This document shows, in pieces, positions 1 through 64,000 of a DNA stretch of 64,000 nucleotides. Each line of letters begins with the position of its first letter. Position 1 is the first letter of the stretch. The position numbers and the translations under genes are program-made. A model generated the notes under the pieces. It made no database searches and was not told the origin of the DNA. It saw nothing but the letters and a program-made list of their open reading frames with translations. Origin of the DNA: Gammaproteobacteria bacterium (GTDB lineage Bacteria > Pseudomonadota > Gammaproteobacteria > Nevskiales > Nevskiaceae); NCBI GenBank assembly GCA_026398815.1, contig JAPLSA010000024.1, positions 62,001 to 126,000 of the forward strand, given 5' to 3'.

Positions 1-1069
1 GGTCCGGCTTGTTGTCGGCTTCCACCACCCAGACGCGGTGCAGCTCGTAGCGCGGCAGGTCGACGTTGATGTGGTTCGGCTTGGCGATGTCCGCGTACTT
101 GGTCTTCGGGCCGGCGATCTTGTAGGAGTTGTACGGGATGTACATTTCCTTCTTGCCGACCAGCTTCCAGGTGAAGCGCTCCAGCACGCCGTTGTACATG
201 TCCACCTGGTCGTAGAACTGGTGACCGTCGGTGCCTTCGTACGGGTTGTCGCAGCAGACCGCCGGGGCGCGGCGGATGCGCTTCAGCGCCGGTGCGTACA
301 GCCAGGCCGAACGGCCTTCCGGGCCGAAGCCGGCCTTTTCATGCACCAGGATGAAAGTGCCGGCCACGCGCGGCGGCGACACCGTTTCCGACAGGTAGCG
401 AAGGAAGTCGGCGCCTGGCTTCAGCTCGATCGGCTTCTGATTGTCGAGGCTCGCGTAATAGAACTTCACGTCCTCGACGATCTTGGTCAGCGTGAACTTG
501 CCGTTCTGCTGCACGATCATCTGGTTGTTGTAGCGACGCACCGTGGTGCCGCGGAACTTCACGCGGTGGTTCCAGATCGGCTCGGCACCGCTCTTCGGAA
601 TCGGGAACGGGAAGCCGACGAACGCACCCTTCGGATTGTCGACACCTTCCAGTTCGGCGCGCGTCGCGTTCTTCATCGTCTCTTCCATGTACTTCTCGGG
701 GAAGTTGAAGTTGCGATGCGACGGATAGACGACCAGCTTGTAGGTGTTCGGGTAACGCTTGAACAGTTCCTTGTGACCCTCGGTCAGCTGCGCGGCGTAC
801 TTGCCGACATCGGCTGCGGTGATCGTGAACAGCGGCTTCTCCGCTTCCAGCGCGGCATCGCTCGGGTACTCGCCCTTCTTGTAGGCGATCTGGCTCTGCG
901 GGGTCCAGGCCGGGATCGTACCGGCCTTGTTGCCCGCCTTCTCGGCACCGACCGGCGTCAGTTCCTTGCCGAGCTTGGCGGCTTCCTCGGCGCTGACCTT
1001 GGCATGGGCCGGCACCGCAAAGGCGATGGCCGCCGCCACCAGCGGCGACATCCACAATTGCTTCTTCAT
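1..1069 (-). CDS. DUF1329 family protein, partial (C-terminus beyond the window)
   Basis: The frame stays open from an ATG at 1069 to the window edge, giving about 356 residues without a stop. It begins with a clear signal peptide (MKKQLWMSPLVAAAIAFAVP, then AHA), so the product is exported. A strong AGAGAGG ribosome site lies about 8 bases before the ATG. The body matches the DUF1329 family, periplasmic or outer-membrane proteins that resemble lipoprotein carriers and are usually encoded beside RND exporters in hydrocarbon- or sterol-using gammaproteobacteria. The neighbour downstream of its promoter side is exactly such an exporter (1264-3885), on the same strand and transcribed first, 194 bases away. 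Likely role: moving a hydrophobic compound between membranes with that exporter. The substrate cannot be read from the sequence. Confidence 0.85.
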   Translation of the reverse strand, partial: MKKQLWMSPLVAAAIAFAVPAHAKVSAEEAAKLGKELTPVGAEKAGNKAGTIPAWTPQSQIAYKKGEYPSDAALEAEKPLFTITAADVGKYAAQLTEGHKELFKRYPNTYKLVVYPSHRNFNFPEKYMEETMKNATRAELEGVDNPKGAFVGFPFPIPKSGAEPIWNHRVKFRGTTVRRYNNQMIVQQNGKFTLTKIVEDVKFYYASLDNQKPIELKPGADFLRYLSETVSPPRVAGTFILVHEKAGFGPEGRSAWLYAPALKRIRRAPAVCCDNPYEGTDGHQFYDQVDMYNGVLERFTWKLVGKKEMYIPYNSYKIAGPKTKYADIAKPNHINVDLPRYELHRVWVVEADNKPD

Positions 1070-1263
1070 TTTTCGCACCTCTCTTGCTCGTTGAACATTT
1101 ATGGGTTTCGCGTGCAACCCGCTGCCTCCGGTCTTGCCGGCGCTCGCGCACCGGACGCTGCAACCTGACCGTTCCTCACGATACGGATCACCGAACGGCC
1201 GGGGCGCGTCGCCGGCACCAGGGCGCCGGCCAACACTGCCCGACCCGTTCGGTTCCCGAAGTC

Positions 1264-3885
1264 TTACTTGCCCGCCGCCGCTTCGGCGGCTTCTTTTGCG
1301 GCGTCCTTGGCGGCCTGCGCCACCATCTTTGCCGGGTTCATCAGGAAGTAGGCGAACGCCGGCAGCAGCAGCACGGCCGCGATCGCATTGGCGACAAACA
1401 TGATGGTCAGCAGGATGCCCATGTCGACCTGGAACTGAAGCCCCGAGAACAGCCAGGTGCAGACCGAGCCGGCCAAGGCAAGGGAGGTGAACACCACCGC
1501 CTTGCCGGTCTGGTGCAGGGTCTGCTTGTAGGCGTCGCGCAGGCTCATGCCGTTCTTCACGCACTCCTCGAGCACGGAATAGATGTAGATGCCGTAGTCG
1601 ACGCCGATGCCGGCGGCGAACGCGGCGACCGGCAGGGTCGACACCTTGATGCCGATTTCCAGCCAGACCATCACCGCGTAGGACATCACCGACACCAGCG
1701 CCAGCGGGAACAGCACGCAGATCACGCTCGGAATGGTCCGGAACGAGATGTACACGCACAGCGCGATGCCGAGGTAGACCCAGAACAGCACGGTCGGCTC
1801 GGTTTCCTCGACGACATCATTGACCGCCGCCATGACGCCGACATTGCCGGTAGCGAGCTTGAAGGTCACCGGCGCATCGGCCGGCTGCTCCTTGATGAAG
1901 GTGTCGACGGCGGCAACGATGCCATCGATCGTCTCGGCCTTGTGGTCGGCGGTGAAGATGAACACCGGGATCGCGCTGCAATCCTCGTTGAGCAGGCCGG
2001 TCGACGACGGGAACGGCTGCACGGTGATCACCAGCGCACCTGATTCGCGCGGCAGCACGTTCCACTTCGGGTTCGATTCGCCGTAGGCGCTGAACACCTT
2101 GCGCTGCACCTGCGGCAGCGACAAGGTCGACTGCACGCCGGCGGTGTTCTGCATGCGCCAGGCGAAGCGGTCGATGTTGTCGACCACGCGGTTGTCGATG
2201 CAGCCGTCGGCCTTCGATTCGGCGATCACCTTCATCACGTCGACGCCGATCGCGAAGTTGTCGACGACGGTCTTGGAATCCTTGTTGTAGCGGGAATCCG
2301 GACGCAGCTCCGGCACGCCCTCGTGCAGCTCGCCGATCTTCAGGCCCTTGCCGACGTAATCCGAGTAGGCGTACGACGCGATCGCCAGCACGATCGTCAC
2401 GATCGCCCAGGGCTTCAGGGTGAGCTTGGAGATCGCGTTCCAGACCGGCTCGAACACCTTGTCGCGACGCGCCTGATGGGCGCGGAACTCGACCGGATTC
2501 TTGATGTAGGCGTACGACAGCAGGCAGGGCAGCAGCACCTTCTTGCAGAAGATGATCGCGATCAGGCCGAACATCGCGTTGATCGCCATTTCCTGAACGA
2601 TGCCGATCGGCACCAGCAGGATGGTGCCGAAGCCGACCACGTTGGTCAGCACGGCGGAAATGCCCGGCGTCACCAGACGACGATAGGTGGCGCGCGAGGC
2701 CTCGAAGCTGCCGAGGCCGTGGTCGGCCACTTCGTACAGCCAGAAGCTGGTGATCTGGATGCCGTGCGACACGCCGATCGACAACACCAGGAACGGCACC
2801 AGGATGCCGAACGGATCGAGCGCATAGCCGAACAGGTGCAGCAGGCCCAGTTCCCAGATCACCGCCAGCACCGCGCAAGACAGCGGAATCAGCGCGATCA
2901 GCGCCGAGCCGGTGTACAGGGTCAGCAGGAACCAGGTCAGCAGCAGGGTCAGGCCGAAGAAGCCGACCACTTCACCAAGCGAGTCGGCGACATCACCGAC
3001 CACCTTGGCGAAACCGATGATGGCGATGTCGATGTTCGGGTTGTAGGTCGCGTTGTCGACCTCGGCGATCTCCAGTTCGCTGCCCTTGACCGAGAAGATC
3101 TGGTTGCTGCCGTCGGCGGCCTGCAGGTCGACGTCGACATTCTTGAAGCTGAACAGCAGGCCGCTCGGGTCGTGGTAGACGGTCTTGACGACGTCGCCGG
3201 CTTTCAGCGGCTCATGGTCCGCCTTCAGCTTCAGCTGCCACGACTTCGGGCTCAGGTACTTCTGGCGAATTTCCTCGATGCGCCCGGCGGTCTCGATGTA
3301 ATCGATGGTCTTGCCGGTGATCGGGTCCTTTTCCAGCAGCTCGGAAAAGATCATCGCGCCACGCTGATCGTTGGCGACCAGGCGGCCGATGATGCCGGCC
3401 TTCGACACGTTGGCCTTGACCTTCTCGAGGTTCTCCGGCGTCGGCGTGAAGTCCGCCGAAATCACGTTGCCGCCGGCGAAGCCGTCTTCGACGACCTCCA
3501 GATAGCGGACGTCCGGCGTGTAGATCGAGCTGACGCGGGCGCGGTCGGTGCCCGGCAGGAAGGTCACCGAGTCGGTCGCGGCCCGCAAGGTGGCCATGAA
3601 CGACGGGTTGTAGATGTCCTTCTCTTTCTTTTCGGTGACCGCGAACAGCACCAGGTTGGCGCCGCCGAATTCCTTTTCGTACTGCTTGAAGATCTGGATG
3701 TACGGATGCCCCAGCGGCAGCTGCTTCTCGAAACCGGAGTCGATCTTGAGGTGCAGCGCCTCCCAGACCATGAACAGCGTCACCAGCGCCAGCACCACCA
3801 AGGTGCGCGGCCGGTTGCCGAACACGATCGGCTCGGTGACCCGGACGAACAGCTTCGAAAACTTGCCCTGTGGTTCTGAATGCAT
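1264..3885 (-). CDS. RND superfamily (MMPL-type) exporter
   Basis: An 873-residue inner-membrane protein with the duplicated RND plan: one membrane helix near residue 30, a large periplasmic domain (about 50-290), a block of five to six helices, a second single helix near 490, another periplasmic domain and a final helix block. The motifs LSIGVSHGIQI and GIGVDYGIYIY occupy the equivalent helices of the two halves, as in sterol-sensing/MMPL-like RND proteins. The C-terminus is a short Ala/Lys-rich tail. Such proteins export hydrophobic molecules (lipids, hopanoids, sterols, wax-like compounds) rather than drugs. It is followed by the DUF1329 gene, its usual partner. The ATG at 3885 gives the family's N-terminus. 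A candidate AraC-type direct repeat lies about 245-280 bases upstream. Confidence 0.88.
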   Translation of the reverse strand: MHSEPQGKFSKLFVRVTEPIVFGNRPRTLVVLALVTLFMVWEALHLKIDSGFEKQLPLGHPYIQIFKQYEKEFGGANLVLFAVTEKKEKDIYNPSFMATLRAATDSVTFLPGTDRARVSSIYTPDVRYLEVVEDGFAGGNVISADFTPTPENLEKVKANVSKAGIIGRLVANDQRGAMIFSELLEKDPITGKTIDYIETAGRIEEIRQKYLSPKSWQLKLKADHEPLKAGDVVKTVYHDPSGLLFSFKNVDVDLQAADGSNQIFSVKGSELEIAEVDNATYNPNIDIAIIGFAKVVGDVADSLGEVVGFFGLTLLLTWFLLTLYTGSALIALIPLSCAVLAVIWELGLLHLFGYALDPFGILVPFLVLSIGVSHGIQITSFWLYEVADHGLGSFEASRATYRRLVTPGISAVLTNVVGFGTILLVPIGIVQEMAINAMFGLIAIIFCKKVLLPCLLSYAYIKNPVEFRAHQARRDKVFEPVWNAISKLTLKPWAIVTIVLAIASYAYSDYVGKGLKIGELHEGVPELRPDSRYNKDSKTVVDNFAIGVDVMKVIAESKADGCIDNRVVDNIDRFAWRMQNTAGVQSTLSLPQVQRKVFSAYGESNPKWNVLPRESGALVITVQPFPSSTGLLNEDCSAIPVFIFTADHKAETIDGIVAAVDTFIKEQPADAPVTFKLATGNVGVMAAVNDVVEETEPTVLFWVYLGIALCVYISFRTIPSVICVLFPLALVSVMSYAVMVWLEIGIKVSTLPVAAFAAGIGVDYGIYIYSVLEECVKNGMSLRDAYKQTLHQTGKAVVFTSLALAGSVCTWLFSGLQFQVDMGILLTIMFVANAIAAVLLLPAFAYFLMNPAKMVAQAAKDAAKEAAEAAAGK

Positions 3886-4286
3886 CGAGTGGTTCTCGCG
3901 GGTGACGGTTCAGGCAGCGCTCGGACTGCGCAGGAAACGCCCGCCTCGGTCCGGCGGCGGGCGGGTACGAAAAATTATTGAATCAACGGTCAGTCACGGC
4001 GGCGAACTGCCTTCGTCGCACGGTTGCTGCCCGCCTTGAAACCTCGCCGCACGGACAGGCCCGGCTGTCCTCCAGCCCGTCCGGGGCGGCCAATATACGC
4101 TGCGGCTTGTGTCGATTGATCCGCCATCATCGGACTTTATGGTGACAATTCCGGACATCCCGACTGCCCTTGCCCAGCCCGCCGCGAACCGACCGTGCGT
4201 ATGCGTATGGTGACGTGGTTCACCCCGTGACGGCAACCGGGCACGCGACCTTGTCGATCACCTGCCCGGCCGCAGCACCGGCGGCT
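3886..4286. other. Non-coding stretch between the RND gene and alkB
   Basis: About 400 bases with no convincing gene; the short open frames here show no recognisable protein pattern. It should hold the promoter of the RND-DUF1329 unit and the 3' end signals of alkB. The one structured element seen is the direct repeat at 4129-4164. Confidence 0.6.
4129..4164. promoter_or_regulatory. Candidate AraC-type operator upstream of the RND exporter
   Basis: ATCGGAC (4129) and TCCGGAC (4150) repeat 21 bases apart, two helical turns, the spacing typical of AraC-family sites. The second copy lies within GTGACAATTCCGGACATC followed by CCGAC, almost the same as the sequence between the monooxygenase and its AraC regulator at 14621-14646. 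Confidence 0.45.
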
Positions 4287-5714
4287 TCAGCCGACGCGAG
4301 CGAAATCCGGCTTTTCGCGCACCGCGCACTGCGGGCAGGTCCATTCCGCCGGCAGCTGCGACCACAGCGTTCCGGCCGGCCAGCCTTCATTCGGGCAGCC
4401 CTGCGACTCGACATACACGTAGTGGCAGTTCGGGCACTGGTAACCGATACCCGCCGCCTGGGCAGCCGCAAGGCGGCGCGCTTCGAGTGCAGCGAGATCC
4501 GCAGCGGTCAGCGTTTCCTTCGCGGCGACCGGGCCAGTCGGGCGGTGCCAGCGGCGCATCAGCCGTTCCCGGGCACGCGGAGCAACGCGGGCCTTGGTCA
4601 GGTCATAGCCGTGGTGCTCGGCGACCCGGCGATCCATCAGCGCGAAGAAGATCGGCGGGAAATACGCCGCCAGGATCATCGACGCATAACCGGACGGCAG
4701 CTGCGGGCTGTCCTCGAAGTGGCGCAGCGCCTGGAAGCGGCGGGTCGGATTGGCGTGGTGATCGGAATGCCGCTGCAGCTGGTACAGCAGCAGGTTGGTG
4801 ACCACATGGTTGGAGTTCCATGAATGCTTCGGCTGGCAGCGCTCGTAGCGGCCATCGGCGAGCTTCTGCCGGGCCAGGCCGTAATGCTCCAGATAGTTGA
4901 CGACTTCCAGCAGCGAAGCGCCGTAGAACGCCTGCACGACGAGGAACAGCAGCGCCGGCCAGCCCAGCCAGGCAGTCAGGCCGCCGAACAACAGCACGGT
5001 CATGCCCCAGGCCTGCAGGTTGTCGTTGTCCAGCGACCACACCGGCTTGCCCAGCCGCTGCAGCCGCTCGGCCTCGATCTTCCAGGCCGACTTCACGCTG
5101 CCGATGAAAGTGCGCGGCAGGAACCGGTACAGCGTCTCGCCCATCGCCGAGCTGGCCGGATCGACCGGCGTCGCCACGTGCTTGTGATGGCCCTTGTTGT
5201 GCTCGACATAAAAATGGCCGTAGGCGACCGGCGCCAGGGTCAGCTTGGCCATCCAGCGCTCCAGGCTGTTGGTCTTGTGACCCAGCTCGTGCGCGGTGTT
5301 GATGCCGACGCCGTTGATCACGCCGGTCGACAGCAACACGCCGAGCATCTGGTACCAGGTCAGGTCTTGGGTCATCACCACCCAGACACCCAGCACGGTG
5401 ACGACGTACTGCGCCGGCACGTAGGCAAACACGATGTTGCGGTACCAAGCGTCCTGCTCCAGCGAGGCCACCGCCGATTCCGGCGCGTTGACCGGATCGG
5501 TGCCGATGAAGAAATCCAGCACCGGCGCAATCACGTAGAGCAGCCCGAAGCCGACCCAGCACAGCAGCGTGGTCAGCACCGCGCCTTCGGCGAACGGCAC
5601 AGCCGCCAGCCCGGCCAGCACCAGCACCGGCAGCGCCGGGCTCATCAGCCACCAATAACGCTTGCCGTCGCGCCAGCTCGTTGCCGCTAGCGGGGAATTC
5701 GCGATGCTTGCCAT
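4287..5714 (-). CDS. alkB: Alkane 1-monooxygenase fused to rubredoxin
   Basis: Integral-membrane diiron hydroxylase for terminal oxidation of n-alkanes, 475 residues. The first 370 residues carry the AlkB histidine boxes: HELGHK at 142-147, EHNKGHH at 171-177, NYLEHYGL at 273-280 and LQRHSDHHANPTRRF at 313-327, with hydrophobic segments near 22-70 and 95-140. An Ala-rich linker (about 380-424) leads to a C-terminal rubredoxin (425-475) with Cys427, Cys430, Cys460 and Cys463 for a single iron. The enzyme therefore carries its own electron donor and would need only a rubredoxin reductase, which is not in the window. The ATG at 5714 has a GGAGGAG ribosome site. It is divergent from the AraC gene at 5898. 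AlkB-rubredoxin fusions are known in actinobacteria and some gammaproteobacteria. Confidence 0.95.
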   Translation of the reverse strand: MASIANSPLAATSWRDGKRYWWLMSPALPVLVLAGLAAVPFAEGAVLTTLLCWVGFGLLYVIAPVLDFFIGTDPVNAPESAVASLEQDAWYRNIVFAYVPAQYVVTVLGVWVVMTQDLTWYQMLGVLLSTGVINGVGINTAHELGHKTNSLERWMAKLTLAPVAYGHFYVEHNKGHHKHVATPVDPASSAMGETLYRFLPRTFIGSVKSAWKIEAERLQRLGKPVWSLDNDNLQAWGMTVLLFGGLTAWLGWPALLFLVVQAFYGASLLEVVNYLEHYGLARQKLADGRYERCQPKHSWNSNHVVTNLLLYQLQRHSDHHANPTRRFQALRHFEDSPQLPSGYASMILAAYFPPIFFALMDRRVAEHHGYDLTKARVAPRARERLMRRWHRPTGPVAAKETLTAADLAALEARRLAAAQAAGIGYQCPNCHYVYVESQGCPNEGWPAGTLWSQLPAEWTCPQCAVREKPDFARVG

Positions 5715-5806
5715 GGACCAGCTCCTCCGTTGCAGGCCACCCGTGACAGGTTCAGGTGGCGGTTTGCGATGGCGGGCAGTCTGCGGCGCGCACGCGGCGT
5801 CGACCC

Positions 5807-5841
5807 GTCATTTCTTGACAACGAACGGTCATTTTCCGACA
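5807..5841. promoter_or_regulatory. 21-bp-spaced direct repeat in the alkB/AraC intergenic region
   Basis: GTCATTTCTTGACA (5807-5820) and GTCATTTTCCGACA (5828-5841) are direct copies starting 21 bases apart in the 183-base gap between alkB and the divergent AraC gene. Spacing and position fit an AraC-family operator controlling alkB and possibly the regulator itself. The second half (TTTTCCGACAT) resembles sites before the lipoxygenase and monooxygenase genes. Confidence 0.55.
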
Positions 5842-5897
5842 TTGCCCTGAAATCGCGCATCGCCGCACCGCGATGCACCGCCGCCCGCAGGTGCCCC

Positions 5898-6947
5898 ATG
5901 CAGACCATCGACCGCGAGGTGCCGGCCCGCTACTTCGGCCGGCTGCTGGAACTGCTGACCCAGCATCAGGTCCGGATCGACACGCTGGTCGACGGCCTCG
6001 GCATCGACATGGCGACGCTGCTTGCGCCCGAGGCGACCATGCGGCTGTCGCAGGTCGACACGCTGGTGCAGCGGCTGAACGCCCAGACCGGCCGGCTGGA
6101 CTGGGGCTTCGATCTGGGCCTGCGGCTGCGGCTGACCTCGCACCTGATCCTCGGCTACGGCCTGCTGGCCAGCCCGACGATCGGCTACGCGTTCCAGCTG
6201 CTGAGCCGCTACTTCTCGATGCTGACGCCGACCTTCCGCGTGCAGCTGCAGCGCGACGCCCAGCACGGCGCGCTGCAGCTGGTGCCGGTGCTGCCGATGA
6301 GCCACGCCTGCCTGGTGTTCCACACCGATGCGATCGCAGCGGCGGTCGATACCGTGGTCGGCGAACTGCTCGGCGACCGGATGCCGCGCTACGACCTGGA
6401 CCTGGCGCTCGACCTGCCGCACCGCGCCCGCTACGACGCGCTCCGGCAGGCGCGCTGCCGGTTCGGCGTCGGCGGCATGGCTGGCCTGCGCATCCGCTTC
6501 CCGATCGCGCTGCTCGAAGCGCCGCTGTCGCTGGCCGACGCCGGGGCGCTGAAGGAAGCGGAATCGCGCTGCGTGGCGACCTTCCGCAGCGTGATCGCCA
6601 GCGGCCAGGTGGCCGGCTGGGTGCGGATGATGCTGCGCGAAGCCAACGGCGGCCTGCCGTCGCTGGACGATCTGGCGCACACGCTGAACCTGTCGTCGCG
6701 CACGCTCGACCGCCATCTGAAGGCCGAGGGCACCGGCTTCCGCCAGCTGGCGGCGGAAGTCGTGGTCGAACGGGCGCAGGCGCTGCTCGCGCAGGGGTTG
6801 CCGGTGACCACGGTGGCGCTGGAACTGGGCTACACCGACGCCTCCAACTTCACCCGGGCGTTCCGGCGCGCCACCGGCGGCTGCCCGAGCCGGACCACCG
6901 ACGGCCAGCGCCAGGCAACACCGACCGCTGCGGGCCGGCCGGGCTAG
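5898..6947 (+). CDS. AraC-family transcriptional regulator (alkB neighbour)
   Basis: A 349-residue regulator. The N-terminal two thirds resemble the arabinose-binding-type domain found in AraC regulators of alkane and lipid genes; the C-terminal about 100 residues hold two helix-turn-helix units, with LDDLAHTLNLSSRTLDRHLK in the first and VALELGYTDASNFTRAFRR in the second. The ATG at 5898 (MQTIDREV) was chosen over an in-frame ATG at 5730, because the latter would add 56 low-complexity residues and run through the putative operator. Divergent from alkB, so most likely its activator. It converges on the cyclase gene with only 12 bases between their stops. Confidence 0.88.
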   Translation: MQTIDREVPARYFGRLLELLTQHQVRIDTLVDGLGIDMATLLAPEATMRLSQVDTLVQRLNAQTGRLDWGFDLGLRLRLTSHLILGYGLLASPTIGYAFQLLSRYFSMLTPTFRVQLQRDAQHGALQLVPVLPMSHACLVFHTDAIAAAVDTVVGELLGDRMPRYDLDLALDLPHRARYDALRQARCRFGVGGMAGLRIRFPIALLEAPLSLADAGALKEAESRCVATFRSVIASGQVAGWVRMMLREANGGLPSLDDLAHTLNLSSRTLDRHLKAEGTGFRQLAAEVVVERAQALLAQGLPVTTVALELGYTDASNFTRAFRRATGGCPSRTTDGQRQATPTAAGRPG

Positions 6948-6959
6948 CGAGCGGGCCGC

Positions 6960-9900
6960 TCAGCCCAGCGCCGCCGCCAGCCGCGCGGCGTGACCGCTGG
7001 CGTTGACGGCGCGATAGCCGTCCAGCGCCGCCAGCCGCCCGGCCCGCGCGGCCCCGGCATCACCGAGCCGCGCCTGCTGGTCGGCCAGCGCCTCGATGAT
7101 CTGCGGCTCCAGCGCTGCGGCCCCGATATCTCGGGCAATCGCCAGCGCCTGCTCGAAAGCCGTGCGCGCCGCGGCCTCGCGCCCGGCGGCCGGCTCGGCG
7201 ATCTCGCAGTGTCCGAGACACAGCAGCGCGCAGCTTTCGAAGTAGCGCGCGCCGCGTTCGCGGCTGCACTGGACCGCTTCCAGCGCCGCCACCCGCGCTT
7301 CGGCGTGACGGCCGACGCCGCGCAGCGCATCGGCGAAATAGGCCAGACAGCGGGCCTCGACTTCCAGATGCGCACGGCGCGTGCGCAGGTGATCGAGGCA
7401 GTCGATCGCCGCCTGCACCGCCTCCTCGTGGCGCTGCTGCATCAGCAGCGCCACCAGCCAGGCGCGCTTGGCGACGCCGCGAGTGAAATCGCTGGCAACT
7501 TGGTCGGCGCGCTCGACGGCGATCGACGACAGCGCCACCGAACGCATCACCTGCGGATCATCGGCCGGCAGCCCGCGCGGCAGCTCCGATTCCGACTGGT
7601 TGGCCTGGTTCCACAGCAGCTCTTCGATGATGCCGGCCGGCGGCAGCATCGCCAGCGCCCGGCTGTAGATCGCACGGGCCTCGTCGAGCTGGCCGAGGCT
7701 GGTGTAGAGCAGGCCGAGGCAGTTCTGCATCGCGCCGAGCACGCTGTAGCCCATGGCCAGGCCGAAGCGCGGGTCGTCGTTGCACATCGCCTCGCTCTGG
7801 CGGGCGAAGGCCAGGCCTTCGCGCAGGCGGCCGCTGGCGTACAGCGCGTACGAGTACTGGCCGATGATGGTGCCGCTGACTTCCGGCGATGCCTCGGCGC
7901 ACTGGCCGGCCAGGGTTTCGATCGCCTGCCGCCAGGCCTGGATGTCGCCGGCCATCATCCCCGAGGCGGCGGCGCGACCGGCGCGGATCATCAGCGCCAG
8001 CTCCTTCATGCCGAAGGCTTCGGCCAGTTCGCGCGCCTCGTTGCAGAGCACCTCGAGTTCGCCGTCGGTCATGCTGAAGCGCCAGGCCCCGCCGACGATC
8101 AGCTCGACCAGGCATTGCAGCCGCAGCTGCTGGCGCGGCGGGCTGGCCGGCAGCGCGGCGCTCAGCTCCAGCGCCTTGCGGATGTAGTCGAGCTGCTGGA
8201 TGCGGTTGCCGCTGCGGATCTGCACCGCCGCTTCGCCGTAGGCCAGCGCCGCCTTCAGCGCCTCGCCCGCCTGCTGCCAGTGCCAGGCGCGCAGGCTGGC
8301 CATGTCGCCGAGCCGGTCGGCATGCAGGCTTTCGATGCCCTGCGCCACCATCATGTGGGTCAGCCGGCGCTTGTCGCGCAGCTGGGAATTGATCGCCACT
8401 TCCTGCGTCAGCGCGTGCTTGAAGGTCAGCGCCGAACGGTTGCCTTCGTGGGTGCCGTGGATGAATTCGCCGTCGCGCAGGCGCTCGATCAGCCGGTCGA
8501 ACACCGCCGGCGCCAGGTCCATCACATGGCGGACCAACGCCGGCGCGAACTCGCGCCCGATCACCGCCGCGATCTGCAGCAGCGATTTCTCGGCGTCCGG
8601 CAGGCGATCGATACGGGCAGCGAGGATCGACTGCACCGACGCCGGAATGCGCAGCGCGCTCAGCGGCTGGCGCAGCTGGATGCGCGCCGGCGCCATCACC
8701 AGATCGCCGGATTCGCGCAGCGACTGGACGATCTCCTCGCAGAAGAACGGATTGCCGCCGCTGCGCCGGAAGATGTCGTCGGCGAGGCCGGCCGTGGTCG
8801 GGTCGTCGCCGATCAGGTCCGACAGCATGGCGCTGACGGCGTCCGATGCCAGCGGCGCCAGCGAGATTTGCTGGTAGTAGGACTTCTTCATCCACTCCGC
8901 CTGGTAGCCCGGGCGGAAGTTCAGCAGCAGCAGCTGGTTGCCGCCCGCCTGCGCCTCGATCCATTCCTCGAGGAAACGCTCGCTGGCCGGGTCCATCCAG
9001 TGCAGGTCCTCGAAGCAGGTGATCACCGAGCCCGACATCGGATCGGCGCCCTGGATCAGCCGGCGCAGCAGCTCGAACAGCCGGCGCTGCTTGGCGTCGG
9101 GGTCGATCTGCACCGGCGGCTGCGCGGCATCGGCGACGCCGAGCAGTTCGGCGACCAGCGGCGCGTAGTCGATGAACTCGGGCCCGACACGCATCAGCTT
9201 GCCGGCGATCTTGTCGCGGGCGCTGGCCGGGTCTTCCAGTTCCTCGATGCCGTAGTAGCTGCGGAATACCTGCAGCATCGGCAGGTACGGCATGTTGGCG
9301 CCGTGCGACAGCGCCCGGCCGACGTGCACCGTCATGCCGCGCGCGCGGCAGGAGGCGATGAATTCGTGGAACAGGCGGCTCTTGCCGGTGCCGGCCTCGG
9401 CCACCACGCCCAGCACCGCGCCGTGCCCCTTGCGGGCCCGGGCCAGCGCCGATTCGAGCACGGCAAGATCGGCATCGCGGCCGACGAAGCGGGTCAGGCC
9501 ACGCGAGCGCGACATGTCGAAGCGGTTGGCGCTTGGCCGCGCCGACAGCAGCTCGAACACCTCGATCGGCTCCGACACGCCCTTCAGTGGCGGGCTGCCG
9601 ATCGAGCGCACCTCGCACATGCCGCGCACCTGCCGGTGGCAGTGCTCGGACATCAGGATGCGGTCGCCGGTCGCCTGCGCTTCCAGCCGCGCGGCGATCG
9701 CCACGACATGGCCCTGCGCGGTGTAATCCATGCGCAGGTCGTCGCCGATGGTGCCGACCACCACCTCGCCGGAATTGAGCCCGATGCGGATGCTGAAGCG
9801 CAGCCCGTATTCAGCCTGCAGCCGCGCATCGAGCGTGGCGGTGGCGTCGCGCAGCCGCAGCGCGGCCATGCAGGCGCGATAGGCGTGGTCCTCGTGCGCC

Positions 9901-10448
9901 AGCGGCGCGCCGAACAGCGCGATCGCGCCATCGCCGGTGAACTGGTTGACCGTGCCTTCCAGCCGGTGCACGGCTTCGGTCAGGCCAGCGAAGAAGGCGT
10001 TCATCGTCTCGTGAAAGCCCTCCGGCCCGAGCCGCTCGGCGAGCACGGTGGAGTTCGCGGTATCGCAGAAAAGCACGGTGACCTGCTTCTTCTCGCCCTC
10101 GATCGCCGAACGCATCGACAGGATCTTGTCGGCCAGATGACGCGGCGTGTAGGCCGGCGGCCGGCCGGCGAGCGGCGGCACGGCGCGGGCGGCGTCGGCA
10201 GCCGGCACAGCAACGGCCGGGGCCGGCGCGCTGGCGGCAGCCCCCGGCTGACGCCAGACCAACACGATGCCGTTCTCGTCCTCGGCGACGCGACGGGCGT
10301 GGATCAGCTCGTCCTTGAGGTCATCGATGTCGTCATCGCTCAGCGCGAACCGACGCTTGAGCCCGCGATAGGAGATGCGCTGCTCGGCTTCCAGCGCCGC
10401 CGACACCCGGGCCAGCAGCGCGCTGAATTCGTCGGTCGAGGTGCTCAT
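6960..10448 (-). CDS. Class III adenylate cyclase-like / AAA ATPase / TPR protein
   Basis: A 1162-residue multidomain protein. Residues 1-70 form a small N-terminal domain; 118-300 are a class III nucleotidyl cyclase domain with the metal aspartates Asp129 (LFCDT) and Asp173 (TGDGA); 320-600 are an AAA/NTPase with Walker A EAGTGKSRL (351-359) and a Walker B-like CFEDLHWMD; the rest is helical TPR-like repeats. No DNA-binding domain is evident at the C-terminus. In the cyclase the usual V-N-x-A-A-R segment reads V-A-I-A-A-R (about 249-254), so the transition-state asparagine is an alanine, and cAMP production is uncertain. Its ATG directly follows the stop of the lipoxygenase-like gene, so the two should be cotranscribed. 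Probable cytoplasmic signalling protein; the signal is unknown. Confidence 0.85.
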   Translation of the reverse strand: MSTSTDEFSALLARVSAALEAEQRISYRGLKRRFALSDDDIDDLKDELIHARRVAEDENGIVLVWRQPGAAASAPAPAVAVPAADAARAVPPLAGRPPAYTPRHLADKILSMRSAIEGEKKQVTVLFCDTANSTVLAERLGPEGFHETMNAFFAGLTEAVHRLEGTVNQFTGDGAIALFGAPLAHEDHAYRACMAALRLRDATATLDARLQAEYGLRFSIRIGLNSGEVVVGTIGDDLRMDYTAQGHVVAIAARLEAQATGDRILMSEHCHRQVRGMCEVRSIGSPPLKGVSEPIEVFELLSARPSANRFDMSRSRGLTRFVGRDADLAVLESALARARKGHGAVLGVVAEAGTGKSRLFHEFIASCRARGMTVHVGRALSHGANMPYLPMLQVFRSYYGIEELEDPASARDKIAGKLMRVGPEFIDYAPLVAELLGVADAAQPPVQIDPDAKQRRLFELLRRLIQGADPMSGSVITCFEDLHWMDPASERFLEEWIEAQAGGNQLLLLNFRPGYQAEWMKKSYYQQISLAPLASDAVSAMLSDLIGDDPTTAGLADDIFRRSGGNPFFCEEIVQSLRESGDLVMAPARIQLRQPLSALRIPASVQSILAARIDRLPDAEKSLLQIAAVIGREFAPALVRHVMDLAPAVFDRLIERLRDGEFIHGTHEGNRSALTFKHALTQEVAINSQLRDKRRLTHMMVAQGIESLHADRLGDMASLRAWHWQQAGEALKAALAYGEAAVQIRSGNRIQQLDYIRKALELSAALPASPPRQQLRLQCLVELIVGGAWRFSMTDGELEVLCNEARELAEAFGMKELALMIRAGRAAASGMMAGDIQAWRQAIETLAGQCAEASPEVSGTIIGQYSYALYASGRLREGLAFARQSEAMCNDDPRFGLAMGYSVLGAMQNCLGLLYTSLGQLDEARAIYSRALAMLPPAGIIEELLWNQANQSESELPRGLPADDPQVMRSVALSSIAVERADQVASDFTRGVAKRAWLVALLMQQRHEEAVQAAIDCLDHLRTRRAHLEVEARCLAYFADALRGVGRHAEARVAALEAVQCSRERGARYFESCALLCLGHCEIAEPAAGREAAARTAFEQALAIARDIGAAALEPQIIEALADQQARLGDAGAARAGRLAALDGYRAVNASGHAARLAAALG

Positions 10449-12104
10449 TCAGTACTGGATGCTGCTGGCAAGTTCATCGAGGCGGGCGTACTGGTCCAGG
10501 TTGACGCCCTGCTCCGCCAGCCGCTGCTCGGTGGCCCGCAGCGCCTGCTTGAAGCGGGCCGCAGCGGCCTGCCGCGCCGGGTCGTCGAACGGATAATCGG
10601 CATCCAGCAGGTGGGTGACGATGTGCGGCCGGAAGAACATCTCGAACGCCAGCGTCGACTTGAACATGTCCCAGCCGTGCAGCACGTCGCGGCGCCGGAA
10701 GGCCGGGATGTCGCGCCCGGCCGGCGGCGGAATCCGCACGCGGAAGCCGGTGCGGTGCGGCCCGAGCTTGTAGTAGGCGTTGTGCTCCAGCCCGTGGGCG
10801 ATGCCGACGTCCCAGATGTAGGTGGTCAGCGCAGCGACCAGGTTCGGGTACGGATCGCCGGGCGCGCCAGGGGCCAGGATCGCGTCCTCGTCCGGGAAGC
10901 CCGGCAGGATCTGGGCGATGTAGTGCGCCCAGCGGCGGATGTAGAAACGCTCTTCCTCGCGCTGCAGGCGGGCGCCGGCCGGCCCGGCTGCCGATGCTTC
11001 GCGCGTGGCCTTGTCCTTGACGCTGGCCTGCACCAGCGGCTCGACAGGGCCGTCGTCGTCCTGCGCGAGCGGCGCGATGACCTCGCGCACGAAGCCGCGC
11101 ACGGTCTCGTAGTACTCGGCCAGGAAGCGGCCGTAGTCGGTGGGGATCGACGGCGCCGCCTTCGGGTAGCGCCACGGCAGGTAGTTGGGGCCCGGCGTGT
11201 CCGACGGCTGGTACTTCGACAGGGGATTCGGATAGCCGATGTAGCCGGTCGGCACCAGCTGGCGGATGTTGGTGCCGTCGCAGACGTAGGGCGCATAAAA
11301 CTCGCCGTGACGCTCGCTGACGATGGAATCGCCGCCTTCCAGCACCGCGTGATCGACCGCCAGATGCAGTTCCAGATGCGGCGCCAGCAGCTTGAACAGC
11401 GTATGCGCAGTGGGCACGGCACTGACCGTGATCGCATTGACCGTGTCGTACGGAAAGTGCGTGGCCGGATGGCCGGACAGCGAGGTCATGTGCGCCGCGC
11501 CCTGCACCGCGTAGTACTTCGACAGCGTCCAGGCGGGGCCATCGGCCGGCGTCATCACCAGATGCTGCCAGTGCCCGCCCTGTAGATGGCCGATCGAGAT
11601 CGCCAGCAGCTGGTAGTCCTTGGCCGACTTCGCGCGGCCGTACAGCACGACGGTCGGCGCGACGAACATGCCCGGATACGGCGTCAGGTCCTGCATCGTC
11701 GTGAAATCGGAAATCAGGTACTCGCGCGCCGGGTCCAGCGGCCCGAGGTGGGCGGCGAAATCGCTGCCGACCAGATCCGCCGCCGTGCGTCGCCGCAGGT
11801 ACTTCGCGTAGCAGGTGGTGGTCAGCATCCAGGCGCATTCGAGGTCGGACAGATGATCGATCCGGCCGTGAATGAACCAGTTGTAGAGCGCCAGTGGCGT
11901 CTTGGTCAGCATCGCCTTCAGATAGTTGAGGCGCACCGTCCAGTCCCAGTGCTTCTGCTCCGCCTTCGGCAGGTGCATGACCTCGGCGGCCATGAACATC
12001 GGCTGGTCCGCCGCCGGCTGCGGCCAGGGCCCGGTGCGGCCGTAGCGAAACGCGCTGCGCGGCAGCGGAAAGGCGTGCGCTGGAAAAGGATGGCCCGTCG
12101 TCAT
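10449..12104 (-). CDS. Lipoxygenase-family protein with atypical metal-site motifs
   Basis: A 551-residue protein resembling lipoxygenases, non-haem iron enzymes that peroxidise polyunsaturated fatty acids. The order TPADGPAWTLSKYY, then a His-rich segment (AAHMTSLSGHPATHF), then TLFKLLAPHLELHLAV, and late in the protein IWDVGIAHGLEHNAYYKLGPH follows the family core. The ligand pattern is irregular: H-x6-H-x3-H instead of H-x4-H-x4-H, H-x3-H-N instead of H-x3-N, and the chain ends in SSIQY rather than isoleucine. It may be a divergent or non-classical member, so activity is uncertain. The ATG at 12104 (MTTGHPFP) has a GGGGGA ribosome site, better than the extended frame to 12296. The cyclase-like gene follows with no gap. 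No signal peptide is evident. Confidence 0.72.
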   Translation of the reverse strand: MTTGHPFPAHAFPLPRSAFRYGRTGPWPQPAADQPMFMAAEVMHLPKAEQKHWDWTVRLNYLKAMLTKTPLALYNWFIHGRIDHLSDLECAWMLTTTCYAKYLRRRTAADLVGSDFAAHLGPLDPAREYLISDFTTMQDLTPYPGMFVAPTVVLYGRAKSAKDYQLLAISIGHLQGGHWQHLVMTPADGPAWTLSKYYAVQGAAHMTSLSGHPATHFPYDTVNAITVSAVPTAHTLFKLLAPHLELHLAVDHAVLEGGDSIVSERHGEFYAPYVCDGTNIRQLVPTGYIGYPNPLSKYQPSDTPGPNYLPWRYPKAAPSIPTDYGRFLAEYYETVRGFVREVIAPLAQDDDGPVEPLVQASVKDKATREASAAGPAGARLQREEERFYIRRWAHYIAQILPGFPDEDAILAPGAPGDPYPNLVAALTTYIWDVGIAHGLEHNAYYKLGPHRTGFRVRIPPPAGRDIPAFRRRDVLHGWDMFKSTLAFEMFFRPHIVTHLLDADYPFDDPARQAAAARFKQALRATEQRLAEQGVNLDQYARLDELASSIQY

Positions 12105-12162
12105 GGTTCCCCCGAACCGAAGCGCCTGCGGCGCGTGGACGCTGCTTGGAAGCGGCTGCCGG

Positions 12163-12182
12163 CAATCATGTCGGAAATCACC
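12163..12182 (-). promoter_or_regulatory. AraC-site-like motif upstream of the lipoxygenase gene
   Basis: On the minus strand, GGTGATTTCCGACATGATT lies about 60 bases before the lipoxygenase ATG. GTGAT and TTTCCGACAT match the motif found at 5828-5841 and, as TTTCGGACAT, at 14621-14646. Only one copy is evident here, so this is the weakest of the four sites. Confidence 0.35.
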
Positions 12183-12348
12183 GATCGCGTTCAGGGGGCG
12201 CTTGTCAGCAGCTCGGGCATGCTTGGGCGCGAACGCAATTTGCTGCAGTGAAACGCGAGTCCTGACCGCGCACGTCACTTCGAGAACGAGAACCACAGCG
12301 TCGGCATTACGACTTCAGGTGGTGTCTCAGTTTGAAAAATTCCAATCA

Positions 12349-12457
12349 AAAAGCCCTGAGCACAAAGGCACGAAGGTGAAAGGCAAGGACACAAAGAATG
12401 CTTTTCTTCGTGTCCTTGCGGTGGCGGTCCTTTGTGCCTTTGTGCCCCAGAGCTTTT
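12349..12457. repeat. Long imperfect palindrome (CACAAAGG-type)
   Basis: The arms 12349-12376 (AAAAGCCCTGAGCACAAAGG...) and 12429-12457 (...CCTTTGTGCCCCAGAGCTTTT) are near-perfect reverse complements. A second inner hairpin is built from GCAAGGACACAAAGAA and TTCTTCGTGTCCTTGC. The RNA would fold as one long, nearly continuous stem. The same architecture, with related arm sequence, recurs at 48830-48969 between ureC and ureE. Confidence 0.8.
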
Positions 12458-12533
12458 GATGGTCGCTCGGGGCATGGGGTCAGACCGGCTGAGCGTTCAG
12501 AATTTCAAATTGAGGCACTACCCGACTTCAGGG

Positions 12534-12565
12534 TGGTGAACCGTCCTCGCTTTTCAGAGACAGCC
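12534..12565. mobile_element. Right-end-like terminus of an IS3-family element
   Basis: The sequence starts TGGTGAACCGTCCTCGCTTT and runs into TCAGAGACAG. It lies just beyond the end of the transposase remnant, and GCTTTTCAGAGACAG is the pattern common at IS3-family ends. The opposite end was not found, so the element is truncated. Confidence 0.55.
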
Positions 12566-12598
12566 TCAGATATAGGATTGGGATGAGTTTGTTTGCGC

Positions 12599-12787
12599 CT
12601 ATGGAACGGGCGATAGCCCACCGCGAGCACGATGCGGGCGGTCGTGCTTGTAGCGATGCCGCCGATCTTCGGCCATGCGGTGAGCATCGTTGAGATTTTC
12701 AAAGATGCATCGTTCGAGGACTCCGGTCCGAAAGATCCGGTTGAATCATTCGATGTACGCGCTCTGGGCAGACTTGCCGTGCTGGAT
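12599..12787 (-). pseudogene. IS3-family transposase (OrfB) C-terminal remnant
   Basis: Reading the minus strand from 12787 gives IQHGKSAQSAYIE, a stop (TGA), FNRIFRTGVLERCIFENL, and then MAEDRRHRYKHDRPHRARGGLSP up to a TAG at 12599. This is the characteristic end of the IS3-group integrase domain (usually IQPGKPxQNAYIERFNRTFR ... RYNxxRPHxALGGLSP), including the catalytic-glutamate region. The internal stop replaces the arginine codon of the usual ERFNR. Only about 60 codons remain and there is no start, so it is inactive. Confidence 0.85.
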
Positions 12788-13009
12788 ATGGACGAGCGTG
12801 CTGCCCTGGCTACCGGTTGGGCGGTTGATGTGCGACGTGCCCGCGCTGGCTGTCGCTGACGCATGAACTCCTAAGACACTTTCGTCGGGGACGGTCTTTT
12901 ACCCGTTAGCGCAGGCAGTGCCGAGGAACGAATCGAGACCCGCTTGTGGTCCCGCCATCGCGCACTGAGTGCACCTTGACGGGGCCATCTTTCACACCGT
13001 CTCGCCCAA

Positions 13010-14536
13010 TCAGGCCACCGCAGCTTCCCGCTTCACCTCGATAGCAGTTGCCGCCGCCATCGTCTCGAAGTCTTCGAGCTTGAGCTTCGCCACCTGCTTG
13101 GCGTACTCGTTCATGTAGCCAACCCAGCTCACCGTGTTCTTGCCGTCGGCGGTGATGTACCAGCTCTGGCAGCCGGTCTCGTAGACCGAATCTTCCTTGC
13201 TGCGCCGGCGCAGCATCAGGTTGTAGGCGGAAATCACGCCTTCTTTCACATCGAGCCAGCGCAGCCGCTGCTGCTGCAGGGCCTGCACGGCCTGGGTGAC
13301 GTACTTCGCCTGCGCTTCGAGCATGTAGATGATCGAGCCGGCGCCGAGATTGGTGTTCGGGCCGTAGAGGATGAACAGGTTCGGAAAGCCCGAGACGGTC
13401 ATGCCCATGTAGGCTTCGGCGCCGTCCTGCCAGCGCTGGTTCAGGCTCAGGCCGCCGCGGCCGGTGATGGTCATGGGTGCCAAGAAGCCGGTGGCTTCGA
13501 AGCCGGTGCCGTAGATGATGATATCGACCGGCCGCAAGCTGCCGTCGTTGGCGACGATGCCTTCCGGCACGATCTCGCGGATGCCGTCGGTGACCAGATC
13601 GACGTTCTTCGCGGTCAGCGCCGGCAGCCACTCGTTGGACAGCAGCACGCGCTTGCAGCCGATCGCGTAGTTCGGCGTCAGCTTGGCACGCATCGCAGGG
13701 TCCTTGACCTGGATGTTCATCAGCAGCCGCGCGGCGTTGCGGAAGATCGCGGTGGCCACGCCATTGAACGGCGACTGCCGCTGCAGCGCGGAGCCGAGGA
13801 ATTCGAACCACCAGAAGATGCGATTCCGGTCGAGCGTGTGCAGCGCCGGCACGGTGTCTAGCAGCCAGCGTTCGAACTTGCTGAACTGGCGATCGACCTT
13901 CGGCACCGTCCAGCCCGGCGAGCGCTGGTAGACATCCATGTGGCCGACGATCGGCTGGATCGCCGGCACGAACTGCACTGCACTCGGCCCGGTGCCGATC
14001 ACGGCGACGCGCTTGCCGCGGAAGTCGAGGTCGTGGCGCCAGCGCGCCGAATGGAACGCGGTGCCGGAGAACGACTCCGCCCCCTTGATGGCCGGGACCT
14101 GCGGCTGATGCAGCTGGCCGACCGACGACACCAGCACGTTGGCTTCCGCCGTCGAGCCATCGGCGAAGTGCAGCGTCCAGACGCCCCGCGGCTCGTCGAA
14201 CCGGGCATCGGTCAGCTGCTTGCCGAAGCGGATGTGCTTGCGCAGACCGTACTTGCCGGCGACGTGCTTCAGGTAGCCGAGGATTTCCGACTGCTTGCCG
14301 TAGCGGTAGGCCCAGGGGAAGTGCGGTTCGAACGCATAGGAATACAGATGCGAAGGCACATCGCAGGCCGCACCCGGATAGGTGTTCTCACGCCAGGTGC
14401 CGCCCACCTCGTCGCCCTTCTCGTAGATCGTGAACGATTCGATGCCGGCCTTTTTCAGGTACACGGCCTGCCCCAGCCCTCCGAAACCGGTACCGATGAT
14501 GGCGACGCTGACGGGCTTTGAGGCGGCTTGAACCAT
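13010..14536 (-). CDS. Flavin-containing monooxygenase, Baeyer-Villiger type
   Basis: A 508-residue FAD- and NADPH-dependent monooxygenase. The FAD Rossmann motif GTGFGG is at 15-20, GGTWRENTYPGAACDVPSH follows at 45-63, the Baeyer-Villiger fingerprint FSGTAFHSARW is at 156-166, and the NADPH motif GTGPSA is at 181-186. Such enzymes convert ketones, including sterol or long-chain ketones, to esters or lactones. The substrate here is unknown, but it sits in a region with alkane hydroxylase and a hydrophobic-compound exporter. The ATG at 14536 has GGAG about 9 bases upstream and places the FAD motif at the usual distance from the N-terminus. Divergent from the AraC gene at 14658, with an operator-like sequence between them. 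Confidence 0.92.
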   Translation of the reverse strand: MVQAASKPVSVAIIGTGFGGLGQAVYLKKAGIESFTIYEKGDEVGGTWRENTYPGAACDVPSHLYSYAFEPHFPWAYRYGKQSEILGYLKHVAGKYGLRKHIRFGKQLTDARFDEPRGVWTLHFADGSTAEANVLVSSVGQLHQPQVPAIKGAESFSGTAFHSARWRHDLDFRGKRVAVIGTGPSAVQFVPAIQPIVGHMDVYQRSPGWTVPKVDRQFSKFERWLLDTVPALHTLDRNRIFWWFEFLGSALQRQSPFNGVATAIFRNAARLLMNIQVKDPAMRAKLTPNYAIGCKRVLLSNEWLPALTAKNVDLVTDGIREIVPEGIVANDGSLRPVDIIIYGTGFEATGFLAPMTITGRGGLSLNQRWQDGAEAYMGMTVSGFPNLFILYGPNTNLGAGSIIYMLEAQAKYVTQAVQALQQQRLRWLDVKEGVISAYNLMLRRRSKEDSVYETGCQSWYITADGKNTVSWVGYMNEYAKQVAKLKLEDFETMAAATAIEVKREAAVA

Positions 14537-14620
14537 GCGAGTGCTCCGGGAAAGGTGAAATCGACCGTCGGCACTGTAGGTGCAGGCGGGCCGCGACGGT
14601 ATGGTCGCGGCGGACCGGTG

Positions 14621-14646
14621 CGTGATAATTTCGGACATCACCCGAC
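14621..14646. promoter_or_regulatory. Candidate AraC operator between monooxygenase and regulator
   Basis: GTGATAATTTCGGACATCAC followed by CCGAC lies in the 121-base gap between the divergent genes, ending 12 bases before the regulator's ATG. It aligns with GTGACAATTCCGGACATC-CCGAC upstream of the RND exporter (4141-4164), with a 2-base gap. Confidence 0.5.
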
Positions 14647-14657
14647 CGATTCCGCCG

Positions 14658-15677
14658 ATGTCCGATCCCCACGTCCGCCGCGGCATTGCCAGCACCCGGC
14701 TGCTCTGCGGCCTTGCCGACGAATACGCGCTCGACCGCGCCGTCTGCCTGCGCGGCACGGCGATCGCCCCGGCGCTGCTCGACGACCCGAATGCCGAGAT
14801 CGACGCCGTGCAGGAATTCCGGGTGATCGCCAACCTGATCGAGGCGCTCGGCGCGCGCGGCGTCAGCGATGTCGAACTGGCGCTCAAGGCCGGCGCCCGC
14901 TACCACCTGACGACGATGGGCATCTGGGGCTTCGCGATGGCGTCCAGCGCCACGCTCGGCAGCGCCGTGAACGTCGGCCTGCGCTATCTGGACCTGACCT
15001 ACAGCGTCAACCGGGTCTGGCTCGATCACGGCGCCAACACCGCCTGCCTGGTGATCGACGAGCGCAACGCGCCGCCGAAGCTGTCGCAGTTCGTGGTGTT
15101 GCGCGACATGGCGGCGATCATGACCCTGAACCGCGAACTGCTGGCCGCGCCGGTGCTGCCCTGCGGCGTGCAGCTGCGCTTCCCGGAAACCGCTGACCTC
15201 GGCCCGCAGCTGCAGGCGATGTTCGGCTGCATGCCGGCCTTCGACAGCCCGCGCAGCCATCTGGAATTCGACCTGCAGCTGTTCGCCGAACCGCTGCCGC
15301 AGGCCAACGAGCTGATGCGGCAATCCTGCGAGGAGCAATGCCGGGCGCTGCTGGCACGGCGTCGCGGCCGGGCGGGCGTGGCCGGGCGGGTCCGCGACCG
15401 GCTGCTGAAGAATCCCGGCCAGATGCCGGACATGGACGCCATCGCCGCCGAACTGCGGATGACCTCGCGCCACCTGCGCCGCCTGCTGACCGCCGAAGGC
15501 ACGTCGTACCGTGCGCTGGCCGATGAAGTGCGGCAGGCGCTGGCCGAGGAACTGCTGTCGACCGCAAGGATGAAGATGGACGAGGTCGCCGAACGGCTGG
15601 GCTATGCCGAACGGGCCAGCTTCACGCATGCCTTCAAGCGCTGGAAAGGCATGTCGCCAAGCGCGTTTCGCAGCTGA
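14658..15677 (+). CDS. AraC-family transcriptional regulator (monooxygenase neighbour)
   Basis: A 339-residue regulator of the same architecture as the one at 5898-6947: an N-terminal arabinose-binding-type effector domain and a C-terminal AraC DNA-binding domain (MDAIAAELRMTSRHLRRLL, then VAERLGYAERASFTHAFKRW, ending KGMSPSAFRS). The ATG at 14658 (MSDPHVRR) is preferred over one at 14580, which would place the operator-like sequence inside the gene. It probably controls the divergent monooxygenase. The two AraC proteins are related, and the similar motifs near both suggest overlapping specificity. Confidence 0.88.
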   Translation: MSDPHVRRGIASTRLLCGLADEYALDRAVCLRGTAIAPALLDDPNAEIDAVQEFRVIANLIEALGARGVSDVELALKAGARYHLTTMGIWGFAMASSATLGSAVNVGLRYLDLTYSVNRVWLDHGANTACLVIDERNAPPKLSQFVVLRDMAAIMTLNRELLAAPVLPCGVQLRFPETADLGPQLQAMFGCMPAFDSPRSHLEFDLQLFAEPLPQANELMRQSCEEQCRALLARRRGRAGVAGRVRDRLLKNPGQMPDMDAIAAELRMTSRHLRRLLTAEGTSYRALADEVRQALAEELLSTARMKMDEVAERLGYAERASFTHAFKRWKGMSPSAFRS

Positions 15678-15777
15678 AGGCGGCACCGGCAGCCTGGTCG
15701 GGCGCGTGGCCGTTCGACATCAGCACGAATTTTGCTGCTTCCGTTGCTGACCTTCCCTCCCCCGCTGGAGCTGCCGC

Positions 15778-18306
<2,529 letters not shown>

Positions 18307-18325
18307 CTCCGTTTCCCCGCATGAA

Positions 18326-18354
18326 CAAAAGCGCCCGCTGATGCGGGCGTTTTC
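18326..18354 (+). terminator. Rho-independent terminator of glgP
   Basis: CGCCCGC-TGAT-GCGGGCG (18332-18349), flanked by AAAA before and TTTTC after, 20 bases past the glgP stop. A-tract and T-tract on the two sides could make it bidirectional. Confidence 0.9.
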
Positions 18355-18420
18355 GTTACGTTTCTGGATTCAATCGGCTTGTGACCTGCCTGCCATTTCT
18401 CGCGACATCTGACGCTTAAG

Positions 18421-18443
18421 ATTCCGGCTTCCGCCGGAATGAC
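18421..18443. repeat. Short dispersed palindrome (ATTCCGGC/GCCGGAAT)
   Basis: ATTCCGGCTTCCGCCGGAAT followed by GAC. Related copies are at 20204-20230 and, as an inverted pair, at 29413-29479. All are intergenic. Confidence 0.8.
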
Positions 18444-18497
18444 GATCGCGATGAAGCCCTTTATGCACGCCGCCCGAGTGCTTCCTTCAAAAGAGCT

Positions 18498-20108
18498 TCA
18501 GGTGCTGGCCGCGATCACCTCGCCATGCATGTCGTCTGCCTCCGGCGCACGGGCGGACACCTTCCCGAACCTGGCGCAGCCATACAGCAGTGCCGCCACG
18601 CCGAGGTAGGCCAGCGCAACGCCGGGCATGCGGGCAATGCCGATCGCTTCGGAGTGCATGAAACCGAAGAAGGTCATCACCGCGCCGGCCAGTGCGAACG
18701 TCGCGGCCTTGGAGAACGTGCGGTCGATCATGCAGGCGGTCACGCCGGCCAGCACGAGGCTGGTCAGGATGGCGCCGCTGCCGAGGATTTCCAGGCCGTG
18801 ATACAGCACGCCGGTGCCGGCCAGCTTGTCGAGGCCGACCGTCGCCACATTGGTGCCGGCGGCGCCCAAGGCGCTGTCGATCATCAGCTTGCCCCAGCCG
18901 GCGACCTGCGGGATCAGCGAGATGATCACCGCCGGCGCGTGGGCGCGCGGGGTTTCCTGGAACGCCTGGGCGCCGATCAGCATGCCGATGTAGAGCAGGA
19001 TCGGCGAGATCGCGACCAGCGGGATCAGCGCGCTCATCAAGGCCAGGATGCCGAACCAGGACAGCAGCAGCACCATCACACCGGTCGCCGCCGAATAGCC
19101 GAGCCGGCCGCCGATCGCCTTCCAGCCCGGATGGCCGATGTAGACGGCGTTGATGAACGGATTGCCGAGGCAGCAGCCGATCAGGCTGATGACGCCGTCG
19201 GCGGTGATCACCCGCGTAGTCGGGAACTTGTCTCCGCCGGCTTCGGCGGACTCGACGTTGTCCATCGCTTCCACCAGATCGTAGATACCGAATGGAATCG
19301 CGGTGACCAGGATCACGGCCAGGAACTCGAAGCCGGAGAAGATATGACCAAACGCCGGCAGCGGCACCGAGAAGCCGAAGCTGGCGAACGAATCGCCGAG
19401 CTTGGCGACACTCATGCCGCCCAAGTTGACGCCAAAAGCCAGCCCGCCCCAGGCGATCAGCGAGCCGACGGCAATCGCCACCAATCCGGCCGGCAGACCC
19501 TTGAAGTAACGCACGCCGCCAAACCAGCTGGCCAGCAGGATCGCGAAGCAGACGATGCCGATCACCGGATCGCTGTACATCTCCAGCGCCGGGCGCATCG
19601 AGATGAAGGCGATCGACACGCCGGCCAACGCGCCGAGCAGCGCTGCGCGCGGCGTGATCTTCTTGATGTACGGCGCGATGTAACCGCCGGCCATCAGCAC
19701 GAAGCTCTGCACGAACACCCAGGTCAGGCCGGCTTCCCAGCCCTTCACGGGATCGCCGGTGGTGCCGGCAATCGGCAGCATGATCACGAACACCACGACG
19801 AACATGTGCGGCACGCTGATGCCGGACGGCAGCGCGCAGACCGTGTTGCGGCCTTCGGCCTTGGCCAGCTTGTAGCCAAGCCAGGCGTAATAAAGCGTGG
19901 ACAGGAACAGCATCAGGCCGGTGGCCGGCAGGATGCGGCCGAACACCAGTTCGTCCGGCAGCTTCAACACATAGCGCAGCAGCGCCATCAGCGTCAGCAT
20001 GTTGACCAGGATGTTGGTGCCGAAGCCGAAGAAGGCGTTCCAGTCGCCCGGCACCCAGAGCGCGGGCTTGAAGCGGGAAGCGGATGCAGGGGTCGCGGTG
20101 CTTGCCAT
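18498..20108 (-). CDS. NCS2-type (xanthine/uracil permease family) transporter
   Basis: A 536-residue inner-membrane protein with about 12-14 hydrophobic segments, resembling the AzgA/COG2252 branch of the NCS2 nucleobase transporters. The region AMDNVESAEAGGDKF and the later LGNPFINAVYIGHPGWKAIG stand where nucleobase permeases have their substrate motif, but the usual ESAAGVxxGGRTG pattern is not kept, so the substrate may not be a standard purine. The ATG at 20108 has a GAGGTGA ribosome site. It is the last gene of an outer-membrane protein - hydrolase - permease series on the minus strand, which suggests uptake and hydrolysis of a ureide or nucleobase-like nitrogen compound. Confidence 0.8.
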   Translation of the reverse strand: MASTATPASASRFKPALWVPGDWNAFFGFGTNILVNMLTLMALLRYVLKLPDELVFGRILPATGLMLFLSTLYYAWLGYKLAKAEGRNTVCALPSGISVPHMFVVVFVIMLPIAGTTGDPVKGWEAGLTWVFVQSFVLMAGGYIAPYIKKITPRAALLGALAGVSIAFISMRPALEMYSDPVIGIVCFAILLASWFGGVRYFKGLPAGLVAIAVGSLIAWGGLAFGVNLGGMSVAKLGDSFASFGFSVPLPAFGHIFSGFEFLAVILVTAIPFGIYDLVEAMDNVESAEAGGDKFPTTRVITADGVISLIGCCLGNPFINAVYIGHPGWKAIGGRLGYSAATGVMVLLLSWFGILALMSALIPLVAISPILLYIGMLIGAQAFQETPRAHAPAVIISLIPQVAGWGKLMIDSALGAAGTNVATVGLDKLAGTGVLYHGLEILGSGAILTSLVLAGVTACMIDRTFSKAATFALAGAVMTFFGFMHSEAIGIARMPGVALAYLGVAALLYGCARFGKVSARAPEADDMHGEVIAAST

Positions 20109-20203
20109 GTCGATCACCTCGTGTTGCGTCGTGCGGCCGGATGGGTTCTGCAAGGGATGGGAGCGGGGGTTCAGTGCGGCGGTGCGCTGAACGTCGCCGG
20201 GCT

Positions 20204-20230
20204 CTGGATTCCGGCCTTCGCCGGAATGAC
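20204..20230. repeat. Short dispersed palindrome (ATTCCGGC/GCCGGAAT)
   Basis: CTGGATTCCGGCCTTCGCCG continuing GAATGAC, between the permease start and the hydrolase stop. Same family as 18421-18443 and 29413-29479. Confidence 0.8.
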
Positions 20231-20247
20231 GGATGAAGGACGGGCCG

Positions 20248-20946
20248 TCATCGATTCGCTGCACTGCTTTCGATCGCCTCGATGACGGCACTGGAGTGCC
20301 CCACCCAGCCAAAGATGCCGCCCTGCGCCTTGATCATCTGCAGGCCGTAGTCCTGGAACGCCGGGTAGTAGGAGCCGACGCAGTCCTCGGGCACCAGGCA
20401 GTCGTAGCCGCGGTCATTGGCTTCGCGCACCGTGGTATTGACGCAGACCTCGGTGGTCACACCGGTCACCACCAGCTGCCGGATACCCCGGTGCTGCAGG
20501 ATCGCGTGCAGGTCGGTCGCCCAGAACGCGCCCTTGCCGGGCTTGTCGATCACCGGTTCGCCGGGCTGCGGATACAGCTCGGCGATGATGTCGTGGCCGG
20601 CTTCGCCACGAACCAGGATGCGACCCATCGGGCCACGGTCGCCGATGCTCTGCGCCGCTCGGCCACGAATCTTCTTGCACGGCGGCAGGTCGGCCAGATC
20701 GGGGCGATGGCCTTCACGGGTGTGCAGCACCATCAGGCCGGCGGCACGCCAGGCCGCCAGCAGGCGCTGGTTCGGTGCGATGGTCCGCCGCAGCTGGGAA
20801 ACATCGTTGCCGAGCATTTCGCCGAAGCCGCCGGGCTCCAGGAAATCCCGCTGCATGTCGATGATCAGCAGCGCGCACGCCGCCGGGTCGAACAGGAACG
20901 GATACGGCTCCGCAGCGATCTCGACGGCATTCGGGGACGGGCTCAT
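20248..20946 (-). CDS. Isochorismatase-like cysteine amidohydrolase (biuret hydrolase paralogue)
   Basis: A 232-residue cysteine hydrolase. The family triad is visible: Asp30 in LLIIDMQRDF, the lysine of DKPGKGAF, and the cysteine of TGVTTEVCVNTTVRE. It is a clear paralogue of BiuH at 30741-31424, sharing [16 protein letters not shown] and DKPGKG, but differs in the stretch after DMQ (LEPGGFGEM against CGVGGYVDT) and in SIGDRGPMG, so its substrate probably differs. It may cleave another ureide or amide feeding allophanate or urea. Start ATG at 20946. It lies between an outer-membrane protein gene and an NCS2 permease gene on the same strand (gaps 56 and 139 bases). Confidence 0.8.
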   Translation of the reverse strand: MSPSPNAVEIAAEPYPFLFDPAACALLIIDMQRDFLEPGGFGEMLGNDVSQLRRTIAPNQRLLAAWRAAGLMVLHTREGHRPDLADLPPCKKIRGRAAQSIGDRGPMGRILVRGEAGHDIIAELYPQPGEPVIDKPGKGAFWATDLHAILQHRGIRQLVVTGVTTEVCVNTTVREANDRGYDCLVPEDCVGSYYPAFQDYGLQMIKAQGGIFGWVGHSSAVIEAIESSAANR

Positions 20947-21002
20947 GCGCGATCTCCTGGCGTGGGCTTCGTGCAGGCGGGCAGGAACAGTGCCAACGGT
21001 GT

Positions 21003-21911
21003 TCAGAAGCCGAAGCCGACACCGGCGAACGGCACCACAACGTGGCGGTAGCCCTTCGGCGAGTTGACGGTCAGCGCATGGGCGTCGACCAGCGATCCGT
21101 TCAGTAGGTTGTAGTACTGGACGCCGGTGTTGAACGACCAGCCGCCGTAAGCTGGGCCGATCGCAGTGATCGGCAGGCTGGCCTTCAGGCCGGTGGAGAA
21201 CACGCCGAAGTTGGAACCGGCACAGCTGCTGCCGGTGATCGTCGACGCGAACTGGGCAGCGCCTGAATTCGGATCGCACCAGAAGTTCTTCGGGCCGACG
21301 GTGATCCAGGTCGGGGCCGACAGCGTCAGGCCGATCGACTTGAACGTGTAGCTCGGATTGGCGCCGATCTCGACATCGAAGGTATCGCCGCGCCGGCCGA
21401 GCACCACAGTGGAGTCGCCGCCCACCGCCCAGAACACCTTCAGGTAAGGATTCAGCGAATACGGATCGGTGTAGTACGCGGTGAACTCGATGTTGTGCTC
21501 GGTCTGGAAGTTGCCGGGTGGGCTCAGGAACACCACGTAGGCCGCGCCGACCTTCAGGTTCTTGGTCGGCTGCCAGTTGATGCCGGCGAAGTAGTCGAAC
21601 TCGTTCCAGGCGCCGACCGGCGACGGCCGGTTGTAGTCGGCGCCGTCGGAATTGATGTCATTCCAGATACCGACCACGATCGAGGTATCGCCCGGAGTCA
21701 GGAACACCAGCCCGCCGAGGATCTGCGTGGTCACGCCCTGATCGGTGACCAGCAGACCGCGCGGCGTGATGTAGTCGTTCTTCAATGTCACGTCGGCGAA
21801 GCCGTGGATCGCCGATCCCGGCGCGGCATCGGCCGCCTCCGTTGCCAGCGACGCCCAGGCGAACAAGCCCCCCACCAGCCCAACCACCGCTCCCCGAATC
21901 TGTCTGCGCAT
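21003..21911 (-). CDS. Outer-membrane beta-barrel protein of unknown function
   Basis: A 302-residue protein with a signal peptide (about 1-29, ending ATEAADAA). The mature part alternates polar and hydrophobic residues in short strands, with aromatic-rich turns, and ends VGFGF, a terminal phenylalanine typical of BamA-inserted barrels. There are two cysteines near 208 and 224 in one loop. No specific family was recognised. Being first of the outer-membrane protein - hydrolase - NCS2 permease series, it could be the entry pore for the same nitrogen compound. The promoter region holds a GntR-type operator candidate (22043-22052). Confidence 0.7.
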   Translation of the reverse strand: MRRQIRGAVVGLVGGLFAWASLATEAADAAPGSAIHGFADVTLKNDYITPRGLLVTDQGVTTQILGGLVFLTPGDTSIVVGIWNDINSDGADYNRPSPVGAWNEFDYFAGINWQPTKNLKVGAAYVVFLSPPGNFQTEHNIEFTAYYTDPYSLNPYLKVFWAVGGDSTVVLGRRGDTFDVEIGANPSYTFKSIGLTLSAPTWITVGPKNFWCDPNSGAAQFASTITGSSCAGSNFGVFSTGLKASLPITAIGPAYGGWSFNTGVQYYNLLNGSLVDAHALTVNSPKGYRHVVVPFAGVGFGF

Positions 21912-22386
21912 CGCGTGCTCCCCGGATATCCGGTTTCAATGGATGAACCGGCTTTCGCGTTGCCGCCAACTGACGATGCGCCGTCAGCAGCCGCCTCCCC
22001 TCCGAGGCCAGGCAACATCGATAGTCGGTGTTGAATTCTTATTTGTATGCAAGTTTGTATTTTTCCTAGAGCACAGCTCGTGCCAACTGGCGCACGGAGC
22101 GTCGCCAGCGCGATTTGACGAGGGGAAAAACTGAAACGCTGATCCGCTGATGACAGCCAGAAATCACAGCTGATCAGCGAGTTAGCTCCGCTTCTACCGG
22201 GAGAAGGATCGGGCGGAGAAACGTGGCCCGATCAGGCTTCAGCCTTCTTCGAATAGCGCGGCCCCTCACCCACCTCTCTCCGAGAGCGAGAGGCCTGCTA
22301 AGTTCGCCGATCCGAGATGGCGCAGGGCATTCGCGAATCGCCCTGGCCTGGTGCGGTCCGCTGCAGACTGGACCACATCGGCACGG
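21912..22386. other. Non-coding stretch between outer-membrane protein and kinase genes
   Basis: About 475 bases without a convincing gene. The part 22030-22075 is clearly AT-rich against its surroundings and holds the promoter of the outer-membrane protein unit. Around 22260-22293, CCTCACCCACCTCTCTCCGA followed by GAGCGAGAGG looks like a decayed copy of a common proteobacterial CCTCTCCC/GGGAGAGG repeat. Confidence 0.5.
22043..22052. promoter_or_regulatory. Candidate GntR operator before the outer-membrane protein operon
   Basis: TTGTATGCAA, about 130 bases before the start codon at 21911. It differs by one base from the perfect palindrome TTGTATACAA before atzF (33304-33313) and is the exact reverse complement of the site at 25366-25375. 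Confidence 0.45.
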
Positions 22387-25026
22387 CTATCGAGCCGCCG
22401 CCTGAAATGCCGCCCGAAACGCCGCATAACGCTGCTCGGCCAGCCGGTACACCGGATGCTCGTGTTCCATGTCCTTGCGGATCACCGGCATCGCTGCCTC
22501 GAACAGCGGCGCGGCCTCGGCAGCACGATCAAGCTGCGTCAGCACATGCGCCAATCGCGACTGCCCCAGCGCCAGGCTCAACGGCGTTTCCTTGTCGTAG
22601 GTCTGCACCTCGGTGATCGCGACCCGGGCATCGGCTTCGGCGATCTCCCAGCGACCGGCGCCGATCAAGGCTTCGACGATGGCATCGGTCACCGCACAGG
22701 AGTAGCTGAGCTCGCCCTGGGCGGCACGCATCGGCAGCAGCAGGCTGCGCAGTTCGATCAGTGCAGCATCGGTATCCGCCGTGGTCTTCGCATCGTCGGC
22801 GTGTCGCACGGCGATCTCGCGGCGGGTGGTCAGCGTCTCGGCGGCATCGGCGCCGAACACCGTCGTGAAACGCTGCAGCGCATCGGCGTACACCGCATAG
22901 GATTCTTCGAGTCTGCCCTGCTTGCGCAGCAGATAGGCCATCGTCCTGCGCAGTTCGGCGGCATTTCCGGGGCTGGCGCTACGGCCGCTGGTCAGCACCG
23001 GCAAGCTCGCTTCGGCAATCGCCAGTGCTTCGGCATAGCGGCCGACTTGCGCCAGCTGACTGAGATATTCGGTGTCGACCGACAGTCGAAACGCATCATC
23101 GGCCGGCAGGCGCGCAGCGACCTCGCGATGCAGCGGATCGAGCAGTTCCAGGGCCTGAAGGGCGCGCCCGGAAAAACCGTGCACCCGTGCCCGCGCCAGC
23201 TGCGAACGAGCCATGACGTTCCAGCGCGCCGGGTCGTGACTGCGTGCCGCCAGCGCTTCGGCGCGATCGAAATGCTCGCTGTATTCGGCAATGCCGCGGA
23301 TCGACAGGTTCTTGCCAAGCACCACATGGGCGAGTGCGGCTTCCAGCAGCGCGTCGTCACCGAGCGCTTCCAGGGTCACGATGGCCTTGCGCAGCTGCTC
23401 TTCGGCATCGGCATCGTTGCCGATCAGGTGCCAGGCGCTACCCAGGGTGGTGCGCACCGCACCCTCCTGCAGCGGCTGGCCGGCGAAACGCTCGGCAACC
23501 TTGTCCTGGGCGTGCTTGAGCACGTCGAGCATCGTCGGGTCCGGCTTGCCGGCGGCATTCGGCGCGGCGCCGGCAAGGATGTCCCGCTGCAGGAATTCGT
23601 TGACCGCGGTCGCCAGCGCTTCATGGCGGCGGGCATCGGCCAGGGCCCGGCCGAGCTTCCAGCCAAGAACACTGAGGCCGACCAGGCCGAACACCAGCAG
23701 GGCGCCGATGCCCAGCACCAGCGGCCGGCGCTGGCGATGCCGTTCCAGTTCGCGCTGCAACGCCTCGGCGCGACGCGCTTCCGCCCGCTCGCGGCCGCGT
23801 GCCTCGCGACGGGCGTCGAGACTGCGCAGCCGCCGCGCCAGTTCGGCGGCATCGCCCAGGCGGCGTTGCGGATTGCCGGTGGCAGTCAGCGCGATGTCCT
23901 CGCGCAGCAGCTCGTCCGGCACCTCGGCTTCCCAGCCGGCGGCCAGCGGCCGGCGGAAATCGCCGATCACCAACTGGAACAGCAGCACACCCAGCGAGTA
24001 GATGTCGCTGCGTTCGGTCGGCGACAGGCCGGCCAGTACTTCCGGCGCCAGATACAGCGGCGTGCCGCTGCTGGAATCAGCGGCCAGGGTCTGCCGGGAC
24101 ACGCCGATCCGGGTCAGCGCGTAACGCTGCAGGCGCTCGCGATCAAGCACGGCGCCGCTGCCGAAATCGCAGAGCAGCGCACGCGGCACCGCGCCGCTGT
24201 CGTCGATCAGCACATTGGCCGGCTTCAGATCCTTGTGCAGCACGCCCGCGGCGTGGGCCAAGGCCAGCAGCTCGGCGCACTGCGCGGCCAGATCCAGCCG
24301 CAGTTCCAGCGGAACCGCCTGCGCACCGCCGCGCGCACCGGCCCATTGCTCCAGGCTACCGCCGGCGATGTACTCGCTGGCCAGGAACGCCGGCTGCGTG
24401 TCGAAGGACCAGTCCAGCGGTTGCAGGAAACCAGCGTCTTCGCCAGCCGCATCGCGCAGCAGGCGACCGATCGCCACTTCCCGCTGCAGCCCGGATACCG
24501 CACGCCGGTCGATCGCGAACTTGAACACGCAGGCCTTGCCCTGCGGGTCGTGGCCCAGCCAGACATCGGCCTGACCGCCGGCACCGAGCGGCGCGGTCAG
24601 CCGCCACTCCGGCCGGCCGGGCGGATGATCGCCAGCCTGCAGGTTCAGGCGCGGCGCCGGCATCGGCGCCGGGCCGTCATAGCTGACCGGCGCCTGCAAC
24701 CGATAGCCATAACCCTTCACCGTCTGGATCAGCGCCTGATCGTCGTCCGACAGCGCTTCGCGCAGGCGGCTGACGGTCGTCGTCAACACTGAATCGGAGA
24801 GGATGCGGCCCGGCCAGCAGGTCTCGATGAGCTCGTCCTTGGTCACCACCTCGCCGGCGTGGCGCAGCAGCACGTGCAACACCATCAGTGACTTGCGCGG
24901 CACTGCGATCTCGACGCCGCGCACGCTCAGTTGCAAGTTGCGCTCGTCGAACGCCGCCGCGCCGAAGCGCCAGCGCCCGGCGGCGTCTGGCGCGGATTCA
25001 GACGAGGGTGACGGCGGAGGGCTCAA
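22387..25026 (-). CDS. Membrane Ser/Thr protein kinase with N-terminal winged helix and TPR-like domain
   Basis: An 879-residue protein. Residues 18-112 form an OmpR/CadC-type winged helix (VTKDELIETCWPGRILSDS, ending VKGYGYRL). Residues 140-410 form a Hanks-type kinase: glycine loop GAGGQADV, Lys169, catalytic HKDLKPAN at 264-271 (HKD instead of HRD), DFG at 287-289 and APE at 328-330. A single membrane helix spans about 436-457, and 470-879 are TPR-like helical repeats, presumably periplasmic. The start appears to be TTG at 25026, since no ATG or better start exists before the winged helix; its ribosome site is weak. A DNA-binding domain and a kinase in one membrane protein suggests direct signal-to-promoter coupling. 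Divergent from the FG-GAP gene. Confidence 0.85.
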   Translation of the reverse strand: MSPPPSPSSESAPDAAGRWRFGAAAFDERNLQLSVRGVEIAVPRKSLMVLHVLLRHAGEVVTKDELIETCWPGRILSDSVLTTTVSRLREALSDDDQALIQTVKGYGYRLQAPVSYDGPAPMPAPRLNLQAGDHPPGRPEWRLTAPLGAGGQADVWLGHDPQGKACVFKFAIDRRAVSGLQREVAIGRLLRDAAGEDAGFLQPLDWSFDTQPAFLASEYIAGGSLEQWAGARGGAQAVPLELRLDLAAQCAELLALAHAAGVLHKDLKPANVLIDDSGAVPRALLCDFGSGAVLDRERLQRYALTRIGVSRQTLAADSSSGTPLYLAPEVLAGLSPTERSDIYSLGVLLFQLVIGDFRRPLAAGWEAEVPDELLREDIALTATGNPQRRLGDAAELARRLRSLDARREARGRERAEARRAEALQRELERHRQRRPLVLGIGALLVFGLVGLSVLGWKLGRALADARRHEALATAVNEFLQRDILAGAAPNAAGKPDPTMLDVLKHAQDKVAERFAGQPLQEGAVRTTLGSAWHLIGNDADAEEQLRKAIVTLEALGDDALLEAALAHVVLGKNLSIRGIAEYSEHFDRAEALAARSHDPARWNVMARSQLARARVHGFSGRALQALELLDPLHREVAARLPADDAFRLSVDTEYLSQLAQVGRYAEALAIAEASLPVLTSGRSASPGNAAELRRTMAYLLRKQGRLEESYAVYADALQRFTTVFGADAAETLTTRREIAVRHADDAKTTADTDAALIELRSLLLPMRAAQGELSYSCAVTDAIVEALIGAGRWEIAEADARVAITEVQTYDKETPLSLALGQSRLAHVLTQLDRAAEAAPLFEAAMPVIRKDMEHEHPVYRLAEQRYAAFRAAFQAAAR

Positions 25027-25392
25027 AGCGGGCGCGTTCCGTGAAGTGCCGAAATGTTACTCGCACCATCGTGGCGCAGAAATCAGAGTCCGGCGATGGC
25101 CTCCTCTTCTGACGACGAGCGGATCGCTCCAGGCCTGAGCAAAAGCGATCAGAACTCCTCCCGTCACGCCACCGACGCCAACCGCCCATCGGCTGCGGAA
25201 GCGCAGATTACCGTTCCTTCGCCCCGAAGCAGCACAGGCACAAGGCCGAAAGCGACTCCGAGAGAAACATCATCATCATTCAAATCAGCGGCTTGCCGAT
25301 ACGGCTTGAATTTGTATGGTTCCTGTTAGGTTGAAACCCCTGCGCTGGCGCAGGTTCCGCCGGGCTTGCATACAAAAACGGGGGAGTCACCC
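25027..25392. other. Divergent intergenic region between kinase and FG-GAP genes
   Basis: About 365 bases with no gene seen. It must hold both promoters. The right end carries the TTGCATACAA site (25366-25375) and a GGGGGAG ribosome site for the FG-GAP gene. Confidence 0.55.
25366..25375. promoter_or_regulatory. Candidate GntR operator before the FG-GAP gene
   Basis: TTGCATACAA, 18 bases before the ATG at 25393. It is the exact reverse complement of the site at 22043-22052 and one base from TTGTATACAA at 33304-33313. A protein bound here would sit over the translation initiation region. Confidence 0.4.
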
Positions 25393-28300
25393 ATGGTCGC
25401 CATCCAGCAGCTCATCGCAGCAATCGTCAGCGCCTTTCTTTCCCCTCCTGAACGCGAATCCGGAGCCCCAGGAGCGACCTTGCAGACGAGCCCATCCGGG
25501 CTGCCGGGTCGAAACCGGCGAGCGTGGCTCCCCTTGCTTCTGGCGTTCAGCTGGTCGGCGCAGGCAGGGGCGCCGGCCAGTCTCAGCGTCACCAACAGCA
25601 GCGTTACCGAAGGCGACAGCGGCACCGTCGATCTGAATTTTTCGGTGGTGCGCAGCGGCGATACCAGCACCAATCTCGTAGTGCCGTACAGCATCGAACC
25701 CGGCACGGCCTCGACACCCGGCGACTACACCGCCCCCGGCACCGGTGCCGTGCTGCGGATACCGGCCGGCCAGATCCAGGGCACGATCACCGTGCCGGTG
25801 ATTGGCGATGTCGTCGTCGAAGCTGACGAAACCCTGCAGCTGAATCTCGGCACGCCAGCGGCCTACAACCCGGCGGGCGATCTGGGCATGGCGCCGCGCT
25901 ATGCCATCGGCCAGAGCCCGGATTCGAGCGTCAGCGCCGACTTCAACGGCGACGGCAAGGCCGATCTGGCCATGCGGGTCTACAGCAGCGGCACTCAGCA
26001 GTACTTCATCTCGATCCGGCTCGGTGACGGCAGCGGTGGCTTCGGCCCGGCCAGCCAGTTCGCCGTGGGTCGCGCGAGCGACCTCGCTGTCGGCGATTTC
26101 AACAACGACGGCAAACCCGATCTGGCCGCCCGGCTGGCCTCCGGCACCAGCGGCCAGGTGACGATCCTGATCAATACCACCGCCACCGGCTCCGCCAGCC
26201 TCAGCTTCACGTCCCAGGACAGCCCTGACCTCGGTGGCGGCGGCCAGGCCGTTGCGGTCGGCGACCTCAATGGCGATGGCTGGCTGGATCTGGCGGCGAC
26301 GGTGGGCGGCAGCATCGACCCCGGCCGAGTGGCCGTGCTGCTCAATGACGGCAGTGGCGGCTTCGGCCCGGCAACGATGTATCCGGTGGGCGTCTCATCG
26401 ACCGCGATCGTGATCGCTGATTTCGACGGCGACGGCAGGCCTGATCTGGCGGTGCCCAATCGCTTCGCCGATACCAACTCCAACAACGCCAGCGTGTCGC
26501 TGCTGCTCAACAACGGCAATGGCAGCTTCGCCGCCGCCACCTCGTCGCCGCTGACCACTCCAGGGCCCCGCGCAATCGCTGCCGGTGATTTCAACGGCGA
26601 CGGCAGGCCCGACCTGGCCATCTCGCATGGCGATTTCATCAACACGCTCTCGATCCTGCTGAACACCGGCGCTGGCAGCTTCGGCGCGGCCAGCGGCATC
26701 CGCCTCGGCGGCCAGGCCAGTGACAACTCCTCATTGAAGGTGGCGGATTTCACCGGGGACGGCAAAGCCGATATCGCCGTGGTGACGAATGGCGCTTCGC
26801 GGCTGGCGATCCTCGCGAGCCTGGGCGACGGCAGCTTTGCGCCGCCGAACTACTACGCGGCGGGCAACGACCCGACGGCCCTCGCCATCGGCGACTTCAA
26901 TGGCGATGGCCAGCCGGACCTCGCGGTTACCGACGACGACTCCCTCAATGCCTACGCGAACATCCTGCTGAATCAGGGCGGCGGCAGTTTTGCAACGCCA
27001 CGCATTTTCGAGGCCACGAACCCGTTCGCCATTGCGGTCAGCGATCTCAACGGCGACGGCATTGCCGATCTCGCCATCGCCAATACCCAGGGCGGTGGCA
27101 GCCTCAGCAACCAAAGGCTGACGATCCTGCTCAGCAAGCCTGCTGGCGGTTATCAGGCCGCGCCGGATGTACCGCTCACGGTCGATGCCAATTCGGTCGC
27201 GGCGGCCGATTTCAACGGCGATGGCAAGCCGGACCTCGCGGTAGCCGCAGGCGGCCCTACCGGCGGCGGGCTGCTGATCCTGCTCGGCGATGGTCACGGC
27301 GGCTTCGGCAGCCCTGGCAATGTGCTGACCCAGAACCAGCGCTGGGTCGCTACGGGGGACTTCAACAACGATGGCCGGCCGGACCTGGCGGTGACCATCG
27401 GCGTCACGCTGCGCATCCTGTTGAATACCACTGCGCCAGGTGCCGGCAGTGCCAGCTTCATTGAATCTCGCAGTACCACAGGTGGCAGTCAGTCTTTCAT
27501 CGCGGTTGGCGATCTGAATGGCGACGGCAAGACGGACGTGGTGATGCCCAATCAGGCATCGGGCAACGGTACCGTTCTGGTGCTGCTCGGCGATGGCGCC
27601 GGCGGCCTACGCACGCCCGGCAGCTTCCCGGTCGGCAGTTTTCCCAGCGCGGTGGCCATCGGCGATCTCAACGGCGACGGCAAGGCAGACCTGGCGGTGA
27701 CCAACAGCAACAGCAGCGGCAGTATTTCCATCCTGCTCGGCGATGGCAGCGGCAGCTTCGGCGCGGCAAGCAATATTCCGGTGGGCCGCTTCCCGTCGTC
27801 GCTGGCGATCGGCGACTTCAACGGCGACGGCAAGGCCGATCTGGCCGTGGCGATCGACAATTTCGGAAACAACGTGCCGATCCTGCTCGGCGATGGCAGC
27901 GGGGGCTTCACGGCCGGCCCGGTGGGCTCGGTCGCCAACGGCGGCCTCCGCAACCTGGCGGTCAGCGACCTGAACGGCGATGGCAAGGCCGATGTTGCCG
28001 TGCTCACCGGCCCGGGCGCTTTCAACCCGGGTTACGTTCAGGTGTTTCTGAATTCCGCGAGTCTCGGCGCCACGCTGGGCAATACCGGCGCCACCGGCAC
28101 GATCCTCGACGACGACGCCGACAACACGCCGGTGGCATTCACCTTCTCCGACAGGCTAGCCGTGCCGCGCGGCAGCCCGGTGCTCAGCGAGATCGTGACC
28201 CTGCAGGACATCACCTTCCCGACACCCCTCGTGGTTGTGAATGGCTTTGCCAGCATCAACGGCGGCGAATGCACCCGGATCAACGATCCGGTAGCCGGCG

Positions 28301-29388
28301 ACGACAAGCTGCGTCTGTGCCACACCGCCTCGAACCTGTTCGGCACCTCGACCGTCACCACGGTCACCGTCGGCACCTACACCACCACCTTCACCAGCAC
28401 CACCGAAGCGCGGGATGTGTCCCCGGCCACGTTCCTGTTCACCGACGTACCGGGCACGGTGAGCGCCGGCAGCATCCAGCGCAGCAATGCGATCACGGTG
28501 GCCGGCATCAACGACAGCACCCCGTTCAACGTCACCGGCGGCCGGGCCAGCAGCAGCGCCCTGCCTTGCGATCCGCTGACCGGGGAAACCAGCGGCATGG
28601 TCAGTGCCGGCTCGGTGATCAGCGTCTGCCATGTCGCCGGCCCCGCCGGCAGCGTCAACGACACCACGCTGACCATCGGCGCCGAGGGCGTGTCGCTGGG
28701 CGTCTCCGATACCTTCACCAGCACCACGACGCCAGCCGTCCAGGCGCCGGCGGTATCGCTGGACATGAACGATCTGCACTTCGGCCGGGGCTTCGTGATC
28801 CGCTTCCGCGAGATCACCCTGAACACCAGCAGCGAGGCCCAGGTGGTCACCCTGACCAACACCGGCAATGCCCCGCTGAGCATCAGCAGCATCGTCACCA
28901 CCGGCGACTTCAGGCAAACCAGCACCTGCGGCACCTCGGTGGCGCCGTCCGGCCAGTGCACGATCTCGATCATCTTCAAGCCCACCGCGATCGGCACCCG
29001 GACCGGCGAAACCCGGATCACCAGCAATGCCGCCACCAGCCCGGACCTGATCAGCCTCAGCGGCACCGGCAAGGGCCTGGTGCCGGCGATCAAGACCAAT
29101 GCGCCGAGCTACAACTTCGGCAATGTGAAGGTGGGGGCCGCCAGTCCCGATCGGGCGCTGATCATCACCAGCTCCGGCACCGGGCCGCTGGAGATTCGTT
29201 CGATCGCCGTTTCGGGGGATTACAGCGGCAGTCACAACTGCCCGCGCTTCCTCGACGCCGGCAAGACCTGCACCTTGACCGGTCGTTTCAAGCCGAAGGC
29301 CACGGGGTCACGGCCGGGCAGCATCACCATCACCACCAGCGCGCCGAATAGTCCGACGGTGATTCCGCTGTCGGGCAACGGGACCTAG
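25393..29388 (+). CDS. Secreted Calx-beta / 14x FG-GAP repeat / ASPM-SPD2-Hydin-like protein
   Basis: A 1331-residue protein. An N-terminal hydrophobic export segment (AWLPLLLAFSWSAQAG, about 43-58) follows a long charged n-region. A Calx-beta-like domain (about 60-150) leads into 14 FG-GAP/VCBS units of about 52 residues, each with a calcium loop such as DFNGDGKADLA, DFNNDGKPDLA or DLNGDGKTDVV. Fourteen units would make two seven-bladed propellers. Next come about 230 residues with paired cysteines, then two ASPM-SPD2-Hydin-like domains (LHFGRGFVI... and YNFGNVKVG...), each ending in a LSG(T/N)G motif. It is probably a surface or extracellular adhesin or binding protein. No sorting signal or secretion motif was recognised. 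Start: ATG 25393 with GGGGGAG, better than TTG at 25366. Confidence 0.85.
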   Translation: MVAIQQLIAAIVSAFLSPPERESGAPGATLQTSPSGLPGRNRRAWLPLLLAFSWSAQAGAPASLSVTNSSVTEGDSGTVDLNFSVVRSGDTSTNLVVPYSIEPGTASTPGDYTAPGTGAVLRIPAGQIQGTITVPVIGDVVVEADETLQLNLGTPAAYNPAGDLGMAPRYAIGQSPDSSVSADFNGDGKADLAMRVYSSGTQQYFISIRLGDGSGGFGPASQFAVGRASDLAVGDFNNDGKPDLAARLASGTSGQVTILINTTATGSASLSFTSQDSPDLGGGGQAVAVGDLNGDGWLDLAATVGGSIDPGRVAVLLNDGSGGFGPATMYPVGVSSTAIVIADFDGDGRPDLAVPNRFADTNSNNASVSLLLNNGNGSFAAATSSPLTTPGPRAIAAGDFNGDGRPDLAISHGDFINTLSILLNTGAGSFGAASGIRLGGQASDNSSLKVADFTGDGKADIAVVTNGASRLAILASLGDGSFAPPNYYAAGNDPTALAIGDFNGDGQPDLAVTDDDSLNAYANILLNQGGGSFATPRIFEATNPFAIAVSDLNGDGIADLAIANTQGGGSLSNQRLTILLSKPAGGYQAAPDVPLTVDANSVAAADFNGDGKPDLAVAAGGPTGGGLLILLGDGHGGFGSPGNVLTQNQRWVATGDFNNDGRPDLAVTIGVTLRILLNTTAPGAGSASFIESRSTTGGSQSFIAVGDLNGDGKTDVVMPNQASGNGTVLVLLGDGAGGLRTPGSFPVGSFPSAVAIGDLNGDGKADLAVTNSNSSGSISILLGDGSGSFGAASNIPVGRFPSSLAIGDFNGDGKADLAVAIDNFGNNVPILLGDGSGGFTAGPVGSVANGGLRNLAVSDLNGDGKADVAVLTGPGAFNPGYVQVFLNSASLGATLGNTGATGTILDDDADNTPVAFTFSDRLAVPRGSPVLSEIVTLQDITFPTPLVVVNGFASINGGECTRINDPVAGDDKLRLCHTASNLFGTSTVTTVTVGTYTTTFTSTTEARDVSPATFLFTDVPGTVSAGSIQRSNAITVAGINDSTPFNVTGGRASSSALPCDPLTGETSGMVSAGSVISVCHVAGPAGSVNDTTLTIGAEGVSLGVSDTFTSTTTPAVQAPAVSLDMNDLHFGRGFVIRFREITLNTSSEAQVVTLTNTGNAPLSISSIVTTGDFRQTSTCGTSVAPSGQCTISIIFKPTAIGTRTGETRITSNAATSPDLISLSGTGKGLVPAIKTNAPSYNFGNVKVGAASPDRALIITSSGTGPLEIRSIAVSGDYSGSHNCPRFLDAGKTCTLTGRFKPKATGSRPGSITITTSAPNSPTVIPLSGNGT

Positions 29389-29412
29389 GAAAGCCCCGCA
29401 CAGGTTCAGTTC

Positions 29413-29479
29413 GTCATTCCGGCGAAAGCCGGAATCCAGCGCTTTCAAGGCCCTGGACCCCGGCTTTCGGCGGGGTGAC
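29413..29479. repeat. Inverted pair of short dispersed palindromes
   Basis: GTCATTCCGGCGAAAGCCGG continuing AATCCAG (29413-29439), and a diverged inverted copy CTGGACCCCGGCTTTCGGCG continuing GGGTGACG (29452-29479). Together they form a larger stem between two convergent genes, the FG-GAP gene (ends 29388) and gntR (ends 29498), so they may act as a bidirectional terminator. Confidence 0.75.
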
Positions 29480-29497
29480 GACCGATGCAGCGTTTCC

Positions 29498-30199
29498 CTA
29501 GGTCGACGCCGCCTCGGTAGTGCGCAGCATCGCGCCGCGCGCATCGTGGAGCATGTGTAGGGTGATCTTGCGCACCTCGCTCTTGCTCTGGGTGATATGC
29601 GAGCGCAGCAGGATCAAGGCCTCGGTCGCCTTGCGCCGCATGATCAGCCGCAGGATCTTGGCGTGCTCGTCATAGGTCGCGGCGATCCGGTTTTCCTTGA
29701 GAAAATCGAGCCGGCGGATGATGCGGATCTTCTCGGTGAGCTCCTGGTGCACCCGCTGCATCTCGCGATTGCCGGCGGCTTCGACCAGCGCGCAATGGAA
29801 GGCTTCGTCGAGCCCGGCCATCTTGCGCGGATCGCTTTCGCGGCTGTCCACCGGCACCAGCCACGCGGCCTTCAGTGCGGCCAGCGGCAGCTCGTCTTCC
29901 AAGGCGCACAGCTTCTCGACGGCATGCGACTCGATCAGGATGCGCAGGTCGTAGAGTTCATCGAAGCGCACGAAGTCGAATGGCGCCACGCTCCAGCCGC
30001 TGCGGAAGCCGACCTCCAGATAGCCTTCGCGGCGCAGGCGGTACAGCGCATCGCGGATCGGCGTGCGCGACACGCCGAGGCGCGCGGCCAGTTCGGTCTC
30101 GGTGAAACGGTCGCCCGGCAGCAGATGGAAATCGAAGATTTCCGCCTTCACCCGCAGGTAGATCTGTTCACCCAGCGGGTTGGCCGGCTGCTGCGCCAT
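29498..30199 (-). CDS. GntR-family (FadR/FCD-type) transcriptional regulator
   Basis: A 233-residue regulator. The N-terminal winged helix-turn-helix (about 10-75) includes FTETELAARLGVSRTPIRDALYRLRREGYL. The C-terminal part is all-helical and looks like an FCD effector domain, with histidines near 130 and 175-195 that could hold a metal ion. It is the last gene of the atzF-biuH-atzH-gntR series (66 bases after the AtzH-like gene), so it is likely the local regulator responding to a ureide or carboxylate intermediate. FadR-type GntR proteins usually bind short GT...AC palindromes; the TTGTATACAA-type sites at 33304, 22043 and 25366 fit this. ATG at 30199. Confidence 0.9.
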   Translation of the reverse strand: MAQQPANPLGEQIYLRVKAEIFDFHLLPGDRFTETELAARLGVSRTPIRDALYRLRREGYLEVGFRSGWSVAPFDFVRFDELYDLRILIESHAVEKLCALEDELPLAALKAAWLVPVDSRESDPRKMAGLDEAFHCALVEAAGNREMQRVHQELTEKIRIIRRLDFLKENRIAATYDEHAKILRLIMRRKATEALILLRSHITQSKSEVRKITLHMLHDARGAMLRTTEAAST

Positions 30200-30265
30200 G
30201 GTCGTGCGGAGGAAGGGAAAGGGACGCCGCAGTCTACCGCCGCCGCATCACGCCGGGCGTCGCGC

Positions 30266-30652
30266 TCAGGGCGCCAGCAGGCTCACGTGCGCCGTCACGA
30301 TGCGCCATGCCCCGTCGACGCGCACCCAGGTCTGGGTCTGGCGGCCGATCAGTGCAGTATCCGGCGCCACGAACTCGCAGGCCGCGCTGCCGCAATCCTC
30401 GCCGAAGGTCTGGATCACGACATTGCGCAGGGTCCGGCCGGGGTGCACCGGCGCTGCGGCCGCGCGGTAGCGGCGGATCGCCTCGATGCCGTAGCCGAGT
30501 TCGGCCACGCCGTAGCGCAGCGTTTCCGGCGCGTCGTGGAAGAAGGCGTCGAGCGCTGCGATGTCGTGGCGCAGCAGGGCGGCTTCGTAGGCGTCGAATG
30601 CCGCGCGCAGCGAGGCCCGCGCTGCCGGACGGTTGATCTGATCGGGGGTCAT
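30266..30652 (-). CDS. AtzH/HpxZ-like protein (DUF3225, NTF2 fold)
   Basis: A 128-residue cytoplasmic protein of the SnoaL/NTF2-like fold. DAFFHDAPETLRYGVAELGYG, IQTFGEDCG and GRQTQTWVRVDGAWRIVTAHVSLL match the HpxZ/AtzH family. AtzH of Pseudomonas sp. ADP hydrolyses and decarboxylates 1,3-dicarboxyurea to allophanate in cyanuric acid breakdown; HpxZ is linked to oxalurate use. Neighbouring AtzF and BiuH favour an AtzH-like role producing allophanate, but the AtzE/AtzG amidase that makes the AtzH substrate in Pseudomonas is not in the window, so the actual substrate is open. ATG at 30652; an extended frame to 30784 would overlap the BiuH C-terminus and is not needed. Confidence 0.82.
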   Translation of the reverse strand: MTPDQINRPAARASLRAAFDAYEAALLRHDIAALDAFFHDAPETLRYGVAELGYGIEAIRRYRAAAAPVHPGRTLRNVVIQTFGEDCGSAACEFVAPDTALIGRQTQTWVRVDGAWRIVTAHVSLLAP

Positions 30653-30740
30653 GACGCCAAGGATAAGGGCCGCGCCAGACCGATCGCAGGCCGATCGCAG
30701 GCCCGGCCTGATCGCGACCTTGCGGCGCGCGGCAGTCGCA

Positions 30741-31424
30741 CTAGGACAGCGCGGCCAGCAAGGCCTCCGAGCTCGCCACCGCACCGAACACCCCGCCCTG
30801 CATCTTGACCATCTTCAGCGCCGCCAGATGATTGCCGTGATCGGTGGCGGCGCAGCAGTCCTCGACCAGCAGGCATTCGAAGCCGCGGTCATTGCCTTCA
30901 CGCATCGTCGTGTGCACGCAGACGTCGGTGGTGATGCCGGTCAGCACCAGATGCGTGATGCCCCGGGTGCGCAGGATCAGTTCGAGGTCGGTGGCGCAGA
31001 AGCTGCCCTTGCCCGGCTTGTCGAGCACGATCTCGCCGTCGATCGGGTACAGCTCCGGAATGATGTCCCAGCCCGGCTCGCCGCGAACCAGGATCTTGCC
31101 GCAGGGGCCGGGATCGCCGATGCCGGCGCCGATCTGGCGCGAGCGCCAGCGCTTGTTGGCCGGCAGGTCGGACAGGTCCGGCCGGTGGCCTTCGCGGGTG
31201 TGGATGATGGTGAAGCCCAGCTCCCGCATCCGGCCCAGCAGGCGCCGGATCGGCTCGATCGGCGCGCGGGTCAGCGCGATGTCGTAGCCCATGGTGTCGA
31301 CATAGCCGCCGACGCCGCAGAAATCGGTCTGCATGTCGATGATGATCAGCGCCGTGCGGGCCGGCGTGAAGCCGCCGTCGAACGGCCAGGCATAGGGTTC
31401 GGCGGCAACGGTCGGGAAAGCCAT
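30741..31424 (-). CDS. biuH: Biuret amidohydrolase
   Basis: A 227-residue cysteine hydrolase of the isochorismatase fold that converts biuret to allophanate and ammonia. The triad is Asp30 in [10 protein letters not shown], the lysine in LDKPGKGSF and the cysteine in [15 protein letters not shown]. The stretches [34 protein letters not shown] and [14 protein letters not shown] closely resemble the Rhizobium leguminosarum BiuH, whose gene also lies with allophanate hydrolase. It starts 25 bases after the atzF stop and is cotranscribed with it, so its product allophanate is passed to AtzF. A second, diverged paralogue is at 20248-20946. Confidence 0.88.
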
Positions 31425-31449
31425 CTCGGATAGATCCTCGCGCAGGAAT

Positions 31450-33285
31450 TCAGGCAGGCCGGTTCGCGGCCAGGTAGTGCCGCCAGCCGCCGTGGTGGGT
31501 GATATCGACCGCGCCGGCCACGGCGATCGGCTCGCAGATGAAACCTTTAACGGTGCGGCCGTCGGCCAGTTCGAGCGTGCCGATACCGAGCGGCGCGCCG
31601 ACCTGGGCCATCAGCCGGCCGAACTGCCGCTGCGGCATTTCCCAGACCTCGACCTCGATCGCCGCGCCCTGCCCCGCCACCCGGACCAGTCCCGGCTTGG
31701 CCGGCGTGGTGTTGGCGAGCGCATACAGCCGGTACTGCGCAGCGGTCTGCGTCCGCGCGGTGCAGCGCGCACCGCATTCGATCAGTTGCCAGTTCAGCGG
31801 CTGGCCTTCTAGATGGGCGCCGACCACGGCCACGGCGATCGTCGGCTCGTTGAACGGCAGCGGCAGCGCCGCCAGGCCGGACGCCGCCTCGGTGCCGGCG
31901 GACGACAGCAGGGGCTGCAGGCGCGTCGCCAGCGCGGCCAGCCGGTGATCGCTGCCGGCCGGGCCGATCAGCGTGATGCCGGACGGCAGGCCATCGCCGC
32001 GCGGCAGACCGGGAATCGCGAGCGCGGCAAGGTCGAGCAGGTTGACGAAGTTCGTGTACCAGCCCAGTTCGCTATTACGGGCCACCGGCTCGGCCTGCAC
32101 CTCGGCGATCCGCGGATGGCAGGGCGCGGTCGGCACCAGCAGCACGTCGATCCGCTCGAACAGCCGTGCCGCGTGGGCGCGATAGCCACGCATCCGGTCT
32201 TCGGCACGGAACAGGTCTTCGGCGCTGAACGGCGGTGCGGCGGCGATCACCGCGCGCACCGTCGGATCGATCGCATCCGGCTGCGTCGCAAGCATCTCGC
32301 CGACCGCGATCCGGCGCTCGGCGATCCACGGACCGGCGTACAGCAGTTCCGCTGCGGCGGTCAGCGGCGACAGATCGACCGCCGCGAACGCGAACGCCGG
32401 TTCGCGGCGCAGCGCCTCGACCGTCGCGCCGTAGGCCGTCTCGGCCAGCGGGTCGCCGAAGAACACCGGTTCGGCCGCCAGGCCGATCCGCGCGGTGCGC
32501 GCCAGCGGCGCCAGCATCGGCACGGCCCGCGAGCGGCTGTCCTCGGCATCGACGCCGGCAATCACCGCCAGCACCGACCAGGCATCGGCGACGCTGCCGG
32601 CGAAGATCGATACGCAGTCCAGGCTGCGGCAGGCCGGCACCACGCCGCGTGTCGACACCAGCCCGAGGCTCGGCTTCAGGCCGACGATGCCGTTGAAGCC
32701 GGCCGGCACGCGGCCGGAGCCGGCGGTGTCGGTGCCCAGCGCGAACACCGCCAGATCGAGCGCCACGGCCACCGCCGAACCGGAACTCGAGCCGCCGGAC
32801 AGGTAGTCCGGATCGATCGCATTGCGCACCACGCCGTACGGCGAGCGGGTGCCGACCAGGCCGGTCGCGAACTGGTCGAGATTGGTCTTGCCCAGATACA
32901 GCGCGCCGGCCGCCAGCAGCCGTTCGACCGCCGGCGCCGACCGCTCCGGCCGATAGGCGAAGGCCGGACAGGCGGCCGTGGTCGGCTGGCCAGCCACGTC
33001 GATGTTGTCCTTGACCGCGAACGGCAGGCCGAACAGCGGCAGCCGATCGAGCAGCGCCGGGCCTTCACGCGCCAGCAGCGCATCGCAGGCCTGCGCCTGC
33101 GCCAGCAGCACGGGGTCCGGCGGCTGCGAGATCCAGACCTCGGGACGATCGACGCGGTCGCGCGCAGCCAGCAGCCGGCGCAGCAGGGCGCTGGGCGTCA
33201 AGGCGCCTTGGCGCATCGCGGCGTGCAGGTCAGCCACGCGCAGCGGAATCGGAGTGTCGGGTCTGGAAACCGCGTCGGGTGCCAC
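31450..33285 (-). CDS. atzF: Allophanate hydrolase
   Basis: Hydrolyses allophanate to two ammonia and two CO2. The N-terminal amidase-signature domain (about 1-440) carries the Ser-cisSer-Lys triad: Lys92 in FAVKDNID, the serines of SGGSSSGSA (about 166-168) and Ser190 in DTAGSGRV. The C-terminal domain (about 450-611) is the allophanate hydrolase C-domain ([13 protein letters not shown] to [10 protein letters not shown]). The GTG at 33285 gives 611 residues and puts the triad within one or two positions of that described for Pseudomonas AtzF (Lys91, Ser165, Ser189). An ATG at 33342 would add 19 residues and place the TTGTATACAA palindrome inside the gene. First gene of atzF-biuH-atzH-gntR. 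It is not fused to urea carboxylase and no urea carboxylase is present, so biuret rather than urea should be the allophanate source. Confidence 0.92.
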
Positions 33286-33303
33286 GGGTGGCTCGCTCTG
33301 TTT

Positions 33304-33313
33304 TTGTATACAA
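33304..33313. promoter_or_regulatory. TTGTATACAA palindrome, candidate GntR operator of the atzF operon
   Basis: A perfect 10-base palindrome 19 bases upstream of the atzF GTG, in the divergent region shared with the NCS1-kinase gene. The form suits FadR-type GntR proteins. Near-identical sites are at 22043-22052 and 25366-25375. Confidence 0.55.
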
Positions 33314-33433
33314 GTAAGCGTACATGGCCTCGCAAGCGACATGCCAGAAACCGCCGGCCCGGCCTGCGCGGCGGGCCCGGTGGCCGCGCGGCAGGCAGTC
33401 TGCGGCAGCGCTGCGCCGGGCTGCGGCAGGCGC

Positions 33434-33449
33434 TACGTCATCTGACGTA
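33434..33449. promoter_or_regulatory. TACGTCA-TC-TGACGTA palindrome before the sensor kinase
   Basis: A perfect inverted repeat with 7-base arms and a 2-base spacer, 48 bases before the ATG of the NCS1-kinase gene. Thirteen contiguous bases of its reverse complement recur at 52867-52879 upstream of ureG. It could be a binding site for the LuxR-type response regulator encoded next to the kinase (autoregulation). Confidence 0.5.
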
Positions 33450-33496
33450 CCCGCCAGCGCCGCCCGGGGCAGGCTTCTTGCGCGGTGGATCGGGCC

Positions 33497-36400
33497 ATGA
33501 GCGCCAAGCCCGCCACCGTCAGCACCGCCCCGCAGGAGCAGCGGATCATCAAGATCCGCCGCGACTACAACACCTGGGTGGCCAACGAGACGCTGGAGGA
33601 CTACGCGCTGCGCTTCACCGCGCGTTCGGCCCGCAAGTGGAGCGCGTTCCGGGTCGCCAACACCGCGTTCGGGGCGATCTCGTTCCTGCTGCTGGAAGCG
33701 ATCGGCGGCTCGCTGCTGGTGTCCTACGGCTTCACCAATGCTGCCTGGGCGATTGCGGCAGTGAGCCTGGTGATCTTCCTGACCGGCCTGCCGATCGGCT
33801 GGTACGCCGCGCGCTACGGCGTCGACATGGATCTGCTGACGCGGGGTGCCGGCTTCGGCTACATCGGCTCGACGATCACTTCGCTGATCTACGCCTCGTT
33901 CACCTTTCTGTTCTTCGCGCTGGAAGCCACGATCATGGCGCTGGCGCTGAAGCTGTGCTTCGGCATTCCGCTGACGCCGGCCTACCTGATCTGCGCGCTG
34001 GTGGTGATTCCGCTGGTGACGCACGGCATCACCCTGATCTCCCGTTTGCAGGCCTGGACCCAGCCGCTGTGGCTGGTGCTGCTGGTCCTGCCCTTTCTCT
34101 TCGTGATCTGGAAAGCGCCGGAACTGGCGCGCGAGCTGCCCGATTTCGCAGCACCAGGCGGCAGCAAGGCGTTTTCGCTGATCCAGTTTGGTGCAGCCGC
34201 CAGCGTGCTGATGGCGATGGTCACCCAGATCGGCGAGCAGGTGGATTTCCTGCGCTTCCTGCCGGAACGCACGCAGGACAACCGCCGCCGCTGGCTGGCC
34301 TGCCTGATCGTCGCTGGCCCGGGCTGGATCGGCATGGGCGCGGTGCGGCTGCTGGGCGGCGCCTTCCTGGCCTTCATCGCGCTGCGTGCCGGCGTGCCGC
34401 AGGCCAACGCGCTGGAGCCGACCGAGATGTACCGCATCGGCTTCGGCTACGTGTTCGACTCGCCGGCCGTGGCACTCGGCGCGATGACCCTGCTGGTGGT
34501 GCTGAGCCAGCTGAAGATCAACGTCACCAATGCCTATGCCGGCTCGCTGGCCTGGTCGAACTTCTTCGCCCGCGTCACCCACAGCCATCCCGGCCGCGTG
34601 GTCTGGGTGGTGTTCAACGTGGCGATCGCGCTGATCCTGATGCAGCTCGGCGTGTTCAAGGCGCTGGAGCAGGTGCTCGGCCTTTATTCCAATGTCGCCA
34701 TCGCCTGGGTCGGCGCCATCGTTGCCGATCTGGTCATCAACAAGCCGCTGGGCCTGTCGCCACCCGGCATCGAGTTCAAGCGCGCGCACCTGTACGACAT
34801 CAACCCGGTCGGCGTCGGCAGCATGGTGATCGCCTCGGCGCTGTCGATCACCGCATTCACCGGCGTGTTCGGGCCGCTGGCGCAGGCGTTCTCCTCGTTC
34901 ATCGCGCTGCTGGCCGCCTTCGTCTGCGCGCCGCTGATCGCCTACGCCACACGCGGCCGCTACTACCTGGCGCGGCAGCCGGATGCCGCGCTGAACGCCG
35001 CCGCCGAGCACCGCTGCGTGATCTGCGAAAAGGTCTACGAGCGCGAAGACATGGCGCTGTGCCCGGCCTACCGCGGCAACATCTGCTCGCTGTGCTGCTC
35101 GCTCGACGCCCGCTGCCACGATGCCTGCAAGCCCGGCGCCAGCCTGCGCGAGCAGATCAACGCCACGCTGAAGCGGTTGCTGCCGACACCGCTGGCGGCG
35201 CGGCTCGATTCGCGCCTCGGCCATTACCTGCTGCTGTTCGGCATCGTCTCCGGCGTGCTCGGCGCCGCGCTGGCGCTGATCTGGGTGCAGGAATCGTCGC
35301 TGCTGGTGGCCAGCGACGCGGCGCTGCAGGAAGCGCTGCAGGCCGGCTTCCTGAAGCTCTACGCGGTGCTGATCGTGATCGCCGCCGTGCTCTGCTGGTG
35401 GCTGGTGCTGAACGGCGAAAGCCGGCGCGTGGCGCAGGAAGAATCGAACCGCCAGACCTCGCTGCTGATGCGCGAGATCGAAGCGCACAAGAAGACCGAC
35501 ATCGAGCTGCAGGCCGCCAAGCGCGCGGCCGACCGCGCCAACCAGGCCAAGAGCCGCTATGTCACCGGCATCAGCCACGAGCTGCGCACGCCGCTGAACT
35601 CGATCCTCGGCTATGCCGAGATGCTGCAGCACGATCCCAGCATTCCGGTGGCCCGGCGCGATGCCGTCAACGTGATCCGCCGCAGCGGCGATCACCTGCT
35701 GTCGCTGGTCGACGGCCTGCTCGACATCGCCCGCATCGAAAGCGGCAAGCTGACCTTGGACATCGACGAGCTGCGCTTCCCGGAATTCCTCGCCCAGACG
35801 GTCGGTATGTTCCGGCTGCAGGCGCACAACAAGGGCATCACCTTCGTCTACGACGAGCAGGGCAAGGTGCCGGCCGTGGTGCGCGCCGACAAGAAGCGCC
35901 TCGGCCAGATCCTGATCAACATCGTCGGCAACGCGGTGAAGTTCACCGAAACTGGCGGCGTCAGTTTCCGGCTGCGCTGGCGCGGCGACATCGCCACCTT
36001 CGAAGTGCGCGACTCCGGCATCGGCATTCCGGCTGACGAGATCGACCGCATCTTCCAGCCGTTCGAGCGCGGCAGCCAGGTGGCCGCCAGCGGCGAGACC
36101 GGCACCGGCCTGGGCCTGACCATCGCCAAGATGCTGACCAGCCTGATGGGCGGCGAGATGACCGTCGACTCCACGCCTGGCGCCGGCAGCCGCTTCGAGA
36201 TCCGCCTGTTCCTGCCGGAAGTGCGCGAGCCGCGCGCGCCGCTGTCGGCCGCGCTGCCGGACATCAGCGGCTACGCCGGGCCGCGCCGGCGCCTGCTGGT
36301 GGTCGACAACGAAGCGGTCGACCGGCGCCTGCTGATCAACGTGCTGGAGCCGCTCGGCTTCGAGCTGAGCGAAGCCGCTTCCGGCATCGAAGCGCTGCGC

Positions 36401-36898
36401 CAGGTCGCCCATGTGCGTCCCGACCTCGTGCTGCTCGACATCGGCATGCCCGGCATCGACGGCTGGGAAACCGCCCGCCTGCTGCGCGCCAATGAAGCGC
36501 AGAACGGCCATCCGCACCTGCCGATCATCATCATCTCCGCCGATGCCTTCGAAGCCGGCCGCACCGCCGCCGCCGGCATCGCGCCGCGCGACTATCTGGT
36601 CAAGCCGGTCGGCGTTGCGCTGCTGCTCGACCGCATCCGCGACGCGCTCGGCCTGGTCTGGATCGCCGGCCCGGCAGCGACCGCGGCCGAGGCTGACGAC
36701 GAGGCCCTGCCCGATCACCTGGCGCAGTCGCTGCGCGAACTCGGCGCGCTCGGCCATGTGCGCGGCATCCTGAGCAAGCTCGACGAGATCGACCGCCTCG
36801 ACAGCCGCTACCACCGGCAGACCCGCAAGCTGCGCGCCTCGGTCAAGGCCTTCCAGCTCGCCGACTACCTGCGCGCGCTCGGCATGGAGGCCCGATGA
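33497..36898 (+). CDS. NCS1 permease fused to hybrid histidine kinase
   Basis: An 1133-residue membrane sensor. Residues 20-490 form an NCS1 (CodB/purine-cytosine permease-like) transporter with about 12 helices. A cysteine-rich linker follows (about 507-546: CVIC, an isolated CP, then ICSLCCSLDARCHDAC), then two further helices (about 575-640). The kinase core has the H-box ISHELRTPLN with His694, an N-box IVGNAVKF, and G-boxes DSGIGIP and GTGLGLTI. A receiver domain (about 930-1050) has Asp981 in VLLDIGMPG. By analogy with transporter-kinases CbrA and CrbS, substrate binding or transport likely sets kinase activity; the ligand is probably a nucleobase, ureide or urea-related compound. ATG 33497 was chosen over GTG 33485. 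It overlaps the response regulator by 4 bases. Confidence 0.9.
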   Translation: MSAKPATVSTAPQEQRIIKIRRDYNTWVANETLEDYALRFTARSARKWSAFRVANTAFGAISFLLLEAIGGSLLVSYGFTNAAWAIAAVSLVIFLTGLPIGWYAARYGVDMDLLTRGAGFGYIGSTITSLIYASFTFLFFALEATIMALALKLCFGIPLTPAYLICALVVIPLVTHGITLISRLQAWTQPLWLVLLVLPFLFVIWKAPELARELPDFAAPGGSKAFSLIQFGAAASVLMAMVTQIGEQVDFLRFLPERTQDNRRRWLACLIVAGPGWIGMGAVRLLGGAFLAFIALRAGVPQANALEPTEMYRIGFGYVFDSPAVALGAMTLLVVLSQLKINVTNAYAGSLAWSNFFARVTHSHPGRVVWVVFNVAIALILMQLGVFKALEQVLGLYSNVAIAWVGAIVADLVINKPLGLSPPGIEFKRAHLYDINPVGVGSMVIASALSITAFTGVFGPLAQAFSSFIALLAAFVCAPLIAYATRGRYYLARQPDAALNAAAEHRCVICEKVYEREDMALCPAYRGNICSLCCSLDARCHDACKPGASLREQINATLKRLLPTPLAARLDSRLGHYLLLFGIVSGVLGAALALIWVQESSLLVASDAALQEALQAGFLKLYAVLIVIAAVLCWWLVLNGESRRVAQEESNRQTSLLMREIEAHKKTDIELQAAKRAADRANQAKSRYVTGISHELRTPLNSILGYAEMLQHDPSIPVARRDAVNVIRRSGDHLLSLVDGLLDIARIESGKLTLDIDELRFPEFLAQTVGMFRLQAHNKGITFVYDEQGKVPAVVRADKKRLGQILINIVGNAVKFTETGGVSFRLRWRGDIATFEVRDSGIGIPADEIDRIFQPFERGSQVAASGETGTGLGLTIAKMLTSLMGGEMTVDSTPGAGSRFEIRLFLPEVREPRAPLSAALPDISGYAGPRRRLLVVDNEAVDRRLLINVLEPLGFELSEAASGIEALRQVAHVRPDLVLLDIGMPGIDGWETARLLRANEAQNGHPHLPIIIISADAFEAGRTAAAGIAPRDYLVKPVGVALLLDRIRDALGLVWIAGPAATAAEADDEALPDHLAQSLRELGALGHVRGILSKLDEIDRLDSRYHRQTRKLRASVKAFQLADYLRALGMEAR

Positions 36899-37794
36899 AC
36901 AGCCATCTGCCCGCCGCCGGCGCGACCATCCTGATCGTCGACGATGTCGCCGAGAACCTGGCCGTGGCGCACGACGCGCTGGACGCCGCCGGCTACACGG
37001 TGCGCGTCGCCACCAGCGGGCTGGCGGCACTGGAATCGGCACGCCGCCAGCCGCCGGACCTGATCCTGCTCGATGCGGTGATGCCGGGCCTCGACGGCTT
37101 CGAGACCTGCCGCCGGCTGAAGGCCGATCTGTCGACGCGGCCGATCCCGGTGGTGTTCATGACCGGGCTGACCGACAGCGAGCACGTGGTGCAGGGCTTT
37201 CAGGCCGGTGGCATCGACTACGTGACCAAGCCCATTCGCGCTACCGAAGTGATCGCCCGCATCGCCTCGCATGTCCGCAACGCGCGGCTGGTGTCGGATA
37301 CCCAGGCGGCGGCCGATGCCGCTGGCGATGCCATCGTCGCCATCGACGAGGCCGGCCGGCTGAGCTGGGCGACGCCGCTGGCGCAGACCTGGCTGGCGCC
37401 GCTGTGCGATGCCGGCCATCGGCTGCCGGCGCCGCTGCTGCGCTGGCTGGACTGCGGCGACGCCGGCTCGCCGAACTTCAGCCTGCATGCCGACGGCCAG
37501 CGGCTGAGCTTTGCCCGGCTCGGCCCGCGTCGCCTGCTGGTGCAGCGGATGGCCAGCGTGCCGGAGCCGGAAGTGCTGGCGCGGCTGCTGAACATCACCG
37601 CCCGCGAAGCCGACGTCCTGTACTGGATCGTGCTCGGCAAGACCAATCCGGAGATCGCCGGCGTGCTCGAAATGAGCCCGCGCACGGTCAACAAGCACCT
37701 CGAACACATCTTCACCAAGCTCGGTGTGGAGACGCGCACGGCAGCGGCAACCGTGGCGCTGAACCGCAGCCGGCTCGGCGTGCTGGCCAGCTGA
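36895..37794 (+). CDS. LuxR/NarL-type response regulator
   Basis: A 299-residue regulator: an N-terminal receiver (about 9-130) with acidic pocket VDD, phospho-acceptor Asp60 in LILLDAVMPG and the VTKP lysine near 112; a middle segment (about 135-230) with no clear family; and a C-terminal LuxR-type helix-turn-helix (about 230-295, ITAREADVLYWIVLGKTNPE then MSPRTVNKHLEHIFTKLGV). Its ATG overlaps the kinase stop (ATGA), so the pair is translationally coupled. The downstream porin-urt-ure genes and the inverted repeat at 33434 are its likely targets. It would act as a transcription activator of urea and ureide use. Confidence 0.92.
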   Translation: MNSHLPAAGATILIVDDVAENLAVAHDALDAAGYTVRVATSGLAALESARRQPPDLILLDAVMPGLDGFETCRRLKADLSTRPIPVVFMTGLTDSEHVVQGFQAGGIDYVTKPIRATEVIARIASHVRNARLVSDTQAAADAAGDAIVAIDEAGRLSWATPLAQTWLAPLCDAGHRLPAPLLRWLDCGDAGSPNFSLHADGQRLSFARLGPRRLLVQRMASVPEPEVLARLLNITAREADVLYWIVLGKTNPEIAGVLEMSPRTVNKHLEHIFTKLGVETRTAAATVALNRSRLGVLAS

Positions 37795-37967
37795 GGAATA
37801 CAGAAAACCAGCAAGCACCCACGCAAGCAAAAAGCGGAAACAACGGCGCATGGGAGCGCGCCGGAACAGCGGCAAACACCAGTGACGGGCTGCAAACACG
37901 CCGGGTCTCGACGACCCGGCGCGGGCGGAGCCATGCCTTCGATCCATCCATTGACCAGGGGAACAAC

Positions 37968-39068
37968 ATGAACGACTGCAACACCGGGATGCTCGGCACA
38001 TCGCCCAGCAAGCTGATCACCGTCGCCGCCATCGGTGCGCTGGCCTGCGCGGCGGCCGCGGTGCCGGCGACCAGCCACGCCGCTGACCTGAAGCTGCCGC
38101 CGATCTCGATCGGTGCCGGCCTGCGCACGCAGTTCGAAAGCACCAATCCGAGCGGCGGCAGCAATACCGTCAACGACTTCAACGTCAACAACGCGCGCAT
38201 CTATCTGGGCGGCTCGGTGACCGAGAACATCAAGCTGATGTTCAACACCGACTACTCCTCGTCGTCCGACAACCTGCAGGTCATGGATGCCGTCGCCCGC
38301 TTCGAGTTCGGCGACACGCTGAACTTCTGGGCCGGCCGCTTCCTGCCGCCGTCGGACCGCGCCAACCTCTACGGCCCGTTCTACGCCAGCAACTGGAATG
38401 TCTACGAGGACGGCGTGCAGGACGGCTATCCGTTCTATGTCCAGGGCCGCCAGAACGGCGTCGCCTACTGGGGCCAGTTCGGCATCGCCAAGGTGTCGCT
38501 TGGCGTCTTCGATGCACCGTCCACGCAGGGCGAAGGCGAGGTCATCACCGCCGGCCGCGTGCAGCTGGATTTCTGGGATGCCGAAGCCGGCTACTACCTG
38601 AACGGCACCTACTACGGCGAGAAGGATCTACTGGCGGTCGGCATCGCCGGCCAGACCTCGGCCGGCAAGCACGCCTACACGCTCGACGCGCTGCTGGAAA
38701 AGAAGCTGCCGAACGGCGGCGTGGTGACCCTGGAAGCCGAAGCGGCGCGCTACGACCAGCTGGGTGGCTACGGCGGCTTCGATGGCAGCTACACCGACTC
38801 CAACGGCTGGTACGGCCTGGGCGCCTACCTGTTCCCGCAGAAGATCGGCATCGGCAAGGTGCAGCTGCTCGGCAAGTACGGCGCGGCGCGTTTCAACGAC
38901 ACCAGCGGCCTCGGCCCGGAATACGAGCAGACGACTCTGGAGTTCAACGTCAACTACCTGATCAAGGCTTTCGATGCCCGGATCAGCCTGTTCTACAAGG
39001 ACACCAAGCTCGACGCCGGCCTGCCCGACGCCACCCAGATCGGCGTCGGTCTGCAGGTGCAGATCTAG
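37968..39068 (+). CDS. Outer-membrane porin preceding the urea transporter
   Basis: A 366-residue barrel with a signal peptide (about 1-38, ending ATSHA). The mature part is rich in aromatic and Gly/Asp turns (FEFGDTLNFWAGRFLPPSD; YYLNGTYYGEKDLL) typical of Gram-negative porins. The ATG at 37968 has AGGGGA upstream and gives a proper signal peptide; the longer open frame before it overlaps the regulator gene and is not coding. It lies 54 bases before urtA and is presumably cotranscribed, so it would supply urea or ureides to the periplasm. A GC hairpin at 37899-37921 precedes it. Confidence 0.85.
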   Translation: MNDCNTGMLGTSPSKLITVAAIGALACAAAAVPATSHAADLKLPPISIGAGLRTQFESTNPSGGSNTVNDFNVNNARIYLGGSVTENIKLMFNTDYSSSSDNLQVMDAVARFEFGDTLNFWAGRFLPPSDRANLYGPFYASNWNVYEDGVQDGYPFYVQGRQNGVAYWGQFGIAKVSLGVFDAPSTQGEGEVITAGRVQLDFWDAEAGYYLNGTYYGEKDLLAVGIAGQTSAGKHAYTLDALLEKKLPNGGVVTLEAEAARYDQLGGYGGFDGSYTDSNGWYGLGAYLFPQKIGIGKVQLLGKYGAARFNDTSGLGPEYEQTTLEFNVNYLIKAFDARISLFYKDTKLDAGLPDATQIGVGLQVQI

Positions 39069-39122
39069 TCGCCGGCTGACTGTCCAGAATCCATTTCGAT
39101 CACCCAACACGAGGGAATCCCG

Positions 39123-40394
39123 ATGAAGATGAATCCGATGAAAACCGCGCTGCTGGCTGCGGCCGCCGCGCTGAGCTTCTCCACCCAGGCGGCTGATGAC
39201 ACCATCAAGGTCGGCGTGCTGCATTCGCTGTCCGGCACCATGGCGATCTCCGAAACCACGCTGAAGGACACGGTCCTGATGCTGATCGACGAGCAGAACA
39301 AGAAGGGCGGCGTGCTCGGCAAGAAGCTCGAGGCCGTGGTCGTCGATCCGGCGTCGAACTGGCCGCTGTTCGCCGAGAAGGCGTCCGAGCTGATCGACAA
39401 GAACAAGGTGTCGGTGGTGTTCGGCTGCTGGACCTCGGTGTCGCGCAAGTCGGTGCTGCCGGTGTTCGAGAAGTCCAATTCGCTGCTGTTCTACCCGGTG
39501 CAGTACGAGGGCGAGGAATCTTCGAAGAACGTCATCTACACCGGTGCCGCGCCGAACCAGCAGGCGATTCCGGCGGTGGACTACCTGATGAAGGATCTCA
39601 AGGTGAAGCGCTGGGTGCTGGAAGGCACCGACTACGTCTATCCGCGCACCACCAACAAGATCCTCGAGGCCTACCTGAAGGCCAAGGGCGTCAAAGCCGA
39701 AGACATCATCGTCAACTACACGCCGTTCGGTTTCAGCGACTGGCAGAGCGAAGTCTCCAAGATCAAGGCCTTCGGCTCGGCCGGCAAGAAGACGGCTGTT
39801 GTCTCCACGATCAACGGCGACGCCAATGTCCCGTTCTACAAGGAACTGGGCAACCAGAAGATCTCGGCGGAAGACATTCCGGTGGTCGCGTTCTCGGTCG
39901 GCGAAGAAGAGCTGTCGGGCATCGACACCAAGCCGCTGGTCGGCCATCTCGCCGCCTGGAACTACTTCGAGAGCGTCAAGAGCCCGGCCAACAGTGCGTT
40001 CATCAAGGCCTGGCACAGCTACATCAAGAACGACAAGCGCACCACCAACGATCCGATGGAAGCGACCTACATCGGCTTCAACCTGTGGGTGAAGGCGGTC
40101 GAGAAGGCCAAGACCACCGACACCGAAAAGGTCATCGAAACCCTGCCGGGCCTGGAAGTGCCGAACCTGACCGGCGGCACCGCCAAGCTGCTGCCGAACC
40201 ACCACATCACCAAGCCGGTGTACATCGGCGAGATCAAGGAAGACGGCCAGTTCGAGACTGTCTGGCAGACCAAGGGCGAAGTGCCGGGCGATGCCTGGTC
40301 GGACTTCCTCGACGGCTCCAAGGATCTGGAGTCCGACTGGGTGAAGCTGAAGTGCGGCAACTACAACACCAAGACCAAGAAGTGCTCGAACTGA
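39123..40394 (+). CDS. urtA: Urea ABC transporter substrate-binding protein
   Basis: A 423-residue periplasmic binding protein with a signal peptide (about 1-23) and the mature start DDTIKVGVLHSLSGTMAISE. GCWTSVSRKSVLPVFEKSNSLLFYP and YEGEESSKNVIYTGA are the conserved UrtA/AmiC-type pocket segments. First gene of a complete urtABCDE set. A strong hairpin follows at 40470-40509, which may keep its transcript more abundant than the membrane genes, as is common for binding proteins. Confidence 0.95.
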   Translation: MKMNPMKTALLAAAAALSFSTQAADDTIKVGVLHSLSGTMAISETTLKDTVLMLIDEQNKKGGVLGKKLEAVVVDPASNWPLFAEKASELIDKNKVSVVFGCWTSVSRKSVLPVFEKSNSLLFYPVQYEGEESSKNVIYTGAAPNQQAIPAVDYLMKDLKVKRWVLEGTDYVYPRTTNKILEAYLKAKGVKAEDIIVNYTPFGFSDWQSEVSKIKAFGSAGKKTAVVSTINGDANVPFYKELGNQKISAEDIPVVAFSVGEEELSGIDTKPLVGHLAAWNYFESVKSPANSAFIKAWHSYIKNDKRTTNDPMEATYIGFNLWVKAVEKAKTTDTEKVIETLPGLEVPNLTGGTAKLLPNHHITKPVYIGEIKEDGQFETVWQTKGEVPGDAWSDFLDGSKDLESDWVKLKCGNYNTKTKKCSN

Positions 40395-40469
40395 GCCTGT
40401 GATCCGGCGGGCGGCGCGGCCAACGATGCCCGCGCTGCCCGCTTACGAAGCAAGCAGCACCGCGGTGGG

Positions 40470-40509
40470 GCAAGTCTCCGGGCCGGAAATGGCCCGGCCC
40501 GGAGCTTGC
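40470..40509 (+). terminator. Hairpin between urtA and urtB, possible attenuator
   Basis: GCAAG-T-CTCCGGGCCG (40470-40485) pairs with CGGCCCGGAG-CTTGC (40495-40509): 15 pairs with one bulged base. Only a short T run (CTTTG) follows, so it is more likely a leaky terminator or an mRNA-stabilising stem than a full stop. Confidence 0.6.
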
Positions 40510-40551
40510 TTTGCCTGATCGGGCTGCTCCCCATTTCCGGAGGCATTCGCG

Positions 40552-42249
40552 ATGATTCGATTCACGACCTCGCTGCGACGATGCTGGCTGGCCGCATGCC
40601 TTGCCGCGAGCCTGCCGCTGCTCGCACAGGAGCCGTCAGCCGCACCCGATCAGGCTGCGGCCGCCGTCGCGAGTGCCGAAGCGGCACCCGCTGTCCCCAC
40701 GGCTTTTCCCGATGTGCTGCGCGCGCTCGGCAGCGCGTCGCTGAGCGAGCGCGCCGCACTGCTCAATGCCCTGCTCGCCACCAAACACCCGAACACCGCC
40801 GCCGTGCTCAAGGCCTGGCTGGAGGATCACCTGCACGTTCGCGATGCCGACGGCGAGATGTTCATCACTGCCGAAAGCGACGCCGGCGACGCAAGTTCTT
40901 TTGCGCTGACCGATCCGGTGACCCTGGCCGCGTCCGGCCCGGAATCCGCTGACGGCTTCACCAAGGTCGGCTCCAACAATGCCTTGCGCAAGCTACTGCG
41001 CAGCGCCGTGGCCTCGTTCACGCTCGGCAGCCCGGACGCCGACGTGCGGCTCGGCGCGGTGCGGGAAATGCTGCGCGCGCCGGACGACGCCACGCTGGCG
41101 CTGCTGCGCGAACGGCGCGCCGCCGAAACCGATGCCGCCGTGCAGCGCGCGATCGACCTTGGCCTGGCCAGCGCCGATCTCGCCTCGGACAACGCCGATC
41201 TCCGGCTGGCCGCCGTCCAGGTGCTCAGTGGCTCGCTGGCCGGCGAAGCCATCGCCAAGCTTGAAGCGCTGCGCGATCCGGCCAACGAAACAGACGAGCG
41301 GGTCCGCGCCGCCGCCAGCCTGGCGATCTCCTCGATCAGCCTGAAGCGCTCGCTGTACTCCGGCATCGAGACGCTGTTCTTCGGTCTGAGCCTCGGCTCG
41401 GTGCTGGTGCTGGCGGCGATCGGCCTGGCCATCACCTTCGGCGTCATGGGCGTGATCAACATGGCGCATGGCGAGCTGATGATGATCGGCGCCTACACCG
41501 CCTACGTCGTGCAGCTGCTGCTGCCGAACCATCTGGCGGCGTCGATCCTGATCTCGATTCCGGCCGCCTTCGTGGTGTCCGGGCTGGTCGGCATCGCCAT
41601 CGAGCGCGGCGTGGTCAAGCACCTCTATGGCCGGCCGCTGGAAACGCTGCTGGCCACCTTCGGCATCAGCCTGATCCTGCAGCAGCTGGTGCGCTCGATC
41701 TTTTCGCCGCTGAATCGCTCGGTGGCCACACCCGAATTCATGAGCGGCCAGTGGGTGATCAACGATGCGCTGTCGCTGACCTGGAACCGGCTCTACATCG
41801 TGCTGTTCACCTTGCTGGTGTTCGCAGCGCTGCAGCTGATCCTGCGCCGCACCTCGCTCGGGTTGACCGTGCGCGCGGTGTCGCAGAACCGGGCGATGGC
41901 GCGCTCGATGGGCATCAACAGTGATCGCATCGCTGCGATCACCTTCGGCCTCGGCTCCGGCATCGCCGGCGTCGCCGGAGTGGCGCTGTCGCAGCTGACC
42001 AATGTCGGCCCGAATCTCGGCCAGAGCTACATCATCGATTCGTTCATGGTGGTGGTCTTCGGTGGCGTCGGAAACCTGTGGGGCACCTTGATCGGCGGCA
42101 TGACCCTGGGCGTCGCCGGCAAGCTGCTGGAGCCAGCGGTGGGTGCAGTGATGGCCAAGATCGCGATGCTGGTGTTCATCATCCTGTTCATCCAGCGCCG
42201 CAAGCAGGGCCTGTTCCCGCAGAAAGGCCGCGCGGCGGAGGGCCACTGA
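40552..42249 (+). CDS. urtB: Urea ABC transporter permease UrtB
   Basis: A 565-residue inner-membrane permease of the branched-chain amino acid (LivH) type. A signal-like N-terminus is followed by a soluble Ala/Asp-rich extension of about 250 residues with HEAT-like helical repeats, as is usual for UrtB; then the membrane part from about 270 with LAITFGVMGVINMAHGELMMIGAY and FGGVGNLWGTLIGGMTLG. Its stop overlaps the urtC start by one base (TGATG), so the two are translationally coupled. Confidence 0.95.
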   Translation: MIRFTTSLRRCWLAACLAASLPLLAQEPSAAPDQAAAAVASAEAAPAVPTAFPDVLRALGSASLSERAALLNALLATKHPNTAAVLKAWLEDHLHVRDADGEMFITAESDAGDASSFALTDPVTLAASGPESADGFTKVGSNNALRKLLRSAVASFTLGSPDADVRLGAVREMLRAPDDATLALLRERRAAETDAAVQRAIDLGLASADLASDNADLRLAAVQVLSGSLAGEAIAKLEALRDPANETDERVRAAASLAISSISLKRSLYSGIETLFFGLSLGSVLVLAAIGLAITFGVMGVINMAHGELMMIGAYTAYVVQLLLPNHLAASILISIPAAFVVSGLVGIAIERGVVKHLYGRPLETLLATFGISLILQQLVRSIFSPLNRSVATPEFMSGQWVINDALSLTWNRLYIVLFTLLVFAALQLILRRTSLGLTVRAVSQNRAMARSMGINSDRIAAITFGLGSGIAGVAGVALSQLTNVGPNLGQSYIIDSFMVVVFGGVGNLWGTLIGGMTLGVAGKLLEPAVGAVMAKIAMLVFIILFIQRRKQGLFPQKGRAAEGH

Positions 42250-43352
42250 TGAAAAACCAATCCCTGTTGCTGTCGGCGCTGAAGGCCGACCGTGGCGGCC
42301 AGGTGCTGCTCGGCCTGCTCGCCATCGCCGCGGTGGCCGTGCCGGTGCTGAACCTGGGGGTGCCGGAAGGCAGCCTGCTGCATCTGTCGACCTATACGGT
42401 GACCCTGTTCGGCAAGTACCTGTGCTACGCGCTGCTGGCGATCGCGGTCGATCTGGTCTGGGGCTATTGCGGAATTCTGAGCCTCGGCCACACGGCGTTC
42501 TTCGCGCTCGGCGGCTACGCGATCGGCATGTACCTGATGCGCCAGATCGGCCCGCGCGGCGTCTACGGCAACCCCATCCTGCCGGACTTCATGGTGTTCC
42601 TGAACTGGAAGGAGCTGCCGTGGTTCTGGGAAGGCATGAACCACTTCCCGCTGGCCGCGCTGATGGTGGTGCTGGTGCCGGGCCTGCTGGCGCTCGGGTT
42701 CGGCTGGCTGGCGTTCCGTTCGCGGGTCACCGGGGTGTATCTGTCGATCATGACCCAGGCGCTGACCTTCGCCCTGCTGCTGGCCTTCTTCCGCAACGAG
42801 ATGGGCTTCGGCGGCAACAACGGCCTGACCGATTTCAAGGAGCTGCTCGGCTTCGATCTGAAGACGCCGGGAATGAGGGTCGCGCTGTTCGTCACCACGG
42901 TGATCGCGCTGGCGGTCGGCTACATCGGCTGCCGCTACGTGATCGCATCCAGGCTCGGCAGAGTCGTGCAGGCGGTGCGCGACGCCGAAGGCCGCACCCG
43001 CTTCATCGGCTATCAGGTGGAGTCGTACAAGCTGTGGATCTGGGTGTTCTCGGCGATGCTGGCCGGCATCGCCGGGGCGCTGTACGTGCCGCAGGTCGGC
43101 ATCATCAACCCGGGCGAGTTCGCGCCGATCAACTCCATCGAAGTGGTCATCTGGGTCGCGGTCGGCGGGCGCGGCACCTTGTACGGCGCGGTGGCCGGCG
43201 CGGTGCTGGTCAACTACGCGAAGACCTGGTTCACCGCCGCGTTCCCGGAGATCTGGCTGTACGCGCTGGGCGCGCTGTTCGTGGTCGCCACACTGTTCCT
43301 GCCGAAGGGTGTCGTCGGTCTCATCCCTGCCCGTGGAGCCAAAGCCTCGTGA
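42249..43352 (+). CDS. urtC: Urea ABC transporter permease UrtC
   Basis: A 367-residue LivM-type permease. CYALLAIAVDLVWGYCGILS with LGHTAFFALGGYAIGMY is the family signature, and VGGRGTLYGAVAGAVLVNY lies near the C-terminus. The ATG at 42249 was selected because the upstream extension of the frame lies inside urtB and lacks homology. Its stop overlaps the GTG start of urtD by 4 bases. Confidence 0.95.
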   Translation: MKNQSLLLSALKADRGGQVLLGLLAIAAVAVPVLNLGVPEGSLLHLSTYTVTLFGKYLCYALLAIAVDLVWGYCGILSLGHTAFFALGGYAIGMYLMRQIGPRGVYGNPILPDFMVFLNWKELPWFWEGMNHFPLAALMVVLVPGLLALGFGWLAFRSRVTGVYLSIMTQALTFALLLAFFRNEMGFGGNNGLTDFKELLGFDLKTPGMRVALFVTTVIALAVGYIGCRYVIASRLGRVVQAVRDAEGRTRFIGYQVESYKLWIWVFSAMLAGIAGALYVPQVGIINPGEFAPINSIEVVIWVAVGGRGTLYGAVAGAVLVNYAKTWFTAAFPEIWLYALGALFVVATLFLPKGVVGLIPARGAKAS

Positions 43353-44182
43353 GCACTTCTCCCGCCACGACCGGCCCGGTCGGCCTGCGCACCAAACCCA
43401 CCGGCCGCCGGCGCAGCACCAATGCGCCAAGCCCGGATCTGTCCCACAACATCATCCTGTACGTCGAAGGCGTGACCAAGAGCTTCGACGGCTTCAAGGC
43501 GCTCAATGACCTGAGCATCTACATCGAGACCGGTGAATTGCGCTGCATCATCGGCCCCAATGGTGCTGGCAAGACCACGATGATGGATGTCATTACCGGC
43601 AAGACCCAGCCCGATACCGGCTCGGTCTGGTTCGGCCAGACCATCGACCTGCTCGGCATGAGCGAGCCGGAAATCGCCCAGGCCGGTATCGGCCGCAAGT
43701 TCCAGAAGCCGACCGTGTTCCCCGAGCACACGGTGTTCGAGAACCTCGAACTGGCGATGGCCTGCGACAAGTCGGTGTGGAAGATCCTGTTCGCGAAGCT
43801 GAGCCCGCAGCAGCGCGACCGCATCGACGAGGTGCTCGGCATCATCGGCCTGAAGGACCAGCGCGCAGCCCGTGCCGGCGCGTTGTCGCACGGCCAGAAG
43901 CAGTGGCTGGAGATCGGCATGCTGCTGATGCAGGACCCGCTGGTGCTGCTGGTCGACGAGCCGGTGGCCGGCATGACGCCGCAGGAAACCGAGCGCACTG
44001 CCGAACTGCTGGTCGGTCTGGCCGGCAAGCACTCGGTGGTGGTGGTCGAGCACGACATGAATTTCGTCCGCTCCATCGCCCGCAAGGTGACCGTGCTGCA
44101 CGAAGGCCATGTGCTGGCCGAAGGCTCGATGGACGAGGTGCAGAACGATCCGCAGGTCAAACGCGTGTATCTCGGCGAATAA
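43349..44182 (+). CDS. urtD: Urea ABC transporter ATP-binding protein UrtD
   Basis: A 277-residue LivG-type ATPase. Walker A is GPNGAGKTT; an ABC signature variant reads LSHGQKQWLEIGMLLMQ; Walker B is VLLVDEPVAGMT; the switch histidine is in VVEHDMNFV. The GTG start at 43349 overlaps urtC (GTGA). A Pro/Arg-rich N-terminal stretch of about 30 residues before the first strand is usual for UrtD. Confidence 0.94.
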   Translation: MSTSPATTGPVGLRTKPTGRRRSTNAPSPDLSHNIILYVEGVTKSFDGFKALNDLSIYIETGELRCIIGPNGAGKTTMMDVITGKTQPDTGSVWFGQTIDLLGMSEPEIAQAGIGRKFQKPTVFPEHTVFENLELAMACDKSVWKILFAKLSPQQRDRIDEVLGIIGLKDQRAARAGALSHGQKQWLEIGMLLMQDPLVLLVDEPVAGMTPQETERTAELLVGLAGKHSVVVVEHDMNFVRSIARKVTVLHEGHVLAEGSMDEVQNDPQVKRVYLGE

Positions 44183-44193
44183 GAGGCGCGACG

Positions 44194-44913
44194 ATGAGTG
44201 ATTCGATGGTGAAGATCAGCGGGCTCAACCAGTTCTACGGCGGCAGCCACACGCTGTGGGATCTCGATGTCGACGTGCCGCGCGGCGCTCGGCTATGCCT
44301 GATGGGCCGCAACGGCATGGGCAAGACCACCTTGCTGAAATGCCTGATGGGCCTGATCCCGACCGCCTCCGGCAGCATCACCTACGACGGCGGCCAGGAG
44401 CTGCGCGGGGTCGCCGCCGACAAGCGCGCCGGCTTGGGCATCGGCTATGTGCCGCAGGGCCGGGAGATCTTTTCGCAGCTCACGGTCGAGGAAAACCTGC
44501 GGGTCGGGCTGGAAGCGCGCGGCCTGAAATCGGCGAAAAAGAAGGAGCTGATGGACTACGTCCACAGCCTGTTTCCAGTGCTGAAGCAGATGAGCGCGCG
44601 GCGCGGCGGCGATCTGTCCGGCGGCCAGCAGCAACAGCTGGCGATCGGCCGGGCGCTGACCCTGGAGCCGAAGCTCTTGATCCTCGACGAGCCCTGCGAA
44701 GGCATCCAGCCGAACATCGTCGCCGACATCGGCGACCTGATCCTCAGGCTCAACCAGGATCTCGGCCTGACCGTGCTGCTGGTCGAACAGAAGCTGCCGT
44801 TCGCCCGCCGCGTGGCCAGCGACTTCGTGATCCTCGACAAGGGCCGCGCCGTCGCCCGTGGCCCGATCGCCGGGCTGACCGATGATCTGGTCAAGAAGCA
44901 CCTGACGGTCTGA
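44194..44913 (+). CDS. urtE: Urea ABC transporter ATP-binding protein UrtE
   Basis: A 239-residue LivF-type ATPase. Walker A reads GRNGMGKTT, the signature LSGGQQQQLAIGRAL, Walker B LLILDEPCEGIQP, followed by LLVEQKLPFARRVA. ATG 44194 with AAGAGG upstream, 11 bases after the urtD stop. Ends 54 bases before ureD. Confidence 0.95.
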   Translation: MSDSMVKISGLNQFYGGSHTLWDLDVDVPRGARLCLMGRNGMGKTTLLKCLMGLIPTASGSITYDGGQELRGVAADKRAGLGIGYVPQGREIFSQLTVEENLRVGLEARGLKSAKKKELMDYVHSLFPVLKQMSARRGGDLSGGQQQQLAIGRALTLEPKLLILDEPCEGIQPNIVADIGDLILRLNQDLGLTVLLVEQKLPFARRVASDFVILDKGRAVARGPIAGLTDDLVKKHLTV

Positions 44914-44967
44914 GCCGCGCAACGCCGGGCCGGCGAGATCCGGCACGGTGGATGCAAGGCGTCCGGC

Positions 44968-45837
44968 ATGGAAGCACTCGATCCGAATGTACTGCCGCAC
45001 ACCGTCCCCAGCCGAGGCTGGCAGGCCCGGCTGGACCTCGGCTTCGCCGGCGACCCGGCGCTGCCGGCGGCCCGCACGCGGCTGGTGCGGCGCAGCCACG
45101 TCGGGCCGCTGCGGGTGCAGCGGCCGTTCTATCCGGATGGGCCGGTCTGCAACGTCTACATCGTCCACCCGCCGGGCGGTGTCGTCGGCGGCGACCGGCT
45201 GGACCTGCGGATCAGCGCCGACCATGCCGCCCAGGTGCTGCTCACCACGCCGGCCGCCGGCAAGTTCTATCGCAGTGCCGGGCCGGAGGCGCGGCAGCGC
45301 GTCGAAATACGGCTCCAGGACGGCGCTACGCTGGAATGGCTGCAGCAGGAAACCATCCACTACCCCGGCGCGCTGGTGCGCCAGCAGACCCTCGTGCGGC
45401 TCGATGCCAGCGCCCGCTTCATCGGCTGGGATCTGGCCGCCTACGGCCTGCCGGCCCGTGGCGAGCGCTACGACAGCGGCCGCGTCGTGCAGGGCTTCGA
45501 GCTGTGGCGCGGCGAGCAGCCGCTGCTGCTCGACCAGCTGCTGCTGCAGGGCGGCGGCGCGGCGTTCGACAGCCGCTGGGGACTCGACGGCGCGACCGCG
45601 CTCGGCACGTTTGTCGCATGCCCGGCCACGGCCGACGATCTCGGCGCGGCGCGGGATGCCGTGGCGCCGCTGGCCGGCGTCAGCGCCGGGCTGAGCCTGG
45701 TCGACGGCGTGCTGATCGGCCGCGTGCTGGCGCGCCAGACCGATGCCGCGATGCGGGCGCTGCTGGCATTGTGGCGGGCGCTGCGGCCGCGCCTGCTCGG
45801 CCGGCCGGCGGTGCTGCCGCGCATCTGGGCGACGTGA
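44968..45837 (+). CDS. ureD: Urease accessory protein UreD
   Basis: A 289-residue cytoplasmic chaperone that binds apo-urease and recruits UreF and UreG. Typical segments are [40 protein letters not shown] and the [11 protein letters not shown] stretch. First of the urease genes, directly following urtE. Confidence 0.93.
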
Positions 45838-45895
45838 ACGTCGCCGCCGCTGCCGGCCGGCCTCACTGCAACCGCTCACCCGAGACAGGAACACC

Positions 45896-46198
45896 ATGGA
45901 ACTGAGTCCCCGCGAGAAGGACAAGCTGCTGATCTTCACCGCCGGCCTGCTGGCCGAGCGGCGCAAGGCGCGCGGCGTGAAACTGAACTACCCGGAAACG
46001 ATCGCCTACATCTCCGCCGCGATCCTCGAAGGCGCGCGCGACGGCCGCTCGGTCGCCGAGCTGATGAGCTACGGCACCACCCTGCTGAGTCGCGACGAGG
46101 TCATGGACGGCATCCCCGAAATGATCGCCGACGTGCAGGTCGAAGCCACTTTTCCGGACGGCACCAAGCTGGTCACCGTCCACAACCCGATTCCCTGA
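45896..46198 (+). CDS. ureA: Urease subunit gamma
   Basis: A 100-residue structural subunit of normal length. [41 protein letters not shown] and [19 protein letters not shown] are the family hallmarks. ATG 45896 follows CAGGAAC. Separated from ureB by the ureJ-type gene. Confidence 0.97.
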
Positions 46199-46217
46199 AC
46201 CGCCCCCGGAGCCCGCG

Positions 46218-46793
46218 ATGACCGCCTCCCGCCTGACTGCCGTGATCCTTGCGCTCGGCCTGCTGCCGAGCCTGGCCCTTGCCCACCCGGGGCATGAGAC
46301 GCCGGGCTTCGTCGCCGGCCTGCTGCATCCGCTGACCGGGCTCGACCACCTGCTGGCGATCCTCGCGGTCGGCGGCTGGGCGGCCGCCACCCGGCGGGCC
46401 GGCGGCTGGCGGGTACCGGCCTCGTTCGCGACCGGCATGCTGGCCGGCGCCCTGCTCGGCCTGGCCGGACTGCGGCTGCCGGCGGCCGAGCTGCTGATCG
46501 CGCTGTCGCTGCTGGTGTTCGGCAGCCTGATGATGCTGCGCCGGACGCTGGCACTGGTGCCGGCCTGCGCACTGGCCGGCGGCCTCGCGCTGTTTCACGG
46601 CTACGCCCACGGCGCCGAGCTGCCGGCATCCGCCGATACCGTCGCCTGGCTGTCCGGCATGGTCACCGCCACCGTGCTGCTGCACCTGGCCGGCGCAGCG
46701 CTGGCGCTGGCCAGCCGCCGCCATCCGCTCGGGCTGCGCCTGGCCGGTGCCGCCGTGGCGGCGGCCGGCGGCGGCCTGCTGCTCGGACTCTGA
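46218..46793 (+). CDS. ureJ: HupE/UreJ-family nickel permease or metallochaperone
   Basis: A 191-residue membrane protein with a signal-like N-terminus and about six hydrophobic segments. [24 protein letters not shown] is the HupE/UreJ nickel-binding signature, and [11 protein letters not shown] a second His-containing motif. It probably moves nickel across the inner membrane for urease activation. It sits between ureA and ureB (gaps 19 and 7 bases), a placement seen for ureJ in several proteobacteria. Confidence 0.88.
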
Positions 46794-46800
46794 GGCCGCC

Positions 46801-47105
46801 ATGATTCCCGGCGAACTGCTGCCGCTCGACGGCCCGGACATCGAACTCAACGCCGGCCGCGACACCGTGCAGCTGCGCGTGGCCAATGCCGGCGACCGGC
46901 CGATCCAGGTCGGCTCGCACTACCACTTCTTCGAAACCAACGATGCGCTGCACTTCGACCGGGCCGCTGCGCGCGGCTTCCGGCTGAACATCCCGGCCGG
47001 CACCGCCGTGCGCTTCGAGCCGGGCCAGGCGCGCGACATCGAACTGGTCGCCTATGCCGGCGACCGCATCGTCCACGGCTTCCAGGGCAAGGTGGAGGGC
47101 CCGCT

Positions 47106-47109
<4 letters not shown>
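46801..47109 (+). CDS. ureB: Urease subunit beta
   Basis: A 102-residue structural subunit. [34 protein letters not shown] and [17 protein letters not shown] are diagnostic. The stop overlaps the GTG start of ureC by 4 bases, coupling their translation. Confidence 0.97.
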
Positions 47110-48806
<1,697 letters not shown>

Positions 48807-48829
48807 TCTCTCCGCTCAAAAGCTAACGA

Positions 48830-48969
48830 CAACAGTTAAACGCAAAGGCACAAGGAACAGCAAAGAGAAGGACGCGAAGAAAGGCAACAGAAGAGGAAAA
48901 CAAAGATTTTCGGTAAAGCTTTTCTTTGCGTCCTTTCCTTTCCCTTTGCGCCTTTGCGTTTAACTGTTG
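48830..48969. repeat. Long palindrome inside the urease operon (CGCAAAGGC-type)
   Basis: Outer arms CAACAGTTAAACGCAAAGGC (48830-48849) and its exact reverse complement (48950-48969); inner arms GGACGCGAAGAAAGGC and GCTTTTCTTTGCGTCC pair less perfectly. It fills the ureC-ureE gap and is AT-richer than its surroundings. Same architecture as 12349-12457. In mRNA it would form a long stem that could affect ureE/ureF expression or transcript ends. Confidence 0.85.
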
Positions 48970-49012
48970 CCGTTGCCATCGACCTCAGCCCCACCGCCCC
49001 AACAGCCGTTCC

Positions 49013-49465
49013 ATGCTCACCATCACCAAACACCTGGGCGACAACGGCAGCGCCGCCAATGTCCGCATCGAGCTGCCGTTCGACCTGCGCACGCGCAGCC
49101 GGCAGCTGGCGAAGCTGTCGACCGGCGAGGAAGTCGGCCTGCGCCTCGAACGTGGGCTGGTCTTGCGCGGTGGCGACCGCCTGCAGGCCGACGACGGCCG
49201 GATCGTCGAGATCGTCGCCGCCGACGAGGTCGTGTCGACCGTCCGCTGCGATAACCCCTGGCGGCTGGCGCGGGCCAGCTACCACCTCGGCAACCGCCAC
49301 GTGCCGGTGCAGATCGGCGCCGGCTGGCTGCGCTTCCGGCACGACCATGTGCTCGACGAAATGCTGCGCGGCCAGGGCTTTTCGGTGACCGTCGAGGAAG
49401 CGCCGTTCGAGCCGGAAGGCGGCGCCTACGGCGGTGGCCACGGCCACAGCCACGGTCACGGCTGA
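49013..49465 (+). CDS. ureE: Urease accessory protein UreE
   Basis: A 150-residue nickel chaperone. The C-terminal [11 protein letters not shown] tail is the metal-binding His cluster, and the conserved [11 protein letters not shown] with [12 protein letters not shown] is present. ATG 49013 gives the normal UreE length. Confidence 0.95.
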
Positions 49466-49476
49466 GGGCGGCGCCG

Positions 49477-50157
49477 ATGTATGGCAGCGGCGGTACCGCC
49501 TTGCTTCGCCTGCTGAACCTGACCAGCCCGGCGCTGCCGATCGGCGGCTTCCATTTCTCGCAGGGGCTGGAGGACGCCGTCGAACACGGCCTCGTGCATG
49601 ACGCCGCCAGCAGCGGCGAATGGATCGCCGGCCTCGCCGAGCATGCGATCGGCACGCTGGACCTGCCGCTGCTGCTGCGCCTGCACGCGGCGTGGACCGA
49701 TCGCAGCCCGGCGCGGGCCCGGCGGCTCAGCGCCCGGCTGATCGCCGCCCGCGAAACCGCGGAGCTGCGCGCCGAGGATCGTCATCTGGGCACTGCGCTG
49801 GCGCGGGTGCTGGTCGAGCACGGCATCAACGAGGCCAAGGCCTGGATAGGCCAGCCCGAGGCCAGCCACGCGGCGCTGTTCGCGCTGGCGGCAGTGCGCT
49901 GGGACATCGGCGCCACCGATGCCGCGACCGGCTACCTGTGGAGCTGGTGCGAGAACCAGGTGCTGGCGGCGATCAAGCTGGTGCCGCTCGGCCAGAACGC
50001 CGGCCAGCGGCTGATCGGCCGGCTGATCCAGCGGATTCCGGACATCGTCGACAGCGCTGCCGCCATCGACGATGACGACATCGGCATCGCCAGCCCGATG
50101 CAGGGCATCGCCAGCGCCCGCCACGAAACCCAGTATTCGCGGCTGTTCCGCTCCTGA
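49477..50157 (+). CDS. ureF: Urease accessory protein UreF
   Basis: A 226-residue helical accessory protein linking UreD and UreG. LLNLTSPALPIGGFHFSQGL-EDAVE is the family signature, and KLVPLGQNAGQRLIGRL lies near the C-terminus. It begins 11 bases after ureE. The plus-strand urease series ends here; ureG does not follow but lies inverted at 52130-52759. Confidence 0.95.
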   Translation: MYGSGGTALLRLLNLTSPALPIGGFHFSQGLEDAVEHGLVHDAASSGEWIAGLAEHAIGTLDLPLLLRLHAAWTDRSPARARRLSARLIAARETAELRAEDRHLGTALARVLVEHGINEAKAWIGQPEASHAALFALAAVRWDIGATDAATGYLWSWCENQVLAAIKLVPLGQNAGQRLIGRLIQRIPDIVDSAAAIDDDDIGIASPMQGIASARHETQYSRLFRS

Positions 50158-50239
50158 TCCCCGGCCGGCAGTCTCGGCTGGCACCTGTCTTGCTGCCCCG
50201 AACTGCCGACCCCGCAGCCCGCGACCCGGAGCAGACGCC

Positions 50240-50272
50240 ATGCGCAGCCCCCAGCAGCAGCCGCTCCGATGA
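50240..50272 (+). CDS. Ten-codon open frame overlapping the patatin start
   Basis: ATG CGC AGC ... CGA TGA encodes MRSPQQQPLR. It has a good ribosome site (CCGGAGCAG about 7 bases upstream), while the patatin ATG at 50269 has none of its own. Its TGA overlaps that ATG (ATGA). It may be a leader for translational coupling. Whether it is translated is unproven. Confidence 0.35.
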   Translation: MRSPQQQPLR

Positions 50273-51531
50273 CCGGCCACATCGACGCCGCCTGGCGCTT
50301 CCGCCGCAAGACCGGCCTGGTGCTGACCGCCGGCGGCTCGCGCGGTGCCTATCAGGCCGGCGTGCTGAAGCGCATCGGCGAACTGCCGGCGCTGCGCCAC
50401 AAGCCGTCACCGTTCCCGATCGTCACCGGCGCCTCGGCCGGTGCGATCAACGGCCTGATGATTGCCGGCGGCAGCGAGGACTTTCACGGCGCCACCCGGC
50501 GGCTGGCCTTCCTGTGGTCGCAGCTGGAAGCCCGGCAGGTCTACCGCACCGACCTGCGCGCGCTGCTGCGCAACGGCCTGCGGCTGGGCCTCGACGCGGC
50601 CACCGGCAGCCTGCTGGGCGCCGGCCGGCTGCAGTCGCTGCTCGACACCGCGCCGCTGCCGGATTTCCTGCGCGCCCATCTGCCGGTCGACGGCACGGCC
50701 CGGGCGCTGGCCGCCGGCCAGCTGTACGCGCTGGCGGTGACGGCCACCGGCTACCACTCCGGCAAGTCCTACACCTTCATCGAAGGCCAGCCGGGGCATC
50801 CGCTGTGGCTGAAGAGCCGGCGGGTGGCGCTGAAGGCGAAGATCGGCATTCCGCACATCTGCGCCTCGGCGGCGATTCCCGTGGTGTTCCCGCCGGCGCC
50901 GGTCGAGATCGACGGCGTCACCGCCTGGTTCGGCGACGGCGCGCTGCGCCTGACCACGCCGATGAGCCCGGCGATCCGCCTCGGCGCCAGCCGGGTGCTG
51001 GCGATCGGCATCCGCTGCGCCAATACCGCCGATCACCTGACTCGCGCCGAACTGGCGCCGCTGGCCGGCGACCTCGGCCCGTCGCTGCGCCGGCCGCCGC
51101 TGTCGCAGATCTGCGGCGTGTTCATGAACGCGGTGTTCCTCGATCACCTCGACGCCGATCTCGATCATCTGCAACGGATGAACGAGCTGATCGCGGCGAT
51201 GCCGGAGGCCGGCCGCGAAGCGGTCAGCGGCCGGATGCGCGAACCGATCCGGGTGGTCGAGCCGCTGGCGATCGCGCCGTCGGAAGACCTGGCGATGATC
51301 GCCGACGCGATGAAGCACCGGATTCCGGCCACGGTGCGCTACCTGCTCGATGCGCTCGGCGCGCCGGATGCCCGCAGCGCCGACCTGACCAGCTACCTGT
51401 TGTTCGACACCCAGTTCACCCGCGAGCTGATCCGCATCGGCTACGAGGACGCCGCGCGGCGGATCGACGAGATCGAGGCCTTCCTGCGCCAGCCGCCGGC
51501 CGGCGGCCGCCAGGGACAGGTCGAGGACTGA
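50269..51531 (+). CDS. Patatin-like phospholipase
   Basis: A 420-residue lipid acyl hydrolase. The oxyanion-hole motif GGSRGAYQAG is at 22-31, the nucleophile Ser56 in GASAG (54-58), and the dyad aspartate Asp223 in GDGALR, where DGA replaces the commoner DGG. No signal peptide or membrane helix, so it is probably cytoplasmic or peripheral. It follows ureF by about 110 bases but has no known link to urease. ATG 50269 is taken from the motif position; its translation may depend on the 10-codon frame before it. Confidence 0.88.
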   Translation: MTGHIDAAWRFRRKTGLVLTAGGSRGAYQAGVLKRIGELPALRHKPSPFPIVTGASAGAINGLMIAGGSEDFHGATRRLAFLWSQLEARQVYRTDLRALLRNGLRLGLDAATGSLLGAGRLQSLLDTAPLPDFLRAHLPVDGTARALAAGQLYALAVTATGYHSGKSYTFIEGQPGHPLWLKSRRVALKAKIGIPHICASAAIPVVFPPAPVEIDGVTAWFGDGALRLTTPMSPAIRLGASRVLAIGIRCANTADHLTRAELAPLAGDLGPSLRRPPLSQICGVFMNAVFLDHLDADLDHLQRMNELIAAMPEAGREAVSGRMREPIRVVEPLAIAPSEDLAMIADAMKHRIPATVRYLLDALGAPDARSADLTSYLLFDTQFTRELIRIGYEDAARRIDEIEAFLRQPPAGGRQGQVED

Positions 51532-51564
51532 CCGATCAGGCTTACTGGCGGCCTGGCTGGCGGC

Positions 51565-52068
51565 CTACAGGCCGGTGTCGGCCATCAGGAAGGCCTTGCG
51601 GCGGTTGCGGCCGCGCCGGTAGGAAACATGCACCCAGCCGGAGGTCGGGTCGTCGGGCCGGGTCACGCCTTCGAGGATCAGCTGGTCGAACTCCAGGCCG
51701 CTGCCCTTGATCCACTCGTAGAACTTCGCGTTCGGCACGCCGGGGATTTCCAGGTCGGCCGCCTCGCCCTTCGGATGCTGCTTGGCATTGAACCAGGCGT
51801 CGACGGCGGCCGCGCCGCCACTGCGCTTCAGCTCGGCGACCTTCTTGAAGTAGAGCTTTTCCTCCAGCTTGCGCGAGCGGTAACCGGAGTTCGGCCGGAT
51901 CGAGCGGCCGTAGTGCTCGCGGATCGGATCGAGCAGCCGGGTCGCCAGCTCGGTCAGCGCGACGATCACCGCCGGATCGCGCGCCAGATTGTCGATCCCA
52001 TTGCGATCGGCGAGATCGGAACGGCACATCTCTTCCAGCGAGAAGTACTTCGAGATCATCTGCGGCAT
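51565..52068 (-). CDS. M15-type (D-Ala-D-Ala carboxypeptidase-like) peptidase domain protein
   Basis: A 167-residue single-domain protein. PNSGYRSRKLEEKL, QHPKGEAADLEI (H-x6-D zinc ligands) and GWVHVSYRRGRNRR (third zinc ligand histidine) are the M15/DUF882-like pattern of zinc peptidases acting on peptidoglycan cross-links. No signal peptide is seen, so it could be a phage-type endolysin relative or act in the cytoplasm. Located between the patatin gene and ureG, transcribed with the latter's orientation, 61 bases downstream of the ureG stop. Confidence 0.75.
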   Translation of the reverse strand: MPQMISKYFSLEEMCRSDLADRNGIDNLARDPAVIVALTELATRLLDPIREHYGRSIRPNSGYRSRKLEEKLYFKKVAELKRSGGAAAVDAWFNAKQHPKGEAADLEIPGVPNAKFYEWIKGSGLEFDQLILEGVTRPDDPTSGWVHVSYRRGRNRRKAFLMADTGL

Positions 52069-52129
52069 GGCACGCGGCTCCGGTGGCAGGACCGCCGCAG
52101 CGTAGTGCAGCCGCGCCGCCGGCAGAAGC

Positions 52130-52759
<630 letters not shown>

Positions 52760-52866
52760 CTGGGGTGCATCCTCGTGCCTGGGAATTGCGCCAGCATGCA
52801 GCAATCGGCGTACCACGCGAGCGGCCGGCGGCCGGTCCGGCACCCTCGGCGATCCATCGGCCGCCG

Positions 52867-52879
52867 GTCAGATGACGTA
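52867..52879. promoter_or_regulatory. Partial copy of the sensor-kinase palindrome upstream of ureG
   Basis: GTCAGATGACGTA is identical to 13 of the 16 bases of the reverse complement of the site at 33434-33449. It lies just past the ogt stop and 108 bases before the ureG ATG. Confidence 0.45.
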
Positions 52880-52890
52880 TTGCCAGGCTG

Positions 52891-53436
52891 TCAGAGCAGC
52901 AGCGCGCCTTCGTGGCGCAGCAGCCATTCCTTGCGATCGAGCCCGCCGCCGTAGCCGGTGAGATTGCCGTTGGCGCCGATCACCCGATGGCAGGGCACGA
53001 TGATCGAGATCGGGTTGCGGCCATTGGCGAGACCGACGGCGCGGCTGGCCTTGGGGTCGCCGAGGCGGGTCGCCAGTTCGCCGTAACTGATGGTCACGCC
53101 GAACGGAATCTCCTGCAGCGCCGCCCAGACCCGTTGCTGGAATAGCGTTCCTTGCGGCGCCAGCGACAGCTCGAAACGCGTGCGGCGGCGCTCGAAGTAG
53201 GCGTGCAGCTGGTCGATCGCCGTCTTGAACGGCGCTTCGTCCCAGATCCAGTCCGGCTGCTTCTGCGGCCAGACCTCGTGGCTTTCCATGTACAGGCCCT
53301 GCAGCGCCGTGCCATCGCCGAACAGCAGCAGCTCGCCGATCGGGCTCGGGGCAATGCAGTAGCGGGTGGCCGGCGTCTGGGGATCGCCCGTCACCGCCGC
53401 CACCGCCTGCCGCAGTTCGCGCTTGCCGAGCGTCAT
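52891..53436 (-). CDS. ogt: Methylated-DNA-[protein]-cysteine S-methyltransferase
   Basis: A 181-residue suicide repair protein removing alkyl groups from O6-alkylguanine. The active site IVPCHRVIGANGNLTGYGGG has its acceptor at Cys149; IPFGVTISYGELA and SRAVGLANGRNP form the helix-turn-helix/winged DNA-binding part. Starts immediately after the alkA stop, so the two repair enzymes are coexpressed. Confidence 0.95.
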   Translation of the reverse strand: MTLGKRELRQAVAAVTGDPQTPATRYCIAPSPIGELLLFGDGTALQGLYMESHEVWPQKQPDWIWDEAPFKTAIDQLHAYFERRRTRFELSLAPQGTLFQQRVWAALQEIPFGVTISYGELATRLGDPKASRAVGLANGRNPISIIVPCHRVIGANGNLTGYGGGLDRKEWLLRHEGALLL

Positions 53437-54342
53437 TCAGCCGCCCCGGTCGGTCTGCGTGCCCATGCGCAGCAGCCGCCAGAGATACAGCGCTGCATAG
53501 GCGCGATACGGCCGCCAGGCCTCGGCGGCGCGGTCGGCTTCTTTCGGCTTGACGCCGCCGAGCGCGTTGCACAGCGCCAGGTCGCCGGTCGGGAAGGCGT
53601 CGGCATCGCGCAGTGCACGCATCGCCACGTAGTTCGAGGTCCAGTGGCCGATGCCGGGAATGCTGCGGAAGCGTTCCAGTTCGGCGACCTGATCGCAGCC
53701 CGGCTCGAGCCGCAGATCGCCGGCGACATAGGCCTTGGCGACGCTGTGGATGGTGCGCGCCCGACGCTCGGTCAGGCCGAGGTCGATCAGCGTCTGCAGG
53801 TCGGCCTCGGCGATCAGCTGCGCGCGCGGCGTGTGGAAGCGCAGTTCGGCAAACGGCGTCTGCGCCGGTTCGCCGAAGGCGCTGGCGAAGCGGCTGAACA
53901 GGGTGGTCGCCGCCTTGACCGTCACCTGCTGGCCGACGATCGCGCGCAGGGTCAGCTCGAAGCCGTCGAAGCCGCCGGGCACGCGCAGGCCCGGCACCGC
54001 TTCGACGACCGGCCGCAGGAGCGGATCGGCGCCGAGCACGCCGGCGATCGCGAGCGGATCGGCATCGAGGTCCAGCAGCTGGCGCAGCTTGGTCGTCAGC
54101 GGGCCGGCCACCGCGGCCAGCGACGGCGACAGTTCCACAGCCAACGCGTCATCCCGGCCGGTCGATGACACCGCCAGCCAGCCCTGCCGCTCGCCGATCC
54201 GCACGGTACGCAGGTAGCGGCCATCGACCACCGCTTCGACACCCGCCGCGCCACGTCCGCCGAGAAAGCCGAGCAGCGCCTCCCAGGCCAGCGGCGGCCG
54301 GTAGTCGAGCGTCAGCCGCAGCGTCCCGGCAGCGGCCGTCAC
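53437..54342 (-). CDS. alkA: DNA-3-methyladenine glycosylase II (AlkA-type)
   Basis: A 301-residue base-excision glycosylase. An N-terminal AlkA domain (about 1-110) is followed by the HhH-GPD fold: AIVGQQVTVKAA, hairpin FRSIPGIGHWTSNYVAMRAL, and the catalytic aspartate in FPTGDLAL. It removes alkylated purines. There is no Ada-type zinc domain attached. The ATG overlaps the stop of the YgfX-like gene by 4 bases and ogt follows with no gap, giving an alkylation-repair pair behind sdhE-ygfX. Repair of alkylated bases fits a hydrocarbon-oxidising host, but that link is only an inference. Confidence 0.92.
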   Translation of the reverse strand: MTAAAGTLRLTLDYRPPLAWEALLGFLGGRGAAGVEAVVDGRYLRTVRIGERQGWLAVSSTGRDDALAVELSPSLAAVAGPLTTKLRQLLDLDADPLAIAGVLGADPLLRPVVEAVPGLRVPGGFDGFELTLRAIVGQQVTVKAATTLFSRFASAFGEPAQTPFAELRFHTPRAQLIAEADLQTLIDLGLTERRARTIHSVAKAYVAGDLRLEPGCDQVAELERFRSIPGIGHWTSNYVAMRALRDADAFPTGDLALCNALGGVKPKEADRAAEAWRPYRAYAALYLWRLLRMGTQTDRGG

Positions 54343-54800
54343 GCGCCGGTCCGGGGGCGCGTGTCGCCAGTCTTGAGCCGCGCCCGCAGGCGGCGCAGCA
54401 GTTCAGGATCGGCCTCGTCGCCGAACAGCGCGCGGCTGCGGCGGCTGCCGTCGGCGAGCCGGAAATTCAGCACGATGACGAAGCGGGTGACCACCGTCGA
54501 CGGCAGCAGCGTGGCGTCGGCCACCGCGCCGGCCGTGGTCTCGATGCGCCAGTCCGGGCGGTCGGCGTGCCAGATCAGGCGGCTCAGCGCGCGCGGGCCG
54601 AAGCCGATCAGCGGGTGGCGGCGCAGGCTGAACCAAGAGACCAGCAGCAGCCCGGACAGCAGCAGGCCGAGGTGATCCGGCGGCCGCGCGACCATCGACA
54701 GCGAGGCGGCCAGCACATGCAGGCCGACCACCAGCTGCATGCCGCGCAGGCTGGCGCGCAGCTGCAGCTCAATCGTTGCGCTGAAGGCGTTCGATGACAT
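54339..54800 (-). CDS. YgfX-like membrane protein
   Basis: A 153-residue protein with one or two membrane segments (about 22-60, SLRGMQLVVGLHVLAASLSM... and LGLLLSGLLLVSW) and a soluble C-terminal part (DWRIETTAGAVADATLLPSTVV). Position right behind sdhE, and overlapping it by about 30 bases, matches the sdhE-ygfX (cptBA) pair of gammaproteobacteria, where YgfX has been described both as an SdhE partner and as a toxin affecting cytoskeletal proteins. Similarity by sequence alone is modest; the assignment rests largely on context and topology. Confidence 0.68.
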   Translation of the reverse strand: MSSNAFSATIELQLRASLRGMQLVVGLHVLAASLSMVARPPDHLGLLLSGLLLVSWFSLRRHPLIGFGPRALSRLIWHADRPDWRIETTAGAVADATLLPSTVVTRFVIVLNFRLADGSRRSRALFGDEADPELLRRLRARLKTGDTRPRTGA

Positions 54801-55002
54801 GGGCGTAAGCGGCGGGTGGCGGGGTCTGGCCGATGATCCAGGCCCAGAGGTCGGGGTCCTCGCATTCGAGCAGGCGCAGGAACACCCACTTTTCCTCCGC
54901 CGTGGCGGTTTCGTAGTGACGGGCCAGGAAACCACCGAACAGCACGTCGAGTTCCTTCATGCCGCGGCGGCACAGGAAGCGGAGACGGTCGAGATCGCTC
55001 AT
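54769..55002 (-). CDS. sdhE: Succinate dehydrogenase assembly factor SdhE
   Basis: A 77-residue protein that promotes covalent FAD attachment to SdhA. The RGMKELD motif (residues 13-19, the conserved RGxxE) and LLECEDPDLWAWIIG are diagnostic. The sequence before the ATG at 55002 lacks a purine-rich ribosome site. It lies about 530 bases downstream of the sdhB stop, past the terminator and the YkgJ-like gene. Confidence 0.93.
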   Translation of the reverse strand: MSDLDRLRFLCRRGMKELDVLFGGFLARHYETATAEEKWVFLRLLECEDPDLWAWIIGQTPPPAAYAHVIERLQRND

Positions 55003-55085
55003 GGAGGGAACGGGTGGAAAGAGGGTGGCGGATTATCGCCGATGGGGTCGCGGCCGGCGCAGCTCGCGGCGCTCCCGGCGGCCAC

Positions 55086-55445
55086 TCAGACCAGCACCTG
55101 CCGCGTGCGCCTGGCGAACCAGTGGATGCGCTGCTCGACCGCCGGCGCGACCCTCGTCTCCGGCCCCGCGCCACGCGGGCACGGCAGGCTCGGCGTGGTG
55201 CCGAACAGCCGGCAGATCAGCGGTCGCTCGTCGTACACCGTGCAGCCCTGCGGGCCGAGATGCGGGCAGCTCAGTGCCTCGAGCGCCGCTTCGCGGGTCG
55301 CGCTGCTACGGCGCGGCAGCCGCGCCATCTCGGTCGACGACGCGGTGACCGGGCCGCAGCAGTCGTGGCAGCCGGACACGCAGGCGAAGGCCGGGATCTG
55401 CTGGCGCAGCGCGTCGATGATCGCGTCGTCTTCAGACAGGCTCAT
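55086..55445 (-). CDS. YkgJ-family cysteine-cluster protein
   Basis: A 119-residue protein. CVSGCHDCCG near residue 22-31 and later CPHLGPQGCTVYDERPLICRLFG form the CxxxCxxCC...C...C pattern of the zinc/iron-chelating YkgJ family. The fold probably binds a metal or iron-sulfur centre; the function is unknown. It sits between the sdh terminator and sdhE, so a link to Fe-S or flavin assembly of SDH is possible but not shown. Confidence 0.85.
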   Translation of the reverse strand: MSLSEDDAIIDALRQQIPAFACVSGCHDCCGPVTASSTEMARLPRRSSATREAALEALSCPHLGPQGCTVYDERPLICRLFGTTPSLPCPRGAGPETRVAPAVEQRIHWFARRTRQVLV

Positions 55446-55492
55446 GGCGGAATCCCGGTATCGGCTTCAAGCAGCTTGCGCCACAACGACAA

Positions 55493-55512
55493 AGGCGGCC
55501 CGAAGGCCGCCT
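55493..55512 (-). terminator. Terminator of the sdh operon
   Basis: An 8-base-pair stem AGGCGGCC/GGCCGCCT with a CGAA (TTCG on the minus strand) loop, followed on the minus strand by TTTGTCG, 20 bases past the sdhB stop. Confidence 0.85.
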
Positions 55513-55532
55513 CTGATCTCCAACAATCGTTC

Positions 55533-56318
55533 TTAGCCGCGACGTTCCACCAGCATCTTCTTGGTCTCGGCAATCGCCTTGGCCGGGTTCAGACCCTTCG
55601 GGCAGGTCTTCGAGCAGTTCATGATCGTGTGGCAGCGGTACAGCTTGAACGGATCTTCGAGCTGGTCCAGACGCTCGCCGGTCGCTTCGTCGCGCGAATC
55701 CACCAGCCAGCGGTAGGCGGCCATCAGCACGGCCGGGCCGAGGTAGCGGTCGCCGTTCCACCAGTAGCTCGGGCAGCTGGTCGAGCAGCAGGCGCAGAGG
55801 ATGCACTCGTACAGGCCGTCGAGCTTGGCGCGGTCTTCCTCGCTCTGCAGGCGCTCGCGGGTCGGCGCCGGGGTGTCGGTCTTCAGCCACGGCTCGACCG
55901 AGGCGTACTGCGCGTAGAAATGGGTCAGGTCCGGGATCAGGTCCTTGACCACCGGCATGTGCGGCAGCGGGTAGATCTTGACCTCGCCCTTCACGTCATC
56001 GCAGGCCTTGGTGCAGGCCAGCGTGTTGGTGCCGTCGATGTTCATCGCGCAGGAACCGCAGATGCCTTCGCGGCAGGAGCGGCGGAAGGTCAAGGTCGAG
56101 TCCATCTCGCTCTTGATCTTGATCAGCGCGTCGAGAACCATCGGGCCGCACTTGTCCATGTCGATCTCGTAGGTATCGACGCGCGGATTGGCCTGGGTGT
56201 CCGGATCGTAGCGGTAGATCTTGAACGCGCGAACGTTCTTGGCACCAGCCGGGGCCTTGAACACCTTGCCGGCGTTGCGGTCGATCTTCGAGTTCTTGGG
56301 AAGCGTGAGCTGTGCCAT
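55533..56318 (-). CDS. sdhB: Succinate dehydrogenase iron-sulfur subunit
   Basis: A 261-residue subunit carrying three clusters. Cys82, Cys87, Cys90 and Cys102 ([14 protein letters not shown] to LAC) hold [2Fe-2S]; [12 protein letters not shown] provides [4Fe-4S] ligands; [14 protein letters not shown] supplies the [3Fe-4S] and remaining ligands. ATG 56318. Electrons pass from SdhA to ubiquinone at the SdhC/SdhD interface. It is separated from sdhA by a DUF2939 gene. Confidence 0.96.
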
Positions 56319-56378
56319 GAGGTTGCTCCAGAGTTTGAAACCGGGGATGTGAATCCGGGGTGTTGTGAGGTGGGGCAA

Positions 56379-56885
56379 TCAGTTCAGGACCGAATCCTTG
56401 AACTGGTCATACGCGGCAGGCGGCAGCACCAGATCGACCAGCCGCCAGTGCAGGCCGGCGCGATCCATGACGACGGTGGCCGCCACCGCGCCGTTGCGGC
56501 TGAGCGCCGCGCTGTAGCGGTGCGTCGATTCGAAGCGCAGGTCGCCGAGCCTGCCGTGCAGGTCGCAGCCGGTCGGAACCCGGCCATCGACGGTCAGGGC
56601 GCCGCCGTCGCAGATCGCTGCGATCAGGCCGGACGGCGTCAGCAGCCGCTCGACGACCGGCTCGATCGGCACCCGCTGGTCCGGCCCCTGGGCGTAGCGG
56701 GCACGGATGCGGGCGGCCAGGCTGCCGCGCAGGCGGTCGGCATCGACCAGCTGCGCCAGCGCCTCGCCGTTGCGCGCGGTCAGCGCGTCGCGCAGGCCCT
56801 GCAGGGCCAGCAGCGGCAGCGCGACCGTCGCCACGGCTGCGATCAGCAGCACGACGACGGCACCGGTGGCAACGGCGCGCTTCAC
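56379..56885 (-). CDS. DUF2939 protein inserted between sdhA and sdhB
   Basis: A 168-residue protein starting at GTG 56885, one base after the sdhA stop. One N-terminal membrane anchor (AVVVLLIAAVATVALPLL, about 9-26) is followed by LQGLRDALTARNGEALAQLV and DADRLRGSLAARIRAR, the DUF2939 pattern, and a periplasm-facing body with two cysteines near 92 and 107. The function of the family is unknown. The tight junction with sdhA means it is made together with SDH. Confidence 0.78.
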   Translation of the reverse strand: MKRAVATGAVVVLLIAAVATVALPLLALQGLRDALTARNGEALAQLVDADRLRGSLAARIRARYAQGPDQRVPIEPVVERLLTPSGLIAAICDGGALTVDGRVPTGCDLHGRLGDLRFESTHRYSAALSRNGAVAATVVMDRAGLHWRLVDLVLPPAAYDQFKDSVLN

Positions 56886-56886
56886 G

Positions 56887-58674
56887 TCAGTAGGTGCGCT
56901 TCTGCGGCGGGATGACCTTGGCTTCGTCGTCGAGCACGTTCATGTGCACCGGGCGGTAGCCGAACTGCACCTGGGTGTCGTTGTTGCGCCAGGCCAGCGT
57001 GTGCTTGGTCCACTGGTCGTCGTCGCGATCCGGGAAATCCTCGTGCGCGTGGGCGCCGCGCGACTCGTGGCGGTTCTCGGCGGAGGCGACGGTGATCAAC
57101 GCCTGGCCGAGCAGGTTGTCGAGCTCCAGCGTCTCCATCAGGTCGGAGTTCCAGACCAGCGAGCTGTCGGCGACCTTGACGTCGGCGAACGATTCGATGG
57201 TCTTCTTCATCTTCGCCACGCCCTCGGTCAGCGACGCCGAGGTGCGGAACACGGCCGCGTGGTTCTGCATCGTCTTCTGCATCTCCAGACGAATTTCCGC
57301 CGTGCCGCGCGTGCCCTTGCTCGAATGGCGCAAGCGGTCGAAGCGGGCGATCGCCTTGTCTTCCGACTCGGTGGAAATCTTGCCGTGCTTGGAGCCCGGC
57401 TTGACGATCTTGGCGGCGTGCAGCGCAGCGGCGCGGCCGAACACGACGAGATCGAGCAGCGAGTTCGAGCCGAGGCGGTTGGCGCCGTGCACCGACACGC
57501 AGGCCGCTTCACCGACGGCCATCAGGCCCGGGATCACGGTGTCGGTCTGGCCGTCGCGGCTGGTCACCACTTCGCCGTGGAAGTTGGCCGGGATGCCGCC
57601 CATGTTGTAGTGGACGGTCGGCAGCACCGGGATCGGCTCCTTGGTGACGTCGACGTTGGCGAAGATCTTCGCCGTCTCCGAGATGCCCGGCAGGCGCTTG
57701 TGCAGCACGTCCGGACCGAGGTGCTCCAGATGCAGGTGGATGTGGTCGCTTTCCGGGCCGACGCCGCGGCCTTCGCGGATCTCGATGGTCATCGAGCGGC
57801 TGACCACGTCGCGCGAAGCGAGATCCTTGCGGTTCGGCGCGTAGCGCTCCATGAAACGCTCGCCCTTCGAGTTGGTCAGGTAACCGCCCTCGCCGCGCGC
57901 GCCTTCGGTGATCAGGCAGCCCGAGCCGTAGATGCCGGTCGGGTGGAACTGCACGAATTCCATGTCCTGCAGCGGAATGCCGGCGCGCTGCGCCATCGCG
58001 TTGCCGTCGCCGGTGCAGGTGTGGGCCGAGGTTGCCGAGAAGTAGGCACGGCCGTAGCCGCCGGTGGCAAGGATGACCTGCTTGGCGCGGAAGCGATGCA
58101 GGCTGCCGGTGGCCAGATCCCAGGCCAGCACGCCGTGAACGGAACCATCCGCGTCGGTCAGCAGATCGAGCGCGAAGTACTCGATGAAGAACTCGGCCTT
58201 GTTCTTGAGGCTCTGCTGGTACAGCGAGTGCAGCATCGCGTGGCCGGTACGGTCGGCGGCGGCGCAGGTACGCTGCGCGGTGCCTTCACCGTAGTTGTTG
58301 GTCATGCCGCCGAACGGACGCTGGTAGATCTTGCCTTCCGGGGTGCGCGAGAACGGCACGCCCCAGTGCTCCAGTTCGATGATCGCCGGGATCGCTTCGC
58401 GACACATGTACTGGATCGCATCCTGGTCGCCGAGCCAGTCGGAGCCCTTGATGGTGTCGTACATGTGCCAGCGCCAGTCGTCCTCGCCCATGTTGGCGAG
58501 TGCGGCCGAGATGCCGCCCTGGGCAGCAACCGTGTGGCTGCGGGTCGGGAAGACCTTGGTCAGCGCGGCGGTCTTCAGGCCGGCCTGCGACAGGCCGACG
58601 GTGGCACGCAGGCCGGCGCCGCCGGCACCGACGACGACGACGTCGTATTCGTGATGAACGATGTTGTAAGACAT
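56887..58674 (-). CDS. sdhA: Succinate dehydrogenase flavoprotein subunit
   Basis: A 595-residue FAD enzyme oxidising succinate to fumarate. [12 protein letters not shown] binds [13 protein letters not shown] has the histidine (His47) for covalent flavin attachment; the active site is [20 protein letters not shown] and later RIGSNSLLD-type segments ([20 protein letters not shown]). Full length, intact. ATG at 58674, 7 bases after the sdhD stop. Confidence 0.97.
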
Positions 58675-58681
58675 GGGGGAA

Positions 58682-59062
58682 TCAGGCTCCGAAGGCGATC
58701 TTGAGCACCGCGAACACGCTGGCTGCGGCAATGGCGTACAGGGCGAACTTGGCGAGCACGATGCTGACCAGCTTCACGCCTTCATTGCCAACGTAATCCT
58801 CGATGACCACCTGCACGCCAAGCGCGGCGTGGTGAATCATCGACAGGAAGAACAGCACCAGCGCCACGGCGACCAGCGGCGCCTTGATCCAGGCCACCAG
58901 GGTGGCGTGGTCGAGCAGCGGGAAGCGGGCGACGCTGACCACGAACCACAGGGTCAGCGGGATCAGCGCCAGGGCGGTCAGGCGCTGCACCCACCAGTGA
59001 CCGACACCTTCCTTGGCCGAACCCAGGCCACGGGCCTGCGACAGCGGTGAACGAAGACTCAT
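58682..59062 (-). CDS. sdhD: Succinate dehydrogenase membrane anchor SdhD
   Basis: A 126-residue protein with three membrane helices. [32 protein letters not shown] and [17 protein letters not shown] are the family's haem- and quinone-site segments. ATG 59062. Confidence 0.93.
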
Positions 59063-59136
59063 AACACTCTCCAGATTGATGAAGCTTGAGCGGTCATCCG
59101 CGTCGTCGATGGCGCGGACCCGGGGGATGGATCGGC

Positions 59137-59538
59137 TCAGCCGAGCAGGGCAAACGCCCAGACGGAAGCCGTCAGCACCAGCGAAGCGGCCACCACGGTG
59201 TAGCCGCTGGCATAGGCCGACTTCAGATCGAAGCCGCGGCCGGTATCCCAGAACAGGTGCCGGATGCCGTTGCACAGGTGATAGAGCAGCGCCCAGGTGT
59301 AGGCGACCAGCAGCAGCTTGCCGATGACCGACTGCGCCAGCCCGGCGAACACGCCGAACGCTTCCGGACCGGCTGCGGCGGCGGTGACCCAGGCGGCCAG
59401 GAACACGGTGCCGAAGGCGAGCGCCAGACCGGTCAGGCGGTGGGTGATCGACAGCATCGACGTCAGCTGTGCCCGGTAGTACGGGCCGATCATGAAAGGC
59501 GATAGCGGACGGTTCGACGATGCAGGCTTCACGGACAT
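59137..59538 (-). CDS. sdhC: Succinate dehydrogenase cytochrome b subunit SdhC
   Basis: A 133-residue protein with three helices. RPLSPFMIGPYYRAQLTSML then SITHRLTG is the quinone-site signature, and LLYHLCNGIRHLFWDTG carries the haem-ligand histidine. The ATG at 59538 (MSVKPASSNRPLSP) gives the standard N-terminus, in place of a longer frame from 59634. Confidence 0.94.
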   Translation of the reverse strand: MSVKPASSNRPLSPFMIGPYYRAQLTSMLSITHRLTGLALAFGTVFLAAWVTAAAAGPEAFGVFAGLAQSVIGKLLLVAYTWALLYHLCNGIRHLFWDTGRGFDLKSAYASGYTVVAASLVLTASVWAFALLG

Positions 59539-59600
59539 GGGCTTGGGCTTTCCGGCAGAGAGGATGGCGTCACGTGCAGAGGTCGTCGTGAAAGTTCGGC

Positions 59601-59810
59601 CTAGAAGTCGATGCAGCGGCCGCCCTTTTCCCAATCGCCGAAGCGGGTCGGATCGGTACCGTCCCGCCGTCCGCCGATCTCCGGCACGGCGGCCGGTTCG
59701 GGAAGTGGCGACACCAGAGCATCGGCAGTCGGCACGGGGGCAGACTGCGGTGCAGCAATCGGCGGGTTGCCGGTCGCGGCGGGTGCTTCTGGAGGATTCG
59801 GGGAGCTCAC
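59601..59810 (-). CDS. SdhAF4-type assembly factor (DUF1674)
   Basis: A 69-residue protein from GTG 59810. A Pro/Ala-rich N-terminus leads to the family core EIGGRRDGTDPTRFGDWEKG ending GRCIDF at the very C-terminus. In mitochondria the SdhAF4 homologue protects flavinated SdhA before SdhB joins. Its place 62 bases before sdhC on the same strand supports the same role here and suggests it heads the operon. Confidence 0.88.
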   Translation of the reverse strand: MSSPNPPEAPAATGNPPIAAPQSAPVPTADALVSPLPEPAAVPEIGGRRDGTDPTRFGDWEKGGRCIDF

Positions 59811-59880
59811 GTTCGATGGGGTCTGCGTAACCCGTCTAGTGTGACAAAATTCCGATATTCATGGCAACGAACTGTATCGA

Positions 59881-60939
59881 TTGAACAACTTAACGCCCGC
59901 TGATAATGCCTCCGCGCCTGCCCCGTTCCCCCCTGGTTTCGACTGGCTGGACACGGTCGGCGCCCGGCTTGGCGCCGACGGCCTGCCCGATTTCGGCGAT
60001 CGCCGCGCCGAGGCGGCAGCGGCGCTGGCCAGCGACGTCGTCGCCCCGCTTGCCGATCGCGGCAGCCTGCGGGTCCGGGGTGCGGACGCCGATGCCTTCC
60101 TGCAGGGCCAGCTCAGCAATGACCTGCGCGAACTGACGCCGACCCGTGGCCAGCTGACCAGCTACTCGAATCCCAAGGGACGGGTGCTGGCGATCTTCGC
60201 GGCGATCCGCGCCGGCGACGAGATCTGGATGGAAACCAGCCGCAGCCTGCTGGCCGCCACCCTCAAGCGCATGAAGATGTTCGTGATGCGCTCGAAAGTG
60301 CAGCTCGACGATGCCGGCAGCGACGTGCTGTCGATCGGCATCGCCGGCCCGAATGCCGATCGCGTGCTCGACGCCGCCGGCCTGCTGGTGCCCAGCGTGC
60401 TGTGCCTGTGCGCCGAGGTCGACGGCATCGTCGTGATGCGCCGGCGCGGCCCGCAGAACCGCTACACCTTGCACGGCCCGGCGGCCCGTCTGGCGGCGCT
60501 GTGGCCGACCCTGGCCGCTCACGCCCGCCCGGTCGGCACGGAAGCCTGGCGGCTGACCGACATCCTCGCCGGCTTCCCGGCGCTGCATCCGGAAACCGCT
60601 GAGCAGCACGTTGCCCAGATGTTGAATCTGGACAAGCTCGAAGGCGTCAGCTTCTCGAAGGGCTGCTACCCGGGCCAGGAAATCGTGGCCCGCCTGCACT
60701 ACCTCGGCAATCTGAAGCGGCGCATGTTCGTGGCGCGAACCGCAGCCGGCACGGTGGCGCGCGGCGCACCGATCGTGATGGCCGGCGGTGAAGGCCAGGC
60801 GGTCGGCGACGTGCTCGACCACGCCCTGCACCCGGACGGCGGGCAGGCCCTGCTGGTGGTGCTGCAGACGGCGCAGGCCGAAGCCGGCGACCTGCGGATC
60901 GGCAGCAGCGACGGCCCGGCCGTCGAGGTCCTGCGCTAG
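59881..60939 (+). CDS. ygfZ: Folate-binding protein YgfZ (GcvT-like)
   Basis: A 352-residue protein of the YgfZ/IBA57 family, required for certain Fe-S enzymes through a folate-dependent step. The signature KGCYPGQEIVARLHYLGNLK (residues about 260-279) includes the conserved cysteine. The start appears to be TTG 59881; no ATG is available in frame and the ribosome site is poor, so the N-terminus is uncertain. Divergent from the sdhAF4-sdhCDAB unit, which fits a shared Fe-S maturation theme. Confidence 0.9.
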   Translation: MNNLTPADNASAPAPFPPGFDWLDTVGARLGADGLPDFGDRRAEAAAALASDVVAPLADRGSLRVRGADADAFLQGQLSNDLRELTPTRGQLTSYSNPKGRVLAIFAAIRAGDEIWMETSRSLLAATLKRMKMFVMRSKVQLDDAGSDVLSIGIAGPNADRVLDAAGLLVPSVLCLCAEVDGIVVMRRRGPQNRYTLHGPAARLAALWPTLAAHARPVGTEAWRLTDILAGFPALHPETAEQHVAQMLNLDKLEGVSFSKGCYPGQEIVARLHYLGNLKRRMFVARTAAGTVARGAPIVMAGGEGQAVGDVLDHALHPDGGQALLVVLQTAQAEAGDLRIGSSDGPAVEVLR

Positions 60940-60958
60940 GCGCCGCCCGGAAGGCGCA

Positions 60959-62434
60959 TCAGAAGGCGCTGAAGGTCAGCTGCACGAACAGCAGGTTCGA
61001 GGTACCGCCCCGCCCGGCCTCGCGCAGGAATTCGCCGGCCTTGAAGTAGGCGTACAGCACCTCGGTCTGGAAGTAGCGCGACTGCCGCCAGACCACCCGG
61101 GCATCGGCCTCGTGGCCGACGAAGCTGCCGCTCTGGCCGCTGGCATCGCGCAGACCGGCGTTGTTCCAGCGGTCGGTCGGCGAATTCAGCCGATACCAGT
61201 TGAAGCCGGCATCGAACTGAAAGTCGCGGGTCGGTGAAATCTCGAACCGCAGCTTCGGCGCCTCCAGGTTCTCGAATACGAAGTAGTCGTTCTGGGAGAA
61301 CGGCCGGGCGAAGCCGAACAGGCGCTCGAAACGGCCGCTCTGGCCATCGTTCGGATTGTCATCGCCGGAGGCGTAGTTGTAGGCCGCACTCAGGCGCGGC
61401 TTCCAGGGATGCGCAATGGTGTAGCCGAGCTCGCCGGTGTAGGCCTGGGCATCGTGCTTGCGCGGGCCATCGTTGCCACGCTGGCGGTAGTACGAGGCGT
61501 CGTAGTCGAAACCGGTCTTGCCGACGATGCCGTAGCCGCGCAGGCCCAGCGTGTGGATCTCGCGCTCGACCCCGGTCGGCGACTTCTTGCCGTCCTGCTT
61601 CAGCACCAGGTACAGCGGCTGCACGGTGATGAACTTCGAGTAGCGCCGGTAGTCGCCGATCGCGCCGATCAGTGTGTTGGCCTTGTCGCGCCGGTCGAAG
61701 CCGTTGTCGTCGCGCAGGATCGGCTGCAGCAGCAGCGCATCGACCTGCCAGGCATCGGACTGCTTGCCGAGGATGGCGCGGATGCCGTCGAAGTTGTTGG
61801 TGGTGTTGCGGAATTCGTTGCGCGCCAGCAGCCGGCGGTCGAGATATTCGAAGGCCTGGCGGCCGAATTTCACGCTGAGCTGCTTGTCCGCGAGCCAGGA
61901 CTGCTTGAAGAACAGCTCGCCGTACAGCTGGATCGGTTCCTGGAAATTCGAGTCGCGGACATCGCGCGGAAAATCGCCGTTGTAGCGCCGGGCATCGCTG
62001 ATCTCGACCGTGAAACGCAGCGGATCGAAACGGTTCTTGACCGCCAGGTAGGCGCGCGTGCGCAGCAGGAACGGCTGGTCGACGGTGTTGACGGCACGCC
62101 GGAAATCGTTGTCGCGGATCTCGAAGCGGGTGCGGTGATCGAGGCCGATGTCGAGCCAGTCGATATCGCCGAAACCGTCCAGCTCACCCAGCCAGGTCTT
62201 GTTCAGCTGCTGCACGTACGGCGGCGGCTCGCTGACCCGGCGGGTGCCGTAACTGCGCCGCTCGACGTAGTAGTCCTGCGCCGCCGGGGCTGCGTCGCTT
62301 GCCGGTGAGGGCAGCGCCTCGGCAGCAGCCGGGCCGGCCTGGGCCAGCAGCAGCGCCGCGCCAAGTGCGGCAGCCGGCCAGCATCCGGGCCGGCGGTGGA
62401 CAGGGCGCGGGGACGGCGAGGCGACGAAATACAT
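60959..62434 (-). CDS. Alginate-export-type outer-membrane porin
   Basis: A 491-residue protein with an N-terminal export signal (hydrophobic stretch about 20-36) and a long barrel region. WLDIGLDHRTRFEIRDNDFR, QPFLLRTRAYLAVKNRFDPL, VKFGRQAFEYLDRRLLARNE and RNTTNNFDGIRAIL are typical of alginate export domain proteins (AlgE-like, PF13372), a broad porin family also used for small-molecule uptake. It ends TFSAF with a terminal phenylalanine. ATG 62434; earlier starts at 62503 or 62476 would lengthen the signal region. The substrate is unknown, and no alginate genes are nearby. Confidence 0.82.
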   Translation of the reverse strand: MYFVASPSPRPVHRRPGCWPAAALGAALLLAQAGPAAAEALPSPASDAAPAAQDYYVERRSYGTRRVSEPPPYVQQLNKTWLGELDGFGDIDWLDIGLDHRTRFEIRDNDFRRAVNTVDQPFLLRTRAYLAVKNRFDPLRFTVEISDARRYNGDFPRDVRDSNFQEPIQLYGELFFKQSWLADKQLSVKFGRQAFEYLDRRLLARNEFRNTTNNFDGIRAILGKQSDAWQVDALLLQPILRDDNGFDRRDKANTLIGAIGDYRRYSKFITVQPLYLVLKQDGKKSPTGVEREIHTLGLRGYGIVGKTGFDYDASYYRQRGNDGPRKHDAQAYTGELGYTIAHPWKPRLSAAYNYASGDDNPNDGQSGRFERLFGFARPFSQNDYFVFENLEAPKLRFEISPTRDFQFDAGFNWYRLNSPTDRWNNAGLRDASGQSGSFVGHEADARVVWRQSRYFQTEVLYAYFKAGEFLREAGRGGTSNLLFVQLTFSAF

Positions 62435-62524
62435 GCGGTAATGATCTAAAGGAGCGCCGGAACTGCGCAGCTTCATTCTAAAACCAGCGCCGCACCGGAT
62501 CACGGACCGGCAGAAAAATAATCA

Positions 62525-62562
62525 ACGAAAAACCGCCGGGCATCGTGGCCGATGCCCGGCGG
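62525..62562 (-). terminator. Terminator of the TonB-dependent receptor gene
   Basis: A perfect 13-base-pair stem CCGCCGGGCATCG/CGATGCCCGGCGG (62533-62562, 4-base loop), followed on the minus strand by TTTTTCG, 57 bases past the receptor stop. Confidence 0.92.
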
Positions 62563-62618
62563 TCCGGTACGCAGCGATGGTCGCCGCCGGATCACACCGG
62601 CGGCGAGACGGCCGTCCT

Positions 62619-64000
62619 TCAGAACTCGCTGCGGAAGGTCACGCCGAAGGTCCGCGGATCGCCCGGCTGGCCGACGTACAGACCGGTGCCGCCGAAGCCC
62701 GGCGACAGCAGCTCGTAGTAGTGCTTGTCGAACAGGTTGCGGGTCCAGAACCAAAGATCCCAGCCGTTGGTGCTGCGGAAGCCGATGCGGCTGTTGAACA
62801 GCTCGTAACCCTCGACATTCAGCACCGTCGATGGCGAGGCCGACGACGAGAAGCCCGAGCGGTAGCTGCCGTCGAGGCCGACGAAGAAGTCGCCGTCGCG
62901 CTTCAGGAACACCACCGGCGTGAAGAACTCGCCGCCGAAGCTGGTGGCGAACTTGGAGACGCCCGGCAGGCGCTTGCCCGAGGCATCGACCGCCGCCGGG
63001 CCGCCAGTGCCTTCCAGCGGCGCCGGGGCATCGGTGAAGCGGCGGTACTTGCCGTCGGTGTAGGCCAGCGAGGTGTAGGCGCTGAAGTGCTCGCCGAAAC
63101 GGCCGTTGCTGTCGAACTCCACACCGCGCACCCGCACCTTGTCGGCGTTGGCCAGATAGCCACGGGCCACGCCGGCGGCGTTGTTGTTGACCTGCGCCTG
63201 GAAGTCGTCGATGTCGGTGTTGAACAGCGACAGGCTGACATTGACGCGACGGAACGGACGCGCCTTGACGCCCACTTCGTAGTGGCTGACATCTTCCGGC
63301 TTGACGGTGGCCAGCGACAGCACGGCGTTGCCGTTGGCGTCGGTCGGCAGGCCGGCGGTGTTCAGGCCGACGGTCTTGAAGCTGCGCGAGTAGGTGGCGT
63401 AGGTGTCGATGTTCTCGATCGGGTTGTAGGCGATCGTGATCTGGCCGGACACGTTGGTGTCGTCGATGTCGGCCGCGTAGGCCTGCGCCGGCAGCTGGGC
63501 CAGCTGCACCGCGCGCAGGCTCGGATTGGCGGAAGTGTCCTGGCCGCCGGAAACCTGGGCGTCGTAGTCGACCTTCTTGCGGTCGTAGTTCAGGCGGATG
63601 CCCGGCAGCACGCGGAGCTGGTCGGTGACCGTCCATTCCAGCTGGCCGAACAGCGCGGCGCTGTCGAACAGCGAATCGACGCTGAGCCGCTGGGTCAGGC
63701 CGTCGAGCAGTGCGCTGTTGTCGGCGTTGGCGGTGCCGGCCAGCAGCCAGCGCGACGCGGCCGAGCCGAGCGCGGTGGTTTGGATCGGGTTCGACTTGAT
63801 GGTCTGGTGGAAGCCGAACAGGCCGACCACGTAGTCCAGTTCCTTGGTGATGTCGCCGGCGAAGCGGAATTCCTGCGACCACTGCTTCTGGTACGAGGTC
63901 GCCGCCGACACCGTGTTGACCGGCAGGCCGGTGAAGTCGCGGTCGTTCGACGGGTCCCAGTCCCAGATGCGGTAAGCGGTGATCGAGGTGAACTTGCCGT
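62619..64000 (-). CDS. TonB-dependent outer-membrane receptor, partial (N-terminus beyond the window)
   Basis: The frame stays open from the TGA at 62619 to the window edge (about 460 residues) and continues upstream (FTSITAYRIWDWDPSND). It shows the C-terminal barrel of a TonB-dependent receptor: LRVLPGIRLNYDRKKV, NIDTYATYSRSFKT, EVGVKARPFRRVNVSLSLFN, DLWFWTRNLFDKHYYEL and the final FGVTFRSEF with terminal phenylalanine. The plug and TonB box are outside the window. Substrate unknown (siderophore, vitamin or carbohydrate types share this barrel). Confidence 0.92.
   Translation of the reverse strand, partial: GKFTSITAYRIWDWDPSNDRDFTGLPVNTVSAATSYQKQWSQEFRFAGDITKELDYVVGLFGFHQTIKSNPIQTTALGSAASRWLLAGTANADNSALLDGLTQRLSVDSLFDSAALFGQLEWTVTDQLRVLPGIRLNYDRKKVDYDAQVSGGQDTSANPSLRAVQLAQLPAQAYAADIDDTNVSGQITIAYNPIENIDTYATYSRSFKTVGLNTAGLPTDANGNAVLSLATVKPEDVSHYEVGVKARPFRRVNVSLSLFNTDIDDFQAQVNNNAAGVARGYLANADKVRVRGVEFDSNGRFGEHFSAYTSLAYTDGKYRRFTDAPAPLEGTGGPAAVDASGKRLPGVSKFATSFGGEFFTPVVFLKRDGDFFVGLDGSYRSGFSSSASPSTVLNVEGYELFNSRIGFRSTNGWDLWFWTRNLFDKHYYELLSPGFGGTGLYVGQPGDPRTFGVTFRSEF

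Follow-up and report, generated by a model that had tools for sequence, protein, structure and literature searches.

A putative urea/short-amide sensor kinase with an NCS1-fold domain, linked to urea and amide operons across Pseudomonadota

Introduction

The SLC5/STAC sensor kinases CrbS, RpuS and CbrA combine a LeuT-fold transporter domain with a histidine kinase in one protein; CrbS and RpuS are hybrids paired with the LuxR-type regulators CrbR and RpuR, CrbR works through an inverted repeat in its target promoters, and a lysine fills the Na2 site of CbrA (PMC5715377, PMC9100948, PMC13022988). The transporter domain of CbrA is reported to be non-essential for signal perception (PMC9100948).

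Here we describe a kinase encoded in a 64,000-nucleotide stretch of DNA from a Nevskiaceae bacterium (hereafter, the window). The new protein resembles the SLC5/STAC kinases in joining a LeuT-fold domain to a kinase, in having a LuxR-type partner and an associated inverted repeat, and in a Na2-site lysine, shared with the unrelated CbrA. It differs in that the domain is NCS1 rather than SLC5, that no PAS domain was matched, that the linker is predicted to be an eight-cysteine module plus a hairpin instead of the four-helix STAC, and that the family's neighbours are urea/amide genes instead of acetate, pyruvate or histidine genes.

UreR, found in enteric urease clusters, is a urea-responsive activator of the urease genes; it resembles the system proposed here in its response to urea, but is a one-component, AraC-type protein of the cytoplasm. 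Among the matches listed, no membrane sensor kinase for urea or short amides is described in the open-licence literature. For Dechloromonas aromatica, a 1131-aa ‘histidine kinase’ and a 308-aa ‘Che-Y like receiver’ precede UrtA in a table of the nitrogen-fixation cluster, which gives the pair neither a domain analysis nor a function (PMC2907700, Table 4). As judged from the table entry, size, order and neighbourhood agree with the family described here.

Results

The kinase gene (33497–36898, plus strand; 1133 aa) is a single open frame. A GTG 12 bases upstream of 33497 is an alternative start. The gene is overlapped by 4 nt by that of a response regulator (36895–37794, plus strand) comprising a receiver, a linker and a conserved LuxR-type helix-turn-helix, with receiver and GerE/LuxR both matched in Pfam. 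On the minus strand lie the genes for the biuret amidohydrolase BiuH (30741–31424) and the allophanate hydrolase AtzF (31450–33342). Beyond the regulator, all on the plus strand, are genes for a porin-like outer-membrane protein (37968–39068, start estimated; a weak Porin_O_P match just under its cut-off), the urea-binding protein UrtA (39123–40394) and UrtB, UrtC, UrtD and UrtE (40552–44913), followed by the urease cluster ureD, ureA, ureJ, ureB, ureC, ureE and ureF (44968–50157). The sequence-only reading had placed the kinase and an overlapping LuxR-type regulator gene beside biuret hydrolase, allophanate hydrolase, a urea ABC transporter and urease, and all of these were found. A consensus scan of 33200–39300 returned no sigma-70-like promoter.

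Pfam matched HisKA (residues 684–750), HATPase_c (798–906) and a receiver (934–1048) in the kinase, which, with the adjacent receiver–GerE protein, identify the pair as a hybrid histidine kinase and its LuxR-type regulator. The HisKA–HATPase_c core maps to 35546–36214 and the kinase receiver to 36296–36640 (both plus strand); the histidine of the HELRTP motif is His694 and the receiver aspartate is Asp981, each conserved in 119/119 aligned relatives. Ahead of the core, on the same strand, come an NCS1-fold sensor domain (residues about 45–485; 33629–34951), an eight-cysteine module (about 500–548; 34994–35140) and a predicted hairpin leading into a coiled coil (about 572–640; 35210–35416), presumably placed in the membrane, for which the AF2 model has helices at 573–603 and 608–679. 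The fusion architecture originally read from the letters was recovered in one frame, with the same residue numbering.

Relatives were gathered as two sets, 80 genome-contig loci (the best 80 of 572 related stretches) and 40 loci from a draw across the phylum, 120 in all. The best 80 of the 572 match the kinase over nearly its whole length, with best-segment identities of 55–94%, so the protein is not a chance assembly; weaker ones among the 572 may have kinase parts only in common. Full-length and N-domain alignments contain 119 rows each (38 amide-type, 56 urea-type and 25 unassigned) and differ in one row, L179 replacing L180 in the former; the N-domain alignment leaves out L002, whose kinase match stops at residue 352, and L179, a 4.8-kb contig. 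Conservation is highest in the NCS1 domain and the cysteine module (median identity 0.65 for each, with 0.59 for the kinase, 0.47 for the receiver and 0.36 for the hairpin).

That the N-terminal domain is an NCS1 transporter had been proposed with a PF02133 search as the check, and this search did not bear it out: neither the window protein nor any one of 45 relatives matched, even at E 10, and the genome of the window gave no match at E 0.001. The Pfam scan of the kinase likewise matched no transporter model, no SLC5 (SSF) domain and no PAS domain, and comparison of the N-domain with PDB chains gave 9 chance-level matches for the single sequence and none for the profile. The NCS1 identity was instead upheld by profile–profile comparison and predicted fold. 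With hhalign, the N-domain matched 21 PF02133 proteins with a probability of 99.4 (E 1.7e-21, 414 columns), and in a Foldseek search with the AF2 model the top five PDB matches were all Mhp1 or CodB (TM-score by target length 0.69–0.76), SLC5-type structures ranking under the NCS1 ones. The sensor domain belongs with NCS1 at the level of fold and profile, below Pfam detection.

The domain has the fold and signature positions of Mhp1 (hydantoin) and CodB (cytosine), the latter at Mhp1 95, 229, 232, 314, 380 and 408; at 232 Mhp1 itself has Lys, and Arg is present in 21/22 and in the kinase. Unlike Mhp1, it is kinase-fused and escapes Pfam, and it carries the replacements Q121 to E143, W117 to F/L139, S312 to K340 and T313 to I341, as matched in a profile alignment at about 17% identity. 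In that alignment, Glu143 and Asn345, both invariant (119/119 rows), occupy the Mhp1 Gln121 and Asn318 positions. At position 139, the counterpart of Trp117, the kinases have Phe or Leu, with the sole trend by type seen in the alignment: all 38 amide rows carry Phe, and Leu appears in 24/56 urea rows and in 4/25 of those unassigned. No residue changing in parallel across independent urea lineages was found in the N-domain alignment (119 rows); since no specificity residue tracks the urea/amide split, the ligand may be one shared molecule. Ser312 and Thr313 are Na+ ligands in Mhp1, and Lys340 is invariant. A lysine at this Na+-coordinating position suggests that the domain is probably Na+-independent, being either proton-linked or a non-transporting receptor.

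The cluster of eight cysteines noticed earlier is present at residues 507, 510, 522, 530, 533, 534, 540 and 544, none of which varies in the 119 rows. AF2 models the region 500–548 as short strands and one helix with the eight cysteines, which does not resemble a four-helix bundle; zinc modules made up most of the first 20 Foldseek matches, with a best E of only 0.31. On this weak fold evidence a two-zinc treble-clef/cross-brace (FYVE/RING-like) seems to describe the module better than an Fe–S centre, a distinction that eight cysteines do not make by themselves. A C2H2-finger likeness of its profile in the PDB came down to short CxxC stretches and was given no weight.

At E 1e-15, urt or ure-type matches adjoin the kinase in 57/80 of the genome-contig loci (best 80 of 572), 10 of the 57 being of formamidase/amidase type, and 23/80 have no urt/ure neighbour; a looser E 1e-12 gives 59/80, but L055 and L076 are without any match at 1e-15, hence the use of 57. 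One locus (L025) was counted as having none though canonical urtB–E are present, its urtA lying beyond the fetched stretch. In the phylum draw, 38/40 loci are urea-type (urt/ure) or amide-type (Urt-like ABC transporter plus formamidase/amidase), and three genomes (G246, G158 and G225) each hold one copy of each type. Amide-type kinases neighbour formamidase and often a carbon–nitrogen hydrolase, with no urease in the fetched stretches; six Methylophilaceae loci combining urease with an amide-like transporter were counted as urea. Of the 299 genomes in the phylum-wide draw, 38 have the kinase module, counting that of the window. These gave 42 matches, of which 30 were read for architecture and 40 fetched with neighbours; the window is the 41st, and the 42nd, a second copy in G091, adjoins formamidase and has no receiver match, regulator match or operator. 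Related genomes are not independent samples, and a quick tree with some long branches tentatively indicates about three independent urea origins.

AtzF is encoded in 3/120 loci and BiuH in 2/120, so we discarded the idea that the biuret genes are the core function; the biuret/allophanate genes are a lineage-specific addition, and the common theme of the homologues is urea or short-chain amides. Of the neighbours expected to recur (urt, ure and atzF), urt and ure did so and atzF did not, and many loci lie beside formamidase/amidase operons that had not been foreseen.

Promoters of kinase-linked urea/amide genes share a conserved palindrome, TACG-N8-CGTA, present in 32/37 amide and 20/35 urea upstream regions; the commonest spaced pair in a shuffled set (a single Markov resample) reached 14 and 12 regions, respectively. 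Cross-trained PWMs matched 42/56 urea, 35/38 amide and 1/25 unassigned loci (L002 being re-entered as urea for these counts), and 93/106 matches in 2.43 Mb fell ≤600 bp upstream of kinase, urtA, porin, atzF, fmd or ure genes. In fourteen of the 56 urea loci, the tested genes have no site close by (L016, L021, L033, L042, L050, L066, L069, L074, L075, L163, L165, L175, L177 and L178); L163 and L165 have one at an unlinked urtA instead, and L075 has an exact pattern match scoring below the PWM threshold. The diverged copies L180 and L247 have neither a matched regulator gene nor the operator.

The palindrome also follows the kinase to unlinked genes. In 23 genomes the stretch fetched around the kinase contains no urt/ure; 19 of these encode UrtA elsewhere, and in 16/19 the site precedes urtA or an amide-type SBP gene (12 at 98–154 bp before urtA, 3 at about 1.3 kb, 1 amide-type); the other 3/19, and the 4 genomes without UrtA, have none. 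In the 2 kb upstream of canonical urtA, the operator was found in 0/40 kinase-free genomes (40 taken from the 55 with a canonical urtA), in 0/18 genomes with amide-type kinases only (18 taken from 19, G111 being counted as amide-type from its tree position only) and in 2/2 genomes with a urea-type kinase and an unlinked urtA.

Between atzF and the kinase lies the predicted operator TACGTCATCTGACGTA (33434–33449), the only exact site in the window and one of 5 in 4.3 Mb; it is also the best PWM match, its score being reached by 0/100 shuffles. No operator stands in front of porin–urt in the window, so urt would come under such control only by read-through from the kinase promoter. The suggestion that the sensor switches on the whole island is supported by the conserved predicted operator before kinase and atzF.

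Discussion

The architecture, the NCS1 homology, the residue conservation, the gene association and the operator with its co-distribution with the kinase were all computed here, and we think it likely that they reflect a two-component urea/short-amide transceptor kinase controlling its uptake operon. The NCS1-fold domain would take urea, or formamide/acetamide-type amides in the case of the sister group, at the pocket used for hydantoin in Mhp1. The resulting change of state would reach His694 by way of the cytoplasmic eight-cysteine module, which probably contains structural zinc, then the membrane hairpin and finally the coiled coil. Phosphate would pass to the LuxR-type regulator, which may bind the palindrome ATACGTCAnnTGACGTAT and activate, rather than repress, the urea (urt/ure) or amide (Urt-like ABC transporter, formamidase, amidase) operon, in many cases along with the regulator's own gene; its target in the window would be the divergent promoter of atzF and the kinase. 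The chances seem about even that the family forms a second class of transceptor kinases, of independent evolutionary origin and spread across Pseudomonadota, with NCS1 as a direct urea/small-amide receptor, Na+-independent through the Na2-site Lys, coupled through a zinc module and sharing an operator code.

The NCS1 domain might instead be a membrane platform only, the input being cytoplasmic (nitrogen status, ammonium, or metal/redox at the cysteine module) and urea/amide scavenging being turned on when nitrogen is short. The eight invariant cysteines would suit this, as does the non-essential SLC5 domain reported for CbrA (PMC9100948), which counts against a transceptor. Nevertheless, we consider it unlikely: the NCS1 domain is, with the cysteine module, the most conserved part of the protein, including the invariant E143 and N345, and the absence of the operator from all 18 canonical urtA regions of genomes with amide-type kinases only is in keeping with a signal specific to a compound, not one of nitrogen in general.

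Known NCS1 ligands such as hydantoin, allantoin, uracil and cytosine bear a ureido-like group. Homology of the sensor domain to this family would thus be consistent with the sensing of a ureide or nucleobase (allantoin, hydantoin, uracil), the urea genes being induced as the downstream part of the pathway. Yet urt, ure or formamidase/amidase genes are what recurs beside the kinase, none of eight representatives of recurrent-neighbour clusters, inspected by eye, resembled purine/hydantoin breakdown, and the change of Trp117 to Phe/Leu suits a smaller ligand, all of which makes this alternative improbable. Of the sequence-only proposal of a sensor for ureides, nucleobases or urea, the urea link is what the neighbours uphold; on that by-eye look, nothing pointed to nucleobases or ureides. 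A nickel or zinc sensor matching urease maturation to metal supply, which the cysteine-rich module and the linkage to a nickel enzyme might suggest, is very improbable and was rejected, because the amide-type kinases (38/119 rows) retain all eight cysteines, and their neighbours include formamidase and, in the fetched stretches, no urease.

Urea and short amides are common nitrogen sources. Since the family carries a candidate operator, the regulon of the proposed transceptor is predictable, and single genomes that contain both a urea-type and an amide-type copy make its ligand specificity testable. The family would also allow the question of how a transporter switches a kinase on to be put to a second transporter fold.

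The Kinase and Its Sensor Domain

The window is part of a contig (C8) of a 4.3 Mb genome. The kinase frame (33497–36898, forward strand) is a single ORF of 1133 residues, in which Pfam recognized HisKA, HATPase_c and receiver domains and, above cut-off, nothing in the first 680 residues. The response regulator (36895–37794) comprises, again by Pfam, a receiver and a LuxR-type HTH. The pair is flanked by the divergent genes for BiuH and AtzF, and by a porin-like gene, UrtA–E and urease genes. Among the matches listed, the named sequences nearest to the kinase, at 89–94% identity, come from a Lysobacteraceae MAG (locus L020) and two Nevskia MAGs (L001 and L002).

A PF02133 search of the window protein, the window's genome and 45 relatives did not detect the transporter domain. 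The NCS1 identity proposed in the sequence-only reading nevertheless stood at the profile–profile level: hhalign of an alignment of 45 kinase relatives against 21 PF02133 proteins gave a probability of 99.4 and an E value of 1.7e-21 over kinase residues 30–474. When the AlphaFold2 model built from the same alignment (680 residues, mean pLDDT 80.7, pTM 0.79) was used in a structure search, the first five PDB structures were Mhp1 and CodB, with Nramp, Dur3 and APC, other LeuT-fold families, ranking lower. A second profile alignment, including Mhp1, showed that the family signature residues are retained.

Relative to Mhp1, the substrate and ion positions are altered uniformly across the relatives. 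All 119 aligned rows have glutamate (E143) in place of Q121 and lysine (K340) in place of S312, and keep N318 (as N345); T313 is replaced by isoleucine (I341) in 114 rows, and W117 by Phe or Leu (91 and 28 rows, respectively). S312 and T313 are Na+ ligands in Mhp1. That all rows share a lysine where Mhp1 has a Na2 ligand offers a suggestive parallel with CbrA, where, in the portion of PMC13022988 consulted, Lys196 fills the Na2 site and transport is described as proton-dependent. The roles of Mhp1 Trp117, Gln121, Gly219, Trp220 and Asn318 were taken from excerpts of PMC4195764.

The cysteine cluster noted earlier was borne out, its eight cysteines being invariant in 119/119 rows. A module-only model (60 sequences, pLDDT 78.5) contained short strands and helices, and most of its first 20 Foldseek matches were FYVE, RING or PHD zinc modules, albeit weak (best E 0.31); as modeled, the module likely holds structural zinc. 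It occurred in 38 of 299 genomes drawn across the phylum, at 42 places, and the order NCS1–Cys–kinase–receiver was identical in all 30 places read, including the window's own. A second copy in one genome (G091) had a kinase match and no receiver or regulator match.

Gene Neighborhoods

Two kinds of neighborhood emerged: urea-type, with canonical urt and/or ure genes, and amide-type, with a diverged Urt-like ABC operon (UrtA 36–41% identical) and an FmdA_AmdA formamidase, often plus a carbon–nitrogen hydrolase. Among 80 genome-contig loci picked by similarity (the best 80 of 572 related stretches), 57 had urt or ure-type neighbors in the fetched flanks, ten of these being of the formamidase/amidase kind. 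The phylum draw gave 40 loci: 10 urea-type, 28 amide-type and two (L174, L179) at contig ends. Three genomes (G246, G158, G225) carry one kinase of each type, with N-domains 55–57% identical. In the kinase tree, a clade of 73 rows (SH-aLRT 94) holds 49 urea-type, 24 unassigned and zero amide-type rows, and seven urea-type rows fall outside it, interspersed with amide-type ones.

Of the urea/biuret island first proposed, the urea part recurs. AtzF was present in only 3 and BiuH in 2 of 120 loci, so the biuret genes were added locally to a urea/amide theme.

Several side observations can be recorded here. Residue 139 (the Mhp1 Trp117 position) is Phe in 38/38 amide-type rows and Leu in 24/56 urea-type rows, two distant lineages among them; judging from the alignment, it is a possible ligand-size determinant. 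In six Methylophilaceae loci (L038, L041, L042, L043, L045, L050) urease and an amide-like ABC transporter adjoin the same kinase, which suggests that urea and amide uptake overlap. Diverged kinases at L180 and L247 lie next to formamidase without a matched regulator, L247 also lacking the receiver, and are possibly a simpler or older form. In the window, ureG (52157–52738, reverse) lies on the opposite strand, separated from the other urease genes; UrtB (40552–42249) has an N-terminal extension of ~270 residues ahead of the permease domain; and a patatin-like phospholipase gene (50269–51531) is immediately 3' of ureF. A GntR/FCD regulator (29498–30199, reverse), also present in L001 and L002, adjoins BiuH and may control the biuret genes separately.

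A Predicted Operator

When spaced tetramers were counted over the 500 bp preceding UrtA or its amide-type counterpart, the palindrome TACG-N8-CGTA appeared in 32/37 amide and 20/35 urea regions; in a single shuffled set, the commonest spaced pair reached 14 and 12, respectively. A matrix trained on amide sites detects urea-locus sites and vice versa, the cross-trained matches covering 42/56 urea, 35/38 amide and 1/25 unassigned loci. Within 2.43 Mb, 93 of 106 matches lay ≤600 bp upstream of kinase, urtA, porin, atzF, fmd or ure genes. The operator was not found at L180 and L247.

For 23 genomes without urt/ure in the kinase's fetched stretch, we located UrtA first and then searched a narrower pattern. 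UrtA was present in 19, "unlinked" in the sense of lying beyond that stretch, in some genomes perhaps only 14–25 kb from the kinase. In 12 of the 19 the site ended 98–154 bp from the UrtA match, in three it lay ~1.3 kb upstream, within the same contig, and in one it preceded an amide-type SBP gene; the narrower pattern gave no site in the other three, nor in the four genomes without UrtA. Eight additional sites fell elsewhere. As controls, we scanned 2 kb upstream of canonical urtA at the same threshold (12): no site appeared in 40 genomes without the module (of 55) or in 18 with only amide-type kinases (of 19), the best negative score being 10.6, and both genomes that have a urea-type kinase and carry urtA elsewhere had one. 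The regulator HTH is conserved, and the two groups are equally close to the window's (median 0.61 for each; n = 52 and 16 of 90 rows). Given the operator distribution, the controls and the conserved HTH, the palindrome is very likely the regulator's site; CrbR likewise acts through an inverted repeat, according to the part of PMC5715377 consulted.

The window's only exact site (33434–33449; one of five in the genome) lies between atzF and the kinase. It scored 19.7 versus 6.2 for the next best position with a matrix trained without Nevskiaceae sequence, a score matched by 0/100 shuffles, and is retained ahead of the kinase in L001, L002, L003 and L020. The proposed control of the whole island is matched by a candidate operator at atzF/kinase but by none ahead of porin-urt, so that urt–ure control would require read-through from the kinase promoter; a consensus promoter scan of 33200–39300 called no sigma-70-like site.

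Relation to Known Systems and Proposed Mechanism

Because SLC5/STAC transporter-kinases are an already known class, and we found neither an account of an NCS1 transporter-kinase nor a urea or amide sensor kinase among the matches listed in the open-licence PMC literature, we regard the NCS1 kinase as a variant within the known transporter-kinases. A 1131-aa histidine kinase ahead of urtA in Dechloromonas aromatica was listed in 2009, without function in the portion of PMC2907700 consulted.

What the analysis computed is architecture, homology and conservation, together with gene context and the distribution of the operator; each biochemical step we infer. Urea or an amide would bind the NCS1 pocket and change the state of the domain, and this change would reach His694 by way of the cysteine module in the cytoplasm, the hairpin and the coiled coil. 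Phosphate would then pass to the LuxR-type regulator, the internal receiver serving as second acceptor, and the regulator, binding the palindrome, would switch on the uptake and hydrolysis genes.
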